A DNA stretch of 64,000 nt, from NCBI RefSeq assembly GCF_023028105.1, contig NZ_CP095491.1, forward strand, positions 2,914,001-2,978,000, written 5' to 3'. Positions 1-64,000 of the stretch are shown piece after piece. Both the position numbers and the translations under genes were made by a program. How positions within the stretch are numbered: the stretch's first letter is position 1; each line of letters opens with the position of its first letter. The notes under the pieces were generated by a model. That model did no database searches and was not told the DNA's origin. It saw only the letters and a program-made list of their open reading frames with translations. Source of the stretch: Halosolutus gelatinilyticus. GTDB taxonomy: Archaea; Halobacteriota; Halobacteria; Halobacteriales; Natrialbaceae.

Positions 1-366
1 GATGGCTGAACTGAATTGATCGTGAGCGGTCGTTCGGCGTCTCGATCGCACTCGCCTCGCGAACGATCGACTCGACATCGCTACCGCCGTTCCGGTCATC
101 GGTTCGCCAACCGGACGCAACGGTGACCGTCGTTCGACGATCCGCGAGCCACGCACCCCCTCGGGAATTTCCTTTCGGTGCGGATCGGGAATTCCACGCT
201 GGGAGGCCGAAGCGACGGCGAGCGGGGCACTCCATCAGGTTCCGAAGTCACAGGTCACGTCATACCTCGTGCCGATCGCAGGGTCGCGGGGTACGCGATC
301 GTTGTAATGGGTACACAATTGTAGGGTAACTCATACAGCGATTTTCGAGAAGGAAGACGTAGATCT
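1..366. other. Intergenic/left edge, no supported gene
   Basis: I see no convincing gene here. The only frame of any length (about 123-329, plus) is arginine/serine-rich, unlike the acidic halophilic proteins around it, and has no family likeness. The last 60 bases before position 367 are A/T-richer and probably hold the promoter of the next gene, but I cannot pick a clear TATA element. Confidence 0.5.
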
Positions 367-705
367 ATGGCTACTGTCGAGACGATCCTTTCGTCGATTT
401 TCAGCAACGTTGCAGAACTCCACTCGGGCCAGCTCGGATTGCTTTCAGGCGTTCTCGTCGGCCTTCTCTATTGGCACGGTTACTCCCGCTCGTCGCTTGC
501 CCTCCTCAGCGTCCTCTATCTGCTGGCGCTCGGCATCGTGACCGCTCCCGCGAGGGGGCTTCTGGTCGTTCAATCCCAACCGTGGTACTTCTGCTCGTTC
601 CTGATCATCAGCTCGCTCGGTGCGATCAGCGCCCGTGTCGTTTTGACCCGTGTGTCGCATTCGAACCAGCCTCGATTGTCGGAGATTGGACAGCAGGATT
701 ACTGA
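367..705 (+). CDS. Small hypothetical membrane protein
   Basis: A 112-residue protein with about three hydrophobic stretches (roughly residues 23-42, 44-62 and 72-92) and a polar tail, so probably a small integral membrane protein. The start follows a purine-rich stretch (ggaagacg) that could act as a weak ribosome binding site. I do not recognise the family, and no neighbour suggests a role. It reads like the many short haloarchaeal orphan membrane proteins. Confidence that it is coding is moderate; function is unknown. Confidence 0.55.
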   Translation: MATVETILSSIFSNVAELHSGQLGLLSGVLVGLLYWHGYSRSSLALLSVLYLLALGIVTAPARGLLVVQSQPWYFCSFLIISSLGAISARVVLTRVSHSNQPRLSEIGQQDY

Positions 706-956
706 TCCAATTGGTCTTGGGAAGCGCGGACGTCGGTCCGAGCGGATTCGAACCGGCGAGGATACACGTTACTCACGACGTTGTTCGCAGCAGGATAGTT
801 CCGGACGAACTGCCTCCCTGAGAGCAGTCGGCTCGATACGATCGCGCACCCAGTACGCACTCCGACCGCCGTTCGAGCAGTGGTAGCGCCCAAAGTTCGA
901 TCGCGCACCCGTGTCAGACCACTCACAATAAAATCACTAATACGGCCGTTCGAACT

Positions 957-1226
957 GTGCACAACCGTTGTGTGATAACGTCTGCCAAGAACGGCTACCA
1001 ACTCGTTCGTGAGCTGGTCACGAAGGATCTGTATCCCGCGATCGATCGCCTCGGCATCGAAACGGCGATCCGCGTCGTGACGCCCGCCTCCGTTTCGGCC
1101 GCCGAAGAGGCGGTCCGCGAGGCGCTCGCAAAGGGGGTCGAAGTACTGGCAGAAGTGGACATCCAGGCTATCAACCACCAGTACAACCTCGACGCTCCCG
1201 AATTCAGTTCACCTCGCTTCCACTGA
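957..1226 (+). CDS. Short hypothetical protein, GTG start
   Basis: An 89-residue frame with high third-position GC and an acidic, helix-rich middle (about residues 44-70), so probably coding. The first codon is GTG at 957; a second GTG at 972 is an alternative start. An A/T-rich element (aataaaatc, about 927-935) lies about 25 nt upstream and fits a leaderless haloarchaeal promoter. I do not recognise the family. The long reading frame on the opposite strand is rejected because its composition is not halophilic. Confidence 0.5.
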   Translation: MHNRCVITSAKNGYQLVRELVTKDLYPAIDRLGIETAIRVVTPASVSAAEEAVREALAKGVEVLAEVDIQAINHQYNLDAPEFSSPRFH

Positions 1227-1399
1227 TAGTATCCAGGATGGCCCGCGGTGTCATCGCAAGTTTGGTGGCTGGTCTGGCTGCAGCGAGGGTGCTGGGCTGA
1301 TCGGTCGGCGTCCTCGACGGCTGATGGTGACGCCGCTGGAACTCCACCTCGAGCATCACTTCGCTGGCAGGTCCTCCCGCCGACTAAAGATCTTTGGGA

Positions 1400-1410
1400 G
1401 ACCGGCTATA
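1400..1410 (+). promoter_or_regulatory. TATA-like promoter of the bat-like regulator
   Basis: The element ggctataacgg lies about 30 nt upstream of the ATG at 1438. This is the spacing expected for a leaderless archaeal transcript, and it supports 1438 over an in-frame upstream start at 1324. Confidence 0.5.
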
Positions 1411-1437
1411 ACGGCACCCGATCAACCAGCACAACCA

Positions 1438-4400
1438 ATGAGCCGCCAGACGGATAACGAGCCGATTACCGGGCGAATTCAGGGAAGTTCCGTGGACGAA
1501 ACCGCCCTACTACGACCGGATGACGCCCAGTTGCTCCGTGCGCTACTGGGTGCCTCGCCCGTCGCCGCCGTCGCGGTCACCGACGCCGGGTCCATCGCTT
1601 TTGCCAACGCGGCAGTCTCGGACGTTCTCGGCTATCAGCCGAGCGACGTCGTCGGCGAATCGCTCGCGGCGTTCGTCGTCGACGAACACAGATCGCGGGT
1701 CCGACCCGTCGACGGCTGCTGGATAGACGACCGCGAGCAGATCGAACTGAACGTCCGGCACGAGGAGGGCCGCGACGTTTCGATCAGCATCGACGTCTGC
1801 GAGTTCGAACTGGACGGTCAACGGTTCTTTGCGGGATACCTTCGCGAGAACACGGCCGCCGGCGAGTACGAGCGGGCGATCAACCGCTACGAGGCGATCG
1901 CCGAGATGGCCGGTGACGGGGTCTACCAGCTGGATCCCGACAGTCGCTTCGAGATGGTAAGCGACACCTTCGTCGAAATGACCGGATACTCGCGCGACGA
2001 CCTCCTCGGAGCGCACGCGTCTGTCCTGCTCGATGAGGCGGCGATCTCCCGACGCGAAGACGAAATCGAGGACCTGCTCGGACGGGGAGGGGACGGGCGA
2101 AGCACCTCGGTGGAGTTCGTCGTCCGTACGGCCGATGGCGAGGCCGTCCCCGTCGAGGAGCGGATCACCCCGTTGTGCTCCGACGACGAGACACACGGTA
2201 CGGTCGGCGTCGTCCGCGACGTCTCGGAGCGACGGGAGCGAGTCGAAGAGCTCCGGCAGGAACGCGAACTGATCGAACACATCCTCGAGACCAGTCCGGT
2301 GGGGATCGGAGTGATCACGCCCGACGGCGACATCTCGCGGGTAAACGACCGGGCGGAGGATCTGCTGGGGCTGACCATGGAAGAGATCACCAATCAGACA
2401 CTCGATGTCTCGCAGCGAAAGCTGTACGACTCGGAGGGACAACAGGTGCCGCCCGAGGATCTGCTGAGCCGGGTGTTCGACGAGGGCAGGCAGGTACTCA
2501 ACTCGGAGTTTACCCTGGAGCGCCCCGACGGGGATCGCGTCTGGGCCGCCCTCGGCATCGCGCCCATGACCGGCGACGCGGGCGACGTCGAGAAAGCGGT
2601 CGTCATCGCCACGGACATCACCGATCGCAAGGAACGCGAGGAAACGCTGCGCGAGGAGCGGGACGTTATCGAGCACGTCCTCGAGACCAGTCCGGTGGGG
2701 ATCGGAGTGATCACGCCCGATGGCGACATCTCGCGGGTGAACGACCGGGCCGAAGAACTGTTCGGACTGACCGATTACGAACTTTCCAACCGCACCCTCG
2801 ACGTCTCGCAGCGAAAGCTGTACGATTCGGTAGGGAGGCAGGTCGCGCCCGAGGACCTGCTGAGTCGGGTGTTCGACAACGGCGAACGCGTACTCGACAC
2901 GGAGTTCGAATTCGGCCAGCCCGACGGCGACCGCATCTGGCTGTCGATCAGCATCGCGCCCATCCCCGGACCGGCGGGCGACGTTCAGAAGGCGGTGATC
3001 ATCGGAAAGGACGTTACCGATCGCAAGGAGCGCGAGGAAACGCTGCGCGAGGAACGCGAGCTGATCGAACGCATCCTCGAGACCAGTCCGGTGGGGATCG
3101 GAGTGATCACGCCCGACGGCGACATCTCGCGGGTAAACGACCGGGCGGGGGACCTACTGGGGCTGACCATGGAAGAGATCACCAATCAGACACTCGACGT
3201 CTCGCAGCGGAAGCTGTACGGCGCACAGGGCCAGCGAGTGGCGCCGGAGGACCTTCTGAGCCGGGTGTTCGACGAGGGCAAGCAGGTACTCAACTCGGAG
3301 TTTACCCTGGAACGCCCCGACGGGGATCGCGTCTGGGCCGCCCTCGGCATCGCGCCCATGACCGGCGGCGCCCGAGACGTCCAGAAGGCGGTCGTCATCG
3401 CCACGGACATCTCTGACCGGAAAGAACGCGAGCGGCGACTCCGCGAAAGCGAGGCCCGCCTCCGACAGATCGCGGAGAACATCAACAGCGCCATCTGGAT
3501 GGCCGACGCCGATATGAGCGAGGTCATGTACATCAACCCGGCCTACGAGGAGATCACGGGCCGGTCGCGGGACTCGGTGTACGACAATCTGATGAACCAC
3601 GTCGACGCCGTCTACCCCCAAGACCAGCAACGGGTCGAGAATGCGGTCAAGCGGGCGACGCGGACGCCGCGGAGCAAAGACGGGGCGCTCAGGTTCCAGG
3701 AGAAGTACCGTATCGTTCGCCCCGACGGATCGACCCGATGGGTCAACAACTTTGCTTTCCCGCTTCGCGACGAGAACGACGAAGTGTATCGGTTCGTCGG
3801 CGTCATCGACGACATCACCGGGGTGAAAGAACAGCAGATCGAGTTGGGTCGTCACCGCGACGAACTGGAAACGCTCAATCAGATCAACACGGTCATTCGT
3901 CGGGTCAACCAGGGGCTGGTCCAAGCGACGAACAGAGAGGAGATCGAGGAGACGGTCTGCAAGACGCTGACCGATTCGAAGCTGTACCACGCCGCGTGGA
4001 CCGGGGAGGCGGACGGCGGCGTCAACGGCGTCGAGCCGAAGACGGGAACGGGCATCGACGTCGACGCCCTCGAGACGACCTTCTCCAGCGACGAGATCGA
4101 CCCGATCGCGACGGCCGTCGAGTCGGGCGACATCCAGATCATCCGTAGTTTCGAGGACCTCGGAGCGGAACTGGCCGTCGGCGACTCTGGGGACGTCGGC
4201 CTCCGCGACAGCGGCCAGCCGTTCGCCGCGGTGATCCCCCTCGTGTACAAGGAGACGGTCTACGACGTGCTCGTCGCATACTCATCACGGGCGAACGCGT
4301 TCAGCGCCCGGGAGCAGGCCGTGCTGCTCGAACTTGGGAAGACGATCGGGCTGGCGATCAACGCGGTCGAGCGCAAGAAGGCGCTGCTCACCGACGCTGT

Positions 4401-5064
4401 TCAGGAGCTCACGTTCGAAATCCAGGACCGGGAGCAGTTTTTCGTCCGGGCGTCCGACGAGACCGGCGCCGAGTTCGAAATGGAGGGGATCACTTCGCAG
4501 TCCGATGGTTCGTACCTGCAGTATTTCACGGTAATGGGAACGTCACCCGAGCGAGTCCTTGAACTTGCCGACGAGGATCCGTTCGTCGAACGGACGCGGC
4601 TCGTCAACGACCACGAAGACGCCTTCCTCATCGAGCTAGTCGTCACCAGTTCGTCGCCGGCATCCACGCTCGCCGAGTACGGGGCATCCGTTCACACGGC
4701 CACGTTCGCTGATGGGGGCGGCACGATCACGTCGGACCTACCCCAGACGGCCGACACTAGGGCCGCCGTCGAGGCGGTCAAATCGCGGTTCTCCGATTCC
4801 GAACTCGCGAGCAAGCGAAAGCGCGAGCGGTCAGTACAGACCTGCCGCGAGTTCCAAGCGGCGCTCGAGGAGGCGCTTTCTGACCGCCAACGGGCGGCGC
4901 TGGCCGCCGCATACTACGCCGGATTCTTCGAGTGGCCGCGCGACAGTTCCGGGGAGGAGGTGGCCGAGTCGCTCGGTGTCGCCCCGGCGACGTTCCACCA
5001 GCACTTCCGCGCTGGCGAGAAGAAGCTCGTCAAGGCGCTGGTCGACGGAGCGGAGATCCCGTAG
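1438..5064 (+). CDS. Multi-PAS/GAF, HTH_10 bacterioopsin-activator-like regulator
   Basis: A 1208-residue cytosolic sensor-regulator of the haloarchaeal Bat type. I see PAS-like domains near residues 32-135 and 145-265, then three near-identical tandem PAS units (about 274-670), a sixth PAS (about 675-795), a GAF/Bat sensor region (about 800-980) and a C-terminal HTH_10 DNA-binding domain (about 1145-1205, around ALSDRQRAAL). There is no histidine kinase core, so the likely output is direct transcriptional control in response to redox, light or a small ligand. An upstream in-frame start at 1324 would add 38 residues; 1438 is preferred because of the TATA spacing. The regulated genes are not evident from context. 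Confidence 0.85.
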   Translation: MSRQTDNEPITGRIQGSSVDETALLRPDDAQLLRALLGASPVAAVAVTDAGSIAFANAAVSDVLGYQPSDVVGESLAAFVVDEHRSRVRPVDGCWIDDREQIELNVRHEEGRDVSISIDVCEFELDGQRFFAGYLRENTAAGEYERAINRYEAIAEMAGDGVYQLDPDSRFEMVSDTFVEMTGYSRDDLLGAHASVLLDEAAISRREDEIEDLLGRGGDGRSTSVEFVVRTADGEAVPVEERITPLCSDDETHGTVGVVRDVSERRERVEELRQERELIEHILETSPVGIGVITPDGDISRVNDRAEDLLGLTMEEITNQTLDVSQRKLYDSEGQQVPPEDLLSRVFDEGRQVLNSEFTLERPDGDRVWAALGIAPMTGDAGDVEKAVVIATDITDRKEREETLREERDVIEHVLETSPVGIGVITPDGDISRVNDRAEELFGLTDYELSNRTLDVSQRKLYDSVGRQVAPEDLLSRVFDNGERVLDTEFEFGQPDGDRIWLSISIAPIPGPAGDVQKAVIIGKDVTDRKEREETLREERELIERILETSPVGIGVITPDGDISRVNDRAGDLLGLTMEEITNQTLDVSQRKLYGAQGQRVAPEDLLSRVFDEGKQVLNSEFTLERPDGDRVWAALGIAPMTGGARDVQKAVVIATDISDRKERERRLRESEARLRQIAENINSAIWMADADMSEVMYINPAYEEITGRSRDSVYDNLMNHVDAVYPQDQQRVENAVKRATRTPRSKDGALRFQEKYRIVRPDGSTRWVNNFAFPLRDENDEVYRFVGVIDDITGVKEQQIELGRHRDELETLNQINTVIRRVNQGLVQATNREEIEETVCKTLTDSKLYHAAWTGEADGGVNGVEPKTGTGIDVDALETTFSSDEIDPIATAVESGDIQIIRSFEDLGAELAVGDSGDVGLRDSGQPFAAVIPLVYKETVYDVLVAYSSRANAFSAREQAVLLELGKTIGLAINAVERKKALLTDAVQELTFEIQDREQFFVRASDETGAEFEMEGITSQSDGSYLQYFTVMGTSPERVLELADEDPFVERTRLVNDHEDAFLIELVVTSSSPASTLAEYGASVHTATFADGGGTITSDLPQTADTRAAVEAVKSRFSDSELASKRKRERSVQTCREFQAALEEALSDRQRAALAAAYYAGFFEWPRDSSGEEVAESLGVAPATFHQHFRAGEKKLVKALVDGAEIP
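2260..3447 (+). repeat. Three tandem 396-nt coding repeats (PAS units)
   Basis: Three copies of a 132-codon unit follow each other with an exact 396-nt period; the same 'ctcgagaccagtccggtgg' block recurs at about 2284, 2680 and 3076. Units 1 and 3 are the closest pair, and unit 2 differs most in its second half. Each unit is one PAS/PAC domain with a short connecting helix (DRKEREETLREER). The near identity at DNA level points to recent duplication or ongoing gene conversion. Confidence 0.9.
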
Positions 5065-5613
5065 ACTGAACTCGTCGCTCCCGCTCGGTGGGTCGAGCGC
5101 ACTTCTGGTATCGATCCGCGGTATCGGCCGCTTCCTAAACGATTTGGATGGAAATGCGGCGAACCGAATCGGACCACACGATGTTATCGGTGGACCAAAT
5201 CAATTCAACGTGCGCCGTGAGGAGATCGCTGACCTCGGGCGGTTAGAATCAGCCCACGTCCCCTCATAACGGCGATATCGGAAGAACGGCAGTAGATGTA
5301 CTGCACTGTGTGTTCGGATCGGCCATGCGACTCGTTCCGCCGCTCGGAACCGTGCTGAACGACGAGAGCGCCCGTTTCCTCCCGTTCAACGTATGTAGGT
5401 ACTGCTCATGAAGCGGACGTGAGCATTCGACGAGAGAGGGAGACGACGATTTCGTGGAGGGGCGAAGGATCCATCCCAAATCGGCTGATTATGGGCTCGT
5501 GATGGCCTCTGAGAGTTGATTCGTACTGGAACCAACTACCGATCGGTCGGCCCGATGAAACTAAACTCTTTAGGACACCACTCTTTGGCCCGTTCCGTTC
5601 TACTGCAGGTACA
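5065..5613. other. Intergenic, no gene seen
   Basis: About 550 nt with no frame of halophilic composition on either strand. Near its end, an A/T-rich element (actctttagg, about 5565-5575) lies about 40 nt before the ATG at 5614 and may be the promoter of the next gene. Confidence 0.5.
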
Positions 5614-5958
5614 ATGGTCACAGCGCCATCGCGTTCGTGGGACGTGAACGAGGCGTTGGAGGTACTCTCCAACGAACGCCGTCGCATCGTCCTCGAGGAG
5701 CTCCTAGAGCGCCGACGCCCCGTCCCGGTGGCGGAACTCGTCGATAGCGTGGTCGCGGCGGAATCGAACGACCGCGGTCGACCGAACGATCTCCGAACGG
5801 AGGTCGTGCTGAGCCTCCACCACAACCATCTGCCGAAGCTGGATCGCTCCAAGATAATCGACCACGACACTGAACGAGGATTGATCGCCGTCAGGGAGGC
5901 TATGTACGCCGTCGAACCGTATCTGGAATTGTCACGGAACGATGGCCGTCGCGGGTAG
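5614..5958 (+). CDS. DUF7344-type winged-helix protein
   Basis: A 114-residue protein with the pattern of the haloarchaeal DUF7344 family: an N-terminal helix 'EALEVLSNERRRIVL' leading into a winged helix, a central linker, then 'LHHNHLPKLDRSKIIDHD' forming the wing and a final helix. These are small cytosolic DNA-binding or adaptor proteins often found next to response regulators and bat-type genes. The gene ends 14 nt before the receiver gene and is probably cotranscribed with it. The family assignment rests on motif recall, and the target is unknown. Confidence 0.75.
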   Translation: MVTAPSRSWDVNEALEVLSNERRRIVLEELLERRRPVPVAELVDSVVAAESNDRGRPNDLRTEVVLSLHHNHLPKLDRSKIIDHDTERGLIAVREAMYAVEPYLELSRNDGRRG

Positions 5959-5972
5959 ATCCATCGATAGCT

Positions 5973-6425
5973 ATGGCTGCTCATCAGGTGGCCGATCCGA
6001 GCGACATCCTGTTAGTCGAGGACAACCCCGGCGACGTCAGGCTCACGAAAGAAGCGTTCAAAGAGGCGAAGATCGCGAACACGTTGCACGTCGTCTGCGA
6101 TGGCGCCGAGGCGCTCGATTTCCTCCATCGACGTGGCGACTACAGCGACGCACCTCGGCCGGCGATCGTGCTGCTCGATTTCAACCTCCCGCGAACGAAC
6201 GGCGACGAGGTCCTCGACGAAGTCAACGAGGATCCCGAACTCAGGAGTATCCCCGTCGTCATGCTGACTGGATCGGAGTCGGAAACGGACATCGTCAAGT
6301 CGCACTGCCTCGGTGCGAACGCCTACCTGACGAAACCGGTTGATCCGCTCCAGTTCATCGAGACCGTTATCCAACTCGAGGAGTTCTGGTTGTCGATCGG
6401 CCGAGCGCCGGAATCCGGTACGTGA
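5973..6425 (+). CDS. CheY/Rcp1-like single-domain response regulator
   Basis: A 150-residue stand-alone receiver domain. The acidic pocket is E16/D17, the phospho-acceptor is D69 (LLDFNLP), the switch Thr is T99 (MLTGS) and the conserved Lys is K121 (TKP). The 'EDNPGDVRLTKEAF' start and the extended loop after helix 2 resemble the Rcp1 subgroup, which pairs with PAS/phytochrome-type kinases. There is no output domain, so it probably acts by protein-protein contact. The PAS histidine kinase at 6795-8501 (opposite strand, convergent) is a plausible partner, but that is inference. Confidence 0.88.
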   Translation: MAAHQVADPSDILLVEDNPGDVRLTKEAFKEAKIANTLHVVCDGAEALDFLHRRGDYSDAPRPAIVLLDFNLPRTNGDEVLDEVNEDPELRSIPVVMLTGSESETDIVKSHCLGANAYLTKPVDPLQFIETVIQLEEFWLSIGRAPESGT

Positions 6426-6794
6426 GACCGCTCGCCGGCCTTCGATATCGGCGACCGATGAACCGTTGGTATCCTATGCAACCTCTGTCGCGATCGGAAA
6501 TTGCTCCCCCATCCGTCCAGTCCTCGAGGGAACCTCCCGTTCGGCAGTCCGATCGTTGCGCGAGCCACCGATAGCCCCGCGCTTCCGGTTCCTCTCGATC
6601 CATCAGTTCGAACCGCCGAGGATACTGTGGCTCACGGATTTGCTCGCCGCAAACGCACAGTTTCTTTATTCAGTGAGAGTCGTGAAATCCATGTCCAGTT
6701 TAGGTGGGAGCGTTACCAGCCGAGCCAACCATCTATCTGCTAACTGCCAAGAATCGAGTGCTGAATACAGAGAACGTATGCAGCAGCGCGGTAT
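6426..6794. other. Convergent intergenic spacer, no gene seen
   Basis: Spacer between two converging genes (receiver on plus, histidine kinase on minus). I see no supported reading frame. It contains scattered A/T-rich tracts (around 6658-6670) that could take part in termination, but no clear hairpin. Confidence 0.4.
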
Positions 6795-8501
6795 CTACAG
6801 TTGATTCGGATCGTCCGCGGCGGGTAGCGTCATCGATAACGTCGCCCCTGCGTCCGGCTCCGATTCCACCGTGATCTCGCCGCCGTGGCGCTCAACGATT
6901 CGCTTGCACAGCGCGAGCCCGATCCCCGTTCCGTCGTGCTCCTCGCGGGTGTGGAGGCGCTGGAAGACCTCGAAGATCCGCTCCTGGTCGTCGGGATCGA
7001 TGCCGATTCCCTCGTCGCTCACCGAGACCTGCCACATCGCCCCATCGCGCTCGGCTGAGACGTGGACCCGGGGCGGATCCTCGCCACTATAATCGATGGC
7101 GTTGGTCAGCAGGTTCTGGAAGAGCTGGCGGAGCTGGCTGACGTCGCCATGGACCGTCGGGAGGTTCTCGACCGACATTTCGGCGTTGTGCTCCTCAATG
7201 CGGAACCGGAGGTCGGCTAACACGTCCCGGAGGATGGCGTTCAGGTCCACCGGCTGGAACGGATCGCCCTCCGCCTCAACGCGAGAGTATTCGAGCAAGC
7301 CGTCGATCATGTCCCGCATCCGATCCGCGCCGTCGACGGCGAACTCGATGAAATCCACGCCGTCCTCGTCGAGGTCGTCAGCGTACTGGTCCTCGATGAG
7401 TTGAAGATAGCTCGAGACCATCCGAAGCGGCTCTTGAAGGTCGTGGGAGGCCGCATAGGCGAACTCCTCCAGTCGCTCGTTGGACTCCTTGAGCTTCCGC
7501 TCATAGGTCTTCCGGTCGGTGATATCGCGGAAGTACACCGAGAGGCCTGATTCGGAGGGGTAGACGCGGACAATCGCCCACAAGTCCAACAGCTCCGAGT
7601 AGCGCTCAAAAGTCGTCGGCTCTTGGCTGGCCATCGCCGTCTCGTACTTCTCGAAGAGGGGGTCGTCCTCATCGACACCGAGCACCTCCCAGACGGTTTG
7701 TCCGAGGAATTCCCCCGCTGGCTTGCCATAGTACTCCTCCATGCGGTCGTTCACGTACTCGAACCGGAATTCCTCGTCGAGGGCGTAGAACGCATCGTTG
7801 ACACGCTCGAAGATGTCGTCGAGTTCCTCCTCAAGCTCGTCGCGCTGGCGTTCGAGCCGCTCGGCCTGCGTCTCTAACTGCCGCTCATACTCGCGGCGTT
7901 CGGTCATGTCGCGCGTGACCTTCGTAAATCCCTGAAGTTCGCCGTTGTCGTCGCGGATTGCGGTGATGGTGACGTTCGCCCAGAACCGCGAGCCGTCCTC
8001 CTGGACGCGCCAGCCGTCGTCCTTCACCGTACCCTCGACTGCTGCTTTTTTGAGGTTCCGCTCGGGGACGTCTTCGGCGCGGTCTTCCTCAGTGTAGAAA
8101 GTGGAGAAGTGCTCGCCGACGATCTCCTCCTCGGCATACCCTTTGATCCGCTCGGCCCCATCGTTCCAGCTGGCGATCGTGCCGTCGGGATCGAGCCTGA
8201 AGATGGCGTAGTCCTGGACAGCACTCACGAAGGCGCTGAACTGCGCACCGCCTCGCTGTGTGTCATCCGTGTGACGCCCCTCGGGATCCCACCAAATTTC
8301 GACGGAGTCGTCCATCTGTCTGGTTTGGAGTTCCCCGCGCTCGACGAGTTCCTGTAGGCGGTCTCGCACGGCTCGACGGGGGCGCCCGAGCGTCTCGGCG
8401 ACTTCCCCGGTCGATACCGATGTCGATGGTTGGTCCAACTGTGCGAAGAACACCCGTATATCCTCCAAAGTAACGGCCTGTTCCGGTCCCGGGGATCCCA
8501 T
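6795..8501 (-). CDS. PAS sensor histidine kinase with N-terminal HTH
   Basis: A 568-residue cytosolic kinase. Residues about 10-75 look like a small winged helix (TLEDIRVFFAQL to QTRQMDDSVEIWW). Two PAS/PAC domains follow (about 88-205 and 225-340), then a HisKA box with the phospho-accepting His in 'AASHDLQEPLR', and an HATPase with N box 'LLTNAIDYSG', G1 'DEGIGID' and G2 'GTGIGLAL'. No membrane segments are visible. I chose ATG at 8501 because a TATA-like element lies about 27 nt upstream; a TTG nine bases further up is possible. The convergent receiver gene is a candidate partner. Stimulus unknown. Confidence 0.88.
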   Translation of the reverse strand: MGSPGPEQAVTLEDIRVFFAQLDQPSTSVSTGEVAETLGRPRRAVRDRLQELVERGELQTRQMDDSVEIWWDPEGRHTDDTQRGGAQFSAFVSAVQDYAIFRLDPDGTIASWNDGAERIKGYAEEEIVGEHFSTFYTEEDRAEDVPERNLKKAAVEGTVKDDGWRVQEDGSRFWANVTITAIRDDNGELQGFTKVTRDMTERREYERQLETQAERLERQRDELEEELDDIFERVNDAFYALDEEFRFEYVNDRMEEYYGKPAGEFLGQTVWEVLGVDEDDPLFEKYETAMASQEPTTFERYSELLDLWAIVRVYPSESGLSVYFRDITDRKTYERKLKESNERLEEFAYAASHDLQEPLRMVSSYLQLIEDQYADDLDEDGVDFIEFAVDGADRMRDMIDGLLEYSRVEAEGDPFQPVDLNAILRDVLADLRFRIEEHNAEMSVENLPTVHGDVSQLRQLFQNLLTNAIDYSGEDPPRVHVSAERDGAMWQVSVSDEGIGIDPDDQERIFEVFQRLHTREEHDGTGIGLALCKRIVERHGGEITVESEPDAGATLSMTLPAADDPNQL

Positions 8502-8504
8502 TAC

Positions 8505-8539
8505 CACCAAGTGACGCTATGAACCTATAACGCTTGGTG
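8505..8539 (-). promoter_or_regulatory. Inverted repeat around the histidine kinase TATA box
   Basis: Perfect 7-bp arms (caccaag at 8505-8511 and cttggtg at 8533-8539) flank a TATA-like element read on the minus strand as gttatagg (about 8524-8531), about 27 nt upstream of the kinase ATG. The position suits an operator controlling a leaderless promoter. The regulator is unknown. Confidence 0.4.
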
Positions 8540-8794
8540 TCGGCGATTAGAGAAGGGCAAATACCTGCTTAATTCCTAATTCCACTTTTCACTACAAGCG
8601 ATAATTAAGCGTGTATCACTATCAATCAGTCCGCGCTGCTCAGCCGTGCAAGATACGCGCCTTGTATTCAGCACTACTCTACTAACATTACAGGTAACTG
8701 ATAGTGGTAGCCGCGTTAGGCCCGCACTCATATTTATCGAATAGCAACAAATTGGGTCGTCGAGGTCCGACTCGCCGTTTGTACCACCGTTAAG

Positions 8795-8862
8795 CGCCGC
8801 TCGCGGCTGTTAGGATTCAAAACTCCGAGTTCATAGTCCCGGGCGGATTCAAACTCGCGTGG
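8795..8862. repeat. Degenerate tRNA-Gln 3'-half copy (att-like left repeat)
   Basis: This stretch aligns with 12025-12092 at a constant offset of 3230 nt; over 8801-8860 I count 49 of 60 matching bases. The matching part includes the 3' acceptor strand and T arm of the intact tRNA-Gln (tagtcccgggcggattc) and at least 25 nt downstream of it. Weaker similarity (around 8725-8742 against 11962-11979) suggests the duplicated flank is longer. The T-stem is mutated and no 5' half is present, so this is not a working tRNA. It looks like the displaced 3' end left after integration at a tRNA gene. Confidence 0.65.
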
Positions 8863-8931
8863 CCAGTAGCCTTCTGCGGCTTTGCAGTCTATCTCGGATC
8901 ATTAGCATACCATCGTTTCTATGGACTATAG

Positions 8932-9135
8932 ATGCCGGTCAAAAACGAACTGAGAGTCTACCGTGCGAAGCACGATCTCACGTAAGAGGAGCTAGCGATC
9001 GAGATGGACGTTTCCTGTTAGATGATTAATGCTATTGAGACGGGAAAGTACAACCCGAGTTTAGAACTGGCCCTGAAACTCGCTGATCACTTGGATGTCC
9101 CAGTCAAAAAAATATTTTCGCTAACTGACGGCTGA
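8932..9135 (+). pseudogene. Xre/YozG-type HTH regulator with two in-frame stops
   Basis: Reading from ATG 8932 gives 67 residues plus a final TGA, interrupted by TAA at codon 18 and TAG at codon 30. Ignoring the stops, the protein is a short Xre-family helix-turn-helix: KNELRVYRAKHDLT-x-EELA, then DVSC[26 protein letters not shown] and VPVKKIF. Both stops sit where intact relatives have Gln (TQEELA and SRQTI), so each is explained by one C-to-T change; the Cys before the second stop also fits CGT to TGT. The rest of the frame is well kept, so inactivation looks recent. Confidence 0.8.
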
Positions 9136-9286
9136 GAACGTGTAGCTGTGCAGCGGCTGACCCACTGTCCTCCTCCATATACTGTCGCTAAAATAGGATA
9201 GCAACAGAGCTACAAAGCCGTGATTTCGGTCTTTGCCTTACAAAGACTCAAATTCGATATATGTTTGCGGCGATAAGGAAGAAGCG

Positions 9287-9919
9287 ATGACGGAAGATAC
9301 GACCGAAGACTTCCCCGCAAACAAAGCAGCACAGGCACTCTCAGAGATAGAGGGGTACGACGAAACCCTGACCGCGCGCACGTTCGGCCTGAACCTCATG
9401 GTCTTCGCACTGGCGATCGCAGCGATCCCGATCTCTTACACGGCAGCCGACCCATGGTTAACCAATCTCGAAAACGGCTCACTCGCACTCGCAGTCCTTT
9501 GGCTACCATGGATAGCCGGCGCAGTCGCCATCACATCAACACTCTGGTCCACGCACTCGATCACACTCGGCCGGGATCAAAATTCACTCAGTGAAGGTGC
9601 CCTAGGAATTGGATTCACCATCCTGTTCTTCGTAATCGCAGCCGGCGTCTCAATCATACTCGGATCTGGTGCAACCATATACATCATCATGGGCATCACT
9701 GGAGGCATCCTCACAGCCATCATCGGCGTCGTCTTTTATCTCGTATTCAACGCGAGATGGATTCTGACACCGATGATACTGGCCGGCACCGCGATCCTAC
9801 TCGCAAGCATCGCAACTCACCAGACAGACCTCTCACTCACCGGGGAAGGATTTGCCCTCGGACTCATCCAGGGAGTCGCGTATTTCGCCACAGGCTGGAT
9901 AATCACGTATCGAGGGTGA
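9287..9919 (+). CDS. Multi-pass membrane protein paired with a wHTH regulator
   Basis: A 210-residue protein with a polar, acidic N-terminus (about 35 residues) and six probable membrane helices. An in-frame ATG at 9233 would add 18 residues, but MTEDTTEDF at 9287 looks like the natural start. I do not recognise a catalytic domain. The gene stops 2 nt before a small winged-helix regulator, so the two are almost certainly cotranscribed. Pairs of a membrane protein and a small wHTH are common in archaeal accessory regions. Codon use is visibly less GC-biased than in the nuo operon, fitting acquired DNA. Confidence 0.7.
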   Translation: MTEDTTEDFPANKAAQALSEIEGYDETLTARTFGLNLMVFALAIAAIPISYTAADPWLTNLENGSLALAVLWLPWIAGAVAITSTLWSTHSITLGRDQNSLSEGALGIGFTILFFVIAAGVSIILGSGATIYIIMGITGGILTAIIGVVFYLVFNARWILTPMILAGTAILLASIATHQTDLSLTGEGFALGLIQGVAYFATGWIITYRG

Positions 9920-9921
9920 AA

Positions 9922-10245
9922 ATGGATCTCCCATCGGATCTTGAACTCATCCATCAGCCGACTAGACTCCGAATCATGGGAGTTCTATACAAACACAGAG
10001 ACGTCTCGTACACTCGCATCCGAGATCATCTGGATCTCACAGATGGGAATCTCGCCTCACATGCAGAGAAATTAGAGCAGGCAGGATATGTTGAGGATCG
10101 ACGCGCGTGGGCTCAAAATGGCTTCGAAACGCGCTACCATATCACGAAAGCCGGCGTTACTGCATTCCAAGCGTACCTTCAAGAATTAAGCGGATTCGTA
10201 GACGAACACGAAACAGCGCATCGATCAAACCGTGAAATGGAGTAA
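9922..10245 (+). CDS. Small winged-helix transcriptional regulator (HTH_34/ArsR-like)
   Basis: A 107-residue protein. Residues about 5-90 form a winged helix: 'HQPTRLRIMGVLY' (helix 1), 'SYTRIRDHLDLTDGNLASHAEKLEQAGYV' (helix-turn-helix) and 'FETRYHITKAGVTAFQAYL' (wing and last helix). This matches the archaeal wHTH group related to pfam HTH_34, MarR and ArsR. The ATG at 9922 lies 2 nt after the membrane protein gene, so the two form one unit. It may repress its own operon, and no ligand site is visible. Confidence 0.8.
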   Translation: MDLPSDLELIHQPTRLRIMGVLYKHRDVSYTRIRDHLDLTDGNLASHAEKLEQAGYVEDRRAWAQNGFETRYHITKAGVTAFQAYLQELSGFVDEHETAHRSNREME

Positions 10246-10394
10246 CTCTACCAATCGCCACGAGTCTTCAAAACCATACCACCGGGCGATGTCGCTAAAT
10301 CCGCCTGTCTCTCCTCCTTCAATCCGGCCTTGTTGAAACCCTCACCGTCTGATAGAAGAAGCGTGTTGAATATAGGCGGTGCAGTGACCGCCGA

Positions 10395-10550
10395 GCATTC
10401 GCGCGAACGCAGTGAGCGCGCTTCACTGAACGTGAGGCGAAGCCGACCGTTCTGCCTTTTTAGCGTAGATTTTTGCGCCGAGCGCACCCGAGCCGGAAAA
10501 AGGTACGTTTGTCTACGTACTGACCATCGTCCGCGGAACGTCACCGCAAC
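10395..10550. repeat. Haloarchaeal intergenic repeat-like stretch
   Basis: The stretch contains a near-palindrome (gcgcgaacgcagtgagcgcg, about 10399-10418), then 'gaggcgaagccgaccg' and a T-rich segment (ctttttagcgtagatttttg, about 10456-10475). From memory, similar strings recur at haloarchaeal gene ends. It is non-coding in character, though one frame stays open across it and joins the next gene by chance. Confidence 0.4.
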
Positions 10551-10554
10551 GCTT

Positions 10555-10860
10555 TTGAGAATCGGGTCAAAAATTAAACTAATTCCCTCCAACAAGGCGA
10601 CAGCTGCGGTCCCGATAGTAACCGGCGTCCTCCTTGCCGGGACGGCTGCACGAGAAGTGGGACAGCACGGACTCGAAATCTGGACGGCGCTGGCGTTCGC
10701 TGGCGGCCTCTCCGGGGTCGCTGTCGGTCTCGGTATCCTGACCGGCCTCAGTGGGTTCGACTCCGACGACCTCGATGGACACCGCGACCGGACGACAGTC
10801 ACGCTTGCCGGCCTCGCGCTGACGTGTTTTGCCGTCGGTGTCGGGATCGCACTGGCGTAG
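10555..10860 (+). CDS. Hypothetical membrane protein, uncertain start
   Basis: About 101 residues from a TTG at 10555. The frame is open back to an ATG at 10330, but the upstream part runs through repeat-like DNA and has an Arg/Ser-rich composition, so the longer protein is unlikely. Three hydrophobic segments are visible (IVTGVLLAGT, WTALAFAGGLSGVAVGLGILTG in part, and LAGLALTCFAVGVGIALA) with an acidic loop (DSDDLDGHRDR). I do not recognise a family. GC content rises again here, so the gene may be older than the island around it. Confidence 0.5.
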   Translation: MRIGSKIKLIPSNKATAAVPIVTGVLLAGTAAREVGQHGLEIWTALAFAGGLSGVAVGLGILTGLSGFDSDDLDGHRDRTTVTLAGLALTCFAVGVGIALA

Positions 10861-11135
10861 ACGACGCCCACTGACCCGCATCTGTGCTACATCCGATATC
10901 CGCTCGGCGTATGGTGAGCAGGTGATTCTGAGTAGTTCTCATCATTTTTGGCGTGCGAACATGCCAGATAAGAGGGCGAGTTTTAGCCGGATAGGGCTGG
11001 TATCGCCGGGTTTCACCGCCCGGTCATACAAGTGACGACTAGGTTACCGGGAGACTCGAAGCGCTCAGTATCGCTCATGAACTGACTGACCTTCTCTCCA
11101 CAAACGCTTAGTGACAAGCCCAGAACCACAGGTGT

Positions 11136-11231
11136 ATGGAACCAAAGGACTACGCGATTCTGTTTGTTCTTGACGTGATTGCAACTGTGGTTGGGATCTT
11201 TGCGTATATCGCTGTTGGAGGTTCGTTCTAA
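11136..11231 (+). CDS. 31-residue single-TM protein
   Basis: A very short frame coding MEPKDYAILF followed by a hydrophobic helix ending AVGGSF. The charge pattern (acidic/basic N-terminus, one membrane helix) fits a real small membrane protein. There is no family assignment. Confidence is limited by length. Confidence 0.4.
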   Translation: MEPKDYAILFVLDVIATVVGIFAYIAVGGSF

Positions 11232-11297
11232 TCAGCCAGTAATTCGGACTGCGTCGTAAAGGCCTTATCAACTGAATCGCACAACAACATTCTGGCG

Positions 11298-11570
11298 ATG
11301 CGGACTCCACCGAATACAAATACCTACCAAAAAGAGAGCTCATATAGCATCAATTTGACATTCTCGAACTTCTTGAAGGAGTTGGGGATGCGGATCGCCG
11401 CTGGTGCCATCGTCCTGGGGATATTCTTCGGACTGGGATACGCCAAACGGACTGATCTCCTCGGCCTCTCGAACGCACTCGGCCCCCAGTTCGGATTTTT
11501 CGCCGTGGCGTTCCTGTTAATTGGTATTGTCGCGGTGGGCTGGATCTTATTCCAGCGGTACAACCAGTAG
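11298..11570 (+). CDS. Small hypothetical membrane protein
   Basis: A 90-residue protein with a polar N-terminus of about 30 residues and two membrane helices (about residues 31-50 and 65-86), joined by a short loop 'AKRTDLLGLSNALGPQ'. An internal ATG at residue 31 could give a shorter 60-residue protein that starts directly in the first helix. I recognise no family. It is one of several tiny membrane proteins in the low-GC patch. Confidence 0.5.
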   Translation: MRTPPNTNTYQKESSYSINLTFSNFLKELGMRIAAGAIVLGIFFGLGYAKRTDLLGLSNALGPQFGFFAVAFLLIGIVAVGWILFQRYNQ

Positions 11571-11696
11571 GCTCGCATCTCTATTGAACGGTCGTTTCAG
11601 TATCTTTCTTGTGAAGCTCTCTAGAGAACACGACACAGCCCCAGTGATCAGTATAGAGCGTCCGTATATCGTTGTGTTGCTTCTCACCCTCATCCG

Positions 11697-11909
11697 CTAC
11701 TTCGGCACTTTCGTCGGCGTGAGGAGTCTATAGAAACCGACGAAAACACTCGTAATCAGAAGACCACCACCGCTGACAACAAACCAACTTGAGAGGTGGA
11801 TCCCCCAAAATTCGAGCGATTCAGGGATTATTACCCCGAGGACGACTACGGATAATCCAAGCCAAAACACTTCGTTGCGGTGGTAGAGGGCTGTGAGCGT
11901 TTCCGCCAT
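11697..11909 (-). CDS. Small two-TM hypothetical protein
   Basis: A 70-residue protein, MAETLTALYHRNEVFWLG..., with two hydrophobic helices (about 15-33 and 40-62) and a short basic tail. It is convergent with the 11298 gene. I do not recognise the family. Start and composition look natural for a haloarchaeal orphan membrane protein. Confidence 0.5.
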   Translation of the reverse strand: MAETLTALYHRNEVFWLGLSVVVLGVIIPESLEFWGIHLSSWFVVSGGGLLITSVFVGFYRLLTPTKVPK

Positions 11910-12024
11910 GCTGTCACTGGGTGCTGTTTAGGAAATAAACGTTCTCCTCTGATACACTCGCACACATACTTACCGAATCGGGCGTTTCACGATGATCGAC
12001 GTACTTAGAAGCCCGCCTCACAGC

Positions 12025-12092
12025 CTCCGCTCACGGTTATCAGGATTCAAAACTCTGAGTTAGTAGTCCCGGGCGGATTCGAACCGCCGTCC
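12025..12092. repeat. Right att-like repeat overlapping tRNA-Gln 3' end
   Basis: This is the partner of the degenerate copy at 8795-8862. It covers the last 29 nt of the intact tRNA-Gln and its immediate downstream flank (ggattcaaaactctgagtt), which is shared almost exactly with the other copy. Confidence 0.65.
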
Positions 12093-12136
12093 TGAGCTCC
12101 AAAGGCTCAGATGATTGGCCACTACACCACGGGACT
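12064..12136 (-). tRNA. tRNA-Gln (anticodon TTG)
   Basis: On the minus strand a 73-nt cloverleaf can be folded. The acceptor AGTCCCG pairs with CGGGACT, with discriminator A. The anticodon stem TGAGC/GCTCA closes the loop CTTTGGA, giving anticodon TTG (Gln). The T arm is GGCGG-TTCGAAT-CCGCC. No CCA is encoded and no intron is visible. Its 3' end is one boundary of the candidate integrated element. Confidence 0.95.
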
Positions 12137-12207
12137 TCGAGTGCGCAAATTCAGCTTAGCGACAGAACGGTTTATGAGTTATTGTTTGCCCCTGGGGACA
12201 GGGAAAG

Positions 12208-12591
12208 TCAATCGGTCAATTCGAGTTCGACGTATCGATGACAATTTCGACAGAGACAGATGAGATTCTCGAGGGTGTGTGCGAGCTGGGGATCGTTGAA
12301 TTCCCGTACTGGTTTGATATGATGGACATCCGGTTCGTGCTCAATTTCATCGCGAGTTATACCGCAGTGTTGGCGCGTGTGATCGTCGCGTTCCAACGCT
12401 TTTCGTTTTACGGCTCGCCATCGGCCGTTGTATGGATTTTCAGCATCCTCCCACTGCGCAGAGAGCCACTGGTTGAAGCAGTTCCGACTACAAAACCGAA
12501 CAGAATCCCGTTCGACTCTGGATTTGAGAACAGTTGAGATTCGACCGCACCACTCACAGACCTGTTTTACGCGTTTGATATTGATCGGCAA
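12208..12591 (-). CDS. HNH endonuclease, probably 5'-truncated
   Basis: The C-terminal part carries an HNH nuclease motif (RQHCGITRDEIEHEPDVHHIKPVREF...ENLICLCRNCH) with CxxC-type zinc ligands. The N-terminal part has a treble-clef finger (CEWCG...FCSRNCFNQWL). Haloarchaeal relatives I know usually have further N-terminal zinc fingers. Here no ATG or GTG precedes the finger, and the only start is TTG at 12591. The frame runs directly into the complement of a truncated UspA gene. I therefore think the 5' part was lost at a breakpoint near 12585. It may still be expressed as a short nuclease, or be dead. Confidence 0.7.
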   Translation of the reverse strand: MPINIKRVKQVCEWCGRISTVLKSRVERDSVRFCSRNCFNQWLSAQWEDAENPYNGRWRAVKRKALERDDHTRQHCGITRDEIEHEPDVHHIKPVREFNDPQLAHTLENLICLCRNCHRYVELELTD

Positions 12592-12685
12592 CCACGGACG
12601 CGAGGGCGTCTCGCGGGTGCTGCTGGGGAGCGTCGCAGAAACAGTCGCCCGACGAGCGCCGGTTCCGATGACGATCGTTCGGTAG
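12575..12685 (+). pseudogene. C-terminal fragment of a UspA universal stress protein
   Basis: About 36 codons reading 'LIGNHGREGVSRVLLGSVAETVARRAPVPMTIVR' in segments, which is the hallmark last third of UspA proteins (the nucleotide-binding G-x-HG-x(8-9)-GSVAE block and the final strand). The first two thirds are missing, and the upstream frame is antisense HNH sequence. The GC content is that of the host chromosome. Confidence 0.75.
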
Positions 12686-12719
12686 TCGATCGAGTAGCTC
12701 GGTTTCGGCGGTCGGACCG

Positions 12720-13868
12720 CTACAGGTACCCTTCCTCGGCCAGGCGCCGGATGCCTTCCTTCAGCCGCTCCTCGCTCGCCGCGTAGGAGATGCGAGCGTA
12801 GCCCGGCGTGCCGAACGCGCTGCCGGGGACCGTCGCGACGTGGGCGTCCTCGATCGCGCCTTCACACCAGGCCTGGTCGTCAGCGTCAACAGGGAGCATC
12901 ATGTAGAACGCGCCGTCCGGAACCGCGACGTCGACGTCGTGCTCGTCGAGCAGGTCGACGACGAGATCCCGTCGCTCGCGGAACGCCTGGACCATCTGGT
13001 CGACCGCGGTGTCGGTGTTCTCGAGCGCCTCGATGCCCGCGTGCTGGACGAAGTTCACGGCCGAGGAGACGGAGTGACTGTGGAGCTTGCCGGCCTGTTC
13101 GATCAGGTCCTCGGGGCCGGCGAAGTAGCCGAGCCGCCAGCCGGTCATCGAGTAGGCCTTCGAGAAGCCGTTGACCGTCACGGTCCGATCGGCCATCCCC
13201 TCCAGCGTGCCGAGGCTCGTGGGCTCGACGCCGTAGGTGATCTCCTTGTAGATCTCGTCGGAGATGACCGTGACGTCGTGTTCGACGGCCAGGTCGCGGA
13301 CGCCCTGGAGCGCCGCGTCGGAGTAGACCGCGCCCGTCGGGTTCGACGGCGAGTTGACGATCAGCAGGTCGGTATCGTCGGAGACGGCGTCGGCGAGGTC
13401 GTCGAGTCCGGGTTCGAGCTGGAAGTCGTACTCGGAGAGGTCGACGCGGGTGAGGTCGCCGCCGGCCATCTTCACCATCGCCTCGTAGGAGACCCACGCG
13501 GGGTCCAGCAGGACGACCTCGTCGCCATCGTCGATCAGGGCGCTGATGACCTCGTACAGCGCCTGCTTCGCGCCAGGCGTGACGATGATCTCGTCGGCAG
13601 TGTGTTCGAGGCCGTCGGCAGCCAGCTTGTCGGCGATCGCCTCGCGAAGCTCGAGGATGCCGGCCGAGGTCGTGTAGCCGGTGTGGCCGGCGTCCATGGC
13701 GTCCTTGGCCGCCTGGATCACGTTCTCGGGCGTCGGGAAATCGGGTTCGCCGACGGAGAGGTCGACGACGTCGGCGCCGTCGGCCTCGAGTTCGGTCGCG
13801 AGTGCGGATATCGCGAGGGTTGCGGACGGTTCCACTCGGGTTACGCGGTCGGTGAATTCCATGGTCAT
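12720..13868 (-). CDS. Class I/II PLP aminotransferase (aspartate aminotransferase-like)
   Basis: A 382-residue fold-type I PLP enzyme. Visible marks are 'NSPSNPTGAVY' (about 172-182), 'SDEIYKEI' with D204 and Y207, and the Schiff-base Lys K237 in 'NGFSKAYSMTGWRLGY'. Length and motifs fit the archaeal AspC/aromatic aminotransferase group, which transfers amino groups between aspartate or other amino acids and 2-oxoglutarate in the cytosol; exact substrates cannot be read from sequence. Two in-frame ATGs (13868 and 13862) are equally likely starts. It lies 54 nt downstream of ribH on the same strand. Confidence 0.92.
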   Translation of the reverse strand: MTMEFTDRVTRVEPSATLAISALATELEADGADVVDLSVGEPDFPTPENVIQAAKDAMDAGHTGYTTSAGILELREAIADKLAADGLEHTADEIIVTPGAKQALYEVISALIDDGDEVVLLDPAWVSYEAMVKMAGGDLTRVDLSEYDFQLEPGLDDLADAVSDDTDLLIVNSPSNPTGAVYSDAALQGVRDLAVEHDVTVISDEIYKEITYGVEPTSLGTLEGMADRTVTVNGFSKAYSMTGWRLGYFAGPEDLIEQAGKLHSHSVSSAVNFVQHAGIEALENTDTAVDQMVQAFRERRDLVVDLLDEHDVDVAVPDGAFYMMLPVDADDQAWCEGAIEDAHVATVPGSAFGTPGYARISYAASEERLKEGIRRLAEEGYL

Positions 13869-13922
13869 GGTTGCAATCGTGATGGTGTTGCGATCGAGGG
13901 TCGGACGGCGACCCGATCGCGA

Positions 13923-14333
13923 TCAGGGGTCGGGCAGTTCGTCGACGAGATCGAGCGCGCCGTCGACGGCTTTTGCCGCGTTCGCGACCCGTTCGCGGGC
14001 TTCGGCGGCGGACATCCCTGGACCCGTCACGCCGAGGGTGACGGGCGTATCACGCTCGAGGCTCACGTCGGACAGCCGCTGGGCGGCCGCGTCGGTGATG
14101 ACTTGATCGTGGTCTGTGTCGCCGGTGATCACCGTGCCGATGACGACGACGGCGTCGACCTCGTCGCGGCGAGCGAGCCGATCGGCGGCCAGCGGCGCGT
14201 CGTAGACGCCGGGGACGGACACCACGTCGTACACCTCGGCGCCGGCGGCGTTCGCGGCCGCCTTGGCCTCCTGCTCCATCTGCTCGGTGATCGGCCGGTT
14301 GAACTCCGCGACCACCAGTCCGAGCGTGGTCAT
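13923..14333 (-). CDS. ribH: 6,7-dimethyl-8-ribityllumazine synthase
   Basis: A 136-residue RibH. It joins 5-amino-6-ribitylaminouracil with 3,4-dihydroxy-2-butanone 4-phosphate to give the lumazine precursor of riboflavin. The motifs are 'EFNRPITEQM' near the N-terminus, 'VPGVYDAPLAA' and 'GTVITGDTDHD' with the catalytic His H75. Length is typical for the archaeal icosahedral or pentameric form. It is divergent from purK and probably upstream of the aminotransferase in one transcript. Confidence 0.93.
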   Translation of the reverse strand: MTTLGLVVAEFNRPITEQMEQEAKAAANAAGAEVYDVVSVPGVYDAPLAADRLARRDEVDAVVVIGTVITGDTDHDQVITDAAAQRLSDVSLERDTPVTLGVTGPGMSAAEARERVANAAKAVDGALDLVDELPDP

Positions 14334-14520
14334 ACCCGAGCGGTGGTGAGGACGGGTAAAAGAGGTACCGTTCTCGTGTGACTACTTCGACGGCGGTTCG
14401 GAGCGACTCGATTCGGGTGTCGCGATCGATCGAAGCAGAGGCTTTCGTGGTGTTCTCGATCGTGCTCAAATTCGATCCGGCTACTCCACGCGGTAGGCAC
14501 GATCGTGACCGAAAGTGAGA

Positions 14521-14531
14521 ATCCTTAAGCG
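14521..14531 (+). promoter_or_regulatory. TATA-like promoter of purK
   Basis: The element atccttaagcg lies about 30 nt upstream of the purK ATG at 14555, the spacing of a leaderless haloarchaeal promoter. The same 'tccttaa' core precedes the mutase gene near 53620. Confidence 0.5.
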
Positions 14532-14554
14532 GCGGCGAGAACAATCGGCGCGCA

Positions 14555-15718
14555 ATGACAACGTTGGAGACGCCAGGACCGACGATCGGCGTCGTCGGCG
14601 GCGGGCAGCTCGGACGAATGCTCGCGGAGGCGGCGGCGCCGCTCGGAGTCGAACTCGTCGTGCTCGATCCGACGCCTGACTGCCCGGCCGCGCCGGTCGC
14701 CCGCGATCAGATCGTCGCCGACTTCGACGACGAGGCGGGGATCCGCGAACTCGCCGCGCGATCGGACGTTCTCACGTTCGAGATCGAACTCGCCGACCAG
14801 ATGGTTCTCGATCGCGTGAGCGAGGATTCGGGGACGCCGGTACACCCGAAGCCGTCGACGCTCGAGACGATCCACGACAAGCTCGTCCAGAAGCGCGAAC
14901 TCGCGGACGCGGGCATCCCGGTGCCGCCGTTCCGAAAAGTCGAAGACGCCGACGCCGTCCGCGCGGCGATCGACGACTACGGCGCACCGGTGATGCTCAA
15001 GGCGCGCACGGGAGGCTACGACGGCCGCGGGAACGTCCCCGTCGAGTCGAAAGACGAGGCCGAGGACGCGCTCGAATCCGTCGCGGGTCCCGCAATGGTC
15101 GAGGCGTTCGTCGACTTCGAGCGCGAGGTGTCGGTTATCGCCGCGAAGGGGGATGGCGAGATCGCGACGTTCCCGATCGGCGAGAACGTCCACGAGGCGG
15201 AGATCCTCCGGGAGACGATCGTCCCCGCCGGATCGATCGAGGCGGTGACGGAGAAGGCGCGCGACGTCGCGGCGGACGTCCTCGACGTGATGGACGGCCG
15301 CGGCGTCTACGGGATCGAACTCTTTGAAACAACGGACGGAGAGATTCTGCTCAACGAGATCGCACCGCGACCGCACAACTCGGGCCACTGGACGATCGAG
15401 GGCGCCCAGAGTTCGCAGTTCGAACAGCACGTCCGCGCGGTGCTCGGCTGGCCGCTGGCCGCGACCGACCTCCGGGCGCCGACGGTCTCGAAGAACCTCC
15501 TCGCGGACGTCGAGGAACCGCGGGATGCAGCGCTTTGCGGCGTCGATCGCATCCTCGAGACGCCGGGCGCGAACCTGCACTGGTACGGCAAGCGCCAGGC
15601 CCGGCCCCTGCGAAAGATGGGCCACGTCACGCTGACGGCGCGGGGCGACGAGTCGACCGACGGCCTGCTCGAAACCGCCCGCGGACTCGTAGCGTCCGTC
15701 ACGTTCACCGACGAATAA
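14555..15718 (+). CDS. purK: N5-carboxyaminoimidazole ribonucleotide synthase
   Basis: A 387-residue ATP-grasp enzyme. It starts with 'GVVGGGQLGRML' (PurK signature and nucleotide-binding loop), has the ATP-grasp centre around 'VMLKARTGGYDGRGN', the metal-binding 'YGIELFET...ILLNEIAPRPHNSGHWTIEG', and a C-terminal cap. It converts AIR, ATP and bicarbonate into N5-CAIR in purine synthesis. It lies 27 nt ahead of purE, which takes its product, so the two form an operon. Its length matches the family. Confidence 0.95.
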   Translation: MTTLETPGPTIGVVGGGQLGRMLAEAAAPLGVELVVLDPTPDCPAAPVARDQIVADFDDEAGIRELAARSDVLTFEIELADQMVLDRVSEDSGTPVHPKPSTLETIHDKLVQKRELADAGIPVPPFRKVEDADAVRAAIDDYGAPVMLKARTGGYDGRGNVPVESKDEAEDALESVAGPAMVEAFVDFEREVSVIAAKGDGEIATFPIGENVHEAEILRETIVPAGSIEAVTEKARDVAADVLDVMDGRGVYGIELFETTDGEILLNEIAPRPHNSGHWTIEGAQSSQFEQHVRAVLGWPLAATDLRAPTVSKNLLADVEEPRDAALCGVDRILETPGANLHWYGKRQARPLRKMGHVTLTARGDESTDGLLETARGLVASVTFTDE

Positions 15719-15745
15719 CGACCATCCGCCGCGACCCACCTACCA

Positions 15746-16378
15746 ATGAGTGACAGCGTCTCCGACCTGATCGATCGACTGCACCGCGAAGCCGACCAGA
15801 ACCGTCCGAGCAAGGAGACCCCCGACGTGGGGGTCGTGATGGGGAGCGACTCCGACCTCGAAGTGATGATGACCGGCGGCCGCCGTCCGGGCGCGTACGA
15901 CGCCTTCGTCGACGAACTCGGCTTCGCCGAACAGACCGACTTCGAGAACCCGCCCGAGGAACGGTTCACGTTCGAGACGTACGTCACCTCGGCCCACCGC
16001 ACGCCCGAACTGATGACCGCGTACGCCGAGACGGCCGAGGATCGCGGGATCGAGGTGATCATCGCGGGCGCGGGCGGCAAGTCGGCCGACCTGCCCAACA
16101 TGACGGCCTCGATCGCGTATCCCCTCCCCGTGATCGGCGTGCCGGTCCAGGAGAAGTCCGTCGACAGCGTCATCGGGATGCCGACCGGCGCGCCGATCGT
16201 CGCGGTCGACGCCGGCAAGTCTTTCAACGCCGCGCTGTCTGCGGCCCAGATCCTCGCGCGCCGACACGACGAGGTCCGCGATCGGCTCGTCGCCTACCAC
16301 GAGGACCTGAAGGAGGACGTCGGAACCGTCTCGCGCGAGCTACACGATCGAGGGACGAAGGCGTTCTCGAACGATTAG
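15746..16378 (+). CDS. purE: N5-CAIR mutase
   Basis: A 210-residue PurE. The catalytic halves 'GVVMGSDSD' and 'SAHRTPELM' are present, but about 35 residues (MTGGRRPGAYDAFVDELGF and following) separate them, an insertion I associate with haloarchaeal PurE. 'IIAGAGGKSADLPNM' and 'PVQEKSVDSV...MPTGAPI' complete the active site. It rearranges N5-CAIR to CAIR. A C-terminal acidic helix extends beyond the usual 160-170 residues. It is cotranscribed with purK. Confidence 0.95.
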   Translation: MSDSVSDLIDRLHREADQNRPSKETPDVGVVMGSDSDLEVMMTGGRRPGAYDAFVDELGFAEQTDFENPPEERFTFETYVTSAHRTPELMTAYAETAEDRGIEVIIAGAGGKSADLPNMTASIAYPLPVIGVPVQEKSVDSVIGMPTGAPIVAVDAGKSFNAALSAAQILARRHDEVRDRLVAYHEDLKEDVGTVSRELHDRGTKAFSND

Positions 16379-16743
16379 TTCCGAAGTTGCGGTACGCGAG
16401 CGAGCGGGTTCGCATCGACGGGCGGATCGAACCGACGGGGCGTCGATTCGGCGACGGATACGTGACTGTCGGTATCGCCGGGGTCGATAGCCGGCGACTA
16501 CCGACCGACCCGGCCGAGTCAATGTCCGGTGACCCGGCGAAGGCGACGTCGGCGTGCGATTCGCATCGGCGAGTAATGGACGGATACCGGTTCCGGCGGC
16601 GGTGTTCACGGTCGTGCATAGACTGTCGTGATTATTCACGTTGATTTCGAACCGAGAACGTCGGCGCTGGCGCTCGAATTCCGCCGCAAACCAAAGAATC
16701 AACCCTTATGTGCGTTCGGTCTCAACCTTCGGACGTTACCCAG
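16379..16743. other. Intergenic region upstream of the nuo operon
   Basis: I see no gene in these 365 nt. The last 50 nt carry the probable nuo promoter: an A/T-rich stretch ending in 'cccttatg' (about 16703-16710), about 35-40 nt before the nuoA ATG. Confidence 0.5.
16700..16710 (+). promoter_or_regulatory. Candidate nuo operon promoter
   Basis: The element caacccttatg (about 16700-16710) is the best TATA-like sequence ahead of the 11-gene operon. It would place the transcript start near 16732, giving a short leader before the ATG at 16744. Confidence 0.45.
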
Positions 16744-17157
16744 ATGAATGATTGGATCGCCATCGGGGCGTTGGCGCTGGTGGGTTTACTGATACCGATC
16801 GGGATGATGACGGTATCGTACCTCCTGCGACCGACCGTCCCCGAAACGAGCAAACGCGCCACCTACGAGAGTGGCGAGGTGCCGACCGGTGGGACGCGCA
16901 TCCGGTTCAATATTCAGTACTACATGGTTGCGCTTCTGTTCGTCGTCTTCGACATCGAGACCGTCCTGCTGTTCCCGTGGGCGGTCGTCTATCGGGATGT
17001 GCTCGGGGCCGAGGAGTACGGACTCCTCGAGGCGCTCGGGCCGATGTTGTTGTTCGTCGCCGTCCTGCTGGTCGGACTCGCGTGGGCGTGGCGCAGCGGT
17101 GCCGTACAGTGGGCGCAGACGCCGCGGCAGATCGATTCCGGAGCTGATCGACCATGA
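16744..17157 (+). CDS. nuoA: Complex I subunit NuoA
   Basis: A 137-residue membrane subunit with three helices. The conserved block 'PYESG'-like YESGEVPTGGTRIRFNIQYYMVALLF and 'VVFDIETVLLFPWA' identify NuoA/NDUFA3, which lies at the membrane/peripheral arm junction near the quinone channel. The frame extends 12 codons upstream, but MNDWIAIG at 16744 begins naturally at the first helix. The gene overlaps nuoB by 4 nt (ATGA), so the two are translationally coupled. Confidence 0.95.
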   Translation: MNDWIAIGALALVGLLIPIGMMTVSYLLRPTVPETSKRATYESGEVPTGGTRIRFNIQYYMVALLFVVFDIETVLLFPWAVVYRDVLGAEEYGLLEALGPMLLFVAVLLVGLAWAWRSGAVQWAQTPRQIDSGADRP

Positions 17158-17861
17158 GCAACGACAAACCGCGTCAGGAAATCTACGAGAGTACCGCTCC
17201 GTCGACGGATACCCGCGACTCGCGGATGGGCGAGGGCGTCGACGATCGCTTCAACTCGAAGCTCCGTGAGGCGTTCGGCGCGTCGCCGTTCATCCTCACG
17301 AAGTTCGACAAGTTCATGAACTGGGTTCGCGGGAACTCGATGTTCATGCTGCAGTTCGGAATCGCCTGCTGTAGCATCGAGATGATCCACACGTACGCGA
17401 TCAAACACGACCTGGACCGATTCGGGGCCGGGGTTCCCCGCGCCTCGCCGCGGCAGGCCGACGTGATGATCGTGCCCGGTACGATCGTCTCGAAGTTCGG
17501 GCCCCGCATGAAGCGGGTCTACGACCAGATGCCCGAACCCAAGTTCGTCGTCGGAATGGGATCGTGTACGATCTCCGGCGGCCCGTTCCAGGAGGGGTAC
17601 AACGTCGTCAAGGGCGCCGAGGAGATCATTCCGATCGACATCCACGTTCCCGGCTGCCCGCCCCGGCCCGAGGCGCTCGTCTACGGCGTCATGAAGCTAC
17701 AAGAGCGGATTCAGAACGGCGAGAGCACGCCCGTCGTGGTCAAGCCGTACGAACTCGAACAGTTCGGCGACCTGCCCCGCGACGAGCTCGTCCAGAAGCT
17801 CGCGAACGAGATCGACGAGGACGACCTTGTCATGCGCTACAACTGGGCTGATTCGCCATGA
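17154..17861 (+). CDS. nuoB: Complex I subunit NuoB
   Basis: A 235-residue peripheral-arm subunit holding the terminal Fe-S cluster N2. The ligands are visible as C72 and C73 (GIACCSIEM), C138 (GMGSCTISGG) and C168 (VPGCPPRPEAL). It passes electrons to quinone at the interface with NuoD. An acidic N-terminal extension of about 40 residues and a charged C-terminus are typical of haloarchaeal forms. It overlaps both neighbours by 4 nt. Confidence 0.97.
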   Translation: MSNDKPRQEIYESTAPSTDTRDSRMGEGVDDRFNSKLREAFGASPFILTKFDKFMNWVRGNSMFMLQFGIACCSIEMIHTYAIKHDLDRFGAGVPRASPRQADVMIVPGTIVSKFGPRMKRVYDQMPEPKFVVGMGSCTISGGPFQEGYNVVKGAEEIIPIDIHVPGCPPRPEALVYGVMKLQERIQNGESTPVVVKPYELEQFGDLPRDELVQKLANEIDEDDLVMRYNWADSP

Positions 17862-19522
17862 GCACGGGGCTCGAGAAACCCGTCGAGACGCCGCCGGTCG
17901 AGACCACGGAGGAAGAACTCGAGGCGCTGCTCGGCGATCGCGCGCTCGCGCGGGACGATCACCTGAACGCGCCCGGATTCGTCGTCCGCCCGGACGAGAT
18001 CCAGGACGTCCTCTCGGACCTCAAGGAGGAGGCCGGCTTCGACCACTGCTCCTGTCTCACCGCCCAGCAGTACGCAGACCGGTACGAGTCGATCTACCAC
18101 CTGAAGAAGTACGCCGATCCCACGCAGGAGGTGTCGATCGTCGTCCCGACGCCGATCGACGACCCCGTGAGCCAGACGGCCGAACCCGTCTACCGGACGG
18201 CGGACTGGCACGAGCGCGAGGCGTTCGACCTCGTCGGGATCGACTACGAGGGCCACCCCGATCCGCGACGGATCCTGCTGCCCGAAACGTGGCAGGGCCA
18301 CCCGCTCTCGCTCGGCTACGACCAGGAGAAACCGCAGCTTGTGACCCTCTCCGAGCACGCCAACCCGATCCAGCCGGATCACCACGACGCCGAGTCGGAC
18401 ACGATGTTCCTGAACATCGGGCCGCACCACCCGGCGACCCACGGCGTGCTCCACCTCAAAACCACCCTCGACGGCGAGACGGTCATCGACGTCGACCCCG
18501 ACGTGGGCTACCTCCACCGCTGCGAGGAGCAGATGTGCCAGCAGGGGACCTACCGCCACCAGATCATGCCGTACCCGGATCGCTGGGACTACGTCTCGGC
18601 GGGCCTGTTAAACGAGTGGGCCTACGCGCGCACGGCGGAGGATCTGGCCGACATCAAGGTGCCCGAGTACGCCCAGATCGTCCGGACGATGGGTGCGGAA
18701 CTCTGCCGGATCGCCTCGCACATGCTCGCGCTCGGGACGTTCTGTCTCGACGTCTACGGCGACTTCACGGCGGTCTTCCAGTACGCCTTCCGCGATCGGG
18801 AGGTCGTTCAGGACATCCTGGAGGATCTGACCGGCCAGCGGCTGATGTTCAACTACTTCCGGCTTGGCGGGGTCGCCTGGGACCTGCCGGAACCCCGCGA
18901 GGAGTTCTTCGAGAAGACGCGGGACTTCCTCGACGACCTGCCGGCGAAAATCGACGAGTACAACGATCTCGTCACCTCGAACGAGATCTTCCAGGTTCGG
19001 TGTATCGACACCGGCATCCTCGAGCCCGAGGTGGCTAAAAACTACGGCTGTACCGGCCCGGTCGCCCGCGGCTCCGGCATCGACTACGACCTGCGCCGGG
19101 ACGATCCCTACGGCTACTACGAGAATCTGAACTGGGACGTCGTCACCGAGGACGGCTGCGACAACTACAGCCGCGTCCTCGTGCGCATGCAGGAGGTCGA
19201 GGAGTCCGCGAAGATCATCGAGCAGTGTCTCGACCTGCTCGAGGAGTGGCCGGAGGACGACCGCGAGATCCAGGCCAACGTCCCCCGGACGCTCAAGCCG
19301 GACGCTGACACCGAAGTCTACCGCGCGGTGGAGGCCGCGAAGGGCGAACTCGGCATCTACATCCGGTCGGACGGTACCGACAAGCCCGCCCGGTTCAAGA
19401 TCCGCAGTCCGTGCTTCCACAACCTCTCGGCGTTAGAAGAGATGAGCGAAGGGGAGTACGTCCCGGACCTGATCGCGACGCTCGGCAGCCTCGACATCGT
19501 CCTCGGGGAGGTGGACCGCTAA
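17858..19522 (+). CDS. nuoCD: Fused complex I subunit NuoCD
   Basis: A 554-residue fusion. Residues about 15-165 are NuoC-like (WHEREAFDLVGIDYEGHPDPRRIL). From about 180 the protein is NuoD (MFLNIGPHHPATHGV, the quinone-binding His/Tyr region, and the C-terminal 'SLDIVLGEVDR'). NuoD forms the quinone cavity with NuoB. Fusion of C and D also occurs in E. coli and is usual in haloarchaea. Start codon overlap with nuoB is ATGA; nuoH follows 1 nt after the stop. Confidence 0.96.
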   Translation: MSTGLEKPVETPPVETTEEELEALLGDRALARDDHLNAPGFVVRPDEIQDVLSDLKEEAGFDHCSCLTAQQYADRYESIYHLKKYADPTQEVSIVVPTPIDDPVSQTAEPVYRTADWHEREAFDLVGIDYEGHPDPRRILLPETWQGHPLSLGYDQEKPQLVTLSEHANPIQPDHHDAESDTMFLNIGPHHPATHGVLHLKTTLDGETVIDVDPDVGYLHRCEEQMCQQGTYRHQIMPYPDRWDYVSAGLLNEWAYARTAEDLADIKVPEYAQIVRTMGAELCRIASHMLALGTFCLDVYGDFTAVFQYAFRDREVVQDILEDLTGQRLMFNYFRLGGVAWDLPEPREEFFEKTRDFLDDLPAKIDEYNDLVTSNEIFQVRCIDTGILEPEVAKNYGCTGPVARGSGIDYDLRRDDPYGYYENLNWDVVTEDGCDNYSRVLVRMQEVEESAKIIEQCLDLLEEWPEDDREIQANVPRTLKPDADTEVYRAVEAAKGELGIYIRSDGTDKPARFKIRSPCFHNLSALEEMSEGEYVPDLIATLGSLDIVLGEVDR

Positions 19523-19523
19523 C

Positions 19524-20612
19524 ATGGTCGGAACGGTACCGACGGTTCCGCTCCAGGAGACGGTCTTGCTCCCGGAGAAGATCGGCGAGCTGACCGGACT
19601 CGATCAGTTCGGCGTGGCCGGCGAACTCGTCGCGGCCTTCCTCGCCGCGTTCGTCGTCGGTAACCTGATGCTCGCGATGACCGGCGTCGCGGGGCCGTGG
19701 GCCAAGCGCAAGATCACCGCGGCGTTCACCGATCGGATCGCGGTCAACCGCCTCGGTCCGGCGGGCATCCTGATCATCGTCGCCGACTCCGTGCGACTGC
19801 TTTCGAAGGAGCTGATCATCCCGGAGAACGCCGATCGGCCGGCCTACGACCTCGCGCCGATCGTCGTCGCCTCCTCCGCCCTGCTCGGCTTCGCCGTGAT
19901 TCCGATGGGCAGCGGCATCCAACTGGCCAACCCCGAGGTCGGCCTGGCGTACGTCTTCGCCGTTTCAGGAATCGCGAGCATCGGACTGGTGATGGCCGGC
20001 TACGCGTCGGCGAACAAGTATTCGATGCTCGGCGGCCTGCGGGCGGTCGCACAGAACGTCGCCTACGAGATCCCCCTCGTCGTGACGGGGATGTCGGTCG
20101 TGATCTTCGCCGGCTCGCTGCGGATGAGCGAGATCGTCGCCGCACAGGAGGGGACGCTCGTCTCGCTCGGTCCGGTCGCGATTCCGGAGTGGTACGCGAT
20201 CGTCAACCCCTTCGCGTTCATCCTCTTCCTGCTGGCGAACTTCGCGGAGGTCGGCCGGAACCCGTTCGACACGCCCGAGGCGCCGACGGAGATCGTCGCC
20301 GGCTACCAGACCGAGTACTCCTCGGTCTACTTCGTGCTGATCTACCTCGGGGAGTTTCTCCACATCTTCCTCGGGGGCGCGATCATCGCGACGATCTTCC
20401 TCGGCGGGCCGGCCGGCCCCGGTCCCGCCGAACTCGGGATCGTCTGGTTCATCGTCAAGATATGGGGCGTGTTCCTGCTGACCCAGTGGCTCCGATCGGC
20501 GGTACCGCGGGTCCGGATCGACCAGCTGATCGAGATCGGCTGGAAGGGGCTGCTCGTCCTTTCGTTCGCGAACCTCGTGTTGACCGCGGTTATCGTGGGG
20601 CTGATAGCATGA
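19524..20612 (+). CDS. nuoH: Complex I subunit NuoH
   Basis: A 362-residue membrane subunit with about eight helices. The motifs 'AVNRLGPAGILIIVADSVRLLSKE', 'NPFDTPEAPTEIVAGYQTEYSSVYF' and 'RVRIDQLIEIGWKGLLVLSF' mark NuoH, which lines the quinone channel and begins the proton-coupling axis. The usual loop acidic residues (PEA region) are kept. The last codons overlap the nuoI start by 4 nt. Confidence 0.96.
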   Translation: MVGTVPTVPLQETVLLPEKIGELTGLDQFGVAGELVAAFLAAFVVGNLMLAMTGVAGPWAKRKITAAFTDRIAVNRLGPAGILIIVADSVRLLSKELIIPENADRPAYDLAPIVVASSALLGFAVIPMGSGIQLANPEVGLAYVFAVSGIASIGLVMAGYASANKYSMLGGLRAVAQNVAYEIPLVVTGMSVVIFAGSLRMSEIVAAQEGTLVSLGPVAIPEWYAIVNPFAFILFLLANFAEVGRNPFDTPEAPTEIVAGYQTEYSSVYFVLIYLGEFLHIFLGGAIIATIFLGGPAGPGPAELGIVWFIVKIWGVFLLTQWLRSAVPRVRIDQLIEIGWKGLLVLSFANLVLTAVIVGLIA

Positions 20613-21070
20613 TCGGGATACTCAAATCGATGGCAACGACGATGAAACACGCGCTGGACGGCTCGACGTTCACGGTCGAGTACCCGGAGACCGCGCCGGA
20701 CGTCTCGCCGCGATTCCGCGGCGTCCACAAGTTCAGCCAAGAGCGGTGCATCTGGTGTCGCCAGTGCGAGAACGTCTGTCCGAACGACACGATCCAGATC
20801 GTGACGGACGACAAGCGACAGGGCGAACAGTACAACCTCCACATCGGCCAGTGCGTCTACTGTCGCCTCTGCGAGGAGGTGTGTCCGGTCGACGCCATCC
20901 TCCTGACCCAGAACTTCGAGTTCACCGCGGACACGAAACACGACTTCATCTACAACAAAGAGGAGCTGAAGGCCGTGCCGTGGTACAAGGACATCGATCC
21001 GCTCGAGTCTCGGGAACCGGACCGGAGCGCGTGGATCGGCGAGGGCGAAGGGGAGGTCGATTACCAGTGA
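20609..21070 (+). CDS. nuoI: Complex I subunit NuoI (two 4Fe-4S clusters)
   Basis: A 153-residue ferredoxin-like subunit. Two CxxCxxCxxxC motifs, C47/C50/C53/C57 and C82/C85/C88/C92 with partner cysteines crossing over, carry clusters N6a and N6b, which feed N2 in NuoB. The open frame runs far upstream, but ATG 20609 overlaps the nuoH stop as ATGA and gives the family's normal length. Because nuoE, F and G are absent, electrons must enter here from another donor, perhaps reduced ferredoxin or an unknown protein. Confidence 0.96.
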   Translation: MIGILKSMATTMKHALDGSTFTVEYPETAPDVSPRFRGVHKFSQERCIWCRQCENVCPNDTIQIVTDDKRQGEQYNLHIGQCVYCRLCEEVCPVDAILLTQNFEFTADTKHDFIYNKEELKAVPWYKDIDPLESREPDRSAWIGEGEGEVDYQ

Positions 21071-21107
21071 CGGGCCGCCCGTCCCGCCAATTTCGGGTGC
21101 TAGAACA

Positions 21108-21389
21108 ATGACATACGAGCTGATCGCGTTCGCGCTGTTCGCGTTCGTCACGCTCGCCAGCGCCCTCGGCGTCGTGCTCCTGCGGGATCCGTGGCACTCG
21201 GCGCTGATGCTTGGCGTGTCGCTGGTCAGCGTCGCGGTGCACTACGTGATGCTGGCGGCCGAGTTCGTCGCCATGATGCAGATCCTCGTCTACGTCGGCG
21301 GGGTGCTCATCCTCATCACGTTCGCCGTGATGCTGACCCAGCGCGACGACTCGGCGGACGCGGACGCAGACGAGGTGGTACAGGCATGA
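21108..21389 (+). CDS. nuoJ1: Complex I subunit NuoJ, N-terminal part (NuoJ1)
   Basis: A 93-residue protein with three membrane helices ending in an acidic tail. It matches the first half of NuoJ (LRDPWHSALMLGVSLVSVAVHYVMLAAEFVAMMQILVYVGGVLILITFAVML), including the pi-bulge helix region. NuoJ is split in haloarchaea, and the second half is the next gene, overlapping by 4 nt. Confidence 0.93.
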   Translation: MTYELIAFALFAFVTLASALGVVLLRDPWHSALMLGVSLVSVAVHYVMLAAEFVAMMQILVYVGGVLILITFAVMLTQRDDSADADADEVVQA

Positions 21390-21850
21390 CGAACGGTCCG
21401 AAACTGCGGCTCGGCTCGACGCTCGCGCCCGGAATCCTCGCCGTCGTCCTGTTTGCGGCGATGGCGGTGATCGTCCTGAACACGCCGTTCGATTCGATGC
21501 CGGCCGACGGATTCGCGCCGGCCGGCACGACGATCACCGAGAACATCGGCTACGCGCTGCTCGGCCTGACGGACTTACAGGAGATCGACGCCGAGCCGTT
21601 TCTGGTCTCGTTCCTGCTGATCGCGATCGTCCTGGACGCCGCGCTCGACGCGTCGCTCGTGCTTGCAAAGCGCGAGGAACACGGCGAACCCGTCGCCGCG
21701 CTCTCGAGTACCGGGACGGCGGACTCGACGTCGACGCCGGGTGCCGGCCGCGAGGACGGCACGGCCCTCGCCGACGGCGGGGCCGAATCGGCCGGCACGG
21801 CGGGAGACGAGTCCGAACTCGACGGCACCGCGGGGGGTGACGATCGGTGA
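21386..21850 (+). CDS. nuoJ2: Complex I subunit NuoJ, C-terminal part (NuoJ2)
   Basis: A 154-residue protein. Two membrane helices (LAPGILAVVLFAAMAVIVL and FLVSFLLIAIVLDAALDASLVLA) correspond to the end of NuoJ, with an intervening loop 'ENIGYALLGL'. A Ser/Thr/Gly/Asp-rich acidic tail of about 60 residues is probably disordered and cytoplasmic. The ATG at 21386 overlaps the end of nuoJ1; an upstream open frame is out of place. It ends overlapping the GTG start of nuoK. Confidence 0.92.
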   Translation: MTNGPKLRLGSTLAPGILAVVLFAAMAVIVLNTPFDSMPADGFAPAGTTITENIGYALLGLTDLQEIDAEPFLVSFLLIAIVLDAALDASLVLAKREEHGEPVAALSSTGTADSTSTPGAGREDGTALADGGAESAGTAGDESELDGTAGGDDR

Positions 21851-22152
21851 CCGTCGCCGTCGAGTACTACGTGCTGCTGTCGATGGGGCTGTTCTGTATC
21901 GGCCTCTTCGGCATTTTGACGCGGCGCAACGCGCTGTTGTTCCTGATGTCCGTCGAACTCATGTTGAACGCGGCGAACCTCAACCTGATCGCGTTCGCGT
22001 TCTACCACGGCAACCTCACGGGGCAGGTGTTCTCGCTCTTTACCATGGCGCTCGCCGCCGCGGAGGTCGCCGTCGGGCTCGGGATCATCCTGGTGCTGTA
22101 CCGCAACTTCCGTGACGTCGACGTCACGGTTCCGACGACGATGAGGTGGTAA
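21847..22152 (+). CDS. nuoK: Complex I subunit NuoK, GTG start
   Basis: A 101-residue membrane subunit with three helices. 'GLFGILTRRNALLFLMSVELMLNAANLNLIAF' and 'FTMALAAAEVAVGLGIILVLYRN' contain the two conserved membrane Glu residues of the proton path. The start is GTG at 21847, overlapping the nuoJ2 stop; no ATG fits. Length equals the family norm. Confidence 0.95.
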   Translation: MTVAVEYYVLLSMGLFCIGLFGILTRRNALLFLMSVELMLNAANLNLIAFAFYHGNLTGQVFSLFTMALAAAEVAVGLGIILVLYRNFRDVDVTVPTTMRW

Positions 22153-22153
22153 G

Positions 22154-24196
22154 ATGGCAGGAACAGGTGCTTTTAGTTACGCTCCGGCGATCGCACTGTT
22201 CCCGCTCGCAACGTTCGTCATCGCGCTCGTCTTCGGCAGGCAGTTGCCGAAGAAGGGGGCGATTCCGGGCATCGTCGCGACGGGCGGCTCGCTGCTGCTC
22301 TCGCTGCTGATGGCCTGGACGGTCGCGAGCGGCGAAGCGTATCACGAAACGCTCTACACGTGGACGGCGGGCGACGCGATGAGCCGAACCGGCGCCGAGA
22401 CGATCGAATTCACGTTCGGAATCCTGATCGATCCGCTCTCGGCGCTGATGCTGGTGATCGTCTCGCTGATCGCGTTTCTCGTCCACGTCTTCAGCCTCGG
22501 GTACATGAACGCCGAAGGCGAGACCGGACTCCCCCGGTACTACGCCGAACTCGGGCTGTTCACGTTCAGCATGCTCGCGTTCGTCTTCGCGGACAACCTG
22601 CTGATGGCGTTCATGTTCTTCGAGCTCGTTGGGCTGTGTTCGTTCCTGCTGATCGGGTTCTGGTTCCGCACGGAATCGGCTCCGTCGGCCGCGAAGAAAG
22701 CGTTCCTCGTCACTCGCTTTGGCGACTACTTCTTCCTGGTCGGCGTCGTCGCGATCGCGGCGACGTTCGGGACGGTCGCCTTCGCGGGCGAGAACTCATT
22801 CGTGGTCGCCGCCGAGACGGCGATCGACGACGGCGCGACGCTGTTCGGCTTCGACGCCCAGACCTGGGTGACGATCACCGGGCTGCTCGTGTTGGGCGGC
22901 GTCGTCGGCAAATCCGCGCAGTTTCCGCTGCACACCTGGCTACCCGACGCGATGGAGGGCCCGACCACCGTCTCCGCGCTCATCCACGCGGCGACGATGG
23001 TCGCGGCCGGGGTCTACCTGGTCGCCCGGATGTTCGGCTACTACGCGCTCTCGCCGACCGCGCTCTCGATCATCGCGTTCGTGGGCGGCTTCACGGCGCT
23101 GTTCGCGGCGACGATGGGCGTCGTCAAGGACGACGTGAAGCAGGTGCTCGCGTACTCGACGATCAGCCAGTACGGTTACATGATGCTGGGCCTGGGCGTC
23201 GGCGGCTACGTCGCCGGCGTCTTCCACCTCATGAACCACGCCTTCTTCAAGGCGCTGCTGTTCCTCGGCGCCGGCGCCGTCATCGTCCTCATGCACCACG
23301 AACAGGACATGTGGAAGATGGGCGGCCTGAAGGACAAAGCGCCCGTGACCTACTGGACGTTCCTCGCGGGCGCGCTCGCGCTCGCGGGGATCGTCCCGTT
23401 CTCCGGCTTCTGGTCGAAGGACGAGGTGCTGTTCGACGCGCTGATCGTCGGCCTCGAAGAACCCGTCATCCTCGCCGCGTTCGCGATGGGGCTGCTCGCG
23501 GTGTTCTTCACCGGCTTCTACACGTTCCGGATGGTGTTCCTGACGTTCCACGGCGAGCCTCGCAGCGAGGCCGCCGAAGATCCGCACCCGGTCGGCTGGT
23601 CGATCAAGGCCCCGCTCGTGGTGCTCGGCGTGCTCGCGCTCGTCGCGGGGGTCGCCAACCTCGCGCCGGTGTACAAGCTGGCCGGGATCGACGTGACGTA
23701 CCTCGAACACTGGCTCGACGGCGACTACGGCGCCGTCGAAGGGTTGACCTACCACGCCTACCACGAGACGGTGCCGTTCGAGGAGGGCTACGTCGGCTCC
23801 GAACAGCTAACCGTCCTGCTCAGTGCAGGACTCTCGCTCGGCCTCGCGATCGGCGGCGCGGCGCTCGCGCACGTCCTCTACAACGTGCCCGAACCCGTCC
23901 GCCACACCGAGAAGCTCGGCGGCGCGTACGGCCTGCTGCGGAGCAACTACTACCAGGACGAGTACCAGGTCTGGCTCGCGGAGGGCCTGACGCTGCCGCT
24001 GGCTCGCGCGGCCGATCGATTCGATCAGACGGTCATCGACGGCGCCGTCAACGGCGTCTCGACCGCCAGCCTGTTCGGTAGCGATCGGATGAAACGGCTC
24101 CAGACGGGTATCGTCACCAACTACGCGGCGCTGTTGATCGGCGGGTTCATCGCTTTGCTGATCGTGCTCGGCCTCCTCGGAGGGTGGTTCGTATGA
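22154..24196 (+). CDS. nuoL: Complex I antiporter-like subunit NuoL
   Basis: A 680-residue polytopic protein, the most distal proton-pumping subunit. Clear NuoL marks are 'ELVGLCSFLLIGFWF', 'GKSAQFPLHTWLPDAMEGPTTVSALIHAATMVAAGVYL' in part, 'DDVKQVLAYSTISQYGYMMLGLG' and a C-terminal lateral helix region ending in one last membrane helix. About 15-16 membrane segments are expected. It starts 1 nt after nuoK and overlaps nuoM. Confidence 0.96.
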   Translation: MAGTGAFSYAPAIALFPLATFVIALVFGRQLPKKGAIPGIVATGGSLLLSLLMAWTVASGEAYHETLYTWTAGDAMSRTGAETIEFTFGILIDPLSALMLVIVSLIAFLVHVFSLGYMNAEGETGLPRYYAELGLFTFSMLAFVFADNLLMAFMFFELVGLCSFLLIGFWFRTESAPSAAKKAFLVTRFGDYFFLVGVVAIAATFGTVAFAGENSFVVAAETAIDDGATLFGFDAQTWVTITGLLVLGGVVGKSAQFPLHTWLPDAMEGPTTVSALIHAATMVAAGVYLVARMFGYYALSPTALSIIAFVGGFTALFAATMGVVKDDVKQVLAYSTISQYGYMMLGLGVGGYVAGVFHLMNHAFFKALLFLGAGAVIVLMHHEQDMWKMGGLKDKAPVTYWTFLAGALALAGIVPFSGFWSKDEVLFDALIVGLEEPVILAAFAMGLLAVFFTGFYTFRMVFLTFHGEPRSEAAEDPHPVGWSIKAPLVVLGVLALVAGVANLAPVYKLAGIDVTYLEHWLDGDYGAVEGLTYHAYHETVPFEEGYVGSEQLTVLLSAGLSLGLAIGGAALAHVLYNVPEPVRHTEKLGGAYGLLRSNYYQDEYQVWLAEGLTLPLARAADRFDQTVIDGAVNGVSTASLFGSDRMKRLQTGIVTNYAALLIGGFIALLIVLGLLGGWFV

Positions 24197-25716
24197 TGAT
24201 AGAAGCGCTCATCGCGGTCGCGTTGGTCGGTGCGCTCGTCACGTTCGTCGCACCGAATCGCATCGCCGGCAAACTGGCGTTCGCCATCAGCCTCGTCCCC
24301 GCAGCGATCGGTCTCTGGCTGTTCGCCGCCTTCGACGGCAGTGGCAACGCCTTGCTCGACGGCGACCTCGCCTTCGAGTCGCGGTTCGAGTGGATCCAGC
24401 TGGGCGAGTACACGATCTCGTGGTTCGTCGGCCTCGACGGCATCTCCGCGCCGCTCGTGGTGTTAACGACGATCCTCGTCACGCTCGCGATCGTCTCCTC
24501 GTGGACACCGATCGACGAGCGCGAGTCGCAGTTCTACGGCCTCCTGCTCTTTATCGAGGCCAACCTGATCGGCGTCTTCGCGGCGCTGGATTTCTTCCTG
24601 TGGTTCATCTTCTGGGAGGGCGTCCTGATCCCGATGTACCTGCTGATCGGCGTCTGGGGCGGCCCGCGCCGGAAGTACGCGGCGATCAAGTTCTTCGTCT
24701 ACACGAACGTGGCGTCGCTCGTGATGTTCGGTGCGTTCGTCGCGCTCGTGTTCGGGCTCGACGTCTCGAGCTTCGCGCTGCCCGAGGTCGCGTCGGCGAT
24801 GCTCGACGGCGGCCCCGAGGGCTTCGCGGGCGTAAGCGGCGCGACGCTCGCGTCGATCGTCTTCGTTGCCCTGTTTGCCGGATTCGCGGTGAAGGTCCCG
24901 GTCGTCCCGTTCCACACGTGGCTTCCCGACGCCCACGTCGAGGCGCCGACGCCCGCGTCGGTGCTGCTGGCGGGCGTCCTGTTGAAGATGGGAACCTACG
25001 CCCTGCTGCGGTTCAACTTCACCATGTTCCCCGACCAGGTCGAAGCCTACGCGGTGCCGATCGCCGCGATCGCGGTCGTCAGCGTGATCTACGGCGCGAT
25101 GCTCGCGCTGGCCCAGACCGACCTGAAGCGGATCGTCGCCTACTCCTCGGTCTCATCGATGGGCTACGTGATCCTCGGCCTGATCGCCTACACCCACTTC
25201 GGGGTCGGCGGCGCGACGTTCCAGATGGTCAGCCACGGCCTCATCTCGGGGCTGATGTTCATGGCCGTCGGCGTCATCTACAACGCCACCCACACCCGGA
25301 TGGTCACCGACATGTCCGGGCTGGCCGATCGGATGCCGATCGCGGTCGGGGTCCTGATCGCGGGCGCGTTCGGCTACATGGGGCTGCCGCTGATGTCCGG
25401 CTTCGCCGCCGAGTTCTACATCTTCTTCGGCGCCTTCCAGTCCGAAATCCACGACCTGATGCCGCTCTTTACGGCGCTGGCGATGTTCGGCATCGTCATC
25501 GTCGCCGGCTACCTGCTGTTCGCGCTCCAGCGGGCGGTGTTCGGACCGTACCGGCTCGAAACCGACTACGAAATCGGGTCGGCCCCGCTGCACGACATCG
25601 CGCCGATGTTCGTGTTGCTCGCGCTGATCATCGCACTCGGGGTCGCCCCCGACCTGATCTTGGAGATGATAACGGACGCAGTTAATCCGATCGTCGAACG
25701 CGGAGGTGACCTGTGA
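24193..25716 (+). CDS. nuoM: Complex I antiporter-like subunit NuoM
   Basis: A 507-residue polytopic protein with about 14 helices. 'FFLWFIFWEGVLIPMYLLIG', 'VKVPVVPFHTWLPDAHVEAPT' and 'LKRIVAYSSVSSMGYVILG' mark NuoM and hold the conserved Glu and Lys of the proton channel. ATG 24193 overlaps the nuoL stop; ATG 24196 and GTG 24184 are alternatives in frame. Confidence 0.96.
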   Translation: MMIEALIAVALVGALVTFVAPNRIAGKLAFAISLVPAAIGLWLFAAFDGSGNALLDGDLAFESRFEWIQLGEYTISWFVGLDGISAPLVVLTTILVTLAIVSSWTPIDERESQFYGLLLFIEANLIGVFAALDFFLWFIFWEGVLIPMYLLIGVWGGPRRKYAAIKFFVYTNVASLVMFGAFVALVFGLDVSSFALPEVASAMLDGGPEGFAGVSGATLASIVFVALFAGFAVKVPVVPFHTWLPDAHVEAPTPASVLLAGVLLKMGTYALLRFNFTMFPDQVEAYAVPIAAIAVVSVIYGAMLALAQTDLKRIVAYSSVSSMGYVILGLIAYTHFGVGGATFQMVSHGLISGLMFMAVGVIYNATHTRMVTDMSGLADRMPIAVGVLIAGAFGYMGLPLMSGFAAEFYIFFGAFQSEIHDLMPLFTALAMFGIVIVAGYLLFALQRAVFGPYRLETDYEIGSAPLHDIAPMFVLLALIIALGVAPDLILEMITDAVNPIVERGGDL

Positions 25717-27245
25717 TGGCGGTGATCGAACTCCCCGACTGGGCCGCACTCGCGCCGGCACTGATACTGGCCGGGACCGCGATGGCGCTGTTCCTCGTCG
25801 ACAGCATCTCGCCTCGATCGACGAACCGGGGACTGCTGGCGGGCACCGCCGCGGTCGGCTCGCTGGCCTCGCTCGGCGTGGCCGCGTGGTTCCTCGCGGC
25901 CGGCGTCGGCTCGTTCGGCCTCGAAACCGGGGGCCCGATCGAACTGTTCGACGGGCAGTTGGTCGTCGACCAGCTGGCGCTGTACTTCACCATCGTCGTC
26001 GCGATCGTCACCGCGCTGGTTGCGGTCGCGAGCTACGACTACCTGCAGGATCACACCTACCAGGCCGAGTACTACTCGCTGGTCATGCTGGCGGCGACCG
26101 GCATGGCGACGATGGCCACTGCCAACAGCCTCGCAACGATCTTCATCGCGCTCGAACTCTCGAGCCTGCCGTCGTACGCGCTCGTCGCGATCCTCAAGGA
26201 TAATCGCGGCAGCGTCGAGGCCGGCCTGAAGTACTTCCTGATCGGGGCGCTCTCGTCGGCCATATTCGTCTACGGGGTTAGCCTCGTCTACGGGGTGACG
26301 GGATCGCTGCAACTCGACGCGATCGCGTTCGCCCTCGGCGGCGACGTCGACGGATTCGGCGGCCTGCTCGGCCTCGGCATGCTGATGCTGATCGCCGGCT
26401 TCGCGTTCAAGACCGCGAGCGTCCCGTTTCACTTCTGGGCGCCCGAGGCTTACGAGGGCGCACCCGCACCGATCAGCGCGTTCCTCTCGTCGGCCTCGAA
26501 GGCCGCCGGCTTCGTGATCACGTTCCGCGTGTTCACGACGGCGTTCCCGCTCTCCGAGACGGCCGCGCTCATCGGCTTCGACTGGACGTGGGCCTTCATC
26601 ATCCTCGCGATCGTCACGATGACGGTCGGCAACTTCGCGGCCGCGACCCAGGACAAGGTCAAACGGATGCTCGCGTACTCCTCGATCGGTCACGCCGGCT
26701 ACGTGCTGATCGGGCTGGCCGGCCTCTCCGTCGACGGCGGCGAGTTCGTCATGGCCGCCGCGATGATGCACCTGCTGGTCTACGGCTTCATGAACACGGG
26801 CGCGTTCCTGTTCGTGGCGCTGGCCGAGTACTGGGGCGTCGGTCGCACCTTCGAGGACTACAACGGCCTCGCCTCGCGGGCGCCGGTCGCCTGCGCCGCG
26901 ATGGCGGTCTTCATGTTCAGCCTCGCCGGTATCCCGCCCTTTGGCGGCTTCTTCAGCAAGTTCTTCTTGTTCTTCGGCGCGATCGAGGCCGCATCGGCGA
27001 ACTCGGCGATGCTGGTCGTCGCCGTCGCGTTGGTGGTCAACAGCGCGCTCTCGCTGTACTACTACTCGCGGCTGGTGAAGGCGCTGTGGATCGAAGAACC
27101 GGTCGTCCCGCGGGACGCGCTCGCCCAGCCGATCGGCCTCTACGCGGCGATCGTCTTCGCCGCCGTGATGACGGTCGTCATCCTACCCGGCTTCGGCCCG
27201 ATCGTCGACGCCGCGTTCGATGCGGCGTCCGCGGTTCTGGCCTGA
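25713..27245 (+). CDS. nuoN: Complex I antiporter-like subunit NuoN
   Basis: A 510-residue polytopic subunit and the last gene of the operon. 'FIALELSSLPSYALVAI', 'FKTASVPFHFWAPEAYEGAPAP' and 'DKVKRMLAYSSIGHAGYVLIGLAG' are NuoN marks. GTG 25713 overlaps the nuoM stop; ATG 25716 directly after it gives a protein one residue shorter and is equally likely. Confidence 0.95.
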   Translation: MMAVIELPDWAALAPALILAGTAMALFLVDSISPRSTNRGLLAGTAAVGSLASLGVAAWFLAAGVGSFGLETGGPIELFDGQLVVDQLALYFTIVVAIVTALVAVASYDYLQDHTYQAEYYSLVMLAATGMATMATANSLATIFIALELSSLPSYALVAILKDNRGSVEAGLKYFLIGALSSAIFVYGVSLVYGVTGSLQLDAIAFALGGDVDGFGGLLGLGMLMLIAGFAFKTASVPFHFWAPEAYEGAPAPISAFLSSASKAAGFVITFRVFTTAFPLSETAALIGFDWTWAFIILAIVTMTVGNFAAATQDKVKRMLAYSSIGHAGYVLIGLAGLSVDGGEFVMAAAMMHLLVYGFMNTGAFLFVALAEYWGVGRTFEDYNGLASRAPVACAAMAVFMFSLAGIPPFGGFFSKFFLFFGAIEAASANSAMLVVAVALVVNSALSLYYYSRLVKALWIEEPVVPRDALAQPIGLYAAIVFAAVMTVVILPGFGPIVDAAFDAASAVLA

Positions 27246-27326
27246 CGCGGGTCGGTCCGACGTCGGCCTGAATCGGCGACCCGGTACCTTTTACCCGTCG
27301 CGCTCGCAAGCCGCCGTATAGTACGC

Positions 27327-28817
27327 ATGGGGTTTCGGCTGGTACTCGGGTTCGGGACTGTCGGCCGTCACGTCGTCGAGCAACTGCCAGATCAGGGCGG
27401 CCGGCTACTGGTGATCACCGAGGATCAGCACGTAGTGGAGACGCTTCGCGACGAGAGCGTGCCCGCCCGTCGAGCCGATCCGACGGCTCCGGAGACGATC
27501 GCGTCCCTCGAGACGCCGGACGTCATCTTCGTCGCGGGCGATCGCACCGACGTCAACCGGACCGCGCTCGAACGCGCCCGGGCGCAGTTCCCGGACGCGT
27601 CGATCGTCGTCTACATGGGCGGGAACGCGACGGCGGCCGATCGAGCGGCCTGTCGCGACCTCGCCGATCACGTCGTCGACGCGGAACGCGCGCTCGTCGA
27701 TCGCGTGCTCGACGACACCGTCAGCACCTCAGCGCAGGCCGCTATCCGCCTCCGCGACCACCTGAAATCGATCGACGGGCGACTGGCGGTCGTCATGCAC
27801 GACAACCCTGACCCCGACGCAATCGGGAGCGCGGTCGCGCTGGCCGACATCGCGACGGCGATCGGCGTCGACGCCGACGCCTGCTACTACGGTGACATCT
27901 CCCACCAGGAAAATCGGGCGATGGTCAACCTGCTCGGGTTGGACCTGCGGAATCTCGATCCGGGGGACTCGCTCGAGGAATACGCGGCGTTCGCGCTGAT
28001 CGATCACTCCAGGCCCGGCGTCAACGACCAGTTGCCGCCCGGTCTTCACGTCGACATCGTCATCGACCACCACCCGCCCCGCGGCCCCGTTCCCGCGGAC
28101 TTCGTCGACCTTCGCGAACACGTCGGCGCGACCAGTACCGTGTTGACGGAGTACCTCGATCGGTTCAGCGTCTCGCTCGACGAGGGCACGGCAACGGCGC
28201 TGCTGTACGGCATCCGCGTCGACACGAACGACTTCACCCGCGAGGTGTCCGCAGCGGACTTCAACGCGGCGTCGGTCCTCCGCCCGCACGTCGACATCAC
28301 CGTCCTCGAGCAGATCGAACAGCCGACCGTCGAGGGCGAGACGCTGGAGACGATCGCCCGAGCGATTAAGAACCGCGAGCAACGCGACTCGGTCGCCGTC
28401 GCGAGCGTCGGACGGCTCTCCAATCGGGACGCGCTGCCCCAGGCGGCCGAACAGCTGCTGGCGATGGAGGGCATCGAAACGACGCTCGTCTTCGGCTTTA
28501 AGGACGAGATGGCCTATCTCTCCGCCCGATCGCGGGCCAACGACGTCGACCTCGGTGAGACGCTGCGCGACGCGTTCGACCAGATCGGGAGCGCGGGCGG
28601 ACACGCCGACATGGCCGGCGCCCAGCTCGAGATCGGCATCCTCGGCAGCACGGACGACCAGCAGGAGGTCGACTCGATCGTCAGCGTCGTCGAGGAGGTC
28701 ATCACCAACCGGTTCTTCGAGGCGATCTGGACCCAACCCGGGATCCCCGTCGGGGCCTCCGGAGGAACGAGCGAGTGGCTGTTCACGAGCGAAGCCGGCG
28801 ACGGCGAGCCGGAGTAG
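27327..28817 (+). CDS. KTN (TrkA-N)-DHH/DHHA1 phosphoesterase
   Basis: A 496-residue cytosolic protein. Residues 1-130 form a Rossmann KTN domain (FGTVGRHVVEQL). From about 145 comes the DHH module with 'VMHDNPDPDAIGSA', 'LIDHSRPGVN' and 'IVIDHHPPRG'. The end is DHHA1 with 'GSAGGHADMAGAQL'. This domain order is common in haloarchaea. The DHH core hydrolyses phosphodiesters such as cyclic di-AMP, pApA or nanoRNA; which substrate is unknown here. A ligand bound to the KTN domain may control it. A possible TATA element (ccttttacc) lies about 35 nt upstream. Confidence 0.88.
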   Translation: MGFRLVLGFGTVGRHVVEQLPDQGGRLLVITEDQHVVETLRDESVPARRADPTAPETIASLETPDVIFVAGDRTDVNRTALERARAQFPDASIVVYMGGNATAADRAACRDLADHVVDAERALVDRVLDDTVSTSAQAAIRLRDHLKSIDGRLAVVMHDNPDPDAIGSAVALADIATAIGVDADACYYGDISHQENRAMVNLLGLDLRNLDPGDSLEEYAAFALIDHSRPGVNDQLPPGLHVDIVIDHHPPRGPVPADFVDLREHVGATSTVLTEYLDRFSVSLDEGTATALLYGIRVDTNDFTREVSAADFNAASVLRPHVDITVLEQIEQPTVEGETLETIARAIKNREQRDSVAVASVGRLSNRDALPQAAEQLLAMEGIETTLVFGFKDEMAYLSARSRANDVDLGETLRDAFDQIGSAGGHADMAGAQLEIGILGSTDDQQEVDSIVSVVEEVITNRFFEAIWTQPGIPVGASGGTSEWLFTSEAGDGEPE

Positions 28818-29625
28818 CTCGTCAGGCGCACGCCGGGTCTAGAGCGGCCCGGCGACGAGGCAGTTCGATAACGCGTTTTCAACAGACCGACCCGGGACTC
28901 GTTGTGTGATCCGATCGCCCCCCATTTTGGGACGCTGGGTTAACCGGCAATCTCCGTCGGGAGCGGACCCACGAGATCGGACTACGATCCTCGCGGCTAG
29001 CATATGGCGTCGTCTGTTCCACACTCCACAATCATCATAGAAGACACCAATAACCGATCATACTAAATATCGTATGTGTCCGTTACGCTTTGTTTCCTTC
29101 CGTTGCTCTCTCCCGTATCGCATCGGAATCGGAGACAACACTCGCGACGTGGCGCTCTTTGTTGCGGTGCAGAACCGGCGAGAAACCGCCCTTCTCGGCG
29201 TCGCCGTCTTCGATGTGTTCGTTGCATCCGCTCGATCGCCCCTGCGCTTCGAAAAGCGCCGGACGCGGAGGCGATCCGGCTTCCAGCTCGACGACGATGG
29301 ACGGCCGGTCCCGTCGACCGGCGAGGCGAATCCGCGATTTGGCGAAGGCGACGCGATTCCGTTCGATCGAACCGTCAGCCGATAGTCGGATTTCGGAACC
29401 CGATCGGGGGCGACCGAGGGCGGCCGCACGGAACAGATGTGTTAGTTATCTCATCTGTGTGTGAACCAGGACTGCTTTATAGCGAATCCAACCACGAGTA
29501 TCAGATTTAGATACATCTAATATTTTTGTCAGAGATGTCGGGGAACGGGTAACGAATTCGGCCACTCGGACTCCCGGAGTGGCGACGGCGATCGAACTCG
29601 CCGCGGGCCGCAGCTACCGCTCCCC
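28818..29625. other. Intergenic, no supported gene
   Basis: About 800 nt at the junction between housekeeping genes and the galactoside locus. Overlapping frames exist on both strands near 29060-29430, but they are Arg/Ser-rich and not halophilic in composition. A/T-rich islands occur at about 29035-29075 and 29460-29530, the latter holding a 14-bp palindrome. I see no RNA gene. Confidence 0.5.
29507..29520. repeat. 14-bp palindrome TTAGAT-AC-ATCTAA
   Basis: Perfect 6-bp arms around a 2-nt centre in A/T-rich DNA, followed by tatttttgt. It lies about 105 nt beyond the end of the GH42 gene. It could be part of a terminator region or an operator for an unseen transcript; I cannot decide. Confidence 0.4.
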
Positions 29626-31647
29626 TCACCGCTCGTTCAGGGCGAGGTCTGTCGGCGGGGCGTCGGTTACCGCAACGTCGTAGGCTTCGATCTCGCTCCC
29701 GCCGAGGAACCAGGTTGCGTCGGACGGCGCCGCGATCGCGAGCGGTTCCGATCGGTAGTTGGCGATCCAGGTTAGTCCGTCGCGTCGCGCGAACCGGACC
29801 TGTTCCGGCAGCGGGTCGGCCGTCTCGCAGTCGGCTCGATCGAGCAGGTCCCCGACGAGCGCGCTCGCGAGATCGTCGTCGGGCCAGGTTCCCACGTAGG
29901 TGACGTTGCCGTCGCCGACGGGGTTGCGGACGATCGCCACCTCTCCGTCGGCGCGCTCGCCTTCGTACCGGCCCAGAACGTCGACGGCTTCGGCGGTCGG
30001 GGAGAGCCATTCGTTCCAGACGCGGCTGTCGAACCGCTCGCCGCCGTAGGAGATCGCACTCTCCAGTTCGGCCGGAACGCTCTCGTGTCGACGGATCTCG
30101 GCCCCGACCAGGTCGCGGAGCGGCCCCGGCTGGGGCGCGTCGTGGAGTTTGTTGTACGGATCCTTGACTCCCGAGCGCATCGTGACGAGAAGTTCGCCGC
30201 CGGCAGCGACGTAGTCGTCGAGGCGGGCCGCGAGTTCGTCGTCCGCGAGGTACAGCGTCGGCGCGACGATCGCGTCGTACCCGTCGAGGTCGGCGCGCGG
30301 GGGAACGACGTCGACCGTCACCGATCGTCGGCGGAGGGCGCGGTAGTAGGTCTCCAGGTGCTGCCAGTAGTCGAAGTCGGGCGTGTTGCGCTCGATCCCG
30401 ATCGCCCACGCGTTATCGTAGCTGTGGACGATCGCGACGGCGGCGTCGGGGACCGAGAGGCTATCGCCGACGGTCTCGCCGAGGTCGGCCAGTTCCCGCG
30501 CCGCCCGCGTTGCGTCCTGGAGTCCCGCGTCCGGCGCCCCGTCCTGCGTCAGGAGACCGCTGTGGTACTGCTCCTGGCCCATCCGGCACCGTCGCCACCG
30601 GAAGTACGAGACCACGTCGGCACCGTGTGCGACTGCGGAGTGTGCCCACAACCGCATCGCGCCGTCGCCAGGTTGGGGGGAGTACGGCGGCCAGTTGATG
30701 TCGCCGGGTTGCTGTTCCATCACCCACAGGGGCGAGCCGGTGGCGCTTCGGAAGAGGTCGTGGTCCAGGCCGATCTGGTCGGGATCGCCGACCCGGAGTT
30801 CGTCCCTGGAAACGGTCTCGCGCTGGGCCTGAACGTGACCGGTCGGGTAGGAGTCCCAGGACGCGAAGTCGAGGTCTGCGGAGAGGTCGTACGCGTCCAG
30901 CGCGTCGAAGTGGGACATGAAGTTGTGCGTGACGAACCAGTCGTCGTCGGCCTCGCGAAGGATCTCCGTCTGGAGGCGGTTGTACTCGACGACGCTGTCG
31001 CTCGAGAAGCGGTAGTAATCCAGCAATCGAGACGGGTGGTGGGACGCGGCCGTGTGGCGGGGCGGATCGACCTGCGCGAAGACGTTCAGGTCCTGGCTCC
31101 AGAAGGCGGTTCCCCACGCTTCGTTGAGCCGATCGATACCGTCGTACCGCTCGCGGAGCCACGTCCGGAACGCGCTCGCGCAGTCGTCGCAGTAGCACCG
31201 AACCGTTCCGTGACAGCCGAACTCGTTGTCCGTCTGCCAGCCGGCGATCGCCGGGTGATCCGCAAACCGGTCCGCCAGGGCGCCGACGATCCGTCGCGTT
31301 TCGCGTCGATAGACGGCCGAGTTGTAGCAGTAGTGCCGGCGGCTGCCGTAGTGTCTCGTCGTTCCGTCGGCCTCTTCCTGGAGGATTTCGGGGTGCTCGT
31401 CGACCAGCCACTTGGGCGGGGTCGCCGTCGGGGTACAGAGGACCGCCTGCATCCCGTGGTCGCCGATCAGCGTTATCGCCCGTTCCAGCCACTCGACGTC
31501 GAATTCGCCGGGTTCGGCTTCGATTCGGGACCAGGCGAACTCCCCCATCCGAACGTACTCGATTCCCGTTTCGGCCATTCGTTCGATGTCCTCTTCCATC
31601 CGCTCCGCCGGCCAGTGCTCCGGAAAGTAACAGACGCCGATACTCAT
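29626..31647 (-). CDS. GH42 beta-galactosidase
   Basis: A 673-residue enzyme of glycoside hydrolase family 42, related to haloarchaeal BgaH. It has a TIM barrel with acid/base E142 (QTDNEFGCHG) and nucleophile E311 (VMEQQPGDINW). The structural zinc site of the family is intact: C107, C151, C153 and C156. A trimerisation domain (about 390-600) and a small C-terminal beta domain follow. There is no signal peptide, so it should act in the cytosol on imported beta-galactosides. It is the last gene of the locus, 175 nt behind the LamG-GH2 gene. Confidence 0.93.
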   Translation of the reverse strand: MSIGVCYFPEHWPAERMEEDIERMAETGIEYVRMGEFAWSRIEAEPGEFDVEWLERAITLIGDHGMQAVLCTPTATPPKWLVDEHPEILQEEADGTTRHYGSRRHYCYNSAVYRRETRRIVGALADRFADHPAIAGWQTDNEFGCHGTVRCYCDDCASAFRTWLRERYDGIDRLNEAWGTAFWSQDLNVFAQVDPPRHTAASHHPSRLLDYYRFSSDSVVEYNRLQTEILREADDDWFVTHNFMSHFDALDAYDLSADLDFASWDSYPTGHVQAQRETVSRDELRVGDPDQIGLDHDLFRSATGSPLWVMEQQPGDINWPPYSPQPGDGAMRLWAHSAVAHGADVVSYFRWRRCRMGQEQYHSGLLTQDGAPDAGLQDATRAARELADLGETVGDSLSVPDAAVAIVHSYDNAWAIGIERNTPDFDYWQHLETYYRALRRRSVTVDVVPPRADLDGYDAIVAPTLYLADDELAARLDDYVAAGGELLVTMRSGVKDPYNKLHDAPQPGPLRDLVGAEIRRHESVPAELESAISYGGERFDSRVWNEWLSPTAEAVDVLGRYEGERADGEVAIVRNPVGDGNVTYVGTWPDDDLASALVGDLLDRADCETADPLPEQVRFARRDGLTWIANYRSEPLAIAAPSDATWFLGGSEIEAYDVAVTDAPPTDLALNER

Positions 31648-31822
31648 GTACGGCTGTCCGTGGGATGGGACGGATCAATAGTGTTTCGTCCGCCGATAGA
31701 AACGAATCGTTCGGGGCCGCGACGTCCCGCTGCTCCGGACGCACCTCAGGTCGCACTCGATCCCGCGAGCTACCGATCGGCGCTGGACTCGTGGAGTCGG
31801 CTCGACCGGCGCGACGTCCGCG

Positions 31823-34800
31823 TCATCGGGTTCGGCCGGCGCCGTCCGGATCGGCTGACGCGTGTTCGCTCTCGCCGTTCGGAGCGTTCGCGTCACCGTC
31901 GATCACCTGGAGCGTAACGCTCCCCCGAAGGGTCTCGCCGGACGCCAGCGTCGGATCCTGGTCGACGACCGGGTGGCGGCTGAGCCAGCCGTCGGCGTTC
32001 GTGCCCGACAGCGATCGATCGAGGATCAGGAATTCGATGCTTTCGGAGCGGACCTGCGAGCGGACGTGTTGATCGCCGTCCGAACGAACGCCCAGCCCGT
32101 GCCCGCCGGCCGCCGTGAGGTCGGCCGCGTACACGTTCCGCTTCGTCCCGCGGAAGTCGTTCGATCCGTGCTTCGTTGCGTCGTTCTTCCAGGGCTGGCC
32201 GCTGCGGATACGGATCTCCTCGTGGTTCGGTCGGGATCCGTCCGGAAACGCGCACGCGGTGCCGCCGGGGCGACCAATGTGGGTGTCGGGGTAGACGCTC
32301 CACTGCGCGTCCCGGAGCCACGAGAGGGTCATCAGGTCGGTCGCGGTCGGCACCGCGAGGCCGACTTCGCGGGCGTCGACGGAGTCGTGCAACGCGAACT
32401 CGTACTCGACTTCGAGCCCGTCAGCGAGCGGGCGAAGCAGGACGGTCCCCGCGGCGTCGTCGTACTCGACGGCGATCGAGACGGCCGCGCCGTCCTCGGC
32501 TACGGTCACGTCGGCGACCGTCCGATCCGACAGTCGGTGGTCGATCGCGGACGCGTAGTCCCGCCCCGTCGACTGCTGGGTCGGCGTCAGTGCCAGTTCC
32601 GGGGCGTCGACGATCAACGGCGCGCCGTCAGGCGTCCTGACCTCGACGGCCCCACTCTCCCGGTCGATATCCAGGGAGTAGACATCGGTCGCGACCGACA
32701 GCGTCCCGTCGTCGTCGGCGAACGGCTCGGTTGCGGGTTCCGAGGGAATCTCGACTCGCGGGGATTCGGGCGTAACCACGATCCTCTCGATCGCGTGTCC
32801 CTCGGGATGCGTGACCGTCATCTCGAGGCGATCGTCCTCGACGGGGAGCGTCACCGTCGTCCTCTCGCCCGGCGGAACGTGGATCGGTCGCCGCCCCGAA
32901 CCGGGCGTCCCCTCGAACCGGATCGATCGATCGGCGAGGTCGACGAACTCGTGGCGATTCTCGATCGTCAGCGTCACGGCGTTGCCGTTGCCGCGCCACT
33001 CGGCGTCGGCGACCCGCACCGGCGAGTACACCTTCTTGACGTGCCAGTACTCGGGGCGGGACCGTCGATTGCGGTCGAGGAGTCCCCAGCGGTATTCGCC
33101 CCACTGTTCGAGGTGGTCGCCGCCCGCCCAGATAGCGGCGCCGGCGACCGAGTCGGCCGCCCGGCACTGCTCCCAGATCAGTTCGAAGGGGAGTCCCCAC
33201 TCGTCGCGGAGCCCCGGATCGGTCACCAGTTCCCGATCGTTGTAGCAGTACGTGTGGGCGGCCTCGTCGAACAGGATCGGCTCGTCCAGGTCGGCGTGCT
33301 CCTCGACCGTCGACCCGGTTCGGAAGGCGGGATAGTGGTGAGCGCGCACGTCGTAGACGTCGTGCCACGGATCGTCGGGATCGTACGCGTCGTGGTTGAA
33401 GATCGTCGGACGCGTCGGATCGAGTTCCGCCACCAGTCTCCCGGCGGCGTCGAACGCGTCGTACCACTCGGACTCGTTGGCGATCGACCAGAGACAGACC
33501 GACGCGCGGTTTTTGTCCCGTTCGACCATCTCAAGCGTCTGGCGGAGCACCACGTCAGGGTCGGGATCGCCGCGGCCGCGGCCGACGAACATGTGCGGCG
33601 CCTCCATCTCGACGACGATGCCGAGTTCGTCGCAGGCGTCGAGGAACGCCTCGGAGGTCGGGTGGTGGGCCGTCCGCACGTAGTTGACGTTCGCCTCCTT
33701 CAGGCGCCGCGCGTCCTCGCGGGTGATCTCGGCCGGCACGGCGTGACCGTGTTCGGCGAGGTGGATCTCCTCCCAGTTGACGCCCCGCAGCGTGACGGCC
33801 TCGCCGTTCAGGCGGAGCTCGTTCCCGACGACCGAAACGTCGCGGATACCGATGCGCTCGCTGATCGTTTCGGTCGTCCCGTCGGCCTCGATCGTCACGT
33901 CGACCGTGTACAGGCGCGGCTGCTCCGGATTCCACGGCTGCGGATCCGACGCCTCGAGTTCGAACGAGCATTCGCCTGACGAGCCGGCGTCGAGGGCCGA
34001 CACGGGCCGTTCGGCGGTCGCGACCGTCGCCCCCTCCGGATCGGTTAGCGTAACGGTGACGGTCGCCGACTCAACCCCCCTCGCGCCAGCGTTGCGTATC
34101 GCCGTCTCGACGGTTACGGCCGCCGACGACCCGCGAAGGCCGGTCGTGACGTCGCACGCCGCGACGTGAACGTCGGGGACCGAGAGCAATGTCACGTCCC
34201 GCGTGATCCCGCCAGTGACGTTCTGCCAGCCCATGTCGTCCGCCGGCGACTGCTGGGCGACCGCCACGGCCAGCGCGTTCGCGCCGTCCGCGGTCACCGC
34301 ATCCGTGGCGTCGACCTCGAACGGGGTGTAGCCGCCGACGTGGTGACCGACTTCGGAGTCGTTGACAAATACGCGCGCCTCGCTGTAGACTGCGTCGAAG
34401 CGCAGGAGGAGCCGCCCGTCGGCCCACCCGTCGGGAACCTCAAACTCTCGGCGGTACCAGCCGAGCGTTCCGTCAGGCGGGTACCACTCCTCGGAACCGC
34501 TCGGGACGGCGTAGCCGTCGTAGGCCCACTGGCCCGGCACGTCCTCGTCGTGCCACTCGACGCCGAGGTCCTCGATCGTATCGTAGTCGAGCCACAGAAC
34601 CGCGCCGTCCGGCACCGCCTGAAATCCGCGCTCGATCCGATCGTCGGAAAGCGCGGTATCGAACGCCCGCGTCGACGCGACGGCGACGTCGAGATCGGAC
34701 CCGCCGACGACGAACCGCGCGTCGCTACTCGCCAGGTCGGTGGCGTCGTGCGTCGACGAACCCACCCGAGCGCCGTCGACGTAGAGGCGCAACTCGTCGC

Positions 34801-36034
34801 GGGCGACGACGACGGTAACCGTGTGCCACTCGCCCGTCGAAAGATCGCCGCCGCTGACGCTCGGCCAGTCCCCGGCGTCGGTCTGCAGCCAGAAGCTGAC
34901 GGTTCCGTCGTAGATACCCAGCCCGAACTGTTCGGCGCCGTCGGCGACGGCGCTGTGGCCCCTGTCCAGCACCGGTCCGTCGCCCCCGTCGTACTTCACC
35001 GTCGTCCGGAGGGTAAAGCCCGGCGACGAGAAGTCCAGGGTTTCGTCGGCGGCCACCGAGACGTAGCCGTCGCCGGAGACGTCGACGCCCCGACCGTCGC
35101 GTCCCGGGACGATCGCCGGATCGCCGTACAGCACGCCGTCGTTACCCGCGCCGGACTCGTCCGGGGTCACCCCGCTTTCGACTTCGTTCAGCGGTAGCCA
35201 GGCGACGGCGCTGTCCGGAACGCGATCGAATCCGCGATCGATCCGGTCCGTCGAGAGCACCGTGTCGAACGCTCGAAACGAGTCGACCACGGGAGACCCG
35301 TGGTCGTCGTTCCCCGAGTCGTAGCCCAGGTGGAGCGGCGAGTCGGCGCTGGGAAGCGACGAGAAGTCGTGGCTCGTCGCTCCGATCTCGGTCGTCCCGA
35401 GGTAGAGTCTGATCTCGCTGTCGTCGACGACCAGCGTCGTCGTGTACCAGTGCCCGCGGCTGAGGTCGCCGGCGTCGATGCCGGGCCAGTTCCCGCCGCC
35501 CTCCGTCCAGAAGGACAGCTGGCCGCCCCAGACGCCCAGCGCGTACTGATCCCCCTTCGCATAAAGCGGGCCGTCGCCGGCGTATTTGAACGTCAACTGG
35601 ATCGAAAATCCGGGCTCGGTAAAGTCGACGCCGTCGGCGTCACCGACCGCGACGTAGCTCTCGTCGGCGAGGTCGACCGCCCGTTCCGTCGGATCCGTGA
35701 CGATCGGCGGCTCGTTCCGAAGCGTTCCGTCGTTGCCGGCCCCGGAGAGATCCGGTGTGACGCGCCTCGACGAGGACGACGGCGGTCGCTCGCCGGGCGA
35801 GAGCGCGAACTCCCACGTTCCGTTCAGCGACCGCGTTCCCCCCGCGTCGGTCGTGGCGGGACGGGGCGTCAACTGTATCGACGAGAGCACGTCGTCGTAT
35901 TCGTTCACCGGCGCTACGCTGGCACCCCCGATCGGGAGCGTCGCACCCAACGCGGCGCCCGAAACGGCCGAAAGTACGGTTCGACGGTGGAGAGACGGCT
36001 CTCCGATGCCGCGGTTGCTGTTATCTCTTGACAT
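31823..36034 (-). CDS. Tat-exported GH2 beta-galactosidase-like enzyme with two nested LamG domains
   Basis: A 1403-residue secreted glycosidase. R17-R18 (LHRRTVLS) and the following hydrophobic stretch form a Tat signal. The GH2 N-terminal sugar-binding domain starts at 'SLNGTWEFALSPGERP' (about 69-85), is interrupted by two tandem LamG/concanavalin-like domains (about 90-275 and 280-475, each beginning with SGAGNDG), and resumes at 'EWHDEDVPGQWAYDG'. Then come the GH2 immunoglobulin-like domain and the barrel, with acid/base E854 (WSIANESEW) and nucleophile E924 (ILFDEAAHT). A C-terminal beta region follows. The substrate is probably a galactoside polymer or glycan, inferred from context. 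ATG 36034 is preferred; A/T-rich promoter DNA (tttatta, about 36066-36075) lies upstream. Confidence 0.85.
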   Translation of the reverse strand: MSRDNSNRGIGEPSLHRRTVLSAVSGAALGATLPIGGASVAPVNEYDDVLSSIQLTPRPATTDAGGTRSLNGTWEFALSPGERPPSSSSRRVTPDLSGAGNDGTLRNEPPIVTDPTERAVDLADESYVAVGDADGVDFTEPGFSIQLTFKYAGDGPLYAKGDQYALGVWGGQLSFWTEGGGNWPGIDAGDLSRGHWYTTTLVVDDSEIRLYLGTTEIGATSHDFSSLPSADSPLHLGYDSGNDDHGSPVVDSFRAFDTVLSTDRIDRGFDRVPDSAVAWLPLNEVESGVTPDESGAGNDGVLYGDPAIVPGRDGRGVDVSGDGYVSVAADETLDFSSPGFTLRTTVKYDGGDGPVLDRGHSAVADGAEQFGLGIYDGTVSFWLQTDAGDWPSVSGGDLSTGEWHTVTVVVARDELRLYVDGARVGSSTHDATDLASSDARFVVGGSDLDVAVASTRAFDTALSDDRIERGFQAVPDGAVLWLDYDTIEDLGVEWHDEDVPGQWAYDGYAVPSGSEEWYPPDGTLGWYRREFEVPDGWADGRLLLRFDAVYSEARVFVNDSEVGHHVGGYTPFEVDATDAVTADGANALAVAVAQQSPADDMGWQNVTGGITRDVTLLSVPDVHVAACDVTTGLRGSSAAVTVETAIRNAGARGVESATVTVTLTDPEGATVATAERPVSALDAGSSGECSFELEASDPQPWNPEQPRLYTVDVTIEADGTTETISERIGIRDVSVVGNELRLNGEAVTLRGVNWEEIHLAEHGHAVPAEITREDARRLKEANVNYVRTAHHPTSEAFLDACDELGIVVEMEAPHMFVGRGRGDPDPDVVLRQTLEMVERDKNRASVCLWSIANESEWYDAFDAAGRLVAELDPTRPTIFNHDAYDPDDPWHDVYDVRAHHYPAFRTGSTVEEHADLDEPILFDEAAHTYCYNDRELVTDPGLRDEWGLPFELIWEQCRAADSVAGAAIWAGGDHLEQWGEYRWGLLDRNRRSRPEYWHVKKVYSPVRVADAEWRGNGNAVTLTIENRHEFVDLADRSIRFEGTPGSGRRPIHVPPGERTTVTLPVEDDRLEMTVTHPEGHAIERIVVTPESPRVEIPSEPATEPFADDDGTLSVATDVYSLDIDRESGAVEVRTPDGAPLIVDAPELALTPTQQSTGRDYASAIDHRLSDRTVADVTVAEDGAAVSIAVEYDDAAGTVLLRPLADGLEVEYEFALHDSVDAREVGLAVPTATDLMTLSWLRDAQWSVYPDTHIGRPGGTACAFPDGSRPNHEEIRIRSGQPWKNDATKHGSNDFRGTKRNVYAADLTAAGGHGLGVRSDGDQHVRSQVRSESIEFLILDRSLSGTNADGWLSRHPVVDQDPTLASGETLRGSVTLQVIDGDANAPNGESEHASADPDGAGRTR

Positions 36035-36222
36035 AGACGTGGTCCGGACTATAACACACATCAATAAGTAATAAATGTATGGAAGAGACGACGGCGATAA
36101 AGATCCTCCATATTGAGCCGATCGGACCGCTGCGTCAGGTCCAAAGTCGGCGCGTCGCTTCGAAAATCCGGTTCCGTCCGCCGGCCGGCGATCGAAACCG
36201 AGATCGGGCGTCCGACGCCGCG

Positions 36223-37350
36223 TCAGCGCCCCGCTTGCACGTACTGGTCGAGATCGACGTCGGTGTCGGTCGTCTTGGTCTTGACCGACTCCGTCGTGTC
36301 GGCATCGAAGAGATAGAGATCGTCCTCGTCGAAGCCGAACGTGACGGTCATCCCCTCGTCGGGGTGGACTTCGCTGTCGATGCGGGCGGTCAGGTCGATC
36401 TCGCCCATTTTGGCGTACAGGAAGTTCTCGTTACCCATCTGCTCGACGACGGTGACCTCGCTGGGCATGCTTCCGTCGGAGACGAGATCGAGGTCCTCCG
36501 GTCGCACGCCGACGCGGACTCGGTCCCGACCGTCGACGAGCGAGGGGTCCTCGAGCGCGTACTCGAACCCGCCTGGCCCGCGGAGGACGGCCCCGTCCAC
36601 GTCGGCGGAAAGGAGGTTGATGCTCGGACTGCCGATGAAGCCCGCGACGAACTCGTTGGCCGGCGATCGATAGACCTCGCTTGCCGTGCCGACCTGCTGG
36701 AGTTCGCCCCCGTTGAGGACGGCGATGCGATCGCCCATCGCCATCGCCTCGGTCTGATCGTGCGTCACGTACGCCGTGGTCACGCTCAGTTCCTGTTGGA
36801 GTTCCTGGAGTTCGGTCCGCATCGTCGAGCGGAGCTTGGCGTCCAGGTTCGACAGCGGCTCGTCCATGAGGAACACTTCGGGATCGCGGATGATCGCCCG
36901 CCCGAGCGCGACTCGCTGTTGCTGGCCGCCGGAGAGCTCCCTTGGCTTCTGATCGAGTAGATCCTCGATCCCGAGCAGTTCCGCGACGGAGTGAACCTCG
37001 GCGTCGATCTCATCGGACGACAGTTTGGTCGAGAGGCGGAGCGGGAACCCGATGTTCTTCCCCACGGTCATGTGGGGGTACAGCGCATAGTTTTGGAACA
37101 CCATCGCGACGTCCCGCTCTCGCGCGCGTTGGTCGGTCACGTCCTGTCCGTCGAATTCGATGGCGCCGTCCGTCACGTCTTCTAACCCGGCGATACATCG
37201 GAGCGTGGTCGTCTTTCCGCAGCCGGACGGACCGACGAAGACGAGAAACTCCCCGTCCTCGATCGTCAGGTCGAAATCGTCGACTGCGACGATCTGTTCA
37301 CCGCCGTCACCGTACTCCTTGCGTAAATTCGTAATGTCGATTGTTGCCAT
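36223..37350 (-). CDS. MalK/UgpC-type sugar ABC transporter ATPase
   Basis: A 375-residue nucleotide-binding subunit. Walker A is 'GPSGCGKTTTLR', signature 'LSGGQQQRVALGRA', Walker B 'VFLMDEPLSNLDAKLR', switch 'VTHDQTEAM', followed by TOBE/MOP-like regulatory domains (about 240-360). This is the CUT1 family ATPase that drives oligosaccharide or glycoside uptake. I use ATG 37350; a GTG nine bases upstream is possible. It is the last gene of the transporter operon, 12 nt after the second permease. Confidence 0.94.
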   Translation of the reverse strand: MATIDITNLRKEYGDGGEQIVAVDDFDLTIEDGEFLVFVGPSGCGKTTTLRCIAGLEDVTDGAIEFDGQDVTDQRARERDVAMVFQNYALYPHMTVGKNIGFPLRLSTKLSSDEIDAEVHSVAELLGIEDLLDQKPRELSGGQQQRVALGRAIIRDPEVFLMDEPLSNLDAKLRSTMRTELQELQQELSVTTAYVTHDQTEAMAMGDRIAVLNGGELQQVGTASEVYRSPANEFVAGFIGSPSINLLSADVDGAVLRGPGGFEYALEDPSLVDGRDRVRVGVRPEDLDLVSDGSMPSEVTVVEQMGNENFLYAKMGEIDLTARIDSEVHPDEGMTVTFGFDEDDLYLFDADTTESVKTKTTDTDVDLDQYVQAGR

Positions 37351-37362
37351 TGTGAGCACACC

Positions 37363-38199
37363 TTATTCTTTGACCGCTCCCGAGAGGATTCCCTTGATGA
37401 AGTACTGCTGCATGGTCAGGAACACGACGAATATCGGCGTCACGGCGAGCGACGTGGCGACCATGATCTGGTCGAAGTAGACGCGCTGTTGGTCGACGAG
37501 ATCCGCCAGCGCGAGCGGGATCGTGTACACCTCCGGATCCTGCAGGACCACCAGCGGATAGAGGAACGCCTGCCACTGGTTGAGAAACAGGATGATCGAC
37601 AGGGCCGCGAGCGACGGGAGCATGGTCGGGAGCGCGATCTTGTAGTACAGCTGGAACTCCGTCGCACCGTCCATCCGCGCCGACTCCAGCAGCGAGTCGG
37701 GGATCGCCTTCATGTTCTGGCGCATCAGAAAGATCCCGAGCGGGTTCGCCGCCCACGGCAGGATCACTGCCAGGAACGAGTTGGTCCAACCGATCTGGGT
37801 TATCAGCAGGTACAGCGGGATGATCAGCAGCTGGATCGGCAGGACCAGCGTCGCCAGAATGAAGTAGAACAGGGGTTCCTTGAACCGGAACTCGTACTTC
37901 GCGAAGGCGAACCCGGCCATCGAACAGAGGATCAGCGACAGGATCGTGTACGAGACCGCGATGATGATGCTGTTTTGCATGCTGTTGACGAAGTCGACGT
38001 TCTCCTGAAGCGCCCGGAAGTTCTCGAGCCAGTGGGCCCCCGGAATCAACCGTGGCGGCCACGAGAAGAACTCCGACTGCGGGATCGTCGCGGCGACGAT
38101 CATCCAGTACAGCGGGATCATCACGAGCACCACCAGCGTCAACAGGAAGATGTAGCTTCCGAACTTCCACAGCGCTTCGTCGCGTTCTTGCGATCGCAC
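37363..38199 (-). CDS. Sugar ABC transporter permease (MalG/UgpE-like)
   Basis: A 278-residue membrane permease with six helices. The EAA loop that contacts the ATPase is 'LESARMDGATEFQLYYKIALPTMLP'. It belongs to the CUT1 MalG-type group. The start is GTG at 38199, sharing one base with the TAG of the upstream permease, so the two are translationally coupled; there is no ATG nearby. It forms the channel with the next permease. Confidence 0.93.
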   Translation of the reverse strand: MRSQERDEALWKFGSYIFLLTLVVLVMIPLYWMIVAATIPQSEFFSWPPRLIPGAHWLENFRALQENVDFVNSMQNSIIIAVSYTILSLILCSMAGFAFAKYEFRFKEPLFYFILATLVLPIQLLIIPLYLLITQIGWTNSFLAVILPWAANPLGIFLMRQNMKAIPDSLLESARMDGATEFQLYYKIALPTMLPSLAALSIILFLNQWQAFLYPLVVLQDPEVYTIPLALADLVDQQRVYFDQIMVATSLAVTPIFVVFLTMQQYFIKGILSGAVKE

Positions 38200-39218
38200 T
38201 ACTTCTCACCTCCGTACTTAATCTGGACGATGGACATAGCACTAACGATTATCACGAGCAGCACCGAGACGGCGCTGGCGTATCCCAGGTTGAGCTGGAG
38301 GAACGCCTGATTGTAGATGTACTGGACGACGGTGATCGTCGCGTTCGACGGGCCGCCGCCGGTGATGATGTACGGTTCGGAGAAGATCTGGAAGGTCCCG
38401 ATCGTCGAGGAGACGACGACGAACAGCAACACCGGTCTGATCTGCGGTAGCGTCACGTATCGGAACTTCTGCCACCGCGTCGCACCGTCGATCTCCGCGG
38501 CCTCGTACAGCGGCTGCGCGACCGTCTGGAGGCCGGCCAGCAGGATGATCGTGTTGTACCCCAGCCAGCGCCACGTGACCGCGATGACGAGCGTCATCCG
38601 CGCGCCCCACGCGCTACCCAACCACGCGACCGGCGAGAAGCCGACCTGCGTGAGGAGGTAGTTGACGAGGCCGACCTGATCGTTGAACAGCAACAGGAAG
38701 ATCGTCGAGTACGCGACCAGTCCGGTCGCTACGGGGAGCGCGATCAGCGTCCGGAACAGCCCCTTCGCTCGGATGAACTTCGAGTCCAACACGAGCGCGG
38801 TCGCCAGTCCCAGGGTCACCATCAGCGGCACCTGGACGAAGAAGATGAACGCCGTGTTGAACAGGGACCGGTGGAACAACGAGTCCCTGAAGATCAGCCG
38901 TTCGTAGTGCGACAGCCCGACGAACTCCAGGTTCGCGATGGTCGGGATCGTGATTTCGAGCGGACCCAGGGTGATCGTGAGCAGTATGTCGTTCGAAACG
39001 CCGACGTAGCTAAAGAACGAGAGGTAGAGCGTGTACGCCGTCGGGAACAGCAGGAAGATCCCGAAGAGGATGAAAAACGGCGAAATATACGCGTACGGAA
39101 GCCCCGGGATCGTCGGGACGATCTCGGAGACGTCTTGGCGAGCGTATCGAATCCGATCGGCGAGCTGTCGATACGTTCTCGACGTTCGGACCGTGGACTG
39201 GATGGCGGTACGAACCAT
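38199..39218 (-). CDS. Sugar ABC transporter permease (MalF/UgpA-like)
   Basis: A 339-residue permease with a cytoplasmic N-terminus of about 45 residues and six or more helices. The EAA motif is 'YEAAEIDGATRWQKFRYVTLPQIRP'. It is the MalF-type partner of the next gene. A 259-nt gap, including a 14-bp palindrome, separates it from the solute-binding protein gene, so the two parts of the operon may be expressed at different levels. Confidence 0.93.
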   Translation of the reverse strand: MVRTAIQSTVRTSRTYRQLADRIRYARQDVSEIVPTIPGLPYAYISPFFILFGIFLLFPTAYTLYLSFFSYVGVSNDILLTITLGPLEITIPTIANLEFVGLSHYERLIFRDSLFHRSLFNTAFIFFVQVPLMVTLGLATALVLDSKFIRAKGLFRTLIALPVATGLVAYSTIFLLLFNDQVGLVNYLLTQVGFSPVAWLGSAWGARMTLVIAVTWRWLGYNTIILLAGLQTVAQPLYEAAEIDGATRWQKFRYVTLPQIRPVLLFVVVSSTIGTFQIFSEPYIITGGGPSNATITVVQYIYNQAFLQLNLGYASAVSVLLVIIVSAMSIVQIKYGGEK

Positions 39219-39447
39219 CGGCGTCAGCGCCCCCCACTCGTCGGCCTCTCGTCCAGACGTCGCCGACCTACGGTCGGCGCCGCGGGGACCGGTCCGCCCG
39301 GAGCGTCCAGTTGCGATTCGTCCGTGCTGTCGAACGACGGCCGATCGGCGGCGCTTCGAACGATCCGGTACCGCGACGTCACCGGGGGTGTTCTGGCACC
39401 GGTTCTCGATTTTTCTGAATCCATGGTTAGCGGTGTCAAAGGCGTGT

Positions 39448-39461
39448 ACGTAGATCTACGT
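39448..39461 (-). terminator. Palindrome acgtagatctacgt downstream of the SBP gene
   Basis: A perfect 14-bp palindrome 16 nt past the stop of the solute-binding protein gene. In RNA it could form a short hairpin that partially terminates transcription or protects the upstream mRNA end, which is a common way to make more binding protein than permease. It could equally be a DNA operator. I cannot tell which from sequence. Confidence 0.3.
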
Positions 39462-39477
39462 CAAATAGTTTCGGACG

Positions 39478-40809
39478 TTACGCCAGCTCACGGCCGGTTC
39501 GGTCGGCGACGGTCTCGGCGGCGTTCCGGACCGCGTCCTCGGGGGATTTGTTCCCGTCGAGCATGTTCCCGAGTTCGGTCTCGATCGCGTCCTGCACCTC
39601 CGGGGTGTCCGTCGTGTAGCGATACGGCTCGATCTCTTCGGCGACCTCCGCGAACAGGCTGAAGATCGGCTGTCCGCCGTAGAAGTCCTGCTCCTGGTCG
39701 TAAATATCGGCCTCGTAGGCCGACGTCAGCGATGGGAAGAGCCCGTACTCTTCGAGCATCGCGTTTTGTACCTCGGGCGTGGTCATCGCGTACAGACAGT
39801 AGTCGAACGCGCGGTTGACCGTCTCCCCGTCGTCGATCTGGGACGGAATCGCCAGGTTCGATCCGCCGCGATTCGACGCGCGGGTGCCGCCCGATTCGAA
39901 CGCGGGGAGCTTGTATACGCCCCAGTTACCGGACGTGTCCTTCAGCTCGGCTCGCAGGGTCCCATCCATCCACGCCGCGCTCGGGAGGGAGGCCAGCGTG
40001 CCCTCGGAGAACGACGTGAACCACCCGCCGGACCACAGCTCGATCCGGGTCGTGATTCCGGCGTCGTTCATGTCCCGGATGAGCGTTGCGACGCGCACGC
40101 TCTCTTCGCTGTCGACGTTGACCGCGCCGTCCTCGGTGAACGCTTGCCCGCCGAGCTGTCGCAGGAGCATCCGCCACAGCTGGGACATCTCCTGGGGTGG
40201 AAGGTTGATCATCGCCACGTCGTTCGGGAGCTGCTGGCCGGCCTCGATGAAGTCGTCCCACGTCTCGATGGCCTCGACGTCGATGCCGGCGTCCTCGTAT
40301 CGGTCCCGCTTGTAGAAGACGCCGGTGGGACCGATGTCCCACGGGATCGCGTAGTAGGCGTCCTCGTAACTGACGGTTTGCCACTTGCCCTCGACGATCT
40401 CCTCGACGATCCCCGCCTCTTCGATCCGGTCCGTGAGGTCGCGAAGCCCGCCGATGCTGGCGTAGTTCGTCACGTCGTAGTTCTGAACCGCGGAGAAATC
40501 GGGCGCACCGGTGCCGCTCGTAATCGCGGTCTGGAACCGCTGTTCCCAGGCATCGCCGCCCAGCTCTTTGACCGTCACGTCCGCCCCTTCCTCGTCGTTG
40601 TACCGCTTAGCGGCGTCCTGTAGCGCTTTCGCTGCGACGTTCCAGGCCCAGCCGTTCGCGGAGGGGGCCAGCTCTGACGTCGACGGTCCGGAGCTATCGT
40701 CGGCATCGCCGCCGAAACTAACGCAGCCTGCGAGACCAGCGGTGCCCGCGATCCCGAGCGCTTTGAGCAGCTGTCGACGCCGAGAATTCGGGTCTGAAGA
40801 CTCTGTCAT
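39478..40809 (-). CDS. Extracellular sugar-binding lipoprotein (family 1 SBP)
   Basis: A 443-residue binding protein. The N-terminus has a Tat motif (R10-R11-R12) and lipobox LAGC with lipid-attachment Cys C29, so it should be exported folded and anchored to the outer face of the membrane. The rest is a two-lobe bacterial-type family 1 SBP (PDFSAVQNYDVTNYASIGGL, DIGPTGVFYKRDRYEDAGID). It delivers the sugar to the permeases encoded downstream. A strong promoter-like element with an adjacent palindrome precedes it. The ligand is probably a galactoside, from context. Confidence 0.93.
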   Translation of the reverse strand: MTESSDPNSRRRQLLKALGIAGTAGLAGCVSFGGDADDSSGPSTSELAPSANGWAWNVAAKALQDAAKRYNDEEGADVTVKELGGDAWEQRFQTAITSGTGAPDFSAVQNYDVTNYASIGGLRDLTDRIEEAGIVEEIVEGKWQTVSYEDAYYAIPWDIGPTGVFYKRDRYEDAGIDVEAIETWDDFIEAGQQLPNDVAMINLPPQEMSQLWRMLLRQLGGQAFTEDGAVNVDSEESVRVATLIRDMNDAGITTRIELWSGGWFTSFSEGTLASLPSAAWMDGTLRAELKDTSGNWGVYKLPAFESGGTRASNRGGSNLAIPSQIDDGETVNRAFDYCLYAMTTPEVQNAMLEEYGLFPSLTSAYEADIYDQEQDFYGGQPIFSLFAEVAEEIEPYRYTTDTPEVQDAIETELGNMLDGNKSPEDAVRNAAETVADRTGRELA

Positions 40810-40840
40810 GGGGAGTACGATCTCACAATCGAATACGGAG

Positions 40841-40860
40841 TATATTAAAATACCGGTATT
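40841..40860 (-). promoter_or_regulatory. SBP/transporter promoter with palindrome AATACCGGTATT
   Basis: On the minus strand a TATA-like ttaatata (40841-40848) lies about 35 nt before the SBP ATG at 40809. Directly upstream of it is a perfect 12-bp palindrome, aataccggtatt (40849-40860), at the BRE position. A regulator bound there would block or recruit TFB/TBP. It does not match the IclR operator candidate. Confidence 0.5.
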
Positions 40861-40950
40861 AACAATTATGAGGGAGAGGCGGTACGATCGTGCCGCTAAT
40901 CGACGCTGAAACGCCCGCGATCGGACCCGAAACCCGCGCGTGATGCTCGG

Positions 40951-41703
40951 TCAGTTCAGTTCCAGGACGGCCGCGATCGCCGCGTCGGGATCGCCGGTCG
41001 GCGAGAATTCGCACCCGACGAACCCGTCGTAGCCGGCGTCGTCGATCGCCCGGAAGACGTTTTCGTAGTTCAGTTCGCCGGTCCCCGGTTCGTGGCGGCC
41101 CGGCACGTCGGCGACGTGTACGTGGCCGATTCGGTCGACGTTCTCGGTGATCGTCCGGATGACGTCTCCCTCGGTGATCTGCTGGTGATACACGTCGTAC
41201 AACAGCGTGACGGCGGGCGAACCGACCGCATCGACGATCTCGAACCCCTCCTCGCTTGTGGACAGGTAATTCCTCGGGTGGTCGACGTCGGTGTTGAGCG
41301 GTTCCAGCGCGATCGCGACGTCCGCCGCCTCGGCGTCGGCCGCGACCCGCGAAAGGACGTCCACGACGTTCTCTCGCTGCTGCGGCCGATCGAGTCCGTC
41401 CTGGTCCGGCCCGGTCGTCGCGATCAGCGTCGGGATCCCCAGCCCCGAAGCGGTCTCGATCGATTCGCGGATCGTCTCGACCGCGTCGTCGGCCGCTCCG
41501 GGATCGGTCAGCACGCCGCCGGCGACGCAGCCGACGATCTCGACGTCCGACTCTGCGGCGGCGGTCTCGATGGCGTCCAGATCTTTCCCGCGCCAGTCCC
41601 AGAACTCGACGGCACCGACGCCGGCCGCAGCGGCTCGGTGGATCCGATCGCGGAACGGCTCGTCGTCGTACACCATCTCGAGACAGATCGAGAACTCGAC
41701 CAT
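40951..41703 (-). CDS. Hydroxypyruvate isomerase-like TIM barrel
   Basis: A 250-residue protein of the AP-endonuclease-2-like xylose isomerase TIM-barrel superfamily. 'ICLEMVYDDEPFRDRIHRAAAAG', 'IALEPLNTDVDHP', 'TLLYDVYHQQITEGD', 'IGHVHVADVPGRHEPGTGELNY' and 'GFVGCEF' match the Hyi group, which isomerises hydroxypyruvate and tartronate semialdehyde; related enzymes act on other keto or aldo acids. Metal ligands would be the E in ALEPL, D in LYDVYH, H in HVHVAD and E in GCEF. It overlaps the preceding Gfo/Idh gene by 1 nt, so the two act together. The true substrate is unknown. Confidence 0.8.
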   Translation of the reverse strand: MVEFSICLEMVYDDEPFRDRIHRAAAAGVGAVEFWDWRGKDLDAIETAAAESDVEIVGCVAGGVLTDPGAADDAVETIRESIETASGLGIPTLIATTGPDQDGLDRPQQRENVVDVLSRVAADAEAADVAIALEPLNTDVDHPRNYLSTSEEGFEIVDAVGSPAVTLLYDVYHQQITEGDVIRTITENVDRIGHVHVADVPGRHEPGTGELNYENVFRAIDDAGYDGFVGCEFSPTGDPDAAIAAVLELN

Positions 41704-42806
41704 CAGTCCTCACCCGCCGGCGCCGGCGCGAGGTCCCCCGCATCGAGCATCGCCTGCAGGGGATTGTCCTCGATCTCCAGCGGAAGGTCGACCCGCCCCC
41801 GTCGCCGGGCGGACTCCCACGCGGCGAAGATGAGTTCCGTCGCGTTGAGCGCGTTTTCCGCCCCGAGTTCGGGCGTTTCGCCCTCGCTGAGACAGCGCAC
41901 GTTTTCGGCGATGGCGCGATCGATGAACTCCCAGCCGTGGAGTCCGTCCTCGGTCTCGACGGGGGTCCAGCCCTCCCCGTCCCGGCGGATGCGAAGCGCC
42001 GGTACCTCCTCGTCCCCGTCGCCCTCGGGACCGACCTCGATGACGCCGTCGGCGCCGATCAAGCGGTTGTGACACGCGAACGCGCCGGCCGGGCCGCCGG
42101 CGCCGGTGCTGTCGGAGGCCGCGACGCCGTGGACGCCGTTCTCGTACTTCCAGTGGACGATCGCCTGGTTCTCGTTGTGCGTGCCGAAGAGGACGTTCTC
42201 CTCGGAGTAGTCGATCTGACCGAGCACCCACTCGCCCGAGGTCTCGTCGTTGAAGTAGTTACAGAGGTCGAAGGAGTGACTCCCGTAGTCGAAGATACCG
42301 ACCGGCGCGGAAAACTCGACCCGTCGGAGGTCGCCGATCTCGCCGGCGTCGAGCAGGTCCTTCGCGGTTCTGACGGCGTCGCTGAACCGACGCTGGTGGT
42401 TGAACGTGAGCTGAACGTCGTGGCGGCTGGCCTCCTGCGTCATCAGCTTCGCGCCGCCGTACGTGTCGGCCATCGGTTTCTCGCAGTGGATCGCGTCGAC
42501 GACGCCGCTGCGGATGCACCCGAGCGCGATTTCGGCGTGGATCGACGGAGGAACGCAGATCGAGACGATATCCGGCTCGATCGCCTCCAGCATCTCCTCG
42601 TACGCTACGAAAACGTTCTCCTCGTCGACGTCGAACTCGTCGGCGAACGCCTCGGCGTTCTCTCTGACGATGTCGGCGCAGGCGACGAGCGTACACTCGC
42701 GGTGATTCTCGTATCCCGCCGCGTGGTGATACGCCATCGCGTAGCCGTCCCGTCCCGGGTCGTCCGGCTCCGCACCAGTACCGACAACTGCGACCGTGTA
42801 AGGCAT
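41703..42806 (-). CDS. Gfo/Idh/MocA family oxidoreductase
   Basis: A 367-residue NAD(P)-dependent sugar or sugar-acid dehydrogenase. A Rossmann fold begins 'YTVAVVGTG'; the catalytic 'EKPMADTYG' (K of the EKP motif) is present, followed by 'SFDLCNYF' in the C-terminal domain. The frame continues upstream, but ATG 42806 sits about 25 nt from a clear TATA-like box and starts the Rossmann fold normally. It is tightly coupled to the isomerase-like gene. It could oxidise galactose or a side-chain sugar; sequence does not say. Confidence 0.88.
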   Translation of the reverse strand: MPYTVAVVGTGAEPDDPGRDGYAMAYHHAAGYENHRECTLVACADIVRENAEAFADEFDVDEENVFVAYEEMLEAIEPDIVSICVPPSIHAEIALGCIRSGVVDAIHCEKPMADTYGGAKLMTQEASRHDVQLTFNHQRRFSDAVRTAKDLLDAGEIGDLRRVEFSAPVGIFDYGSHSFDLCNYFNDETSGEWVLGQIDYSEENVLFGTHNENQAIVHWKYENGVHGVAASDSTGAGGPAGAFACHNRLIGADGVIEVGPEGDGDEEVPALRIRRDGEGWTPVETEDGLHGWEFIDRAIAENVRCLSEGETPELGAENALNATELIFAAWESARRRGRVDLPLEIEDNPLQAMLDAGDLAPAPAGED

Positions 42807-42827
42807 CACGACATCAATCCCGCTGGG

Positions 42828-42837
42828 TCTATAAAAA
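42828..42837 (-). promoter_or_regulatory. TATA box of the Gfo/Idh-isomerase unit
   Basis: Minus-strand element tttttataga (42828-42837), 22-31 nt from the ATG at 42806: a textbook leaderless haloarchaeal promoter within the galactoside locus. Confidence 0.6.
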
Positions 42838-42880
42838 CGATCGCGAAGCGGCAACGCAAGTCGGCGGCGATGCCCCGCGT

Positions 42881-43690
42881 TCACCCCCGGCGGTAGTCCA
42901 GGTACGGCTCGTCCTGCATCACCTGCGAGCGGCCGCCGTCGATCAAGACGGTTTCGCCGGTGATGAACGCCGCGTCATCGCTGGCCAGAAACGCCGCGAG
43001 ACCGGCCACGTCGGCGGGCGTTCCGAGACGGCCGACCGGGTGAATCTCCTCGGTGTACTCGTAGTCCTCGCCCAGTTCCTCGCGGGTTCGTTCGATTTCG
43101 ATCCACCCGGGATTGATGGTGTTGACCGTGATCCCCTCGGGACCGAGTTCCAGCGCCATCGCCCGAGTCATGCCGTTTATCCCGGCCTTGATCGCGTTGT
43201 AGGGGAACAGGCCGGGCATCGTGAGGAACGCGTGGTTCGAGGAGGTGTTGAGGATCGTCCCGCCCTCCGGCACGTGCTCGACCGCGTGTTTCGCACAGAG
43301 CCAGAACGATCGAAAGTCCGTCTCGAGGACGAACTCCCAATCGTTCACGGTCGCTTCCTTCACGGTCGTCTCGGTCTGCACGCCGGCGTTGTTCACGAGC
43401 GTATCGATCCGGCCGTACTCGTCGACGGTGTGTTCGACGAGCGCCCGTATCTCGGCCGGGTCTCGCATGTCCGCGCGGACGAATACCGCCTCGCCGCCCC
43501 GCGATTCGATGTCGTCGGCGACGCGCTTCCCGGCGTCCGCGGAGCGGCCCGTTACGACGACGGCCGCGCCTTCGGCGGCGAAGCGACGGGCGACTCCTTC
43601 GCCGATTCCGCGGGTCGACCCCGTGACGAGCGCGACGGTATCCTCGTGTCTGTTCTCGACGGCGTTCGCGGTCGGATCGTCGAAAGCCAT
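42881..43690 (-). CDS. SDR dehydrogenase, candidate galactose/glucose 1-dehydrogenase
   Basis: A 269-residue classical short-chain dehydrogenase. The cofactor loop is 'TGSTRGIGEG', 'NNAGVQ' follows, and the catalytic Ser (TSSNHA), Tyr and Lys (YNAIK) are present. It is similar in style to glucose 1-dehydrogenase/KDG dehydrogenase SDRs. Its place 52 nt downstream of dgoD makes D-galactose 1-dehydrogenase the natural guess, since that is the first step of the De Ley-Doudoroff route, but that is inference from context. An A/T-rich element (about 43713-43720) could give it its own promoter. Confidence 0.88.
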   Translation of the reverse strand: MAFDDPTANAVENRHEDTVALVTGSTRGIGEGVARRFAAEGAAVVVTGRSADAGKRVADDIESRGGEAVFVRADMRDPAEIRALVEHTVDEYGRIDTLVNNAGVQTETTVKEATVNDWEFVLETDFRSFWLCAKHAVEHVPEGGTILNTSSNHAFLTMPGLFPYNAIKAGINGMTRAMALELGPEGITVNTINPGWIEIERTREELGEDYEYTEEIHPVGRLGTPADVAGLAAFLASDDAAFITGETVLIDGGRSQVMQDEPYLDYRRG

Positions 43691-43742
43691 GCGCGGACTC
43701 TCGCCGCGGCCACCAAATAATCACCGCCCCGACGACGGTCCG

Positions 43743-44897
43743 TTACCACTCGGCGACGCTGCCGTCGTCGTGTCGCCAGACCGGATTGTGCCAGTCGTGC
43801 CCGACTTCGGCCTGCTCGCGGACGTGGTCCTCGTCGATTTCGATGCCCAGACCGGGCCCGCTCGGGATTCGAACGTAGCCGTCCTCGTAATCGAACACGG
43901 ACGGATCCGCGAGGTAATCGAGCACGTCGCTCGTCTCGTTGTAGTGGATGTTCAGACTCTGTTCCTGGATGAACGCGTTTGGGGAGCAGGCGTCCACCTG
44001 CAGGCAGGCGGCCAGCGCGATCGGGCCGAGCGGGCAGTGCGGAGCCATCGCCACGTCGTAGGCTTCGGCCATCGCCGCGATCTTCGTGACCTCGGTGATG
44101 CCGCCGGCGTGGCTGAGGTCGGGCTGGATCACGTCGACCGCGCCGCTCTCGAAGATTTCCTTGAAATCCCACCGGGAGTACAGCCGTTCGCCCGTCGCGA
44201 TCGGCGTCGTGGTGTGGGAGGCGATCGTCGGCAGCGCGTCGTTGTGTTCCGGCAGGACCGGCTCCTCGACGAACATCGGGTCGTACGGTTCCAACCCCTC
44301 GACCAGCCGCTTGGCCATCGGCTTCGAGACGCGTCCGTGGAAGTCCACGCCGACGTCCACCTCGTCGCCGACGGCGTCGCGAACCTCGCGAAGTCGGGTG
44401 ACGGCAGCGTCGATCGTCGCCGGATCGTCGACGCGTTCGATCTCCTCGGTGGCGTTCATCTTCAACGCCGTGAAGCCCGCCTCGACCTGTTTCCGGGCCT
44501 GATCGGCCACGTCGGACGGGCGATCGCCGCCGATCCACTGGTAAACCCGGATCCGATTCCGCGCCGCACCGCCGAGCAGTTCGTACACCGGCACGTCCAG
44601 GCGCTTCCCTTTGATATCCCACAGGGCCTGGTCGATTCCCGCGATCGCGCTCATCAGGACCGGCCCGCCCCGATAGAAGCCGCCGCGGTACATCGTCTGC
44701 CAGTGATCCTCGATTCGACTCGGATCCTCGCCCAGCAGGTAGGTGTCGAGCAGCTCCTCGACCGCCGTTTCGACGGTTTCGGCGCGTCCCTCCACGATCG
44801 GCTCGCCCCAGCCGACGGTGCCGTCGGCCGCCTCGAGACGCAGGAACAGCCATCGCGGTGGTACTTCGAACAGCTCGTAGTCGGCGATCTCGGTCAT
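43743..44897 (-). CDS. dgoD: D-galactonate dehydratase
   Basis: A 384-residue enolase-superfamily enzyme, colinear with E. coli DgoD from 'PPRWLFLRLE' to the C-terminal 'NPVWRHDDGSVAEW'. Metal ligands D185, E211 and E237, acid H187 (DFHGR) and the base dyad H287 (APHCPLGP) with D260 are all present. It dehydrates D-galactonate to 2-keto-3-deoxygalactonate in the cytosol, the second oxidative step of galactose breakdown. A proximal TATA-like element (about 44929-44936) lies about 32 nt upstream, and two copies of the putative IclR operator lie about 400 nt upstream. Confidence 0.95.
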   Translation of the reverse strand: MTEIADYELFEVPPRWLFLRLEAADGTVGWGEPIVEGRAETVETAVEELLDTYLLGEDPSRIEDHWQTMYRGGFYRGGPVLMSAIAGIDQALWDIKGKRLDVPVYELLGGAARNRIRVYQWIGGDRPSDVADQARKQVEAGFTALKMNATEEIERVDDPATIDAAVTRLREVRDAVGDEVDVGVDFHGRVSKPMAKRLVEGLEPYDPMFVEEPVLPEHNDALPTIASHTTTPIATGERLYSRWDFKEIFESGAVDVIQPDLSHAGGITEVTKIAAMAEAYDVAMAPHCPLGPIALAACLQVDACSPNAFIQEQSLNIHYNETSDVLDYLADPSVFDYEDGYVRIPSGPGLGIEIDEDHVREQAEVGHDWHNPVWRHDDGSVAEW

Positions 44898-45286
44898 TTG
44901 TCGCTCTACCAGGGGTAATTCCGACCAGTTTATTTAGTCGTTTCGAGAGGTCCTCCGATCTCCCCGGCCGGAGCGGACGTCGTCGGACGCCGTTCGCGCG
45001 GTCGCTCGCCGATTCGCGGTCGTCGTCGCGAACGCGGCGGACACGGGGGCGTACGAGTCCGACGCGAGTCCCGACGCGAGCACTCGATCCACGGTTAGGA
45101 ACCTCGACCGGCCTGAGCGGACGTTGGGAATCGAGAAGACTGTGGCCGTCGAGCGACGAGGATTTCCCCTGCTCCGCAGAGCACACGGTTCCGGACGGCA
45201 CAGTCGATCGCCAGTTCGGAACCGTTCGGTGCCCGCCCGAACAGGAGATCGGGCGGCCGCCGATCGTCCGATCACACCGTCGGATC

Positions 45287-45303
45287 GTGCACTAACAGTG
45301 AAC
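45287..45303 (-). promoter_or_regulatory. Putative IclR operator, copy A
   Basis: On the minus strand GTTCACTGTTAGTGCAC, a 17-bp near-palindrome with 7-bp arms (6 of 7 pairs complementary) around GTT. It shares 14 of 17 bases with the site at the iclR promoter and 16 of 17 with copy B, 66 nt away. Confidence 0.6.
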
Positions 45304-45352
45304 TCGGCAAACTAATTACAGACATACGGGTGTAATTTCTCGGCGCCGTTTT

Positions 45353-45369
45353 GTGCACTAACGGTGAAC
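45353..45369 (-). promoter_or_regulatory. Putative IclR operator, copy B
   Basis: On the minus strand GTTCACCGTTAGTGCAC, differing from copy A at one base. It sits about 20-35 nt downstream of a TATA-like tract (45385-45400, read on minus), so it would overlap a transcription start if that promoter is real. Confidence 0.6.
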
Positions 45370-45598
45370 ACCGGCCGATTCACTCATTATTTTTTACTAT
45401 AGGTGCGGGCGCGGCGTCCGTACGCTACCCGCGAACTCGGAACGCAACGGCAGCAAGTGCTCTCGTTCGACTCTCGAAGCGGAGTGAAGCCAGTCGTCGG
45501 TCGCTCGAAACTGAGGATCCGCGTAACCGAAGCACATTTCACGAGGGCCGCGAGGCGCCCATTGATCGAAGGCTCGGTCCCGCGGCCGAAATATCCGT

Positions 45599-48500
45599 TT
45601 ACTCTCTCGATCGCGGGATATCGTTCCGCAGCTGTATTTCGCGGGCGAGGACGGCGGATTCCGTCTCGTCGCGATAGTACGGGCGGATGGTGAGTCCGAA
45701 CGAGGCCGGTTCGGGCATCACCCGATGTTCGGGAAGCGGTTTGACCGGCGTCCCCCCGACGCCCGAGACGGCGACGTCGACGAACAGTCTCGTTCCGTCC
45801 GCCGCGACGAGGTCCGAGAGGCTGGCGGCTTCAGCGAGGTTCTCGTACCGATCCAGTCGGACGTTGAGGGGGCGGTCTCCGACGACCGCGAACCCCGCGG
45901 TCGGGCCGGTCAAACTCGCCCAGCGAACGTCCGTTTTGTTCCCGTTATCCGACGGGAGACGGTACGGAACGAATTGGTCGTCGACGCTACCGGCGTACCG
46001 CCCGATCGCGCTGCCGGTCTTTCGGTCGGGATAGGTCTCCTCGGGACCGCGACCGAACCACTCGAAATCGGTCGCCGACGGTGGGACGTCGAACTGCACG
46101 CCGAGTCTCGGCAGCCACGACGACAGGGAGTCACGCAGCGCCGAGGTTGGCGCCACGTCGATCGTCACTACGACGGTTCCGGTTCCGTCCACGTCGTAGT
46201 CGTAGTCGACCTCGAACAGCCCGATTCCGTCGGGGTTGCGGGCGATCGTCGCCACGGACAGGTGCGCGGTTCCGTCGGCCGTCCTCCCCACGGCGTGTTC
46301 GACGACCGTCTGTTCGAGGTCGTGCAGTCCGAGCGACAGCCACTCCGACTCGTTGTCGTACCCCCACTCGGTATCGCTATCGACGACCCCCTCGTTGGGG
46401 ACCGTCGCCCGGAACGCGCCGAACAGCGGCCCGTCCCGTGCGACGACCGCGTCCCCGTATCGGAACTCGCGGAAACAGCCCCGCTCCAGATCGAAGCGAT
46501 AGCGGAACCGATCGCCGGCGACGGTCACCGCCGTCTCGCTCTCCTTGATGGTAACGTGACCGCCGTCGGCCGTCGGGATCGACGACGGCTCCGGAAGTTC
46601 GATCGGCACGGCGAACTGCTCGAATCCGATTTCGTGGCCCGCCGCCGCCCAGTCGGTCTCCTCGGGCAGGCGAACGCGGAGCGTCAAGTGGCACTCGGTG
46701 CCAGGAGGGAGCGTCGATCGGTCGAACGGGACGATCACTCCTCGCGTTCGCGATGGGGGGACGTCGAGGCGGAGCCGACCCGACTGGACGGGGTTCCCGT
46801 CGACGGTCAGCTCCCACGTCGTCTCGAACGCGGAGAGGTTCGTAACGGCGTGGTGGTTCGTAACCGCGAGTACGCCCTCCCGGATCGCGACGGCCTCGAA
46901 GGCGAACGGCTGCTGTGTCTTCTTCAACTGCCGGAGCTCGGGTTGCGGGGACAGATCCGAGAAGACGACGCCGTCGAGCAGGAAGGGGTCATCGTCGAAC
47001 CACCACTCGTCCGCGTTCCCGTCGGGAACCACCTCCCCCGCGAGCGTCTGATTGGTCCACTCCCAGACGAACCCGCCTTGGAGGCCGTCGATCTCTCGAA
47101 CCAGCTCCCAGAACGCGTCCTGCAGGCCGAGGCTGTTGCCCAGCGCGTGCGCGTATTCGCCCATGATCAACGGGCGGTCCTCGACCGCGCTGTGTTGGAC
47201 GAGCGTGTGGGGGACCGGATACCGCGGCCCCGAGATGTCGGCGAACGGGGCCGTGCCGGTCATGTTCTCGTGGTACTCGTCGTAGGGTGCCGCGCCCGAG
47301 CCCTGGTGGTAGACGAACCGGGTGCCATCGCGCTCGCGGGCGTAGGCCGCCATCTCCCTGTGCGGCGCCCCTTCCCCGGCCTCGTTACTGGTGCTCCAGG
47401 CGAAGATCGACGCGAAGTTCTTGTGGTGTTCGACCATCCCCTCGAACCGCCGGACGAACGATCGATGGAAGGCGGGCGCTTCGTTGACGAAATTCATGTT
47501 GAAGTGCGTCTCGACGTTGGCTTCGTCGACGACGTACAGCCCCAGTTCGTCCGCGAGTTCGTACACCGGGAGGTCGTTCGGGTAGTGGGCGGTCCGAATG
47601 GCGTTGACGTTGTGTCGTTTCAGCATCCGCAGTTCCGTCAGGACGCGGTCGAACGGTACCGTTCGACCGGTCTCGGGATCGTGTTCGTGACGGTTGATCC
47701 CGCGAACGGTCATCGGCTCGCCGTTGACGAGCACCCGCCCGTCCTCGATTTCGAACTCCCTGAAGCCGACCCGCTCCGGGACGGCCTCGACGACCCGACC
47801 GTCGGCGCCCCGGAGTTCCAGCACCAGATCGTAGAGCGTCGGCCGTTCCGCGGACCAGGCGGCGGGCGAGGTGACGGTCGTTCGGAGCGTCACCTCGGCG
47901 TCGTCGGCCGGTACGGCGGTCGCTTCGAGCGTCGTCACTTCGGTTCCGCCCTCGTCGAAGAGCCGTCCGGCGATCGTCCATGGGTCGGTGCTCTCGACCG
48001 CGCCGCCGAGATCGGCCTCGACCGTCAGCGTCGCGTCCTCATATGCGTCGTCGAACGTCGTCTGGACGACGTAGTCCCGGAGGTGAACCGGCGGCTTCGA
48101 GTAGAGATAGACGCTGCGGAAGATACCGCTGAAACGGAGCATGTCCTGGGTCTCCAGGTAGCTTCCGTCCGAGAACCGAAACACCTGGACCGTGAGCGTG
48201 TGGGTGCCTCCGACGTCGAGAGCGTCGGTCACGTCGAACTCGGAGGGCGTCATCGACCCCTGGTCGTACCCGACGTACTCGCCGTCTATCCAGACGAAAA
48301 ACGCGGATTTCACCCCCTCGAAGTGGAGGAACGTGCGTCGATCCTCGCCCCAGGTCGTCGGTACGTCGACGGTTCGACGGTACGTGCCGACCGGATTGAA
48401 CTCCTCGGGCACGTTCGGCGGCTCCGGTTCCGACTCGACTTCGGGGATTCGCTCCCAGGTCAGCGCGTGGTTTCGGTAGATCGGCCGATCGTAGCCGTCG

Positions 48501-48799
48501 AGTTGCCACACGCCGGGAACGGAGATCGCGCCCCAATTCGCCGCGTCCTCGAGTCGATCGGGGAGCTCAGCCGGCCGCTCGGCCCAGCAGAACGACCACT
48601 CGCCGTTCAGGAGTCGAACGTACTTCGACTCGGCCCATCTCGACTCGGGTTCGGTCAGCCGATCGGCGGCGGCCATCGCTGCCGCGGTCGATTCGTACGG
48701 CACCGTCGGGACGTGCGGCGGTTCGGTGTTTTCCGTAAGATTTGTCGGATTTTCTATATATTCTGCTAATCCGGCTAGTTGCGCTGGCTCTCGTGACAC
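45599..48799 (-). CDS. lacZ: GH2 beta-galactosidase LacZ, GTG start
   Basis: A 1066-residue full-length LacZ-type enzyme: GH2 jelly roll (about 60-235), immunoglobulin-like domain (about 240-345), TIM barrel with acid/base E473 (SNEAGEG) and nucleophile E548 (MGEYAHALGNS), a linker beta domain, and the large C-terminal beta-galactosidase small-chain domain (about 780-1055). There is no signal peptide, so it should hydrolyse lactose-like beta-galactosides in the cytosol. The start is GTG 48799, with tcacctc/GAGGTGA 6 nt upstream and a TATA element about 30 nt upstream; at that spacing the transcript may be leaderless, so the SD may be chance. Confidence 0.94.
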   Translation of the reverse strand: MSREPAQLAGLAEYIENPTNLTENTEPPHVPTVPYESTAAAMAAADRLTEPESRWAESKYVRLLNGEWSFCWAERPAELPDRLEDAANWGAISVPGVWQLDGYDRPIYRNHALTWERIPEVESEPEPPNVPEEFNPVGTYRRTVDVPTTWGEDRRTFLHFEGVKSAFFVWIDGEYVGYDQGSMTPSEFDVTDALDVGGTHTLTVQVFRFSDGSYLETQDMLRFSGIFRSVYLYSKPPVHLRDYVVQTTFDDAYEDATLTVEADLGGAVESTDPWTIAGRLFDEGGTEVTTLEATAVPADDAEVTLRTTVTSPAAWSAERPTLYDLVLELRGADGRVVEAVPERVGFREFEIEDGRVLVNGEPMTVRGINRHEHDPETGRTVPFDRVLTELRMLKRHNVNAIRTAHYPNDLPVYELADELGLYVVDEANVETHFNMNFVNEAPAFHRSFVRRFEGMVEHHKNFASIFAWSTSNEAGEGAPHREMAAYARERDGTRFVYHQGSGAAPYDEYHENMTGTAPFADISGPRYPVPHTLVQHSAVEDRPLIMGEYAHALGNSLGLQDAFWELVREIDGLQGGFVWEWTNQTLAGEVVPDGNADEWWFDDDPFLLDGVVFSDLSPQPELRQLKKTQQPFAFEAVAIREGVLAVTNHHAVTNLSAFETTWELTVDGNPVQSGRLRLDVPPSRTRGVIVPFDRSTLPPGTECHLTLRVRLPEETDWAAAGHEIGFEQFAVPIELPEPSSIPTADGGHVTIKESETAVTVAGDRFRYRFDLERGCFREFRYGDAVVARDGPLFGAFRATVPNEGVVDSDTEWGYDNESEWLSLGLHDLEQTVVEHAVGRTADGTAHLSVATIARNPDGIGLFEVDYDYDVDGTGTVVVTIDVAPTSALRDSLSSWLPRLGVQFDVPPSATDFEWFGRGPEETYPDRKTGSAIGRYAGSVDDQFVPYRLPSDNGNKTDVRWASLTGPTAGFAVVGDRPLNVRLDRYENLAEAASLSDLVAADGTRLFVDVAVSGVGGTPVKPLPEHRVMPEPASFGLTIRPYYRDETESAVLAREIQLRNDIPRSRE

Positions 48800-49608
48800 G
48801 GCTTTTCACCTCATATCTCCTGTTATGATATAAAAATGGGCCGGCTTAGGGTTCGAATCGAAACCGTTCACGCAGTGCAGTACACAACTATACGACGCGG
48901 CCGCAACGTGATAACTCGTCTCACCGTCGTGACTCGTTCGAATCCGCGATCGCAGCGACCAGTTCCCGACCGCGTTCGCCGGGGCTCCCGTACGACGCCC
49001 TCCCCGATCGATCGCCAATCCATTGCTAGTCGGATCGACGATCGTAAATGGCCGTCGAACGTTAAATACCAATATTTCAACTTTACTGGCGAACCATGGA
49101 TTAGGAATCATGTCAGTATCTACACCTGAGTTGATCGTATCGCTACCGAAGCCGGCTACCGAACTCACCGTCATCGGATTCGTAAGGAATTGCTGAAAAT
49201 TCTGGGCCATATAATAGCTATTGGGCAATATACTCATAATATATTCCGAATAGCTGACCAATCGTGTACCTTAGTGACCGAATCCTGATTCGTACAGGAG
49301 CCTGCTCGTCTACTTGACCGGGACGGAATCGATAGCAACGGATATCCAGCACACACCGGCATTGAACCGTCGCTTTCCCGATCGTAGCTCGATCCGAACC
49401 GCGGCCAGTTTCGGGCTATTGCTCGCCCGTGTTCACCCACTCTCGAACCTCTATTCGATCGAATCTATTGCAGAGTTAGCAGTATTCGTAGTAGTACCTA
49501 AATTTGGTATATTTGAAAAGCGTTCGTGAACTGATCGTTGTGCAGCACGCTCGACAGATAGCCCGGTCACGGTTCGAGTACCGACGGGACGCCAGAGGGT
49601 CCCACCGG
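48800..49608. other. Intergenic between iclR and lacZ, no supported gene
   Basis: About 810 nt. The lacZ promoter is at the left end. The middle and right parts (about 49060-49260 and 49480-49515) are A/T-rich. A 151-codon frame on the minus strand (starting near 49261) crosses the A/T-rich part but has no family likeness and runs over the lacZ promoter. A near-palindrome acctaaatttggt (about 49498-49510), about 100 nt past the iclR stop, could belong to a terminator. Confidence 0.45.
48828..48836 (-). promoter_or_regulatory. TATA-like promoter of lacZ
   Basis: Minus-strand atttttatatc (about 48827-48837), about 30-37 nt ahead of the lacZ GTG. It lies in a locally A/T-rich stretch. Confidence 0.5.
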
Positions 49609-50319
49609 TCACAGCATCTCGACGCGCATCCTGTTTGCCGTCTCCGTGAGCAATCCGCTGATATTGTTTTTGATGTCGATCCCGTTCGCCCGATCGATCG
49701 GAACGACGACTTCGATCGCGGCGACCGGTCGATCGGAGGGGTCCAACACCGGCGTCGCGATGGAGACCCACTCCGGTGCGAACGGAAGGGGTTCTTCCAG
49801 TAGTTTTCCCTCCTGGACCGTTTCGAGTTGCGCCGTCAGTTCCGCGTCTTCCCCGCCGATATGAGCCGTCTGGCGCGCCGACGGGAGGTGGGCGAGGATC
49901 GCCTTTCCGGGCGGACTCTCGACGAGGCGTTCGCTGTCACCCCGACTCCGCGGGTACTCCCGACCCTCCCCGAGCGACGTGTGGACGCAGTGGCAGCGAT
50001 CGGTTTCGTTGAGCCACAGGTTCGTCGGGGCGTCGTACGACTGTGCCAGTTCGTCGATCTTGTCCGTCTGATACAGCACCGAGTTCGAATCCGTCGCTTC
50101 CAGCCCGTACTCGGTGAACTTCGGTCCCAGCACGTACTCGCCGTCGCGGTTTACGAGGGCGTCGACCGCCACGAGCGTCCGCAGGTGCTTGTACACGCCG
50201 CTCCGGGAACGACCGGTCGCTTCGATCAGGTCCGCCGCCGTGGCACCCCGTCGCTCGTAGATCACGTCGAGGATTTCGAACGCCGTCTGCGTCGCCGAGA
50301 TCCGATCCTCTCGAGACAT
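49609..50319 (-). CDS. IclR-family transcriptional regulator
   Basis: A 236-residue regulator. The N-terminal winged helix (about 5-65) has 'TAFEILDVIYERRGATAADLIEATGRSRSGVYKHLRTLV' in segments; the C-terminal IclR effector domain (about 75-235) has 'LWLNETDRCHCVHT', 'SPPGKAILAHLP' and 'WVSIATPVLDPSDRPVAAIEVVVP'. IclR proteins commonly control sugar and sugar-acid catabolism in haloarchaea (for example XacR in pentose breakdown). I use ATG 50319; an in-frame start 48 nt upstream would cover the TATA box. A 17-bp near-palindrome overlaps its promoter and recurs upstream of dgoD, suggesting it controls both itself and the locus. The inducer may be a galactose-derived acid. Confidence 0.9.
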   Translation of the reverse strand: MSREDRISATQTAFEILDVIYERRGATAADLIEATGRSRSGVYKHLRTLVAVDALVNRDGEYVLGPKFTEYGLEATDSNSVLYQTDKIDELAQSYDAPTNLWLNETDRCHCVHTSLGEGREYPRSRGDSERLVESPPGKAILAHLPSARQTAHIGGEDAELTAQLETVQEGKLLEEPLPFAPEWVSIATPVLDPSDRPVAAIEVVVPIDRANGIDIKNNISGLLTETANRMRVEML

Positions 50320-50343
50320 ACGAGCCCCCAGGTAACAATCGCC

Positions 50344-50365
50344 AATAAGTATACTGTTAGTGTAC
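50344..50365 (-). promoter_or_regulatory. iclR promoter with putative operator
   Basis: A minus-strand TATA-like tacttatt (50344-50351) lies about 25-32 nt from the ATG. The 17-bp near-palindrome GTATACTGTTAGTGTAC (written on plus, 50349-50365) overlaps its upstream edge, at the BRE. Binding there would prevent TFB/TBP recruitment, giving autorepression. Confidence 0.6.
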
Positions 50366-50403
50366 ACCGGGCGATCGGTGCGGCTGCCCGCTCGCAGCGG
50401 ACA

Positions 50404-51537
50404 TCACCACTCGACGAAACTGCCGTCGTTGTACCGGCGGATCGGCGTCCGCCAGTCGCTTCCCTTTCCCGCGTGTTCTCGAACCCCTTCCTCGTTTACC
50501 GCGATTCCCAATCCCGGTTCGTCCGAGAGGGAGACGCGACCGTTCTCGCTCCGAATGACGTCCACGTTGTCGACGTAAGCGTCGATGTAGCGCTCGCCCA
50601 GCGCGGGCTGCTGGACGGCGTTGGGGATGTGGTGACTGAGCTGCGTACAGGCGGCGTAGGCGATCGGACCGACAGAGCAACTGATCATCAGCGTGGCCCC
50701 GTAGGTCTCGGCCATCGAGGCGATGTTCGTAATTTCGGTGATTCCGCCGGCGTGAGAGATGTCCGGCTGTGCGATGTCCAGGCGGTGCTGTTCTAAGTGC
50801 GATCGGAACTCCCACCGCGAGTACAACCGTTCGCCGTACGCGATCGGGATGTCGTGGTACGACGACCGCTCCAGCACTCCGAGGTGCTCGGGCCGAACCG
50901 GTTCTTCGACGAACAGCGGGTCGTACTCCTGCAGTCGCGAGAGCAGCCGCGACGCCATGCTCGTCGAGATGTGTCCGTGGAGATCGATTCCGATGTCGAT
51001 CTCCCGCCCGACAGCCTCTCGAGCCTCGTCGAGGTACTCGCAGATCCTGTCGATATCGACCGTCGATTCCATCGGCGCGGTCTGATACGCCGTCAGGAGT
51101 TTGAGCGTAGTGTACCCCTCGTCGACCGCATTCGACGCCAGTTCGGAGATCTGGCCGACGCCGTCCGGAACGATCTTCTTGTGCAACGGGACGTGATCGC
51201 GAGTGCGACCCCCCAGCAGGTCGTAGATCGGCTCGTCGGAGTATTTGCCCTTGATGTCCCACAGCGCCTGGTCGATGCCGGCGATCGCCGACATGAGGAT
51301 CGGGCCGCCGCGGTAGAAGCCGCCGCGATACATCGTCTGCCAGTGATCCTCGATTCGACTCGGATCCTCGCCCAGTAGATAGCCGTCCATCAGTTCTTCG
51401 ACCGCGGCTTTGACGGTCTTGGCGCGTCCCTCGAGGATCGGTTCGCCCCATCCGACCACCCCGTCGCTGGTTTCGATCTTGAGGAAGAGCCACCGCGGGG
51501 GAACCTTGAACAGTTCGTAGTCGACGATCCGTGCCAT
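50404..51537 (-). CDS. DgoD-like enolase-superfamily protein lacking the catalytic His base
   Basis: A 377-residue paralogue of the dgoD product, highly similar in the capping domain (PPRWLFLKIE, GEDPSRIEDHWQTMYRGGFYRGGP in segments) and C-terminus (SFVEW). Metal ligands D185, E211 and E236, acid H187 and dyad D259 are kept. However, the 'APHCPLGPIA' segment is 'MISCSVGPIA', so the base His is Ser286, and the substrate loop 'YQWIGGDRP' is 'LHKKIVPDG'. It therefore cannot use the DgoD mechanism unchanged; it may act on another acid sugar, do different chemistry, or have a sensing role. A leaderless promoter (tcttaag, about 51561-51567) precedes it. It is the first gene of the minus-strand locus. 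Confidence 0.85.
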   Translation of the reverse strand: MARIVDYELFKVPPRWLFLKIETSDGVVGWGEPILEGRAKTVKAAVEELMDGYLLGEDPSRIEDHWQTMYRGGFYRGGPILMSAIAGIDQALWDIKGKYSDEPIYDLLGGRTRDHVPLHKKIVPDGVGQISELASNAVDEGYTTLKLLTAYQTAPMESTVDIDRICEYLDEAREAVGREIDIGIDLHGHISTSMASRLLSRLQEYDPLFVEEPVRPEHLGVLERSSYHDIPIAYGERLYSRWEFRSHLEQHRLDIAQPDISHAGGITEITNIASMAETYGATLMISCSVGPIAYAACTQLSHHIPNAVQQPALGERYIDAYVDNVDVIRSENGRVSLSDEPGLGIAVNEEGVREHAGKGSDWRTPIRRYNDGSFVEW

Positions 51538-51862
51538 GGCTTGTCAAACACGTTCGCCGGTCTTAAGCCTTGATACGCGTGTTCGTAGCGATAGCTCGGA
51601 TAGGGCCAGAGCCGAGTCGACGGAACTCCTGGCTGTTCGCACGAGCGCTGCCCGGTTCGGCGCCCTCGTACCGACCTCCAGTCGACGATCGAAGAGCGCG
51701 AGAGGTGTGAACGGCAATGTTGGCGTCCAGGACGGGATACCGCGGTGCGTCGGCTCGCGCCGCGACGGTTCACCGGTTGGTTCGTCTCGACGAGCGGTAC
51801 CCCGAACGGCGGCTATCGCGAGCGGGACAGTACTTTTGCTGGCGGACGCCTTACGGCCCTCC
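51538..51862. other. Divergent intergenic region
   Basis: About 325 nt between the DgoD-like gene (minus) and the CBS protein gene (plus). It holds the minus-strand promoter tcttaag near 51561. The plus frame is open here, but it codes Arg/Ser-rich sequence unlike the protein downstream, so I treat it as non-coding. Confidence 0.5.
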
Positions 51863-52669
51863 ATGGAGGTTGCGTCGGACAGGAGCAAGCCCCAGGTCGA
51901 GGAGTACATGACCCGCGACGTGGCGACGGTCTCGCCCGACGCGACCGTGGGACAGGTCGCGACCCGGATCGCAGAGAGCGACGAGCACAGCGGCTTTCCC
52001 GTCTGCGAACGCCGCCGCGTCGAGGGGTTCATCAGCGCCCGCGATCTGCTGTTGGCCGACGAGGACGACCCGATATTCAAGGTGATGACGACGGATCTGC
52101 TGGTCGCCCACCCCGAGATGAAAGTGACCGACGCGGCGCGGGTCATCCTTCGATCGGGCATCCAAAAACTGCCCGTCGTCGACGACGCGGGGAACCTCGT
52201 GGGCATCATCTCGAACGCCGACGTGATCCGCAGCCAGATCGAGCGCGCGACCCCCGAGAAGGTGGGGAAACTGATGCGGACGCTCGAACAGATCCACGAC
52301 ACCGACCTCCGACAGGAACGCCGGACCGTCCCGCTGCGGGAACTGACGCCCACGCAGGGGCGAGTCTACGCCGACGAACTCGAGGGCAGACGGTACGAAC
52401 TGGAACACGGCCTCGCCGAACCCCTCGTCGTCATCGATAACGACGGAATGCTTTTGCTCGCCGACGGCCACCACCGGGTGCTCGCCGCCGATCGACTCGG
52501 AATCGACGAGATGGACGCCTACGTGATCGTCATCGACGATGCGATCGATCTCGGGATGGCGAAGACGGCCGCGAAGGAGAACTTAGAACGGATCGACGAC
52601 ATCGACGTCGTCGACTACGCGCGCCACCCGCTGGTCCAGACGACGAAGCGGCTCCAGTCGGGCGACTGA
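51863..52669 (+). CDS. CBS-pair protein with C-terminal ParB/SerK-like domain
   Basis: A 268-residue cytosolic protein. Two CBS motifs occupy about residues 10-125 (VEEYMTRDVATVSPDAT...GFISARDLLL; VMTTDLLVAHPEMKVTDAARVIL...LVGIISNADVI), a likely adenosine-nucleotide sensor. Residues about 150-265 resemble the ParB/sulfiredoxin fold, with 'VPLRELTPTQGRVY', 'EPLVVIDNDGMLLLADGHHRVLAA' in segments. That DGHHR motif is also found in the archaeal ADP-dependent serine kinase SerK of the same fold, so a small-molecule kinase role is possible. ATG 51863 (MEVASDRSK) is chosen because the upstream part of the frame has no protein-like composition. Confidence 0.85.
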   Translation: MEVASDRSKPQVEEYMTRDVATVSPDATVGQVATRIAESDEHSGFPVCERRRVEGFISARDLLLADEDDPIFKVMTTDLLVAHPEMKVTDAARVILRSGIQKLPVVDDAGNLVGIISNADVIRSQIERATPEKVGKLMRTLEQIHDTDLRQERRTVPLRELTPTQGRVYADELEGRRYELEHGLAEPLVVIDNDGMLLLADGHHRVLAADRLGIDEMDAYVIVIDDAIDLGMAKTAAKENLERIDDIDVVDYARHPLVQTTKRLQSGD

Positions 52670-52824
52670 TCTCGTCCGCGGGGGTCGGGCGCGCAGCGGG
52701 ATGCGGGCGCCCGTCCTGCCGCACGCGTCCGCCATCGAAGGTTTTCCGTCCGATCGCGTCCGGGGACAGTCCGGGTTTCTGACCGCTGGTGAGGGTTTTC
52801 TGTGCCCGGGGAGTACCTCCGGTG

Positions 52825-53568
52825 ATGACGCCCCCTGGAGCAACCGCCGACCGCGTCCTGATCGCCGGCGCGACCGGCGGAACCGGATCCGAACTGCTCT
52901 CCGTCCTTCGGCCAACCGACCTCACCGTCCGCGCGACGTGCCGATCGTACGCGGACGTCAACACGCTCGATCGCCTCGGCGCCGACGAGGTGGCCGTCGC
53001 GGACTTCTTCGACCCGGCGGACGCCGTCGCGGCCGCCGAGGGATGCGATATCGTCTACTGCGCGCTCGGAACGCCGCCGAGTTACCGCCACACGATCGGC
53101 GGGAAACTCGTCGATCGGACCGGCGTTCTCAACCTGCTGACCGCGGCGGTGAGCGAGGACGTGACTCACTTCGTCCACACGAGCGCGATCGGCGTCGGCA
53201 ACTCGAAGCGCGGGCTTTCGTTGCCCGCGCGCCTGCTCATCCGCGGCTCGCTGCGGGCGAAACGGGACGCGGAAGCCGCGATTCGCCGGTCCGGGATCGA
53301 CTACACGATCGTTCGTCCGGGGAAACTGACGAACGACCCGCCGAGCGCCGAGTTACTCGTCGGGCAGGGCGGCGACTCGGTGACCGGCTCGATCGCCCGG
53401 ATCGACGTCGCGCGCCTCGCGGCCGCCGCGCCGTTCACGCCGGACGCGCGCAACCGAACGGTCGAGGTCGTCAGTCGCGACGGTCTCGAGGGCGCTCCCC
53501 GAAACCTCGTCGACGTCGACTGGGCGTTCGATCGCGTCCAGGCAGATCACGAACGGATGCGACTCTGA
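52825..53568 (+). CDS. NmrA-like NAD(P)-binding epimerase/dehydrogenase
   Basis: A 247-residue atypical SDR. It starts with the nucleotide-binding 'LIAGATGGTGSELL', then 'TCRSYADVNTLDRLGADEVAVADF', 'VTHFVHTSAIGVGNSKRG' and 'DAEAAIRRSGIDYTIVRPGKLT', which is the usual pattern of the NAD(P)H-binding NmrA/HSCARG group. These often act as redox sensors or in cofactor and quinone metabolism, and substrates are usually unknown. ATG 52825 is chosen as directly preceding the Rossmann strand; a longer frame starts at 52789. Confidence 0.85.
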   Translation: MTPPGATADRVLIAGATGGTGSELLSVLRPTDLTVRATCRSYADVNTLDRLGADEVAVADFFDPADAVAAAEGCDIVYCALGTPPSYRHTIGGKLVDRTGVLNLLTAAVSEDVTHFVHTSAIGVGNSKRGLSLPARLLIRGSLRAKRDAEAAIRRSGIDYTIVRPGKLTNDPPSAELLVGQGGDSVTGSIARIDVARLAAAAPFTPDARNRTVEVVSRDGLEGAPRNLVDVDWAFDRVQADHERMRL

Positions 53569-53618
53569 CACTATCTCCGTGCGTATCTCCCTCGTGACGG
53601 TCGGTGTCGGTTCCCGGA

Positions 53619-53628
53619 ATCCTTAATG
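53619..53628 (+). promoter_or_regulatory. TATA-like promoter of the mutase gene
   Basis: The element aatccttaat lies about 28 nt before the ATG at 53653 and supports that start over an in-frame codon at 53626, which would lie within the promoter. Confidence 0.5.
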
Positions 53629-53652
53629 ATCGGCGCGGCAAAAATTGCGAGT

Positions 53653-55353
53653 ATGTACGACGACGACGAGCTCGAGGCGATCCGGGAGGCCGGCGAGGAG
53701 TGGCACGAGGAGACGCTCGGTCCGGTGCTCGATCGCCACGGCGAACGACAGGACCGGTTCGCGACCGTCTCGAACGTCGAGGTCGATCGGCTCTACACGC
53801 CCGACGACGTCGCCGACCTCGACTACCTGGATGATCTCGGCTTCCCGGGCGAGGAACCGTACACTCGGGGCCCGTACCCGACGATGTACCGCGGCCGGAC
53901 GTGGACGATGCGCCAGTTCGCCGGCTTCGGGACCGCCGAGGAGACGAACGATCGCTTTCACTACCTGATCGACCAGGGTCAGACGGGCCTCTCGGTGGCG
54001 TTCGACATGCCGTCGCTGATGGGGATCGACTCCGACGACCCGATGAGCCAGGGCGAGGTCGGGAAGGAAGGCGTCGCGGTCGACACGCTGCGGGACATGG
54101 AGATCCTCTTCGGCGGGATCGACCTCGGCGAGATTTCGACCTCCTTCACGATCAACCCTTCCGCACCGGTGATCTACGCGATGTACATCGCGCTGGCCGA
54201 CCAGCAGGGCGTCCCCCGCGGGCAGATCCGGGGCACCCTCCAGAACGACATGTTCAAGGAGTTCATCGCGCAGAAGGAGTGGGTGATCCCGCCGGAGCCC
54301 TCGCTCGACCTCGTCACGGACGTCGTCGAGTTCAGCGCCGAGGAGACGCCGAAGTTCCACCCCGTCTCGATCTCGGGATACCACATCCGCGAGGCGGGCT
54401 CGACGGCGGTCCAGGAGCTCGCCTTCACGCTCGCCGACGGCTTCGGCTACGTGGAGGACGCGATCGATCGCGGGCTGGACGTCGATGAGTTCGCGCCGCG
54501 CCTGTCGTTTTTCTTCAACTGTCACAACTCCTTCTTCGAGGAGATCGCGAAGTACCGGGCGGCCAGACGGATCTACTCGCGGGTGATGGACGAGTGGTAC
54601 GACGCGGAGCGGGCCGAATCGAAACGCCTCAAGTTCCACACGCAGACCGCGGGCCAGTCGCTGACCGCCCAACAGCCGCTGAACAACATCGTCCGGGTGA
54701 CGATTCAGGCGCTGGCGGGCGTCCTCGGCGGCACCCAGTCGCTGCACACCAACAGCTTCGACGAGGCGCTCGCGCTCCCCTCGGAGAAGGCGGTTCGCGT
54801 GGCGCTTCGAACCCAGCAGATCATCGCCGAGGAATCCGGCGCGGCCGATATCGTCGATCCCATGGGCGGCTCGTTCGCGATCGAGGCGCTCACCGACGAG
54901 ACCGAGCGACGGGCGATGCGCTATATCGAGGAGATCCGCGACATGGGCGACGGCTCCGTCCGCGACGGCATCCTCGAGGGGATCGACCGGGGCTACTTCC
55001 TCCGGGAGATCCAGGAGGCCTCCTACGAGTACCAGGAGCGGGTCGAACGCGGCGAGGAGGTCGTCGTCGGCGTCAACGAGTACACGTTAGAGGAGGACAC
55101 CAGTCCCGAGATCCTCAGGGTCGACGAGACCACCGAGGAGCGACAGCTCGATCGGCTCGCCGAGGTCAAAGCCGAGCGGGACGACGACGCCGTCGCGGAC
55201 GCGCTGGAGACTCTCCGCGAGGCAGTCGATCGCGGCGAGAACGCGATGCCGGCGATCGTCGACGCGGTCAAGGTCTACGCGACGATGGGCGAGATCATGC
55301 AGGTGTTCGAGGAGGCCCACGGCGCCTACAGCGAGGAGATTGGACTGGCATGA
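53653..55353 (+). CDS. Methylmalonyl-CoA mutase, large (catalytic) subunit
   Basis: A 566-residue TIM-barrel catalytic subunit without the B12-binding domain, as usual in archaea, where a separate small subunit supplies it. Marks are '[22 protein letters not shown]' in segments, '[13 protein letters not shown]', '[12 protein letters not shown]', '[23 protein letters not shown]' in segments and '[21 protein letters not shown]' in segments. It interconverts (R)-methylmalonyl-CoA and succinyl-CoA in propionate and 3-hydroxypropionate-type metabolism. The cobalamin subunit and the epimerase are not in the window. The propionyl-CoA link suits the acetyl-CoA synthetase nearby. Confidence 0.94.
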
Positions 55354-55485
55354 ATCGGGTTCGAGACCGATTCGCGGGCGAAACGGCGGGCTGAACGGAG
55401 CGGTGTCCAGCGCGTCGACCCCGGTCCCTGTTCTTCGAGGGAACGACACCCGGGCTATATCTCGTTGGTCGGGGTAGGAATCGAT

Positions 55486-55665
55486 ATGGCTCACACCCCA
55501 GAGATGCCTGAAAAGTACGTTTGTGCCGAGTGTCAGGTGGTACACGCCGGTACGGTTTCCGCGCAGTCCGACGGCGGCCACCGATACGATGCCCCCGAAG
55601 AGTGCGGCTGCTGCGGTTCCACGGAACTGATCGAGCAGGAGATGTGGCCGCACTTCAACCGGTGA
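55486..55665 (+). CDS. Small zinc-ribbon-like protein
   Basis: A 59-residue protein with CAEC near the N-terminus and CGCCG near the C-terminus, a likely Cys4 zinc site. The middle is His/Tyr/Asp-rich. Small proteins with paired CxxC motifs are abundant in haloarchaea and often act in adaptation or regulation; the function here is unknown. ATG 55486 is preferred to an in-frame start 21 nt upstream, which would fall in the likely promoter (gctatatctcg, about 55454-55464). Confidence 0.65.
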   Translation: MAHTPEMPEKYVCAECQVVHAGTVSAQSDGGHRYDAPEECGCCGSTELIEQEMWPHFNR

Positions 55666-56099
55666 CCGAGCCCACAGAGCAGTGCGGGGCGAGAAGCGCT
55701 GGGTATTGGAAGCTAGAGGCTCCATCGATACGCGACCGCCAATACTCGTAAACGACGTGATCGTCCTCGGGACGAGCCAGGGTGTCGTCGTACTCGAGTG
55801 GCTGCTACCAATTAATTGATGCGTATGCGTCCGCGTGCCGGAGACCTCACTCACTGTTACGCGAAACGCCTATAGAGTTCTCTGTACGCGTTTTGCGGCA
55901 GTCATCCCGCGGTAGCCGTTCAGCACGATTGGACCGAAGCGTGACAAAACTCGGCTTACGCATATTCTCACTGATCGGTCCACTCCTACCCGTGCGCCTT
56001 TTCGCGGATCGGCGTGGATTCGGAGAAACGAAAACCGCCAGACGTGGGTGCGATCGATGGGAACGTTTATCTCGGTCATGATCGAGGATATCACTAGAC
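55666..56099. other. Intergenic upstream of acs
   Basis: No supported gene in about 430 nt. A TATA-like element (acgtttatctc, about 56063-56073) lies about 30 nt before the acs ATG. A small A/T-rich patch with ttaattaa-like sequence (about 55809-55820) has no evident role. Confidence 0.5.
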
Positions 56100-58091
<1,992 letters not shown>

Positions 58092-58151
58092 CGACTCGTC
58101 GCGGTCGAGGGTCGATCGTCGGGCGCCGTCGCGTGCGATCGCCGGATCGCA

Positions 58152-58472
58152 CTACGCCGCGTTTTCGTCGAACCGAGCGACCAGCCGCAGGAGAAGCACG
58201 ACCGCCCCGGTCGCGATCCCGACGGTGACGGCCCCGTAGAGGGCGAACGCCGCCGGCGACACCGGAACGGTGATTCCCAGAAGGACGGTCTCCTCGACGC
58301 CGGTCCGCGCGGGAAGGACACGACCGAGAACGGCCCCGAAGGCGGCGGTGACGGCGACGAGTACGAGGCCGAAGGCGACGACGACCCGCGAGCCCACCAC
58401 GGTCCGGCGATCGTCACGATCCTCCTCGGTCCGCGCGGTCGATCGCCCGCTATCGTCGGTTCGATCGGTCAT
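58152..58472 (-). CDS. Two-TM hypothetical membrane protein (DUF7520-like)
   Basis: A 106-residue protein. A charged N-terminus of about 25 residues (DRTDDSGRSTARTEED) precedes two hydrophobic helices (about 28-50 and 70-95). It resembles small haloarchaeal proteins annotated as 'cox cluster' members (DUF7520, from memory), usually found near terminal oxidase genes. No oxidase subunits lie in this window. Function unknown. Confidence 0.65.
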   Translation of the reverse strand: MTDRTDDSGRSTARTEEDRDDRRTVVGSRVVVAFGLVLVAVTAAFGAVLGRVLPARTGVEETVLLGITVPVSPAAFALYGAVTVGIATGAVVLLLRLVARFDENAA

Positions 58473-58534
58473 CGCGATCGATGGATCACGGCGCGTGCCA
58501 TAGGTTTTAGTTACAGTTCGGTGACGACCCCGAC

Positions 58535-58621
58535 ATGGACGAGAAAGAACTCTTCGGGCTGGTGCTCGCGGGGATCGCGCTCCTGATGGCCGTGACGGGG
58601 TTCGTTCTCATCGTGACCTGA
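58535..58621 (+). CDS. 28-residue single-TM protein
   Basis: ATG 58535 starts MDEKELFGLVL, followed by one hydrophobic helix, ending FVLIVT before TGA. The acidic head and single helix resemble tiny membrane proteins that accompany oxidase-type clusters in haloarchaea. It is divergent from the 58152 gene, and its upstream 'taggttttagtt' (about 58500-58511) could be a TATA element. Easily missed because of its size. Confidence 0.55.
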   Translation: MDEKELFGLVLAGIALLMAVTGFVLIVT

Positions 58622-58643
58622 CGGACCGGTTCGATCGCGCGGT

Positions 58644-58955
58644 TCACTCTGAATCGGGCCCCTCCGTTCCGTCGTCGTCGGTCGGCTCCGTCCCACCTTG
58701 GACGTGTATCGACGAGACCGTGTCGTGGTGCGTCCGCGGGTCGCTCTCGATCACCCGCGCGGCCAGGAAGGTCACGGCCGCGAGCGTGACCGCGACCGAC
58801 AGGAGGATCGCGAACTGGATGCCGGATTCGAGGGGTTCGAACCCCCACGGGTTGAACAGGGCGAACGCAGCGGTAAAGAACAGGACGATCGCCAGCGGAA
58901 TGGCGTTGACGGCGAGGTCGAGCGTGAGTTCGGTGTCGAATGCGCGTCGGCTCAT
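58644..58955 (-). CDS. DUF6684-like membrane protein (cox-cluster type)
   Basis: A 103-residue protein: a short N-terminus, two helices (about 15-33 and 44-66, with 'FNPWGFEPLESGIQFAILLS' in between) and a highly acidic tail (TEPTDDDGTEGPDSE). It matches my memory of DUF6684, a haloarchaeal family found in cytochrome oxidase neighbourhoods. It is convergent with the 28-residue gene. Its role is unknown; it may help oxidase assembly. Confidence 0.7.
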   Translation of the reverse strand: MSRRAFDTELTLDLAVNAIPLAIVLFFTAAFALFNPWGFEPLESGIQFAILLSVAVTLAAVTFLAARVIESDPRTHHDTVSSIHVQGGTEPTDDDGTEGPDSE

Positions 58956-58998
58956 GATCGTGTTTCGAGCGTGTCTGTTGCGGTGGGTCGGTCGTACG

Positions 58999-59379
58999 TT
59001 AGCGTCTGTCCCTGCCGATCGCGGCGCCGAGGATCGACACGACGCCGGCGACGGCGATCGCGAGCCCGCGAGTCGAGAGGCCGACGAGCCCCTCGGCTCC
59101 GGCGATCGTCACCAGGTCGGTGCCGACGGCGAGCAGGGCTGCTCCGACCGCGACGAAGATCGCGCCGAGACCGGCGACGATCGGCCACGGGCTCGAGACG
59201 CGTCCCGATTCGGTGACGAAGCCGGCGACGCTCCCGGCGAATAGCACGAGGCCGCCGACGGCGACCGGAACGAGGTCGATGACGATGCCGACCTCCGAGA
59301 AGACGAGGCCGAGCGCGAGCAGGATCGGCCACGGGCTCGTCCTCGTCGGTCGATCGGCGCGGGTCGAGTGATCGGCCAT
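58999..59379 (-). CDS. DUF7541-like four-TM membrane protein
   Basis: A 126-residue, mostly hydrophobic protein with four helices in two similar halves (WPILLALGLVFSEVGIVIDL and WPIVAGLGAIFVAVGAALLA), suggesting internal duplication. It resembles haloarchaeal cox-cluster proteins (DUF7541, from memory). ATG 59379 (MADHSTRAD) is preferred to a codon 6 nt upstream. It lies 43 nt ahead of the DUF6684-like gene and is probably cotranscribed with it. Confidence 0.65.
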   Translation of the reverse strand: MADHSTRADRPTRTSPWPILLALGLVFSEVGIVIDLVPVAVGGLVLFAGSVAGFVTESGRVSSPWPIVAGLGAIFVAVGAALLAVGTDLVTIAGAEGLVGLSTRGLAIAVAGVVSILGAAIGRDRR

Positions 59380-59476
59380 ACCCACCCTACGACGCGACCC
59401 GTGTAGTAACTGGTCCTACGAGTAGCGAACGAGAACAGACACGACAGCTGATAGGTTCGATCGGAGCGGATCGCGG

Positions 59477-60541
59477 TCACTCATCGCGATCGATGACGAA
59501 CTCGGTGAACTCGCGGAGTTCGCGTTCGACCGCCGGATCGACGTCGATGCCGTCGATCGCCTCGCGGGCGTCCGCGGCCAGGTCGAGCGCGCGGTCGCGG
59601 GCGTAGGAGAGACTGCCGGCATCTTCGATGATCGAGAGCGCCTCGAGGATCTCCTCGTCGGTGTTGATGTCGGTCTCGAGAATCGTTTCGAGCCGGTGTG
59701 CCGTCTGGGGATCGCTCTGCTCGATCGCGTGGATGACGAGCAGGGTCTTTTTCCCCTCGCGGATGTCGTTTCCGAACTCCTTGCCGAACTCGCCCGCGCG
59801 GCCGAGGGAGTTCTCCACGTCGAGGATGTCGTCGCCGATCTGGAAGGCGACCGACGTCAGTTCCGCGTACCGCGCGACGGCCGCCTCGACGTCGGCGGGC
59901 CGGTCGGTGATGATCGCGGCCAGTCGCGCCACGATGCGGCCCAGGCAGCCGGTCTTGCACGCGCACATTTCGAGGTACTCCGCGGGCGTGATCCGGACCT
60001 CGCGTTCGTTGTGCCAGCAGATGTCCATCCCCTGTCCGAGGTGGGTCCGGTTGAGTTCGTACATCAGCATCTCGTAGGCCGCCAGCCGCCGCTCTGCCGG
60101 GAGTTCCGCCGGGTTCTCCGTCAGGATCTTCAGCGGCAGGAAGTACATCGCGTTCCCCGCGTTCAGCGCGACGTCCTCGCCGTAGATGTGGTGCAACGCC
60201 GGTTCGCCGCGGCGCATCGACGCCTCGTCCTCGACGTCGTCGACGATGATCGTCCCGTTGTGGAGGATCTCCGGAATACAGGCGTAGGGCAGGTACTCCG
60301 AGGGATCGTCGCCGAACGCGTCGACAAAGACGAGAAAGAGCACCGCGCGCCAGCGTTTTCCGCCCCGATCGAGCAGGTCCCAGAGCGGGTCCGACAGCGC
60401 GCGCTGAATCCCGTCCGGGTCGTACTCGTAGGTCGGGTCGCCGAAGAACGATTCGAGATAGTCAGTGTCGATCTCCCGTGGGACGAGGTCGGCGATCGCC
60501 TCGTCGATGGCCGGCCGCCACTCGGCAAGCGTCTCCCGCAT
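59477..60541 (-). CDS. Polyprenyl (geranylgeranyl-type) diphosphate synthase
   Basis: A 354-residue trans-isoprenyl diphosphate synthase. The first Asp-rich motif is DDVED (101-105, in IIVDDVEDEASMRRG) and the second is GDDILD; 'GGKRWRAVLF' binds the homoallylic substrate. It condenses IPP with an allylic diphosphate for archaeal lipids, quinones or carotenoids. The residue five before the first motif is a small/polar Asn-Gly region rather than an aromatic, which would allow a long chain, but product length needs assay. ATG 60541 is chosen as the start of the conserved fold. It is divergent from the MTH865-like gene. Confidence 0.9.
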   Translation of the reverse strand: MRETLAEWRPAIDEAIADLVPREIDTDYLESFFGDPTYEYDPDGIQRALSDPLWDLLDRGGKRWRAVLFLVFVDAFGDDPSEYLPYACIPEILHNGTIIVDDVEDEASMRRGEPALHHIYGEDVALNAGNAMYFLPLKILTENPAELPAERRLAAYEMLMYELNRTHLGQGMDICWHNEREVRITPAEYLEMCACKTGCLGRIVARLAAIITDRPADVEAAVARYAELTSVAFQIGDDILDVENSLGRAGEFGKEFGNDIREGKKTLLVIHAIEQSDPQTAHRLETILETDINTDEEILEALSIIEDAGSLSYARDRALDLAADAREAIDGIDVDPAVERELREFTEFVIDRDE

Positions 60542-60621
60542 ATCCCCCCAGAGACAGAGCGGACTCAAAAAGATTCAGTTATTCGTGTGCAAACGACGAT
60601 TGGATTTATACGGGTTTCAGA

Positions 60622-60631
60622 ATCCTTATTC
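60622..60631 (+). promoter_or_regulatory. TATA-like promoter of the MTH865-like gene
   Basis: The element atccttattc lies about 28 nt upstream of the ATG at 60655, fitting a leaderless transcript and confirming the short protein rather than a longer open frame from 60478. Confidence 0.5.
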
Positions 60632-60654
60632 TGACGGCTCCGGGATGGAGACGT

Positions 60655-60909
60655 ATGGCAGACGAAGCCGAACTTCGCGAGCAACTCGTCGAGGCGTTCG
60701 AAGGCGCGGACTACCCCGTCAGTAACCAGATGGACCTCGTTCCGGCCCTGCCCAACGGGCCGGCGACGTCGTTCGAGTCCGGCGATCTCAGCTTCACCGC
60801 GATGGAGTTGGGGACCACGGCCTCGAGCCACCAGGACTTCCCCTACGAGGACGTCGACACCCTCGTCGACGACGTCATCGAGGGGCTGAAAGCCGAAGGC
60901 GAACTGTAG
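60655..60909 (+). CDS. MTH865-family small acidic protein
   Basis: An 84-residue protein matching the MTH865 family: 'LREQLVEAFEGADYPV', 'LVPALPNGPATSFESGDLSFTAMEL' in segments, 'DFPYEDVDTLVDDVIEGL'. The family has an EF-hand-like fold without a settled function and is widespread in euryarchaea. Length is normal. It is monocistronic. Confidence 0.85.
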   Translation: MADEAELREQLVEAFEGADYPVSNQMDLVPALPNGPATSFESGDLSFTAMELGTTASSHQDFPYEDVDTLVDDVIEGLKAEGEL

Positions 60910-61130
60910 CCGGTTCGACGACGATACTCGATTCGACTGTCGCGACCGGATCGGCGACTGTACCCGATCCGGCGCATCACCCGGCGACAGCTCACGTCGG
61001 AATCACGGGAACGGAGTGGCCTAGCCTCGCTACCGGACGTTCTTTTTCTGTTCGATCGCCGGCCGGGCATCGACCGTTCCGATCGGCCGGATTCCGAAGG
61101 GTTACACCGCCGTGCGTCCACACCTCTGGC

Positions 61131-62489
61131 ATGACACGGTGGATCGGCGACGTCTTCACCAGCGACGTCGGCTGGACGCACCTCGAGCGACTGGTCGACA
61201 TCGGCGACCGGATGGCCGGCAGCGACGGCGAACGCGAGGCGGCGGAACTGACGCGGGACGCGCTCGCGGACGCCGGCGCGCGAAACGCCCGCCTCGAGAC
61301 CTTCGACGTACAGGGTTGGACCCGCGGCGAGAGCGCCATCGAGACAGCCGAGGAGAGCCTGCGCTGCATCGCGCTCCCCCGGAGTCCGTCGGACCGCGTC
61401 GAAGCCGAGCTCGTCGACCTCGGCTACGGCTTGCCCGAGGACTTCGACGACGCCGACGTCGATGGCGCGATCGTCGTCGTCCGCAGCGACGTTCCGAGCT
61501 ACGCCGATCGGTACGTCCACCGCCGGGAGAAGTATTACCACGCGGTCGAGCACGGCGCGGCCGGGTTCGTTTACCAGAATCACGTCGAGGGCTGCCTGCC
61601 GCCCACGGGAAGCGTCGGCACCGAGGAGGATCCGATCGGCGAGATCCCGGCCGTCGGCGTCTCGAGCGAGGTCGGCGCACGGCTGGCCCGTCGGTACGAG
61701 GGCGAGTCGATCGCGGTCTCGGTCGAGGCGGAGCGCCACGATGTCGACGAGTCACGCTCGTCGGTCAGTCAGACGGAGTCTGACCCGACGCGGAGCCAGA
61801 ACGTCCACGCGGAACTCGGCCCCGACACCGAGGAGCGCGTCCTCGTGACGAGCCACGTCGACGCCCACGACATCGCGGAGGGTGCCCTCGACAACGGCGC
61901 CGGGACGGCGATGCTCGTCGAGATCGCGACCGCGCTCGCGGCCCGCGAGAACGACCTCGACACGCGCGTCGAATTCGTCGCCTACGGCGCCGAGGAGGTC
62001 GGCCTCGTCGGGTCGAGCTACCACGCCGAAACCACTGACCGCGAGGCGATCCGCGCGATCGTCAACAACGACGGCGTCGTCGGCGACCGCACGCTCTCGT
62101 TCACCACCCACGGCTTCGAAGCCCTCGAACGGGCCGCGACCGACATCGCGGATCGGTACGACCACCCGATCGAGACGGTGCCCGAACTCGGCCCCCACAG
62201 CGACCACTGGCCGTTCGTCCGGTGGGGCGTCCCCGGCTACCACGTCTCCTCGACCTCGGACGAGGTCGGCCGCGGCTGGGGCCACACTCACGCCGACACC
62301 CTCGACAAACTCGAGTCGCGCACGCTGCGCGAGCAGGCGATCCTCCTGACCGACCTCGTCGTCGAACTCGCCGATTCGGAGACGGCGATCGAGCACCGCG
62401 ATCCGGAGGCGATAGTCGAAGACCTCGAAGAGCAGGATCTCGCCGAAGGCATGCGGATCACCGGCGACTGGCCCTACGACGAGTTGTAA
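61131..62489 (+). CDS. M28-family zinc aminopeptidase
   Basis: A 452-residue peptidase. An N-terminal cap and PA-like insertion (about 90-205) precede the M28 core. Visible metal and catalytic motifs are 'SHVDAHDI' (His, Asp), 'GALDNGAG' (bridging Asp), 'YGAEEVGLVGS' (general base and ligand Glu pair), 'NNDGV' (Asp) and 'HSDHWPF' (last His). It removes N-terminal amino acids from peptides. There is no signal peptide or lipobox, so it should be cytosolic. It begins MTRWIGDVF at ATG 61131. Confidence 0.9.
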   Translation: MTRWIGDVFTSDVGWTHLERLVDIGDRMAGSDGEREAAELTRDALADAGARNARLETFDVQGWTRGESAIETAEESLRCIALPRSPSDRVEAELVDLGYGLPEDFDDADVDGAIVVVRSDVPSYADRYVHRREKYYHAVEHGAAGFVYQNHVEGCLPPTGSVGTEEDPIGEIPAVGVSSEVGARLARRYEGESIAVSVEAERHDVDESRSSVSQTESDPTRSQNVHAELGPDTEERVLVTSHVDAHDIAEGALDNGAGTAMLVEIATALAARENDLDTRVEFVAYGAEEVGLVGSSYHAETTDREAIRAIVNNDGVVGDRTLSFTTHGFEALERAATDIADRYDHPIETVPELGPHSDHWPFVRWGVPGYHVSSTSDEVGRGWGHTHADTLDKLESRTLREQAILLTDLVVELADSETAIEHRDPEAIVEDLEEQDLAEGMRITGDWPYDEL

Positions 62490-62544
62490 CGGCCTCACTT
62501 CGTTCGGTCAGTGCTTGCTGCGCCCGTCTTTATGAGACTGGCAT

Positions 62545-62605
62545 CCCCTTTCATTCCCGCCCCAGTAGCAGACCGATCAGCCGGCACGGGTGGGAATGAA
62601 AGGGG
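62545..62605. repeat. Long inverted repeat (18-bp arms)
   Basis: Arm 1 at 62545-62562 (cccctttcattcccgccc) is complementary to arm 2 at 62588-62605 (gggtgggaatgaaagggg) at 17 of 18 positions, with a 25-nt loop. The RNA form would be a strong hairpin on either strand. It lies about 55 nt after the peptidase stop, so it may act as terminator or mRNA end structure. From memory, the 'gggaatgaaagggg' string recurs in haloarchaeal genomes. Confidence 0.65.
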
Positions 62606-62668
62606 CTGGCGCGCTCGATCCGGTGAGACGACGCAAGCACCGCAGGACGGAGTTCGAGGAGCGTGGTT

Positions 62669-62716
62669 CGAGACGCCTTCGGCGTCTCGTCATCACGAGA
62701 GAGCTTCGCTCTCTCG
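62669..62716. repeat. Two tandem perfect hairpins with TTC(G) loops
   Basis: cgagacgc-cttcg-gcgtctcg at 62669-62689 and cgagagag-cttcg-ctctctcg at 62696-62716. The first has the extra-stable C(UUCG)G tetraloop in RNA. They are spaced 27 nt start to start. Possibly structured RNA, termination or repeat-element DNA. Confidence 0.6.
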
Positions 62717-62858
62717 AACGACAGCGAGTCACAACTGGTCGAGCACGCCAGGGGCTTTCGCGGTGTTACCAACGATCCAAGTCGATGGAACGCGCTATGC
62801 GAATGCGGCAACGACGAATAACCGCACCCTTTTGAACGATCGGTGTGAACTGGGGGAC

Positions 62859-63671
62859 ATGGATTCCGCCGCGTGGCTGGCGGGCGACGATCCGATCGTC
62901 GGAATCGTCGACGCCGAAACGGATGCGACGGGCCCGCAGTCCGGCGGCGAGGGCGTCGAGGCGGTCGAGGCGATCGCGGCCGCGCTCGACGATCGCGAGG
63001 CTGAGTTGGTGACCGGGGCCGCCGAAGACGTCCTCTCAGCGAGGCCGTCGCTGCTGGTCACGATCGGCGAGCGGGCGCTGACGACCATCGCCCGGACGGA
63101 GCCCGACGTTCCGGTCCTTCCGGCGGGCACCGTACCGGGAATCGAGGCGGTCGATCGAACCGATCTCGACGCGGCGATCGCGGCGGCGCTCGACGGCGAG
63201 GCGATCGAACGACCCAGACCGGTACTCGGCGTCGAACTGGCGTCCCGATCGGCGACCGCTCGCGATCGAGCGCTGTTCGACGTCACGCTCGTCACCGCCG
63301 AACCGGCCCGCATCTCCGAATACGCGATCACCAGTCGCGACGATCCGATCGCCCGGTTTCGGGCCGACGGCGTCGTCGTCGCGACGGCGGCCGGCAGCCA
63401 CGGCTACGCCCGGGCCGTTGACGCGCCACAGCTCTCGCCGGCGGTCGACGCCGTCGCGGTCTCGCCGATCGCCCCGTTCGTGACCGATACGCGGCGGTGG
63501 GTGCTCCCCGACGACGACGTCGTGCTCACCGTCGAACGCGACGAGGGAGACGTTCGGCTGCTTGCCGACGATCGGGCCGTGGGGACGGTCGCCGCCGACG
63601 CGAGCGTCTCGGTGGGCGTCGACGGGACGCTCTCGACGCTCGTCGTTTCCGGGAACGAACGCGACTCGTAG
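62859..63671 (+). CDS. NAD kinase-like protein with degenerate GGDG motif
   Basis: A 270-residue protein with the NAD/DAG-kinase fold. The second half is clear: 'RFRADGVVVATAAGSHGYARAVDAPQLSPAVDAVAVSPIAPF' in segments corresponds to the NAD kinase region 'VATPTGSTAY...P.CPH'. The catalytic GGDGT segment, however, reads 'VTIGERALTT', so the Asp of the kinase is replaced by Glu and a Gly is lost. It may be a non-canonical kinase or an inactive relative; a full NAD kinase is probably elsewhere in the genome. ATG 62859 follows a TATA-like cccttttga about 30 nt upstream. Confidence 0.75.
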   Translation: MDSAAWLAGDDPIVGIVDAETDATGPQSGGEGVEAVEAIAAALDDREAELVTGAAEDVLSARPSLLVTIGERALTTIARTEPDVPVLPAGTVPGIEAVDRTDLDAAIAAALDGEAIERPRPVLGVELASRSATARDRALFDVTLVTAEPARISEYAITSRDDPIARFRADGVVVATAAGSHGYARAVDAPQLSPAVDAVAVSPIAPFVTDTRRWVLPDDDVVLTVERDEGDVRLLADDRAVGTVAADASVSVGVDGTLSTLVVSGNERDS

Positions 63672-63794
63672 GCGACTTATAGTCCGCCGTCCGGACTCGG
63701 CGGTGCTCGGGGCGATCGGGGCGAAAAAACGTACGAGCGCCGGCGGTCGTCAGGTCGTCGATCGCGGGTCGCGATCGCGATAGATTCTGGCGCG

Positions 63795-64000
63795 TTAACT
63801 GTTGTACGGTTCCTCGTCCCGATGGTGGTCCGGGTTCGCGTTCTCGAGAGCGTCGTCCTCCCGATCGACCGACTTGTGTTCGATGTCCTGTCGGCGCTGC
63901 TCCTCGTCTTGCCGTTCGCGGGCTTCTTTCTCCTCCTCAGTGAGCTCCTCGTCCTCCTCGGCGTCGGGATCCTCGTGGGCCAGTTCGACGTCCCGACCGT
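63795..64000 (-). CDS. Partial gene: C-terminus of a highly charged protein
   Basis: The window ends inside this gene. The last 67 codons are visible and end DEEPYNS before TAA at 63795-63797. The sequence is extremely acidic and charged (DAEEDEELTEEEKEARERQDEE), consistent with a coiled coil or disordered tail. The composition is strongly halophilic, so coding is likely. No family can be assigned from the fragment. Confidence 0.5.
   Translation of the reverse strand, partial: GRDVELAHEDPDAEEDEELTEEEKEARERQDEEQRRQDIEHKSVDREDDALENANPDHHRDEEPYNS

Follow-up and report, generated by a model that had tools for sequence, protein, structure and literature searches.

Binding modules nested inside glycosidases have been documented: in PMC7848910, GH10 xylanases (Pm25, Xyn10C family) are described with two tandem CBM4 modules between strand 3 and helix 3, and SusG, a GH13 amylase, is cited with CBM58 in domain B. 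The first-pass annotation of the sequence treated below held that carbohydrate-binding modules usually sit at protein ends, a statement that needs qualifying in the light of these examples (PMC7848910). Among GH3 enzymes, PA14 has been inserted at least twice independently and can shape the active site (PMC6987092). A literature search, with most subscription journals outside its coverage, found no paper on LamG nested in GH2. Nested carbohydrate-binding modules in glycosidases are already known; the LamG pair in the GH2 N-terminal jelly roll is the new part.

The window, the whole stretch of 64,000 nucleotides analysed from Halosolutus gelatinilyticus, holds on its minus strand a gene for a GH2 enzyme with such a pair (Table 1). 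Residue numbers count from M1, encoded by the ATG at 36034; for this protein (P0001), positions in the Pfam and PDB searches count from S2 and are lower by one. Membership of the GH2 family is indicated by Pfam matches to PF02837, PF00703 and PF02836, in that order and each above its cut-off. E854, in the motif NES, and E924, in DEAAH, line up with the catalytic glutamates of solved GH2 enzymes, and by analogy with LacZ we take them to be the acid/base and the nucleophile, respectively. In the window enzyme the nucleophile is followed by Ala, where the other four rows of the alignment have Tyr. A twin-arginine motif was seen by eye in the leaders of 4/4 proteins carrying the insert (P0002, P0003 and L052 being the other three), from which we infer that the enzyme is an exported GH2 and a putative Tat substrate.

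Table 1. Features of the nested GH2 gene and its locus, in window coordinates
Feature	Position	Strand	Basis
Whole gene, GH2 enzyme with nested LamG pair, 1403 aa	31823..36034	-	ORF and translation; Pfam
Leader with twin-arginine motif, residues 1-42, RR at 17-18	35909..36034	-	translation, by eye
First host strand of GH2 N-terminal domain, residues 68-80	35795..35833	-	contiguous with host in insert-free relatives; splice test
LamG unit 1, residues 92-284, including trailing strand AVAWLPLNE	35183..35761	-	PF13385, 45.3 bits; both models confident
LamG unit 2, residues 285-486, including trailing strand AVLWLDYD	34577..35182	-	PF13385, 58.0 bits; both models confident
Remainder of GH2 N-terminal jelly roll, residues 487-620	34175..34576	-	PF02837, profile 57-169
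GH2 immunoglobulin-like domain	33842..34171	-	PF00703
GH2 TIM barrel	33014..33835	-	PF02836; alignment with solved GH2 enzymes
Probable acid/base E854	33473-33475	-	alignment with solved GH2 enzymes
Probable nucleophile E924	33263-33265	-	alignment with solved GH2 enzymes
C-terminal region specific to haloarchaeal subfamily	31826..33013	-	strong matches in 9/392 genomes, own included
GH42 beta-galactosidase, locus partner	29626..31647	-	PF02449
Sugar ABC transporter: ATPase, two permeases, binding protein	36223..40809	-	ATPase and binding protein by profile/database match; permeases from ORFs, named by eye
SDR dehydrogenase and galactonate dehydratase	42881..44897	-	NF010624, 688.7 bits, cut-off 311
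LacZ-type GH2 without LamG	45599..48799	-	domain/profile match
Second galactonate dehydratase	50404..51537	-	NF010624, 460.9 bits, cut-off 311

The pair of similar LamG-like units that had been reported with its opening and closing motifs is readily seen in the translation. Behind the strand SLNGTWEFALSP (residues 69-80) lies an insert of approximately residues 85-486, in agreement with the span of 34579-35782 given in the first-pass annotation, and host sequence restarts at residue 493 with EWHDEDVPGQW. Both units open with SGAGNDG (97-103 and 294-300), the first ends with AFDTVLSTDRIDRGF and the second with AFDTALSDDRIERGF. Each taken alone scores well above the Laminin_G_3 (PF13385) cut-off of 27.6 bits, and the two are 44% identical over 196 columns. 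This similarity, together with an architecture common to four genomes, rules out chance.

That two LamG_3 units interrupt the N-terminal GH2 jelly roll, as had been proposed, is confirmed at the level of sequence by insert-free relatives, by a splice test and by three other haloarchaeal genomes, including Halorubrum trapanicum and Candidatus Halobonum tyrrellensis, where a search for the same nested order found the same two-unit insert in the same place. In the insert-free relatives (60-66% identical) the strand ahead of the insert continues directly into the part behind it; in G029, for example, query 13-78 and 485-1376 are matched with 3 bases between them, G026 behaves likewise, and a relative from Halomontanus rarus has its first strand continuous with the resumed part and no insert. 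The four carriers have 455-458 residues between the LNGxWxF motif and GWYRR, against 42-57 in seven GH2 genes that belong to the same subfamily and have no insert at the site. One insert-free relative, P0004 (64-517), aligns with E. coli LacZ from a point just ahead of the LNGxWxF motif. Further support is provided by the splice test, in which joining residues 61-80 to the resumed host sequence raised the PF02837 (GH2_N) score from 70.3 to 79.6 bits and extended the profile coverage from 58-169 to 2-169. A leading strand lying outside the GH2 domain, which the annotation had named as the outcome that would speak against nesting, is opposed by the sequence evidence; in both structure models the strand is of low confidence. 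Fusion of two genes by an artefact of assembly or frame has a negligible probability: the open frame is unbroken, the identical architecture occurs in three further genomes, and these independent copies already refute it.

A different topology would arise if the first host strand had joined LamG unit 1 and the trailing strand of unit 2, AVLWLDY, had taken its place in the GH2 domain. One MAFFT run does set the insert-free TWEFALS strand against AVLWLDY, and the PF02837 match in the L021 protein begins at profile position 23, close to that strand. We nonetheless judge such an exchange to be quite improbable, since splicing in the LamG trailing strand in place of the host strand gave 70.1 bits and no gain, against 79.6 bits with the host strand, the LNGTW motif is retained in 4/4 carriers, and the models show both LamG units complete with their own trailing strands. 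Alignment with rows trimmed near the motif also argues against exchange, with LNGxWxF in register in all five MAFFT modes tried; the trimming corrected the run mentioned above, made with the whole leader, in which the insert-free N-terminus had slid onto the end of LamG unit 2.

Structure prediction, which had been suggested as a check on nesting, bore out the folding of the LamG units; packing of the host strand into the GH2 domain was not seen, with low pLDDT in both models. AlphaFold model 1 (residues 44-1080) reached pLDDT 65 and pTM 0.38, with the host strand below 50, and model 2 (residues 65-640) reached pLDDT 78 and pTM 0.56, with the host strand at about 64-70. Two mixed alignments containing many fragments came out misplaced and were left out of the folding. 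In both models the LamG units and their trailing strands are well folded and the region around the GH2 domain is weak. The modelled units superpose on solved LG/lectin jelly rolls with Z up to 19.6, a likeness of fold that implies no function, and, trailing strands included, they superpose collinearly on the solved LG domain of PAPP-A. The fold-search matches listed are LamG-like jelly rolls (among them laminin, PAPP-A and clostridial toxin binding domains), again by fold resemblance only; GH2 chains are absent among them, the GH2 part having been outside the search coverage, which is no evidence against GH2.

Beyond this site, GH2 enzymes of haloarchaea have the same LamG lineage nested at about five different places. 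All 30 of the 30 LamG1 matches examined lie in GH2 genes, and so do the matches in 11/11 plasmid records, all haloarchaeal, ten of them annotated as GH2 and the eleventh inspected as L069. The first strand has been moved to the end in 44/46 nested units (38 by a pattern drawn up after viewing the units, six more by eye); the two units without a trailing strand are at site B and in L062, a gene whose frame is broken. Because PAPP-A is collinear including the trailing strand, haloarchaea may not be alone in having this order. One copy of L056 has LamG at another site, and LacZ-type haloarchaeal GH2 enzymes (e.g. L059) have it in the TIM barrel and in domain 5. These observations could be drawn together as a haloarchaeal plug-in module, mostly a circular permutant, that occupies about five GH2 sites (N-terminal jelly roll, Ig/TIM junction, two TIM-barrel loops and domain 5), has moved between sites within one subfamily, can be lost cleanly and would provide a portable and reversible means of re-aiming exported glycosidases from within the fold, a generalisation to which we give about an even chance.

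Loss is suggested by the best tree, in which an insert-free clade (L054, L071 from Haloterrigena turkmenica, L072, L098) is sister to the window gene and lies within the carriers (support 92/94), and the carriers are kept together in 4% of bootstrap trees. LamG units at the first and second position fall into separate groups, so the pair is older than the divergence of the carriers. A single loss of the insert is probable, in this clade outside the galactose locus. Were the clade primitively without the insert, the four carriers would be a clade of their own that gained it once, later on, with no loss anywhere, and constraining them together is in fact not rejected (p-AU 0.087); set against the nested position of the clade, the few bootstrap trees that unite the carriers and the age of the pair, such a history seems unlikely. 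A TIxDxxxEW segment common to the carriers and the insert-free clade was considered as a scar of LamG deletion and not relied on, because host GH2 domains commonly hold a similar segment at that point.

The galactoside predicted earlier as substrate is consistent with the galactose locus, which fits a beta-galactosidase role for the enzyme, and several neighbours in the locus are retained in 4/4 insert carriers. A polymeric nature of this galactoside, and a place for the LamG units beside the active-site entrance, both proposed in the first-pass annotation, are possibilities. Every match to the NCBIfam beta-galactosidase equivalogs is below cut-off (GalA, 234 vs 900 bits). Insert-free members of the subfamily (L055 and an insert-free copy of L056) also sit in galactose-type loci, and the insert is therefore not required there. 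We consider it likely that the protein is an exported GH2 of beta-galactosidase type with the LamG pair inserted in the loop behind the first strand of the N-terminal jelly roll. The GH2 fold would close around the insert, and the pair, each unit with its own trailing strand, would protrude as an independent, putative glycan-binding head that tethers the extracellular enzyme to a galactose-bearing glycan. The TIM barrel could then cleave off terminal galactose, to be imported by the adjacent ABC transporter and consumed via the galactonate route. LamG folds bind both proteins and glycans, and among solved structures the pair is nearest in sequence to LG domains of laminin and neurexin and to one S-layer-domain protein; both points would suit a structural or adhesion element that docks to the S-layer or to proteins, or stabilises the enzyme in brine, in place of a glycan binder. 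The near confinement of the lineage to GH2 enzymes (30/30 loci, 11/11 plasmid records) suggests a role tied to catalysis, and we regard the structural alternative as somewhat unlikely.

The putative glycan-binding pair offers a natural experiment on placing a module within a folded domain. Among haloarchaea there are carriers, insert-free relatives (60-66% identical) and one relative with the same LamG lineage elsewhere; several of these are in culture, and a simple deletion can therefore test what the nested module does to binding and catalysis. The deposited annotation of the LacZ-type GH2 genes with LamG mentions GH2 only, and automatic naming (GH2 TIM barrel protein) conceals that nested LamG recurs in the glycosidases of haloarchaea.

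Like the GH10 xylanases (PMC7848910), the enzyme is a probably exported glycosidase with two tandem putative binding modules nested in a single fold, and it has relatives that differ in copy number and type of insert; the GH10 host is a bacterial TIM barrel with CBM4, whereas here it is an archaeal GH2 N-terminal jelly roll with LamG. SusG resembles it in being an extracellular enzyme whose binding module is nested, but has a single module, another host fold and another module family (PMC7848910). The GH3 enzymes resemble the present case in a nested module and repeated insertion within one family, and differ in the pairing of PA14 with GH3 and in a placement over the active site that was modelled there (PMC6987092). 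The LacZ-type haloarchaeal GH2 enzymes share the GH2 host, the LamG lineage and the permuted order, and have their insertion sites elsewhere.

Translation of the open reading frame gives a GH2 protein of 1403 residues, in which Pfam places two Laminin_G_3 domains ahead of Glyco_hydro_2_N, Glyco_hydro_2 and Glyco_hydro_2_C. The Glyco_hydro_2_N match spans profile positions 57-169 only, with the profile start absent, and the expected first GH2 strand, SLNGTWEFALS (residues 69-79), lies ~400 residues upstream of this match, the gap being filled by the two LamG units. Each unit alone passes the Laminin_G_3 cut-off (45.3 and 58.0 bits vs 27.6), and the two are 44% identical over 196 columns. Both catalytic glutamates align with those of solved enzymes.

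The first-pass annotation had proposed that the LamG units are nested within the N-terminal GH2 domain, and this is upheld by insert-free relatives, a splice test, motif spacing and a LacZ alignment. In the insert-free genome G029, three bases separate the match to query residues 13-78 from that to 485-1376, and G026 shows the same pattern (66 and 62% identity to the window protein over the main part, respectively). The same direct run from strand to host is found in a third insert-free genome (G340) and in a plasmid gene of Halomontanus rarus (NZ_CP119797) that carries a GH2 annotation. GH2_N without its first strand scored 70.3 bits (profile 58-169); joining residues 61-80 to it gave 79.6 bits (profile 2-169), and placing the trailing strand of LamG2 in the first strand's position gave 70.1 bits. 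The distance between the LNGxWxF and GWYRR motifs is 455-458 residues in the four carriers of the insert and 42-57 residues in seven subfamily GH2 genes without an insert at this site. An insert-free relative (P0004, residues 64-517) aligns with E. coli beta-galactosidase, starting just before the LNGxWxF motif. The better of two AlphaFold models (model 2, residues 65-640; pLDDT 78, pTM 0.56) has residues 73-79 as a strand at pLDDT ~64-70 and is poor where the host sequence picks up again. In both models the LamG units plus their trailing strands (276-281, 478-483) are well folded. Each unit, with its own trailing strand, folds and can be overlaid on the LG domain of PAPP-A (LamG1 of model 1 at 2.2 A over 168 residues; LamG2 at 2.4-2.5 A over 170-171 residues), so the predicted units seem complete without a host strand.

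Coordinates of the features discussed (- marks the minus strand)
Source	Coordinates	Feature
Window	31823-36034 (-)	LamG-GH2 gene, opened by the ATG at 36034
Window	33260-33265	Ala after the probable nucleophile (DEAAH) vs Tyr in four aligned relatives; an effect on activity is possible
Window	29626-51537	Galactose locus encoding GH42, LamG-GH2 and LacZ-type GH2, three distinct enzymes of galactosidase type
Window	40859-41743	Longest ORF, an arginine-rich shadow frame
Window	40951-41703 (-)	Probably the real gene there, AP_endonuc_2 sugar isomerase-like
L056	4246-8058 and 8177-11449	Pair of GH2 paralogues in tandem; one has a LamG, with an acidic linker, at the Ig/TIM junction, and the other lacks LamG
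L131	1278-3821	Exported-looking non-GH2 protein; permuted LamG, then NPCBM domain; exception to the GH2-only pattern

A search for the same nested order in other haloarchaea recovered it in three genomes besides that of the window. The full form is present in Halorubrum trapanicum (L021; L051), Candidatus Halobonum tyrrellensis (L022; L053) and a further locus, L052, and the four genomes belong to three families. The C-terminal part of the subfamily matched 12 genomes in a sample of 392 from the order; nine matches were strong, and those genomes hold 12 genes. Several galactose-locus partners are kept by all four carriers, with ABC transporter genes in 4/4 and a galactonate dehydratase near the gene in 3/4 within the stretch read. 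Four loci (L054, L071, L072 and L098) have no LamG insert, and the galactose neighbourhood is absent from the stretches read around their genes; L098 adjoins a mannonate dehydratase and a RICIN-domain protein. Another gene without the insert (L055) has a LacZ-type GH2 and a similar transporter as neighbours. At L056, GH42 and a galactonate dehydratase neighbour two GH2 copies in tandem, and one of these copies carries its LamG at a different site.

A host tree built without the insert columns places the insert-free clade of four loci as sister to the window gene inside the carriers (92/94), with L051 next (84/90). This topology suggests that the insert was gained once and cleanly lost once. 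The AU test did not reject a tree in which the carriers form one clade (p-AU 0.087). In the LamG tree, second units group at 100/100 and first units form a separate group, at 82/44 only, so the two-unit insert predates the split of the carriers. First and second units share a clade with the L056 unit (100/99), whose sister group is the first units (99/91); a single LamG lineage thus occupies two different sites of one enzyme subfamily.

LamG1 alone matched 33 of the 392 genomes; 30 loci were opened, including that of the window, and in every one GH2 lies in the same frame as the match. Seven more regions gave weak or unlocated matches, four with GH2 (L129, L130, L132, L135) and three without (L131, L133, L134). 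Plasmid records, the sole sample of bacterial GH2 enzymes, yielded 11 matches to the insert, all haloarchaeal; ten are annotated GH2, and the eleventh, without annotation, corresponds to L069, which encodes GH2. Among 46 aligned units, insertion sites are the N-terminal jelly roll (8), the Ig/TIM junction (1), domain 5 (16), and the TIM loop before strand 8 (18, including one reassigned by eye) or after it (3). At L059 the Pfam TIM and Bgal_small_N matches are split in line with the LamG sites. Two LacZ-type GH2 proteins of ~1775 aa (L057, L058) carry LamG three times, singly in the TIM barrel and as a tandem pair in domain 5. One LacZ-type LamG-GH2 gene (L062, in G179) is divided between two frames, has a His/Gly-rich segment where the LamG lies and looks frameshifted.

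A strand resembling AVLWYDFDE lies behind 44 of the 46 units (a pattern caught 38 and inspection by eye the other 6) and ahead of seven, namely six second units of tandems and one unit at site B; the patterns behind the site labels and strand counts were partly set after the data were seen. In free-standing haloarchaeal LamG proteins (L133, L134), by eye, the strand is in front in 4/4 units and behind in none. In its nested form, therefore, the module is for the most part a circular permutant. There are exceptions: site B is nested yet not permuted, and L131 is permuted yet not in a GH2 protein.

Scores for two galactonate dehydratases of the galactose locus (688.7 and 460.9) exceed the NCBIfam equivalog cut-off of 311, and the locus also holds a sugar ABC transporter. 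The window enzyme would be exported by Tat and act as a galactosidase, with the LamG pair presumably binding glycan and the enzyme targeted to a galactose-bearing glycan outside the cell. We conjecture that a nested binding head might be held at a more constant angle to the catalytic barrel than one carried on a flexible tail.

Among the closest cases on record are GH10 xylanases containing a nested pair of CBM4, modules that are of help with complex biomass, and SusG with CBM58 (both from excerpts of PMC7848910), together with GH3 with PA14 (excerpts of PMC6987092). Domain insertion is common generally, in 20% of multidomain proteins according to an excerpt of PMC13114784. By analogy with these cases, and given how common insertion is, LamG-in-GH2 appears to be a variation on an already known nested-module architecture rather than a wholly new type.

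Follow-up and report, generated by a model that had tools for sequence, protein, structure and literature searches.

We have characterized a galactonate dehydratase (DgoD)-like gene of Halosolutus gelatinilyticus, here called X, and consider it an even call that its product is a pseudoenzyme sensing a sugar acid for the IclR-type regulator encoded beside it, analogous to yeast Gal3. X has lost residues central to catalysis, belongs to a clade of its own that is kept by purifying selection, and is linked to an iclR gene with an eroded effector domain; operator-like dyads are shared between the X-iclR pair and the surrounding sugar genes. The original prediction had left three options: that the protein performs new chemistry, acts on a new substrate, or serves the same regulon without catalysis. 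The last of these is the best supported because Ser or Asn occupies the base position, neither the beta-8 Glu nor the beta-2 Asn is kept, X is invariably paired with iclR, and a dyad is shared with dgoD; new chemistry remains the main rival. A literature search returned no on-point report of an enolase-superfamily pseudoenzyme or regulator. The window is the whole 64,000-nucleotide stretch that was analyzed, and the positions of its features are collected in Table 1.

Table 1. Features of the window (positions in nucleotides from its first letter) and loci of the second DgoD-like clade.
Feature	Position	Strand	Basis or remark
X, DgoD-like enolase-superfamily protein with altered catalytic residues, 377 aa	50404..51537	-	ORF, profile matches, alignment
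Ser286 codon (AGT) in place of the catalytic-base His	50680..50682	-	
iclR partner, IclR-type regulator, 236 aa from ATG at 50319	49609..50319	-	longer GTG start at 50367 also open
Operator-like inverted repeat GTATACTGTTAGTGTAC between X and iclR, abutting a TATA-like ACTTAT	50349..50365		position conserved at orthologous loci
Dyad copy 2, intergenic, upstream of dgoD	45287..45303		0 mismatches
Dyad copy 3, upstream of dgoD	45353..45369		1 mismatch
Canonical DgoD (galactonate dehydratase), catalytic residues intact	43743..44897	-	profile, alignment
GH2 beta-galactosidase (LacZ type)	45599..48799	-	
SDR-like oxidoreductase, commonly follows dgoD	42881..43690	-	sequence inspection and neighbourhood
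Sugar ABC transporter: ATPase, two permeases, binding protein	36223..40809	-	sequence inspection
Orthologues of the second DgoD-like clade	L141-L154, L155-L171		

X is the single gene in its interval, an intact reading frame with an ATG start and a TGA stop; it runs on the minus strand, a detail absent from the original prediction. The enolase superfamily is a classic example of how functions can diverge while one chemical step stays conserved, and X matches the MR_MLE profiles PF02746 (N-terminal capping domain) and PF13378 (C-terminal barrel). Against the galactonate dehydratase family (NCBIfam PRK14017 / NF010624) it scores 460.9 bits and so passes the curated threshold of 311, and the canonical copy in the window scores 688.7; such a score gauges overall likeness, not chemistry. 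The AlphaFold model of X (pLDDT 90.3, pTM 0.92) has the PRK14017 enolase 3rr1 as its best PDB match, with a TM score of 0.93. X and the canonical DgoD, whose gene lies 5.5 kb from it, share 53% identity. The capping domain was predicted to be near-identical between the two copies, as was the C-terminal segment; the former is well preserved (73% on average across residues 1-116, and 86% over the 50s-loop region, residues 58-95), whereas the C-terminal segment reaches 45% and the barrel 41%. An orthologue from Haladaptatus, 79% identical to X, is deposited in public records as dgoD, and our analysis indicates that the database label of galactonate dehydratase on X is probably a misannotation.

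Residues were compared between eight X orthologues and 46 canonical homologues from haloarchaea and bacteria. As originally predicted, the metal ligands and the acid His are kept, the base position is Ser, and the substrate loop WIGGDRP of the canonical copy is KKIVPDG in X. The Mg2+ ligands D185, E211 and E236 (on beta-3, beta-4 and beta-5) are invariant in 8/8 orthologues, as is H187 at the acid position on beta-3 (E. coli H185); the dyad Asp D259 and K146 on beta-2 are likewise invariant. At the base position on beta-7 (S286 in X, H287 in the canonical copy, H285 in E. coli), five orthologues have Ser and three have Asn. The base His, the beta-8 Glu and the beta-2 Asn are each present in all 46 canonical homologues. 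Since the seven other orthologues carry Ser or Asn where His is found in 46/46 canonical proteins, S286 is not a chance change or a sequencing error. The alternation of Ser and Asn makes a catalytic Ser unlikely, and Ser as a substitute base was rejected as the default explanation. The codons suggest that this position may have passed from His through Asn to Ser.

The losses extend beyond those originally listed. The beta-8 Glu of the QEQ motif (canonical E312, E. coli E310) is replaced by Pro in 8/8 orthologues (P311), together with a one-residue deletion, and N148 on beta-2 is Leu or Ile in all eight (Leu in X of the window). R189 has become His, W121 has become Lys or Arg (Lys in the window), the Gly pair at 123-124 has become Val or Ile followed by Pro or Thr, and R168 has become Tyr or His; small deletions follow the E312 position and partly remove the 320s loop. 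The ligand of X is uncertain because substrate-contacting positions are among those altered. Five positions, K/R121, H189, Q152, E315 and Y/H168, are newly conserved across the clade. Read in superfamily terms, this sequence is that of a protein without the beta-7 base, the beta-8 Glu or the beta-2 polar residue that retains the metal cage.

The suggestion that the Ser form might be a distinct clade, found next to iclR in further haloarchaea, was borne out. X is monophyletic on one branch with support of 100/100, and is known from eight species in about six independent lineages: H. gelatinilyticus, Haladaptatus halobius (G192), Halegenticoccus tardaugens (G453), Halorubrum trapanicum, three Halomicrobium genomes and one further genome (G072). 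All of these orthologues are 377 aa long; the other seven are 73-79% identical to X of the window, and everything else is at most 56% identical. A partial copy occurs in one MAG (L118). The closest pairs, within Halomicrobium, gave dN/dS of 0.09-0.10, and these values of about 0.1 apply where the ratio was measurable, dS often being saturated between genera; they indicate that X is under strong purifying selection. Every X-bearing genome also holds an intact canonical DgoD. The genome of the window contains five intact DgoD-like genes, along with a frameshifted dgoD copy that is apparently a pseudogene (L006/L007, G000:C1:2711281-2712374).

An iclR gene lies directly downstream of X, on the same strand and with a spacing of about 60-120 bp, in 8/8 genomes, and an iclR gene was found within 500 bp of 7 of the 66 ordinary dgoD loci; the Fisher tests applied treat loci as independent, X represents about six independent lineages, and neighbouring genes were assigned by simple ORF scoring. 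A search of 392 haloarchaeal genomes for X and a separate search for the IclR protein matched the identical seven genomes, with Halegenticoccus tardaugens being the eighth. In Halorubrum amylolyticum a decayed remnant that fuses the beginning of X to the final part of iclR lies beside an intact dgoD-SDR pair (L055:10130-10700), and the X-iclR pair seems to have been lost jointly there.

The regulator itself is altered. The partner in the window matches HTH_IclR at 26.2 bits (cut-off 22) and IclR_C at 24.0 bits, which is at the cut-off and spans only the last 48 residues. Across seven X-linked IclR proteins the IclR_C score is 22.5-39 bits, and a deletion of about 10 residues in the effector domain is common to them. 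Six of seven IclRs linked to ordinary dgoD genes score 107-127 bits and the seventh 39.5; low scores are not exclusive to X partners, as two IclRs unlinked to X score 36-40 bits. The erosion fits a scheme in which sensing would have moved from the IclR to X.

A 17-bp dyad, GTNNACT-N3-AGTNNAC, precedes iclR and also precedes either dgoD or a sugar-ABC operon. In the X-iclR spacer it takes the form GTAYACT-N3-AGTRTAC and abuts ACTTAT. The relaxed dyad has six matches in the window vs 0.85 expected, and none of 5000 simulated sequences reached the two copies present in the dgoD promoter. Upstream of dgoD the dyad was found with at most two mismatches at all six X-bearing loci that have dgoD, namely those of the window, Halorubrum trapanicum, G072 and the Halomicrobium genomes; five of these sites have at most one mismatch. 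Two mismatches occur at one Halomicrobium dgoD site and at the Halomicrobium X-iclR sites. Among control dgoD promoters, 2/65 carried the dyad at one mismatch or fewer, and both have their own iclR beside dgoD. In Haladaptatus and Halegenticoccus the dyad lies upstream of the gfo-hyi-ABC operon. Where an ordinary dgoD locus has an IclR gene of its own next to it, a related dyad of the GTTTACTGTGAGTGAAC type occurs (L044:7837; L082:7741 and 7833); it may be an operator used generally by the IclR sugar regulators of haloarchaea. No RNA elements were matched by Rfam between dgoD and iclR.

The cluster in the window looks like one for galactoside or lactose use. On either side of the ABC transporter and dgoD lie the LacZ-type gene and a second GH2-like gene (31823-36064), whose 1413-aa product shows a Tat-like start and LamG-like repeats on inspection. 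A conserved pair at 40951-42884 encodes, again by inspection, an oxidoreductase of the Gfo/Idh type and a TIM-barrel protein resembling hydroxypyruvate isomerase; at several of the X loci this pair accompanies the sugar ABC transporter, and it may work on a glycoside ahead of the galactose pathway. The surroundings of X-iclR vary: dgoD-SDR-GH2-ABC in the window, Halorubrum trapanicum and G072, dgoD-SDR in Halomicrobium, and gfo-hyi-ABC, in a cluster without dgoD, in Haladaptatus and Halegenticoccus.

The sensor proposal can be set out as follows. X would descend from a galactonate dehydratase, would have lost the standard abstraction of the alpha proton, and would have been kept as the regulatory partner of the IclR encoded directly behind it. 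With its Mg site and substrate-gating capping domain retained, it could bind a sugar acid of the pathway, perhaps galactonate or a near relative, without turnover, and relay ligand occupancy to the IclR through a putative contact between the two proteins. The IclR, in turn, would bind the dyads upstream of iclR itself and of dgoD or the sugar-transport operon, and control might take the form of either activation or repression. Against this proposal, H187, D259, the metal ligands and K146 are all intact, and sugar operons often have iclR adjoining an ordinary enzyme gene. If it is true, X would be an archaeal enzyme-to-sensor conversion, with the base and the second catalytic acid lost, that is open to testing in a cultured haloarchaeon.

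Less probable, though a serious contender, is that X is enzymatically active and has acquired new chemistry or another substrate, for instance as an epimerase, as a lactonase or as a dehydratase with a different base such as Lys121 or His189, and that the IclR is a plain pathway regulator. The invariant ligands, K146, H187 and D259 speak for such an enzyme, as does purifying selection, and a relocated base has precedent in the superfamily, ManD having a Tyr-Arg dyad. The positions conserved clade-wide also favour it, and K/R121 and H189 could support another reaction. Three active-site positions were lost jointly, however, and one of them tolerates either Ser or Asn. An intact DgoD is present in all X-bearing genomes, leaving no missing galactose step that obviously requires X, and a one-to-one tie to a single regulator amid changing neighbours, including the clusters without dgoD in G192 and Halegenticoccus, would be unusual for an enzyme gene.

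We regard as unlikely a role for X as an inactive subunit assembled together with canonical DgoD, whose activity or stability it would tune. Inactive paralogues have such roles in some enzyme oligomers, the capping domain takes part in oligomer contacts in the enolase superfamily, and this domain is the best-conserved part of X (73-86%); X is also confined to genomes that have canonical DgoD. Such a role leaves the fixed iclR linkage and the shared operator-like sites unexplained, and X lies outside the dgoD cluster in two genomes. Very little weight falls on X being an ordinary dehydratase for another sugar acid, with solvent or a remaining His as the base and an annotation that is nearly right: the profile score and the fold match to 3rr1 speak for it, but the base His and the beta-8 Glu are missing in 8/8 orthologues. 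The reading of X as a pseudogene in decay or an artefact of sequencing, as the frameshifted dgoD in the same genome and the Halorubrum amylolyticum remnant might suggest, is refuted by the X clade, which has intact 377-aa frames in eight species, dN/dS of 0.09-0.10 and conserved new residues, and is hardly credible.

The same genome carries a second altered DgoD-like gene (G000:C2:553043-554191; L128:10041-11192). In its clade the acid His is replaced by Arg, the base His by Asn, the beta-8 Glu by Asp and N148 by Asp. This set is strictly conserved in 18/18 genome contexts examined, at 63-91% identity to G000:C2:553043-554191. The members lie in chitin/GlcNAc clusters, no more than about 2 kb from an iclR gene, and are annotated as galactonate dehydratase. 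A 2025 paper draws a 'GAD' in haloarchaeal chitinase clusters and its predicted pathway assigns GAD no step (PMC12343721, Fig. 5). Like X, this chitin-cluster 'GAD' is a DgoD paralogue with substituted catalytic residues and an iclR gene nearby; unlike X, it has different substitutions, forms a separate clade in the more fully sampled tree, is much commoner, and is paired with an IclR whose effector domain is normal. A sister relationship of X to this clade was obtained at 95/88 with one representative, under a long-branch warning, and vanished once the clade was sampled; a common origin of the IclR partners of the two clades was unsupported, at about 26% identity. That such losses occurred twice, separately, close to iclR genes lends weight to the view that DgoD folds may have been recruited for regulation, and new chemistry is possible for the second clade. 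We offer only tentatively, and would lean against, the broader proposal that haloarchaea repeatedly converted DgoD copies into IclR-coupled, enolase-fold sugar-acid sensors, with X serving galactose clusters and the Arg/Asn/Asp clade serving chitin clusters, and that in the X pair ligand sensing left the IclR effector domain for X.

IclR-type activators of sugar catabolism are established in haloarchaea, and GacR, for galactose, is one of several (PMC11519228). Like GacR, XacR, RhcR and MscR (PMC11519228), the partner of X is of the IclR type and is encoded in a sugar cluster, and its operator-like dyad is similar to those found close to IclRs linked to ordinary dgoD genes. The partner differs from these regulators in its shortened, low-scoring effector domain, in its linkage to X, and in its sequence, the X-linked IclRs being about 22-35% identical to the remaining IclRs in the set. 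X itself is close to DgoD/GalD (PRK14017, NF010624; PDB 3rr1/3rra) in fold (TM 0.93), in D185, E211 and E236, in the acid-position His and the dyad Asp, and in the well-conserved 20s and 50s capping loops. It departs from DgoD/GalD in having Ser or Asn for the base His, Pro for the beta-8 Glu, Leu or Ile for the beta-2 Asn, His for Arg189 and Lys or Arg for Trp121, as well as in its loop deletions and adjoining regulator gene. Yeast Gal3 is an inactive galactokinase paralogue that senses galactose for Gal80/Gal4. It differs from X in having an unrelated fold, in its eukaryotic host and in the sugar derivative concerned, and sensing is a proposed role in the case of X. Like Gal3, X is a paralogue of a pathway enzyme that has lost catalytic residues and is linked to a regulator, and, as proposed here, it would be a disabled copy that stands beside the active one and is coupled to a transcription switch.
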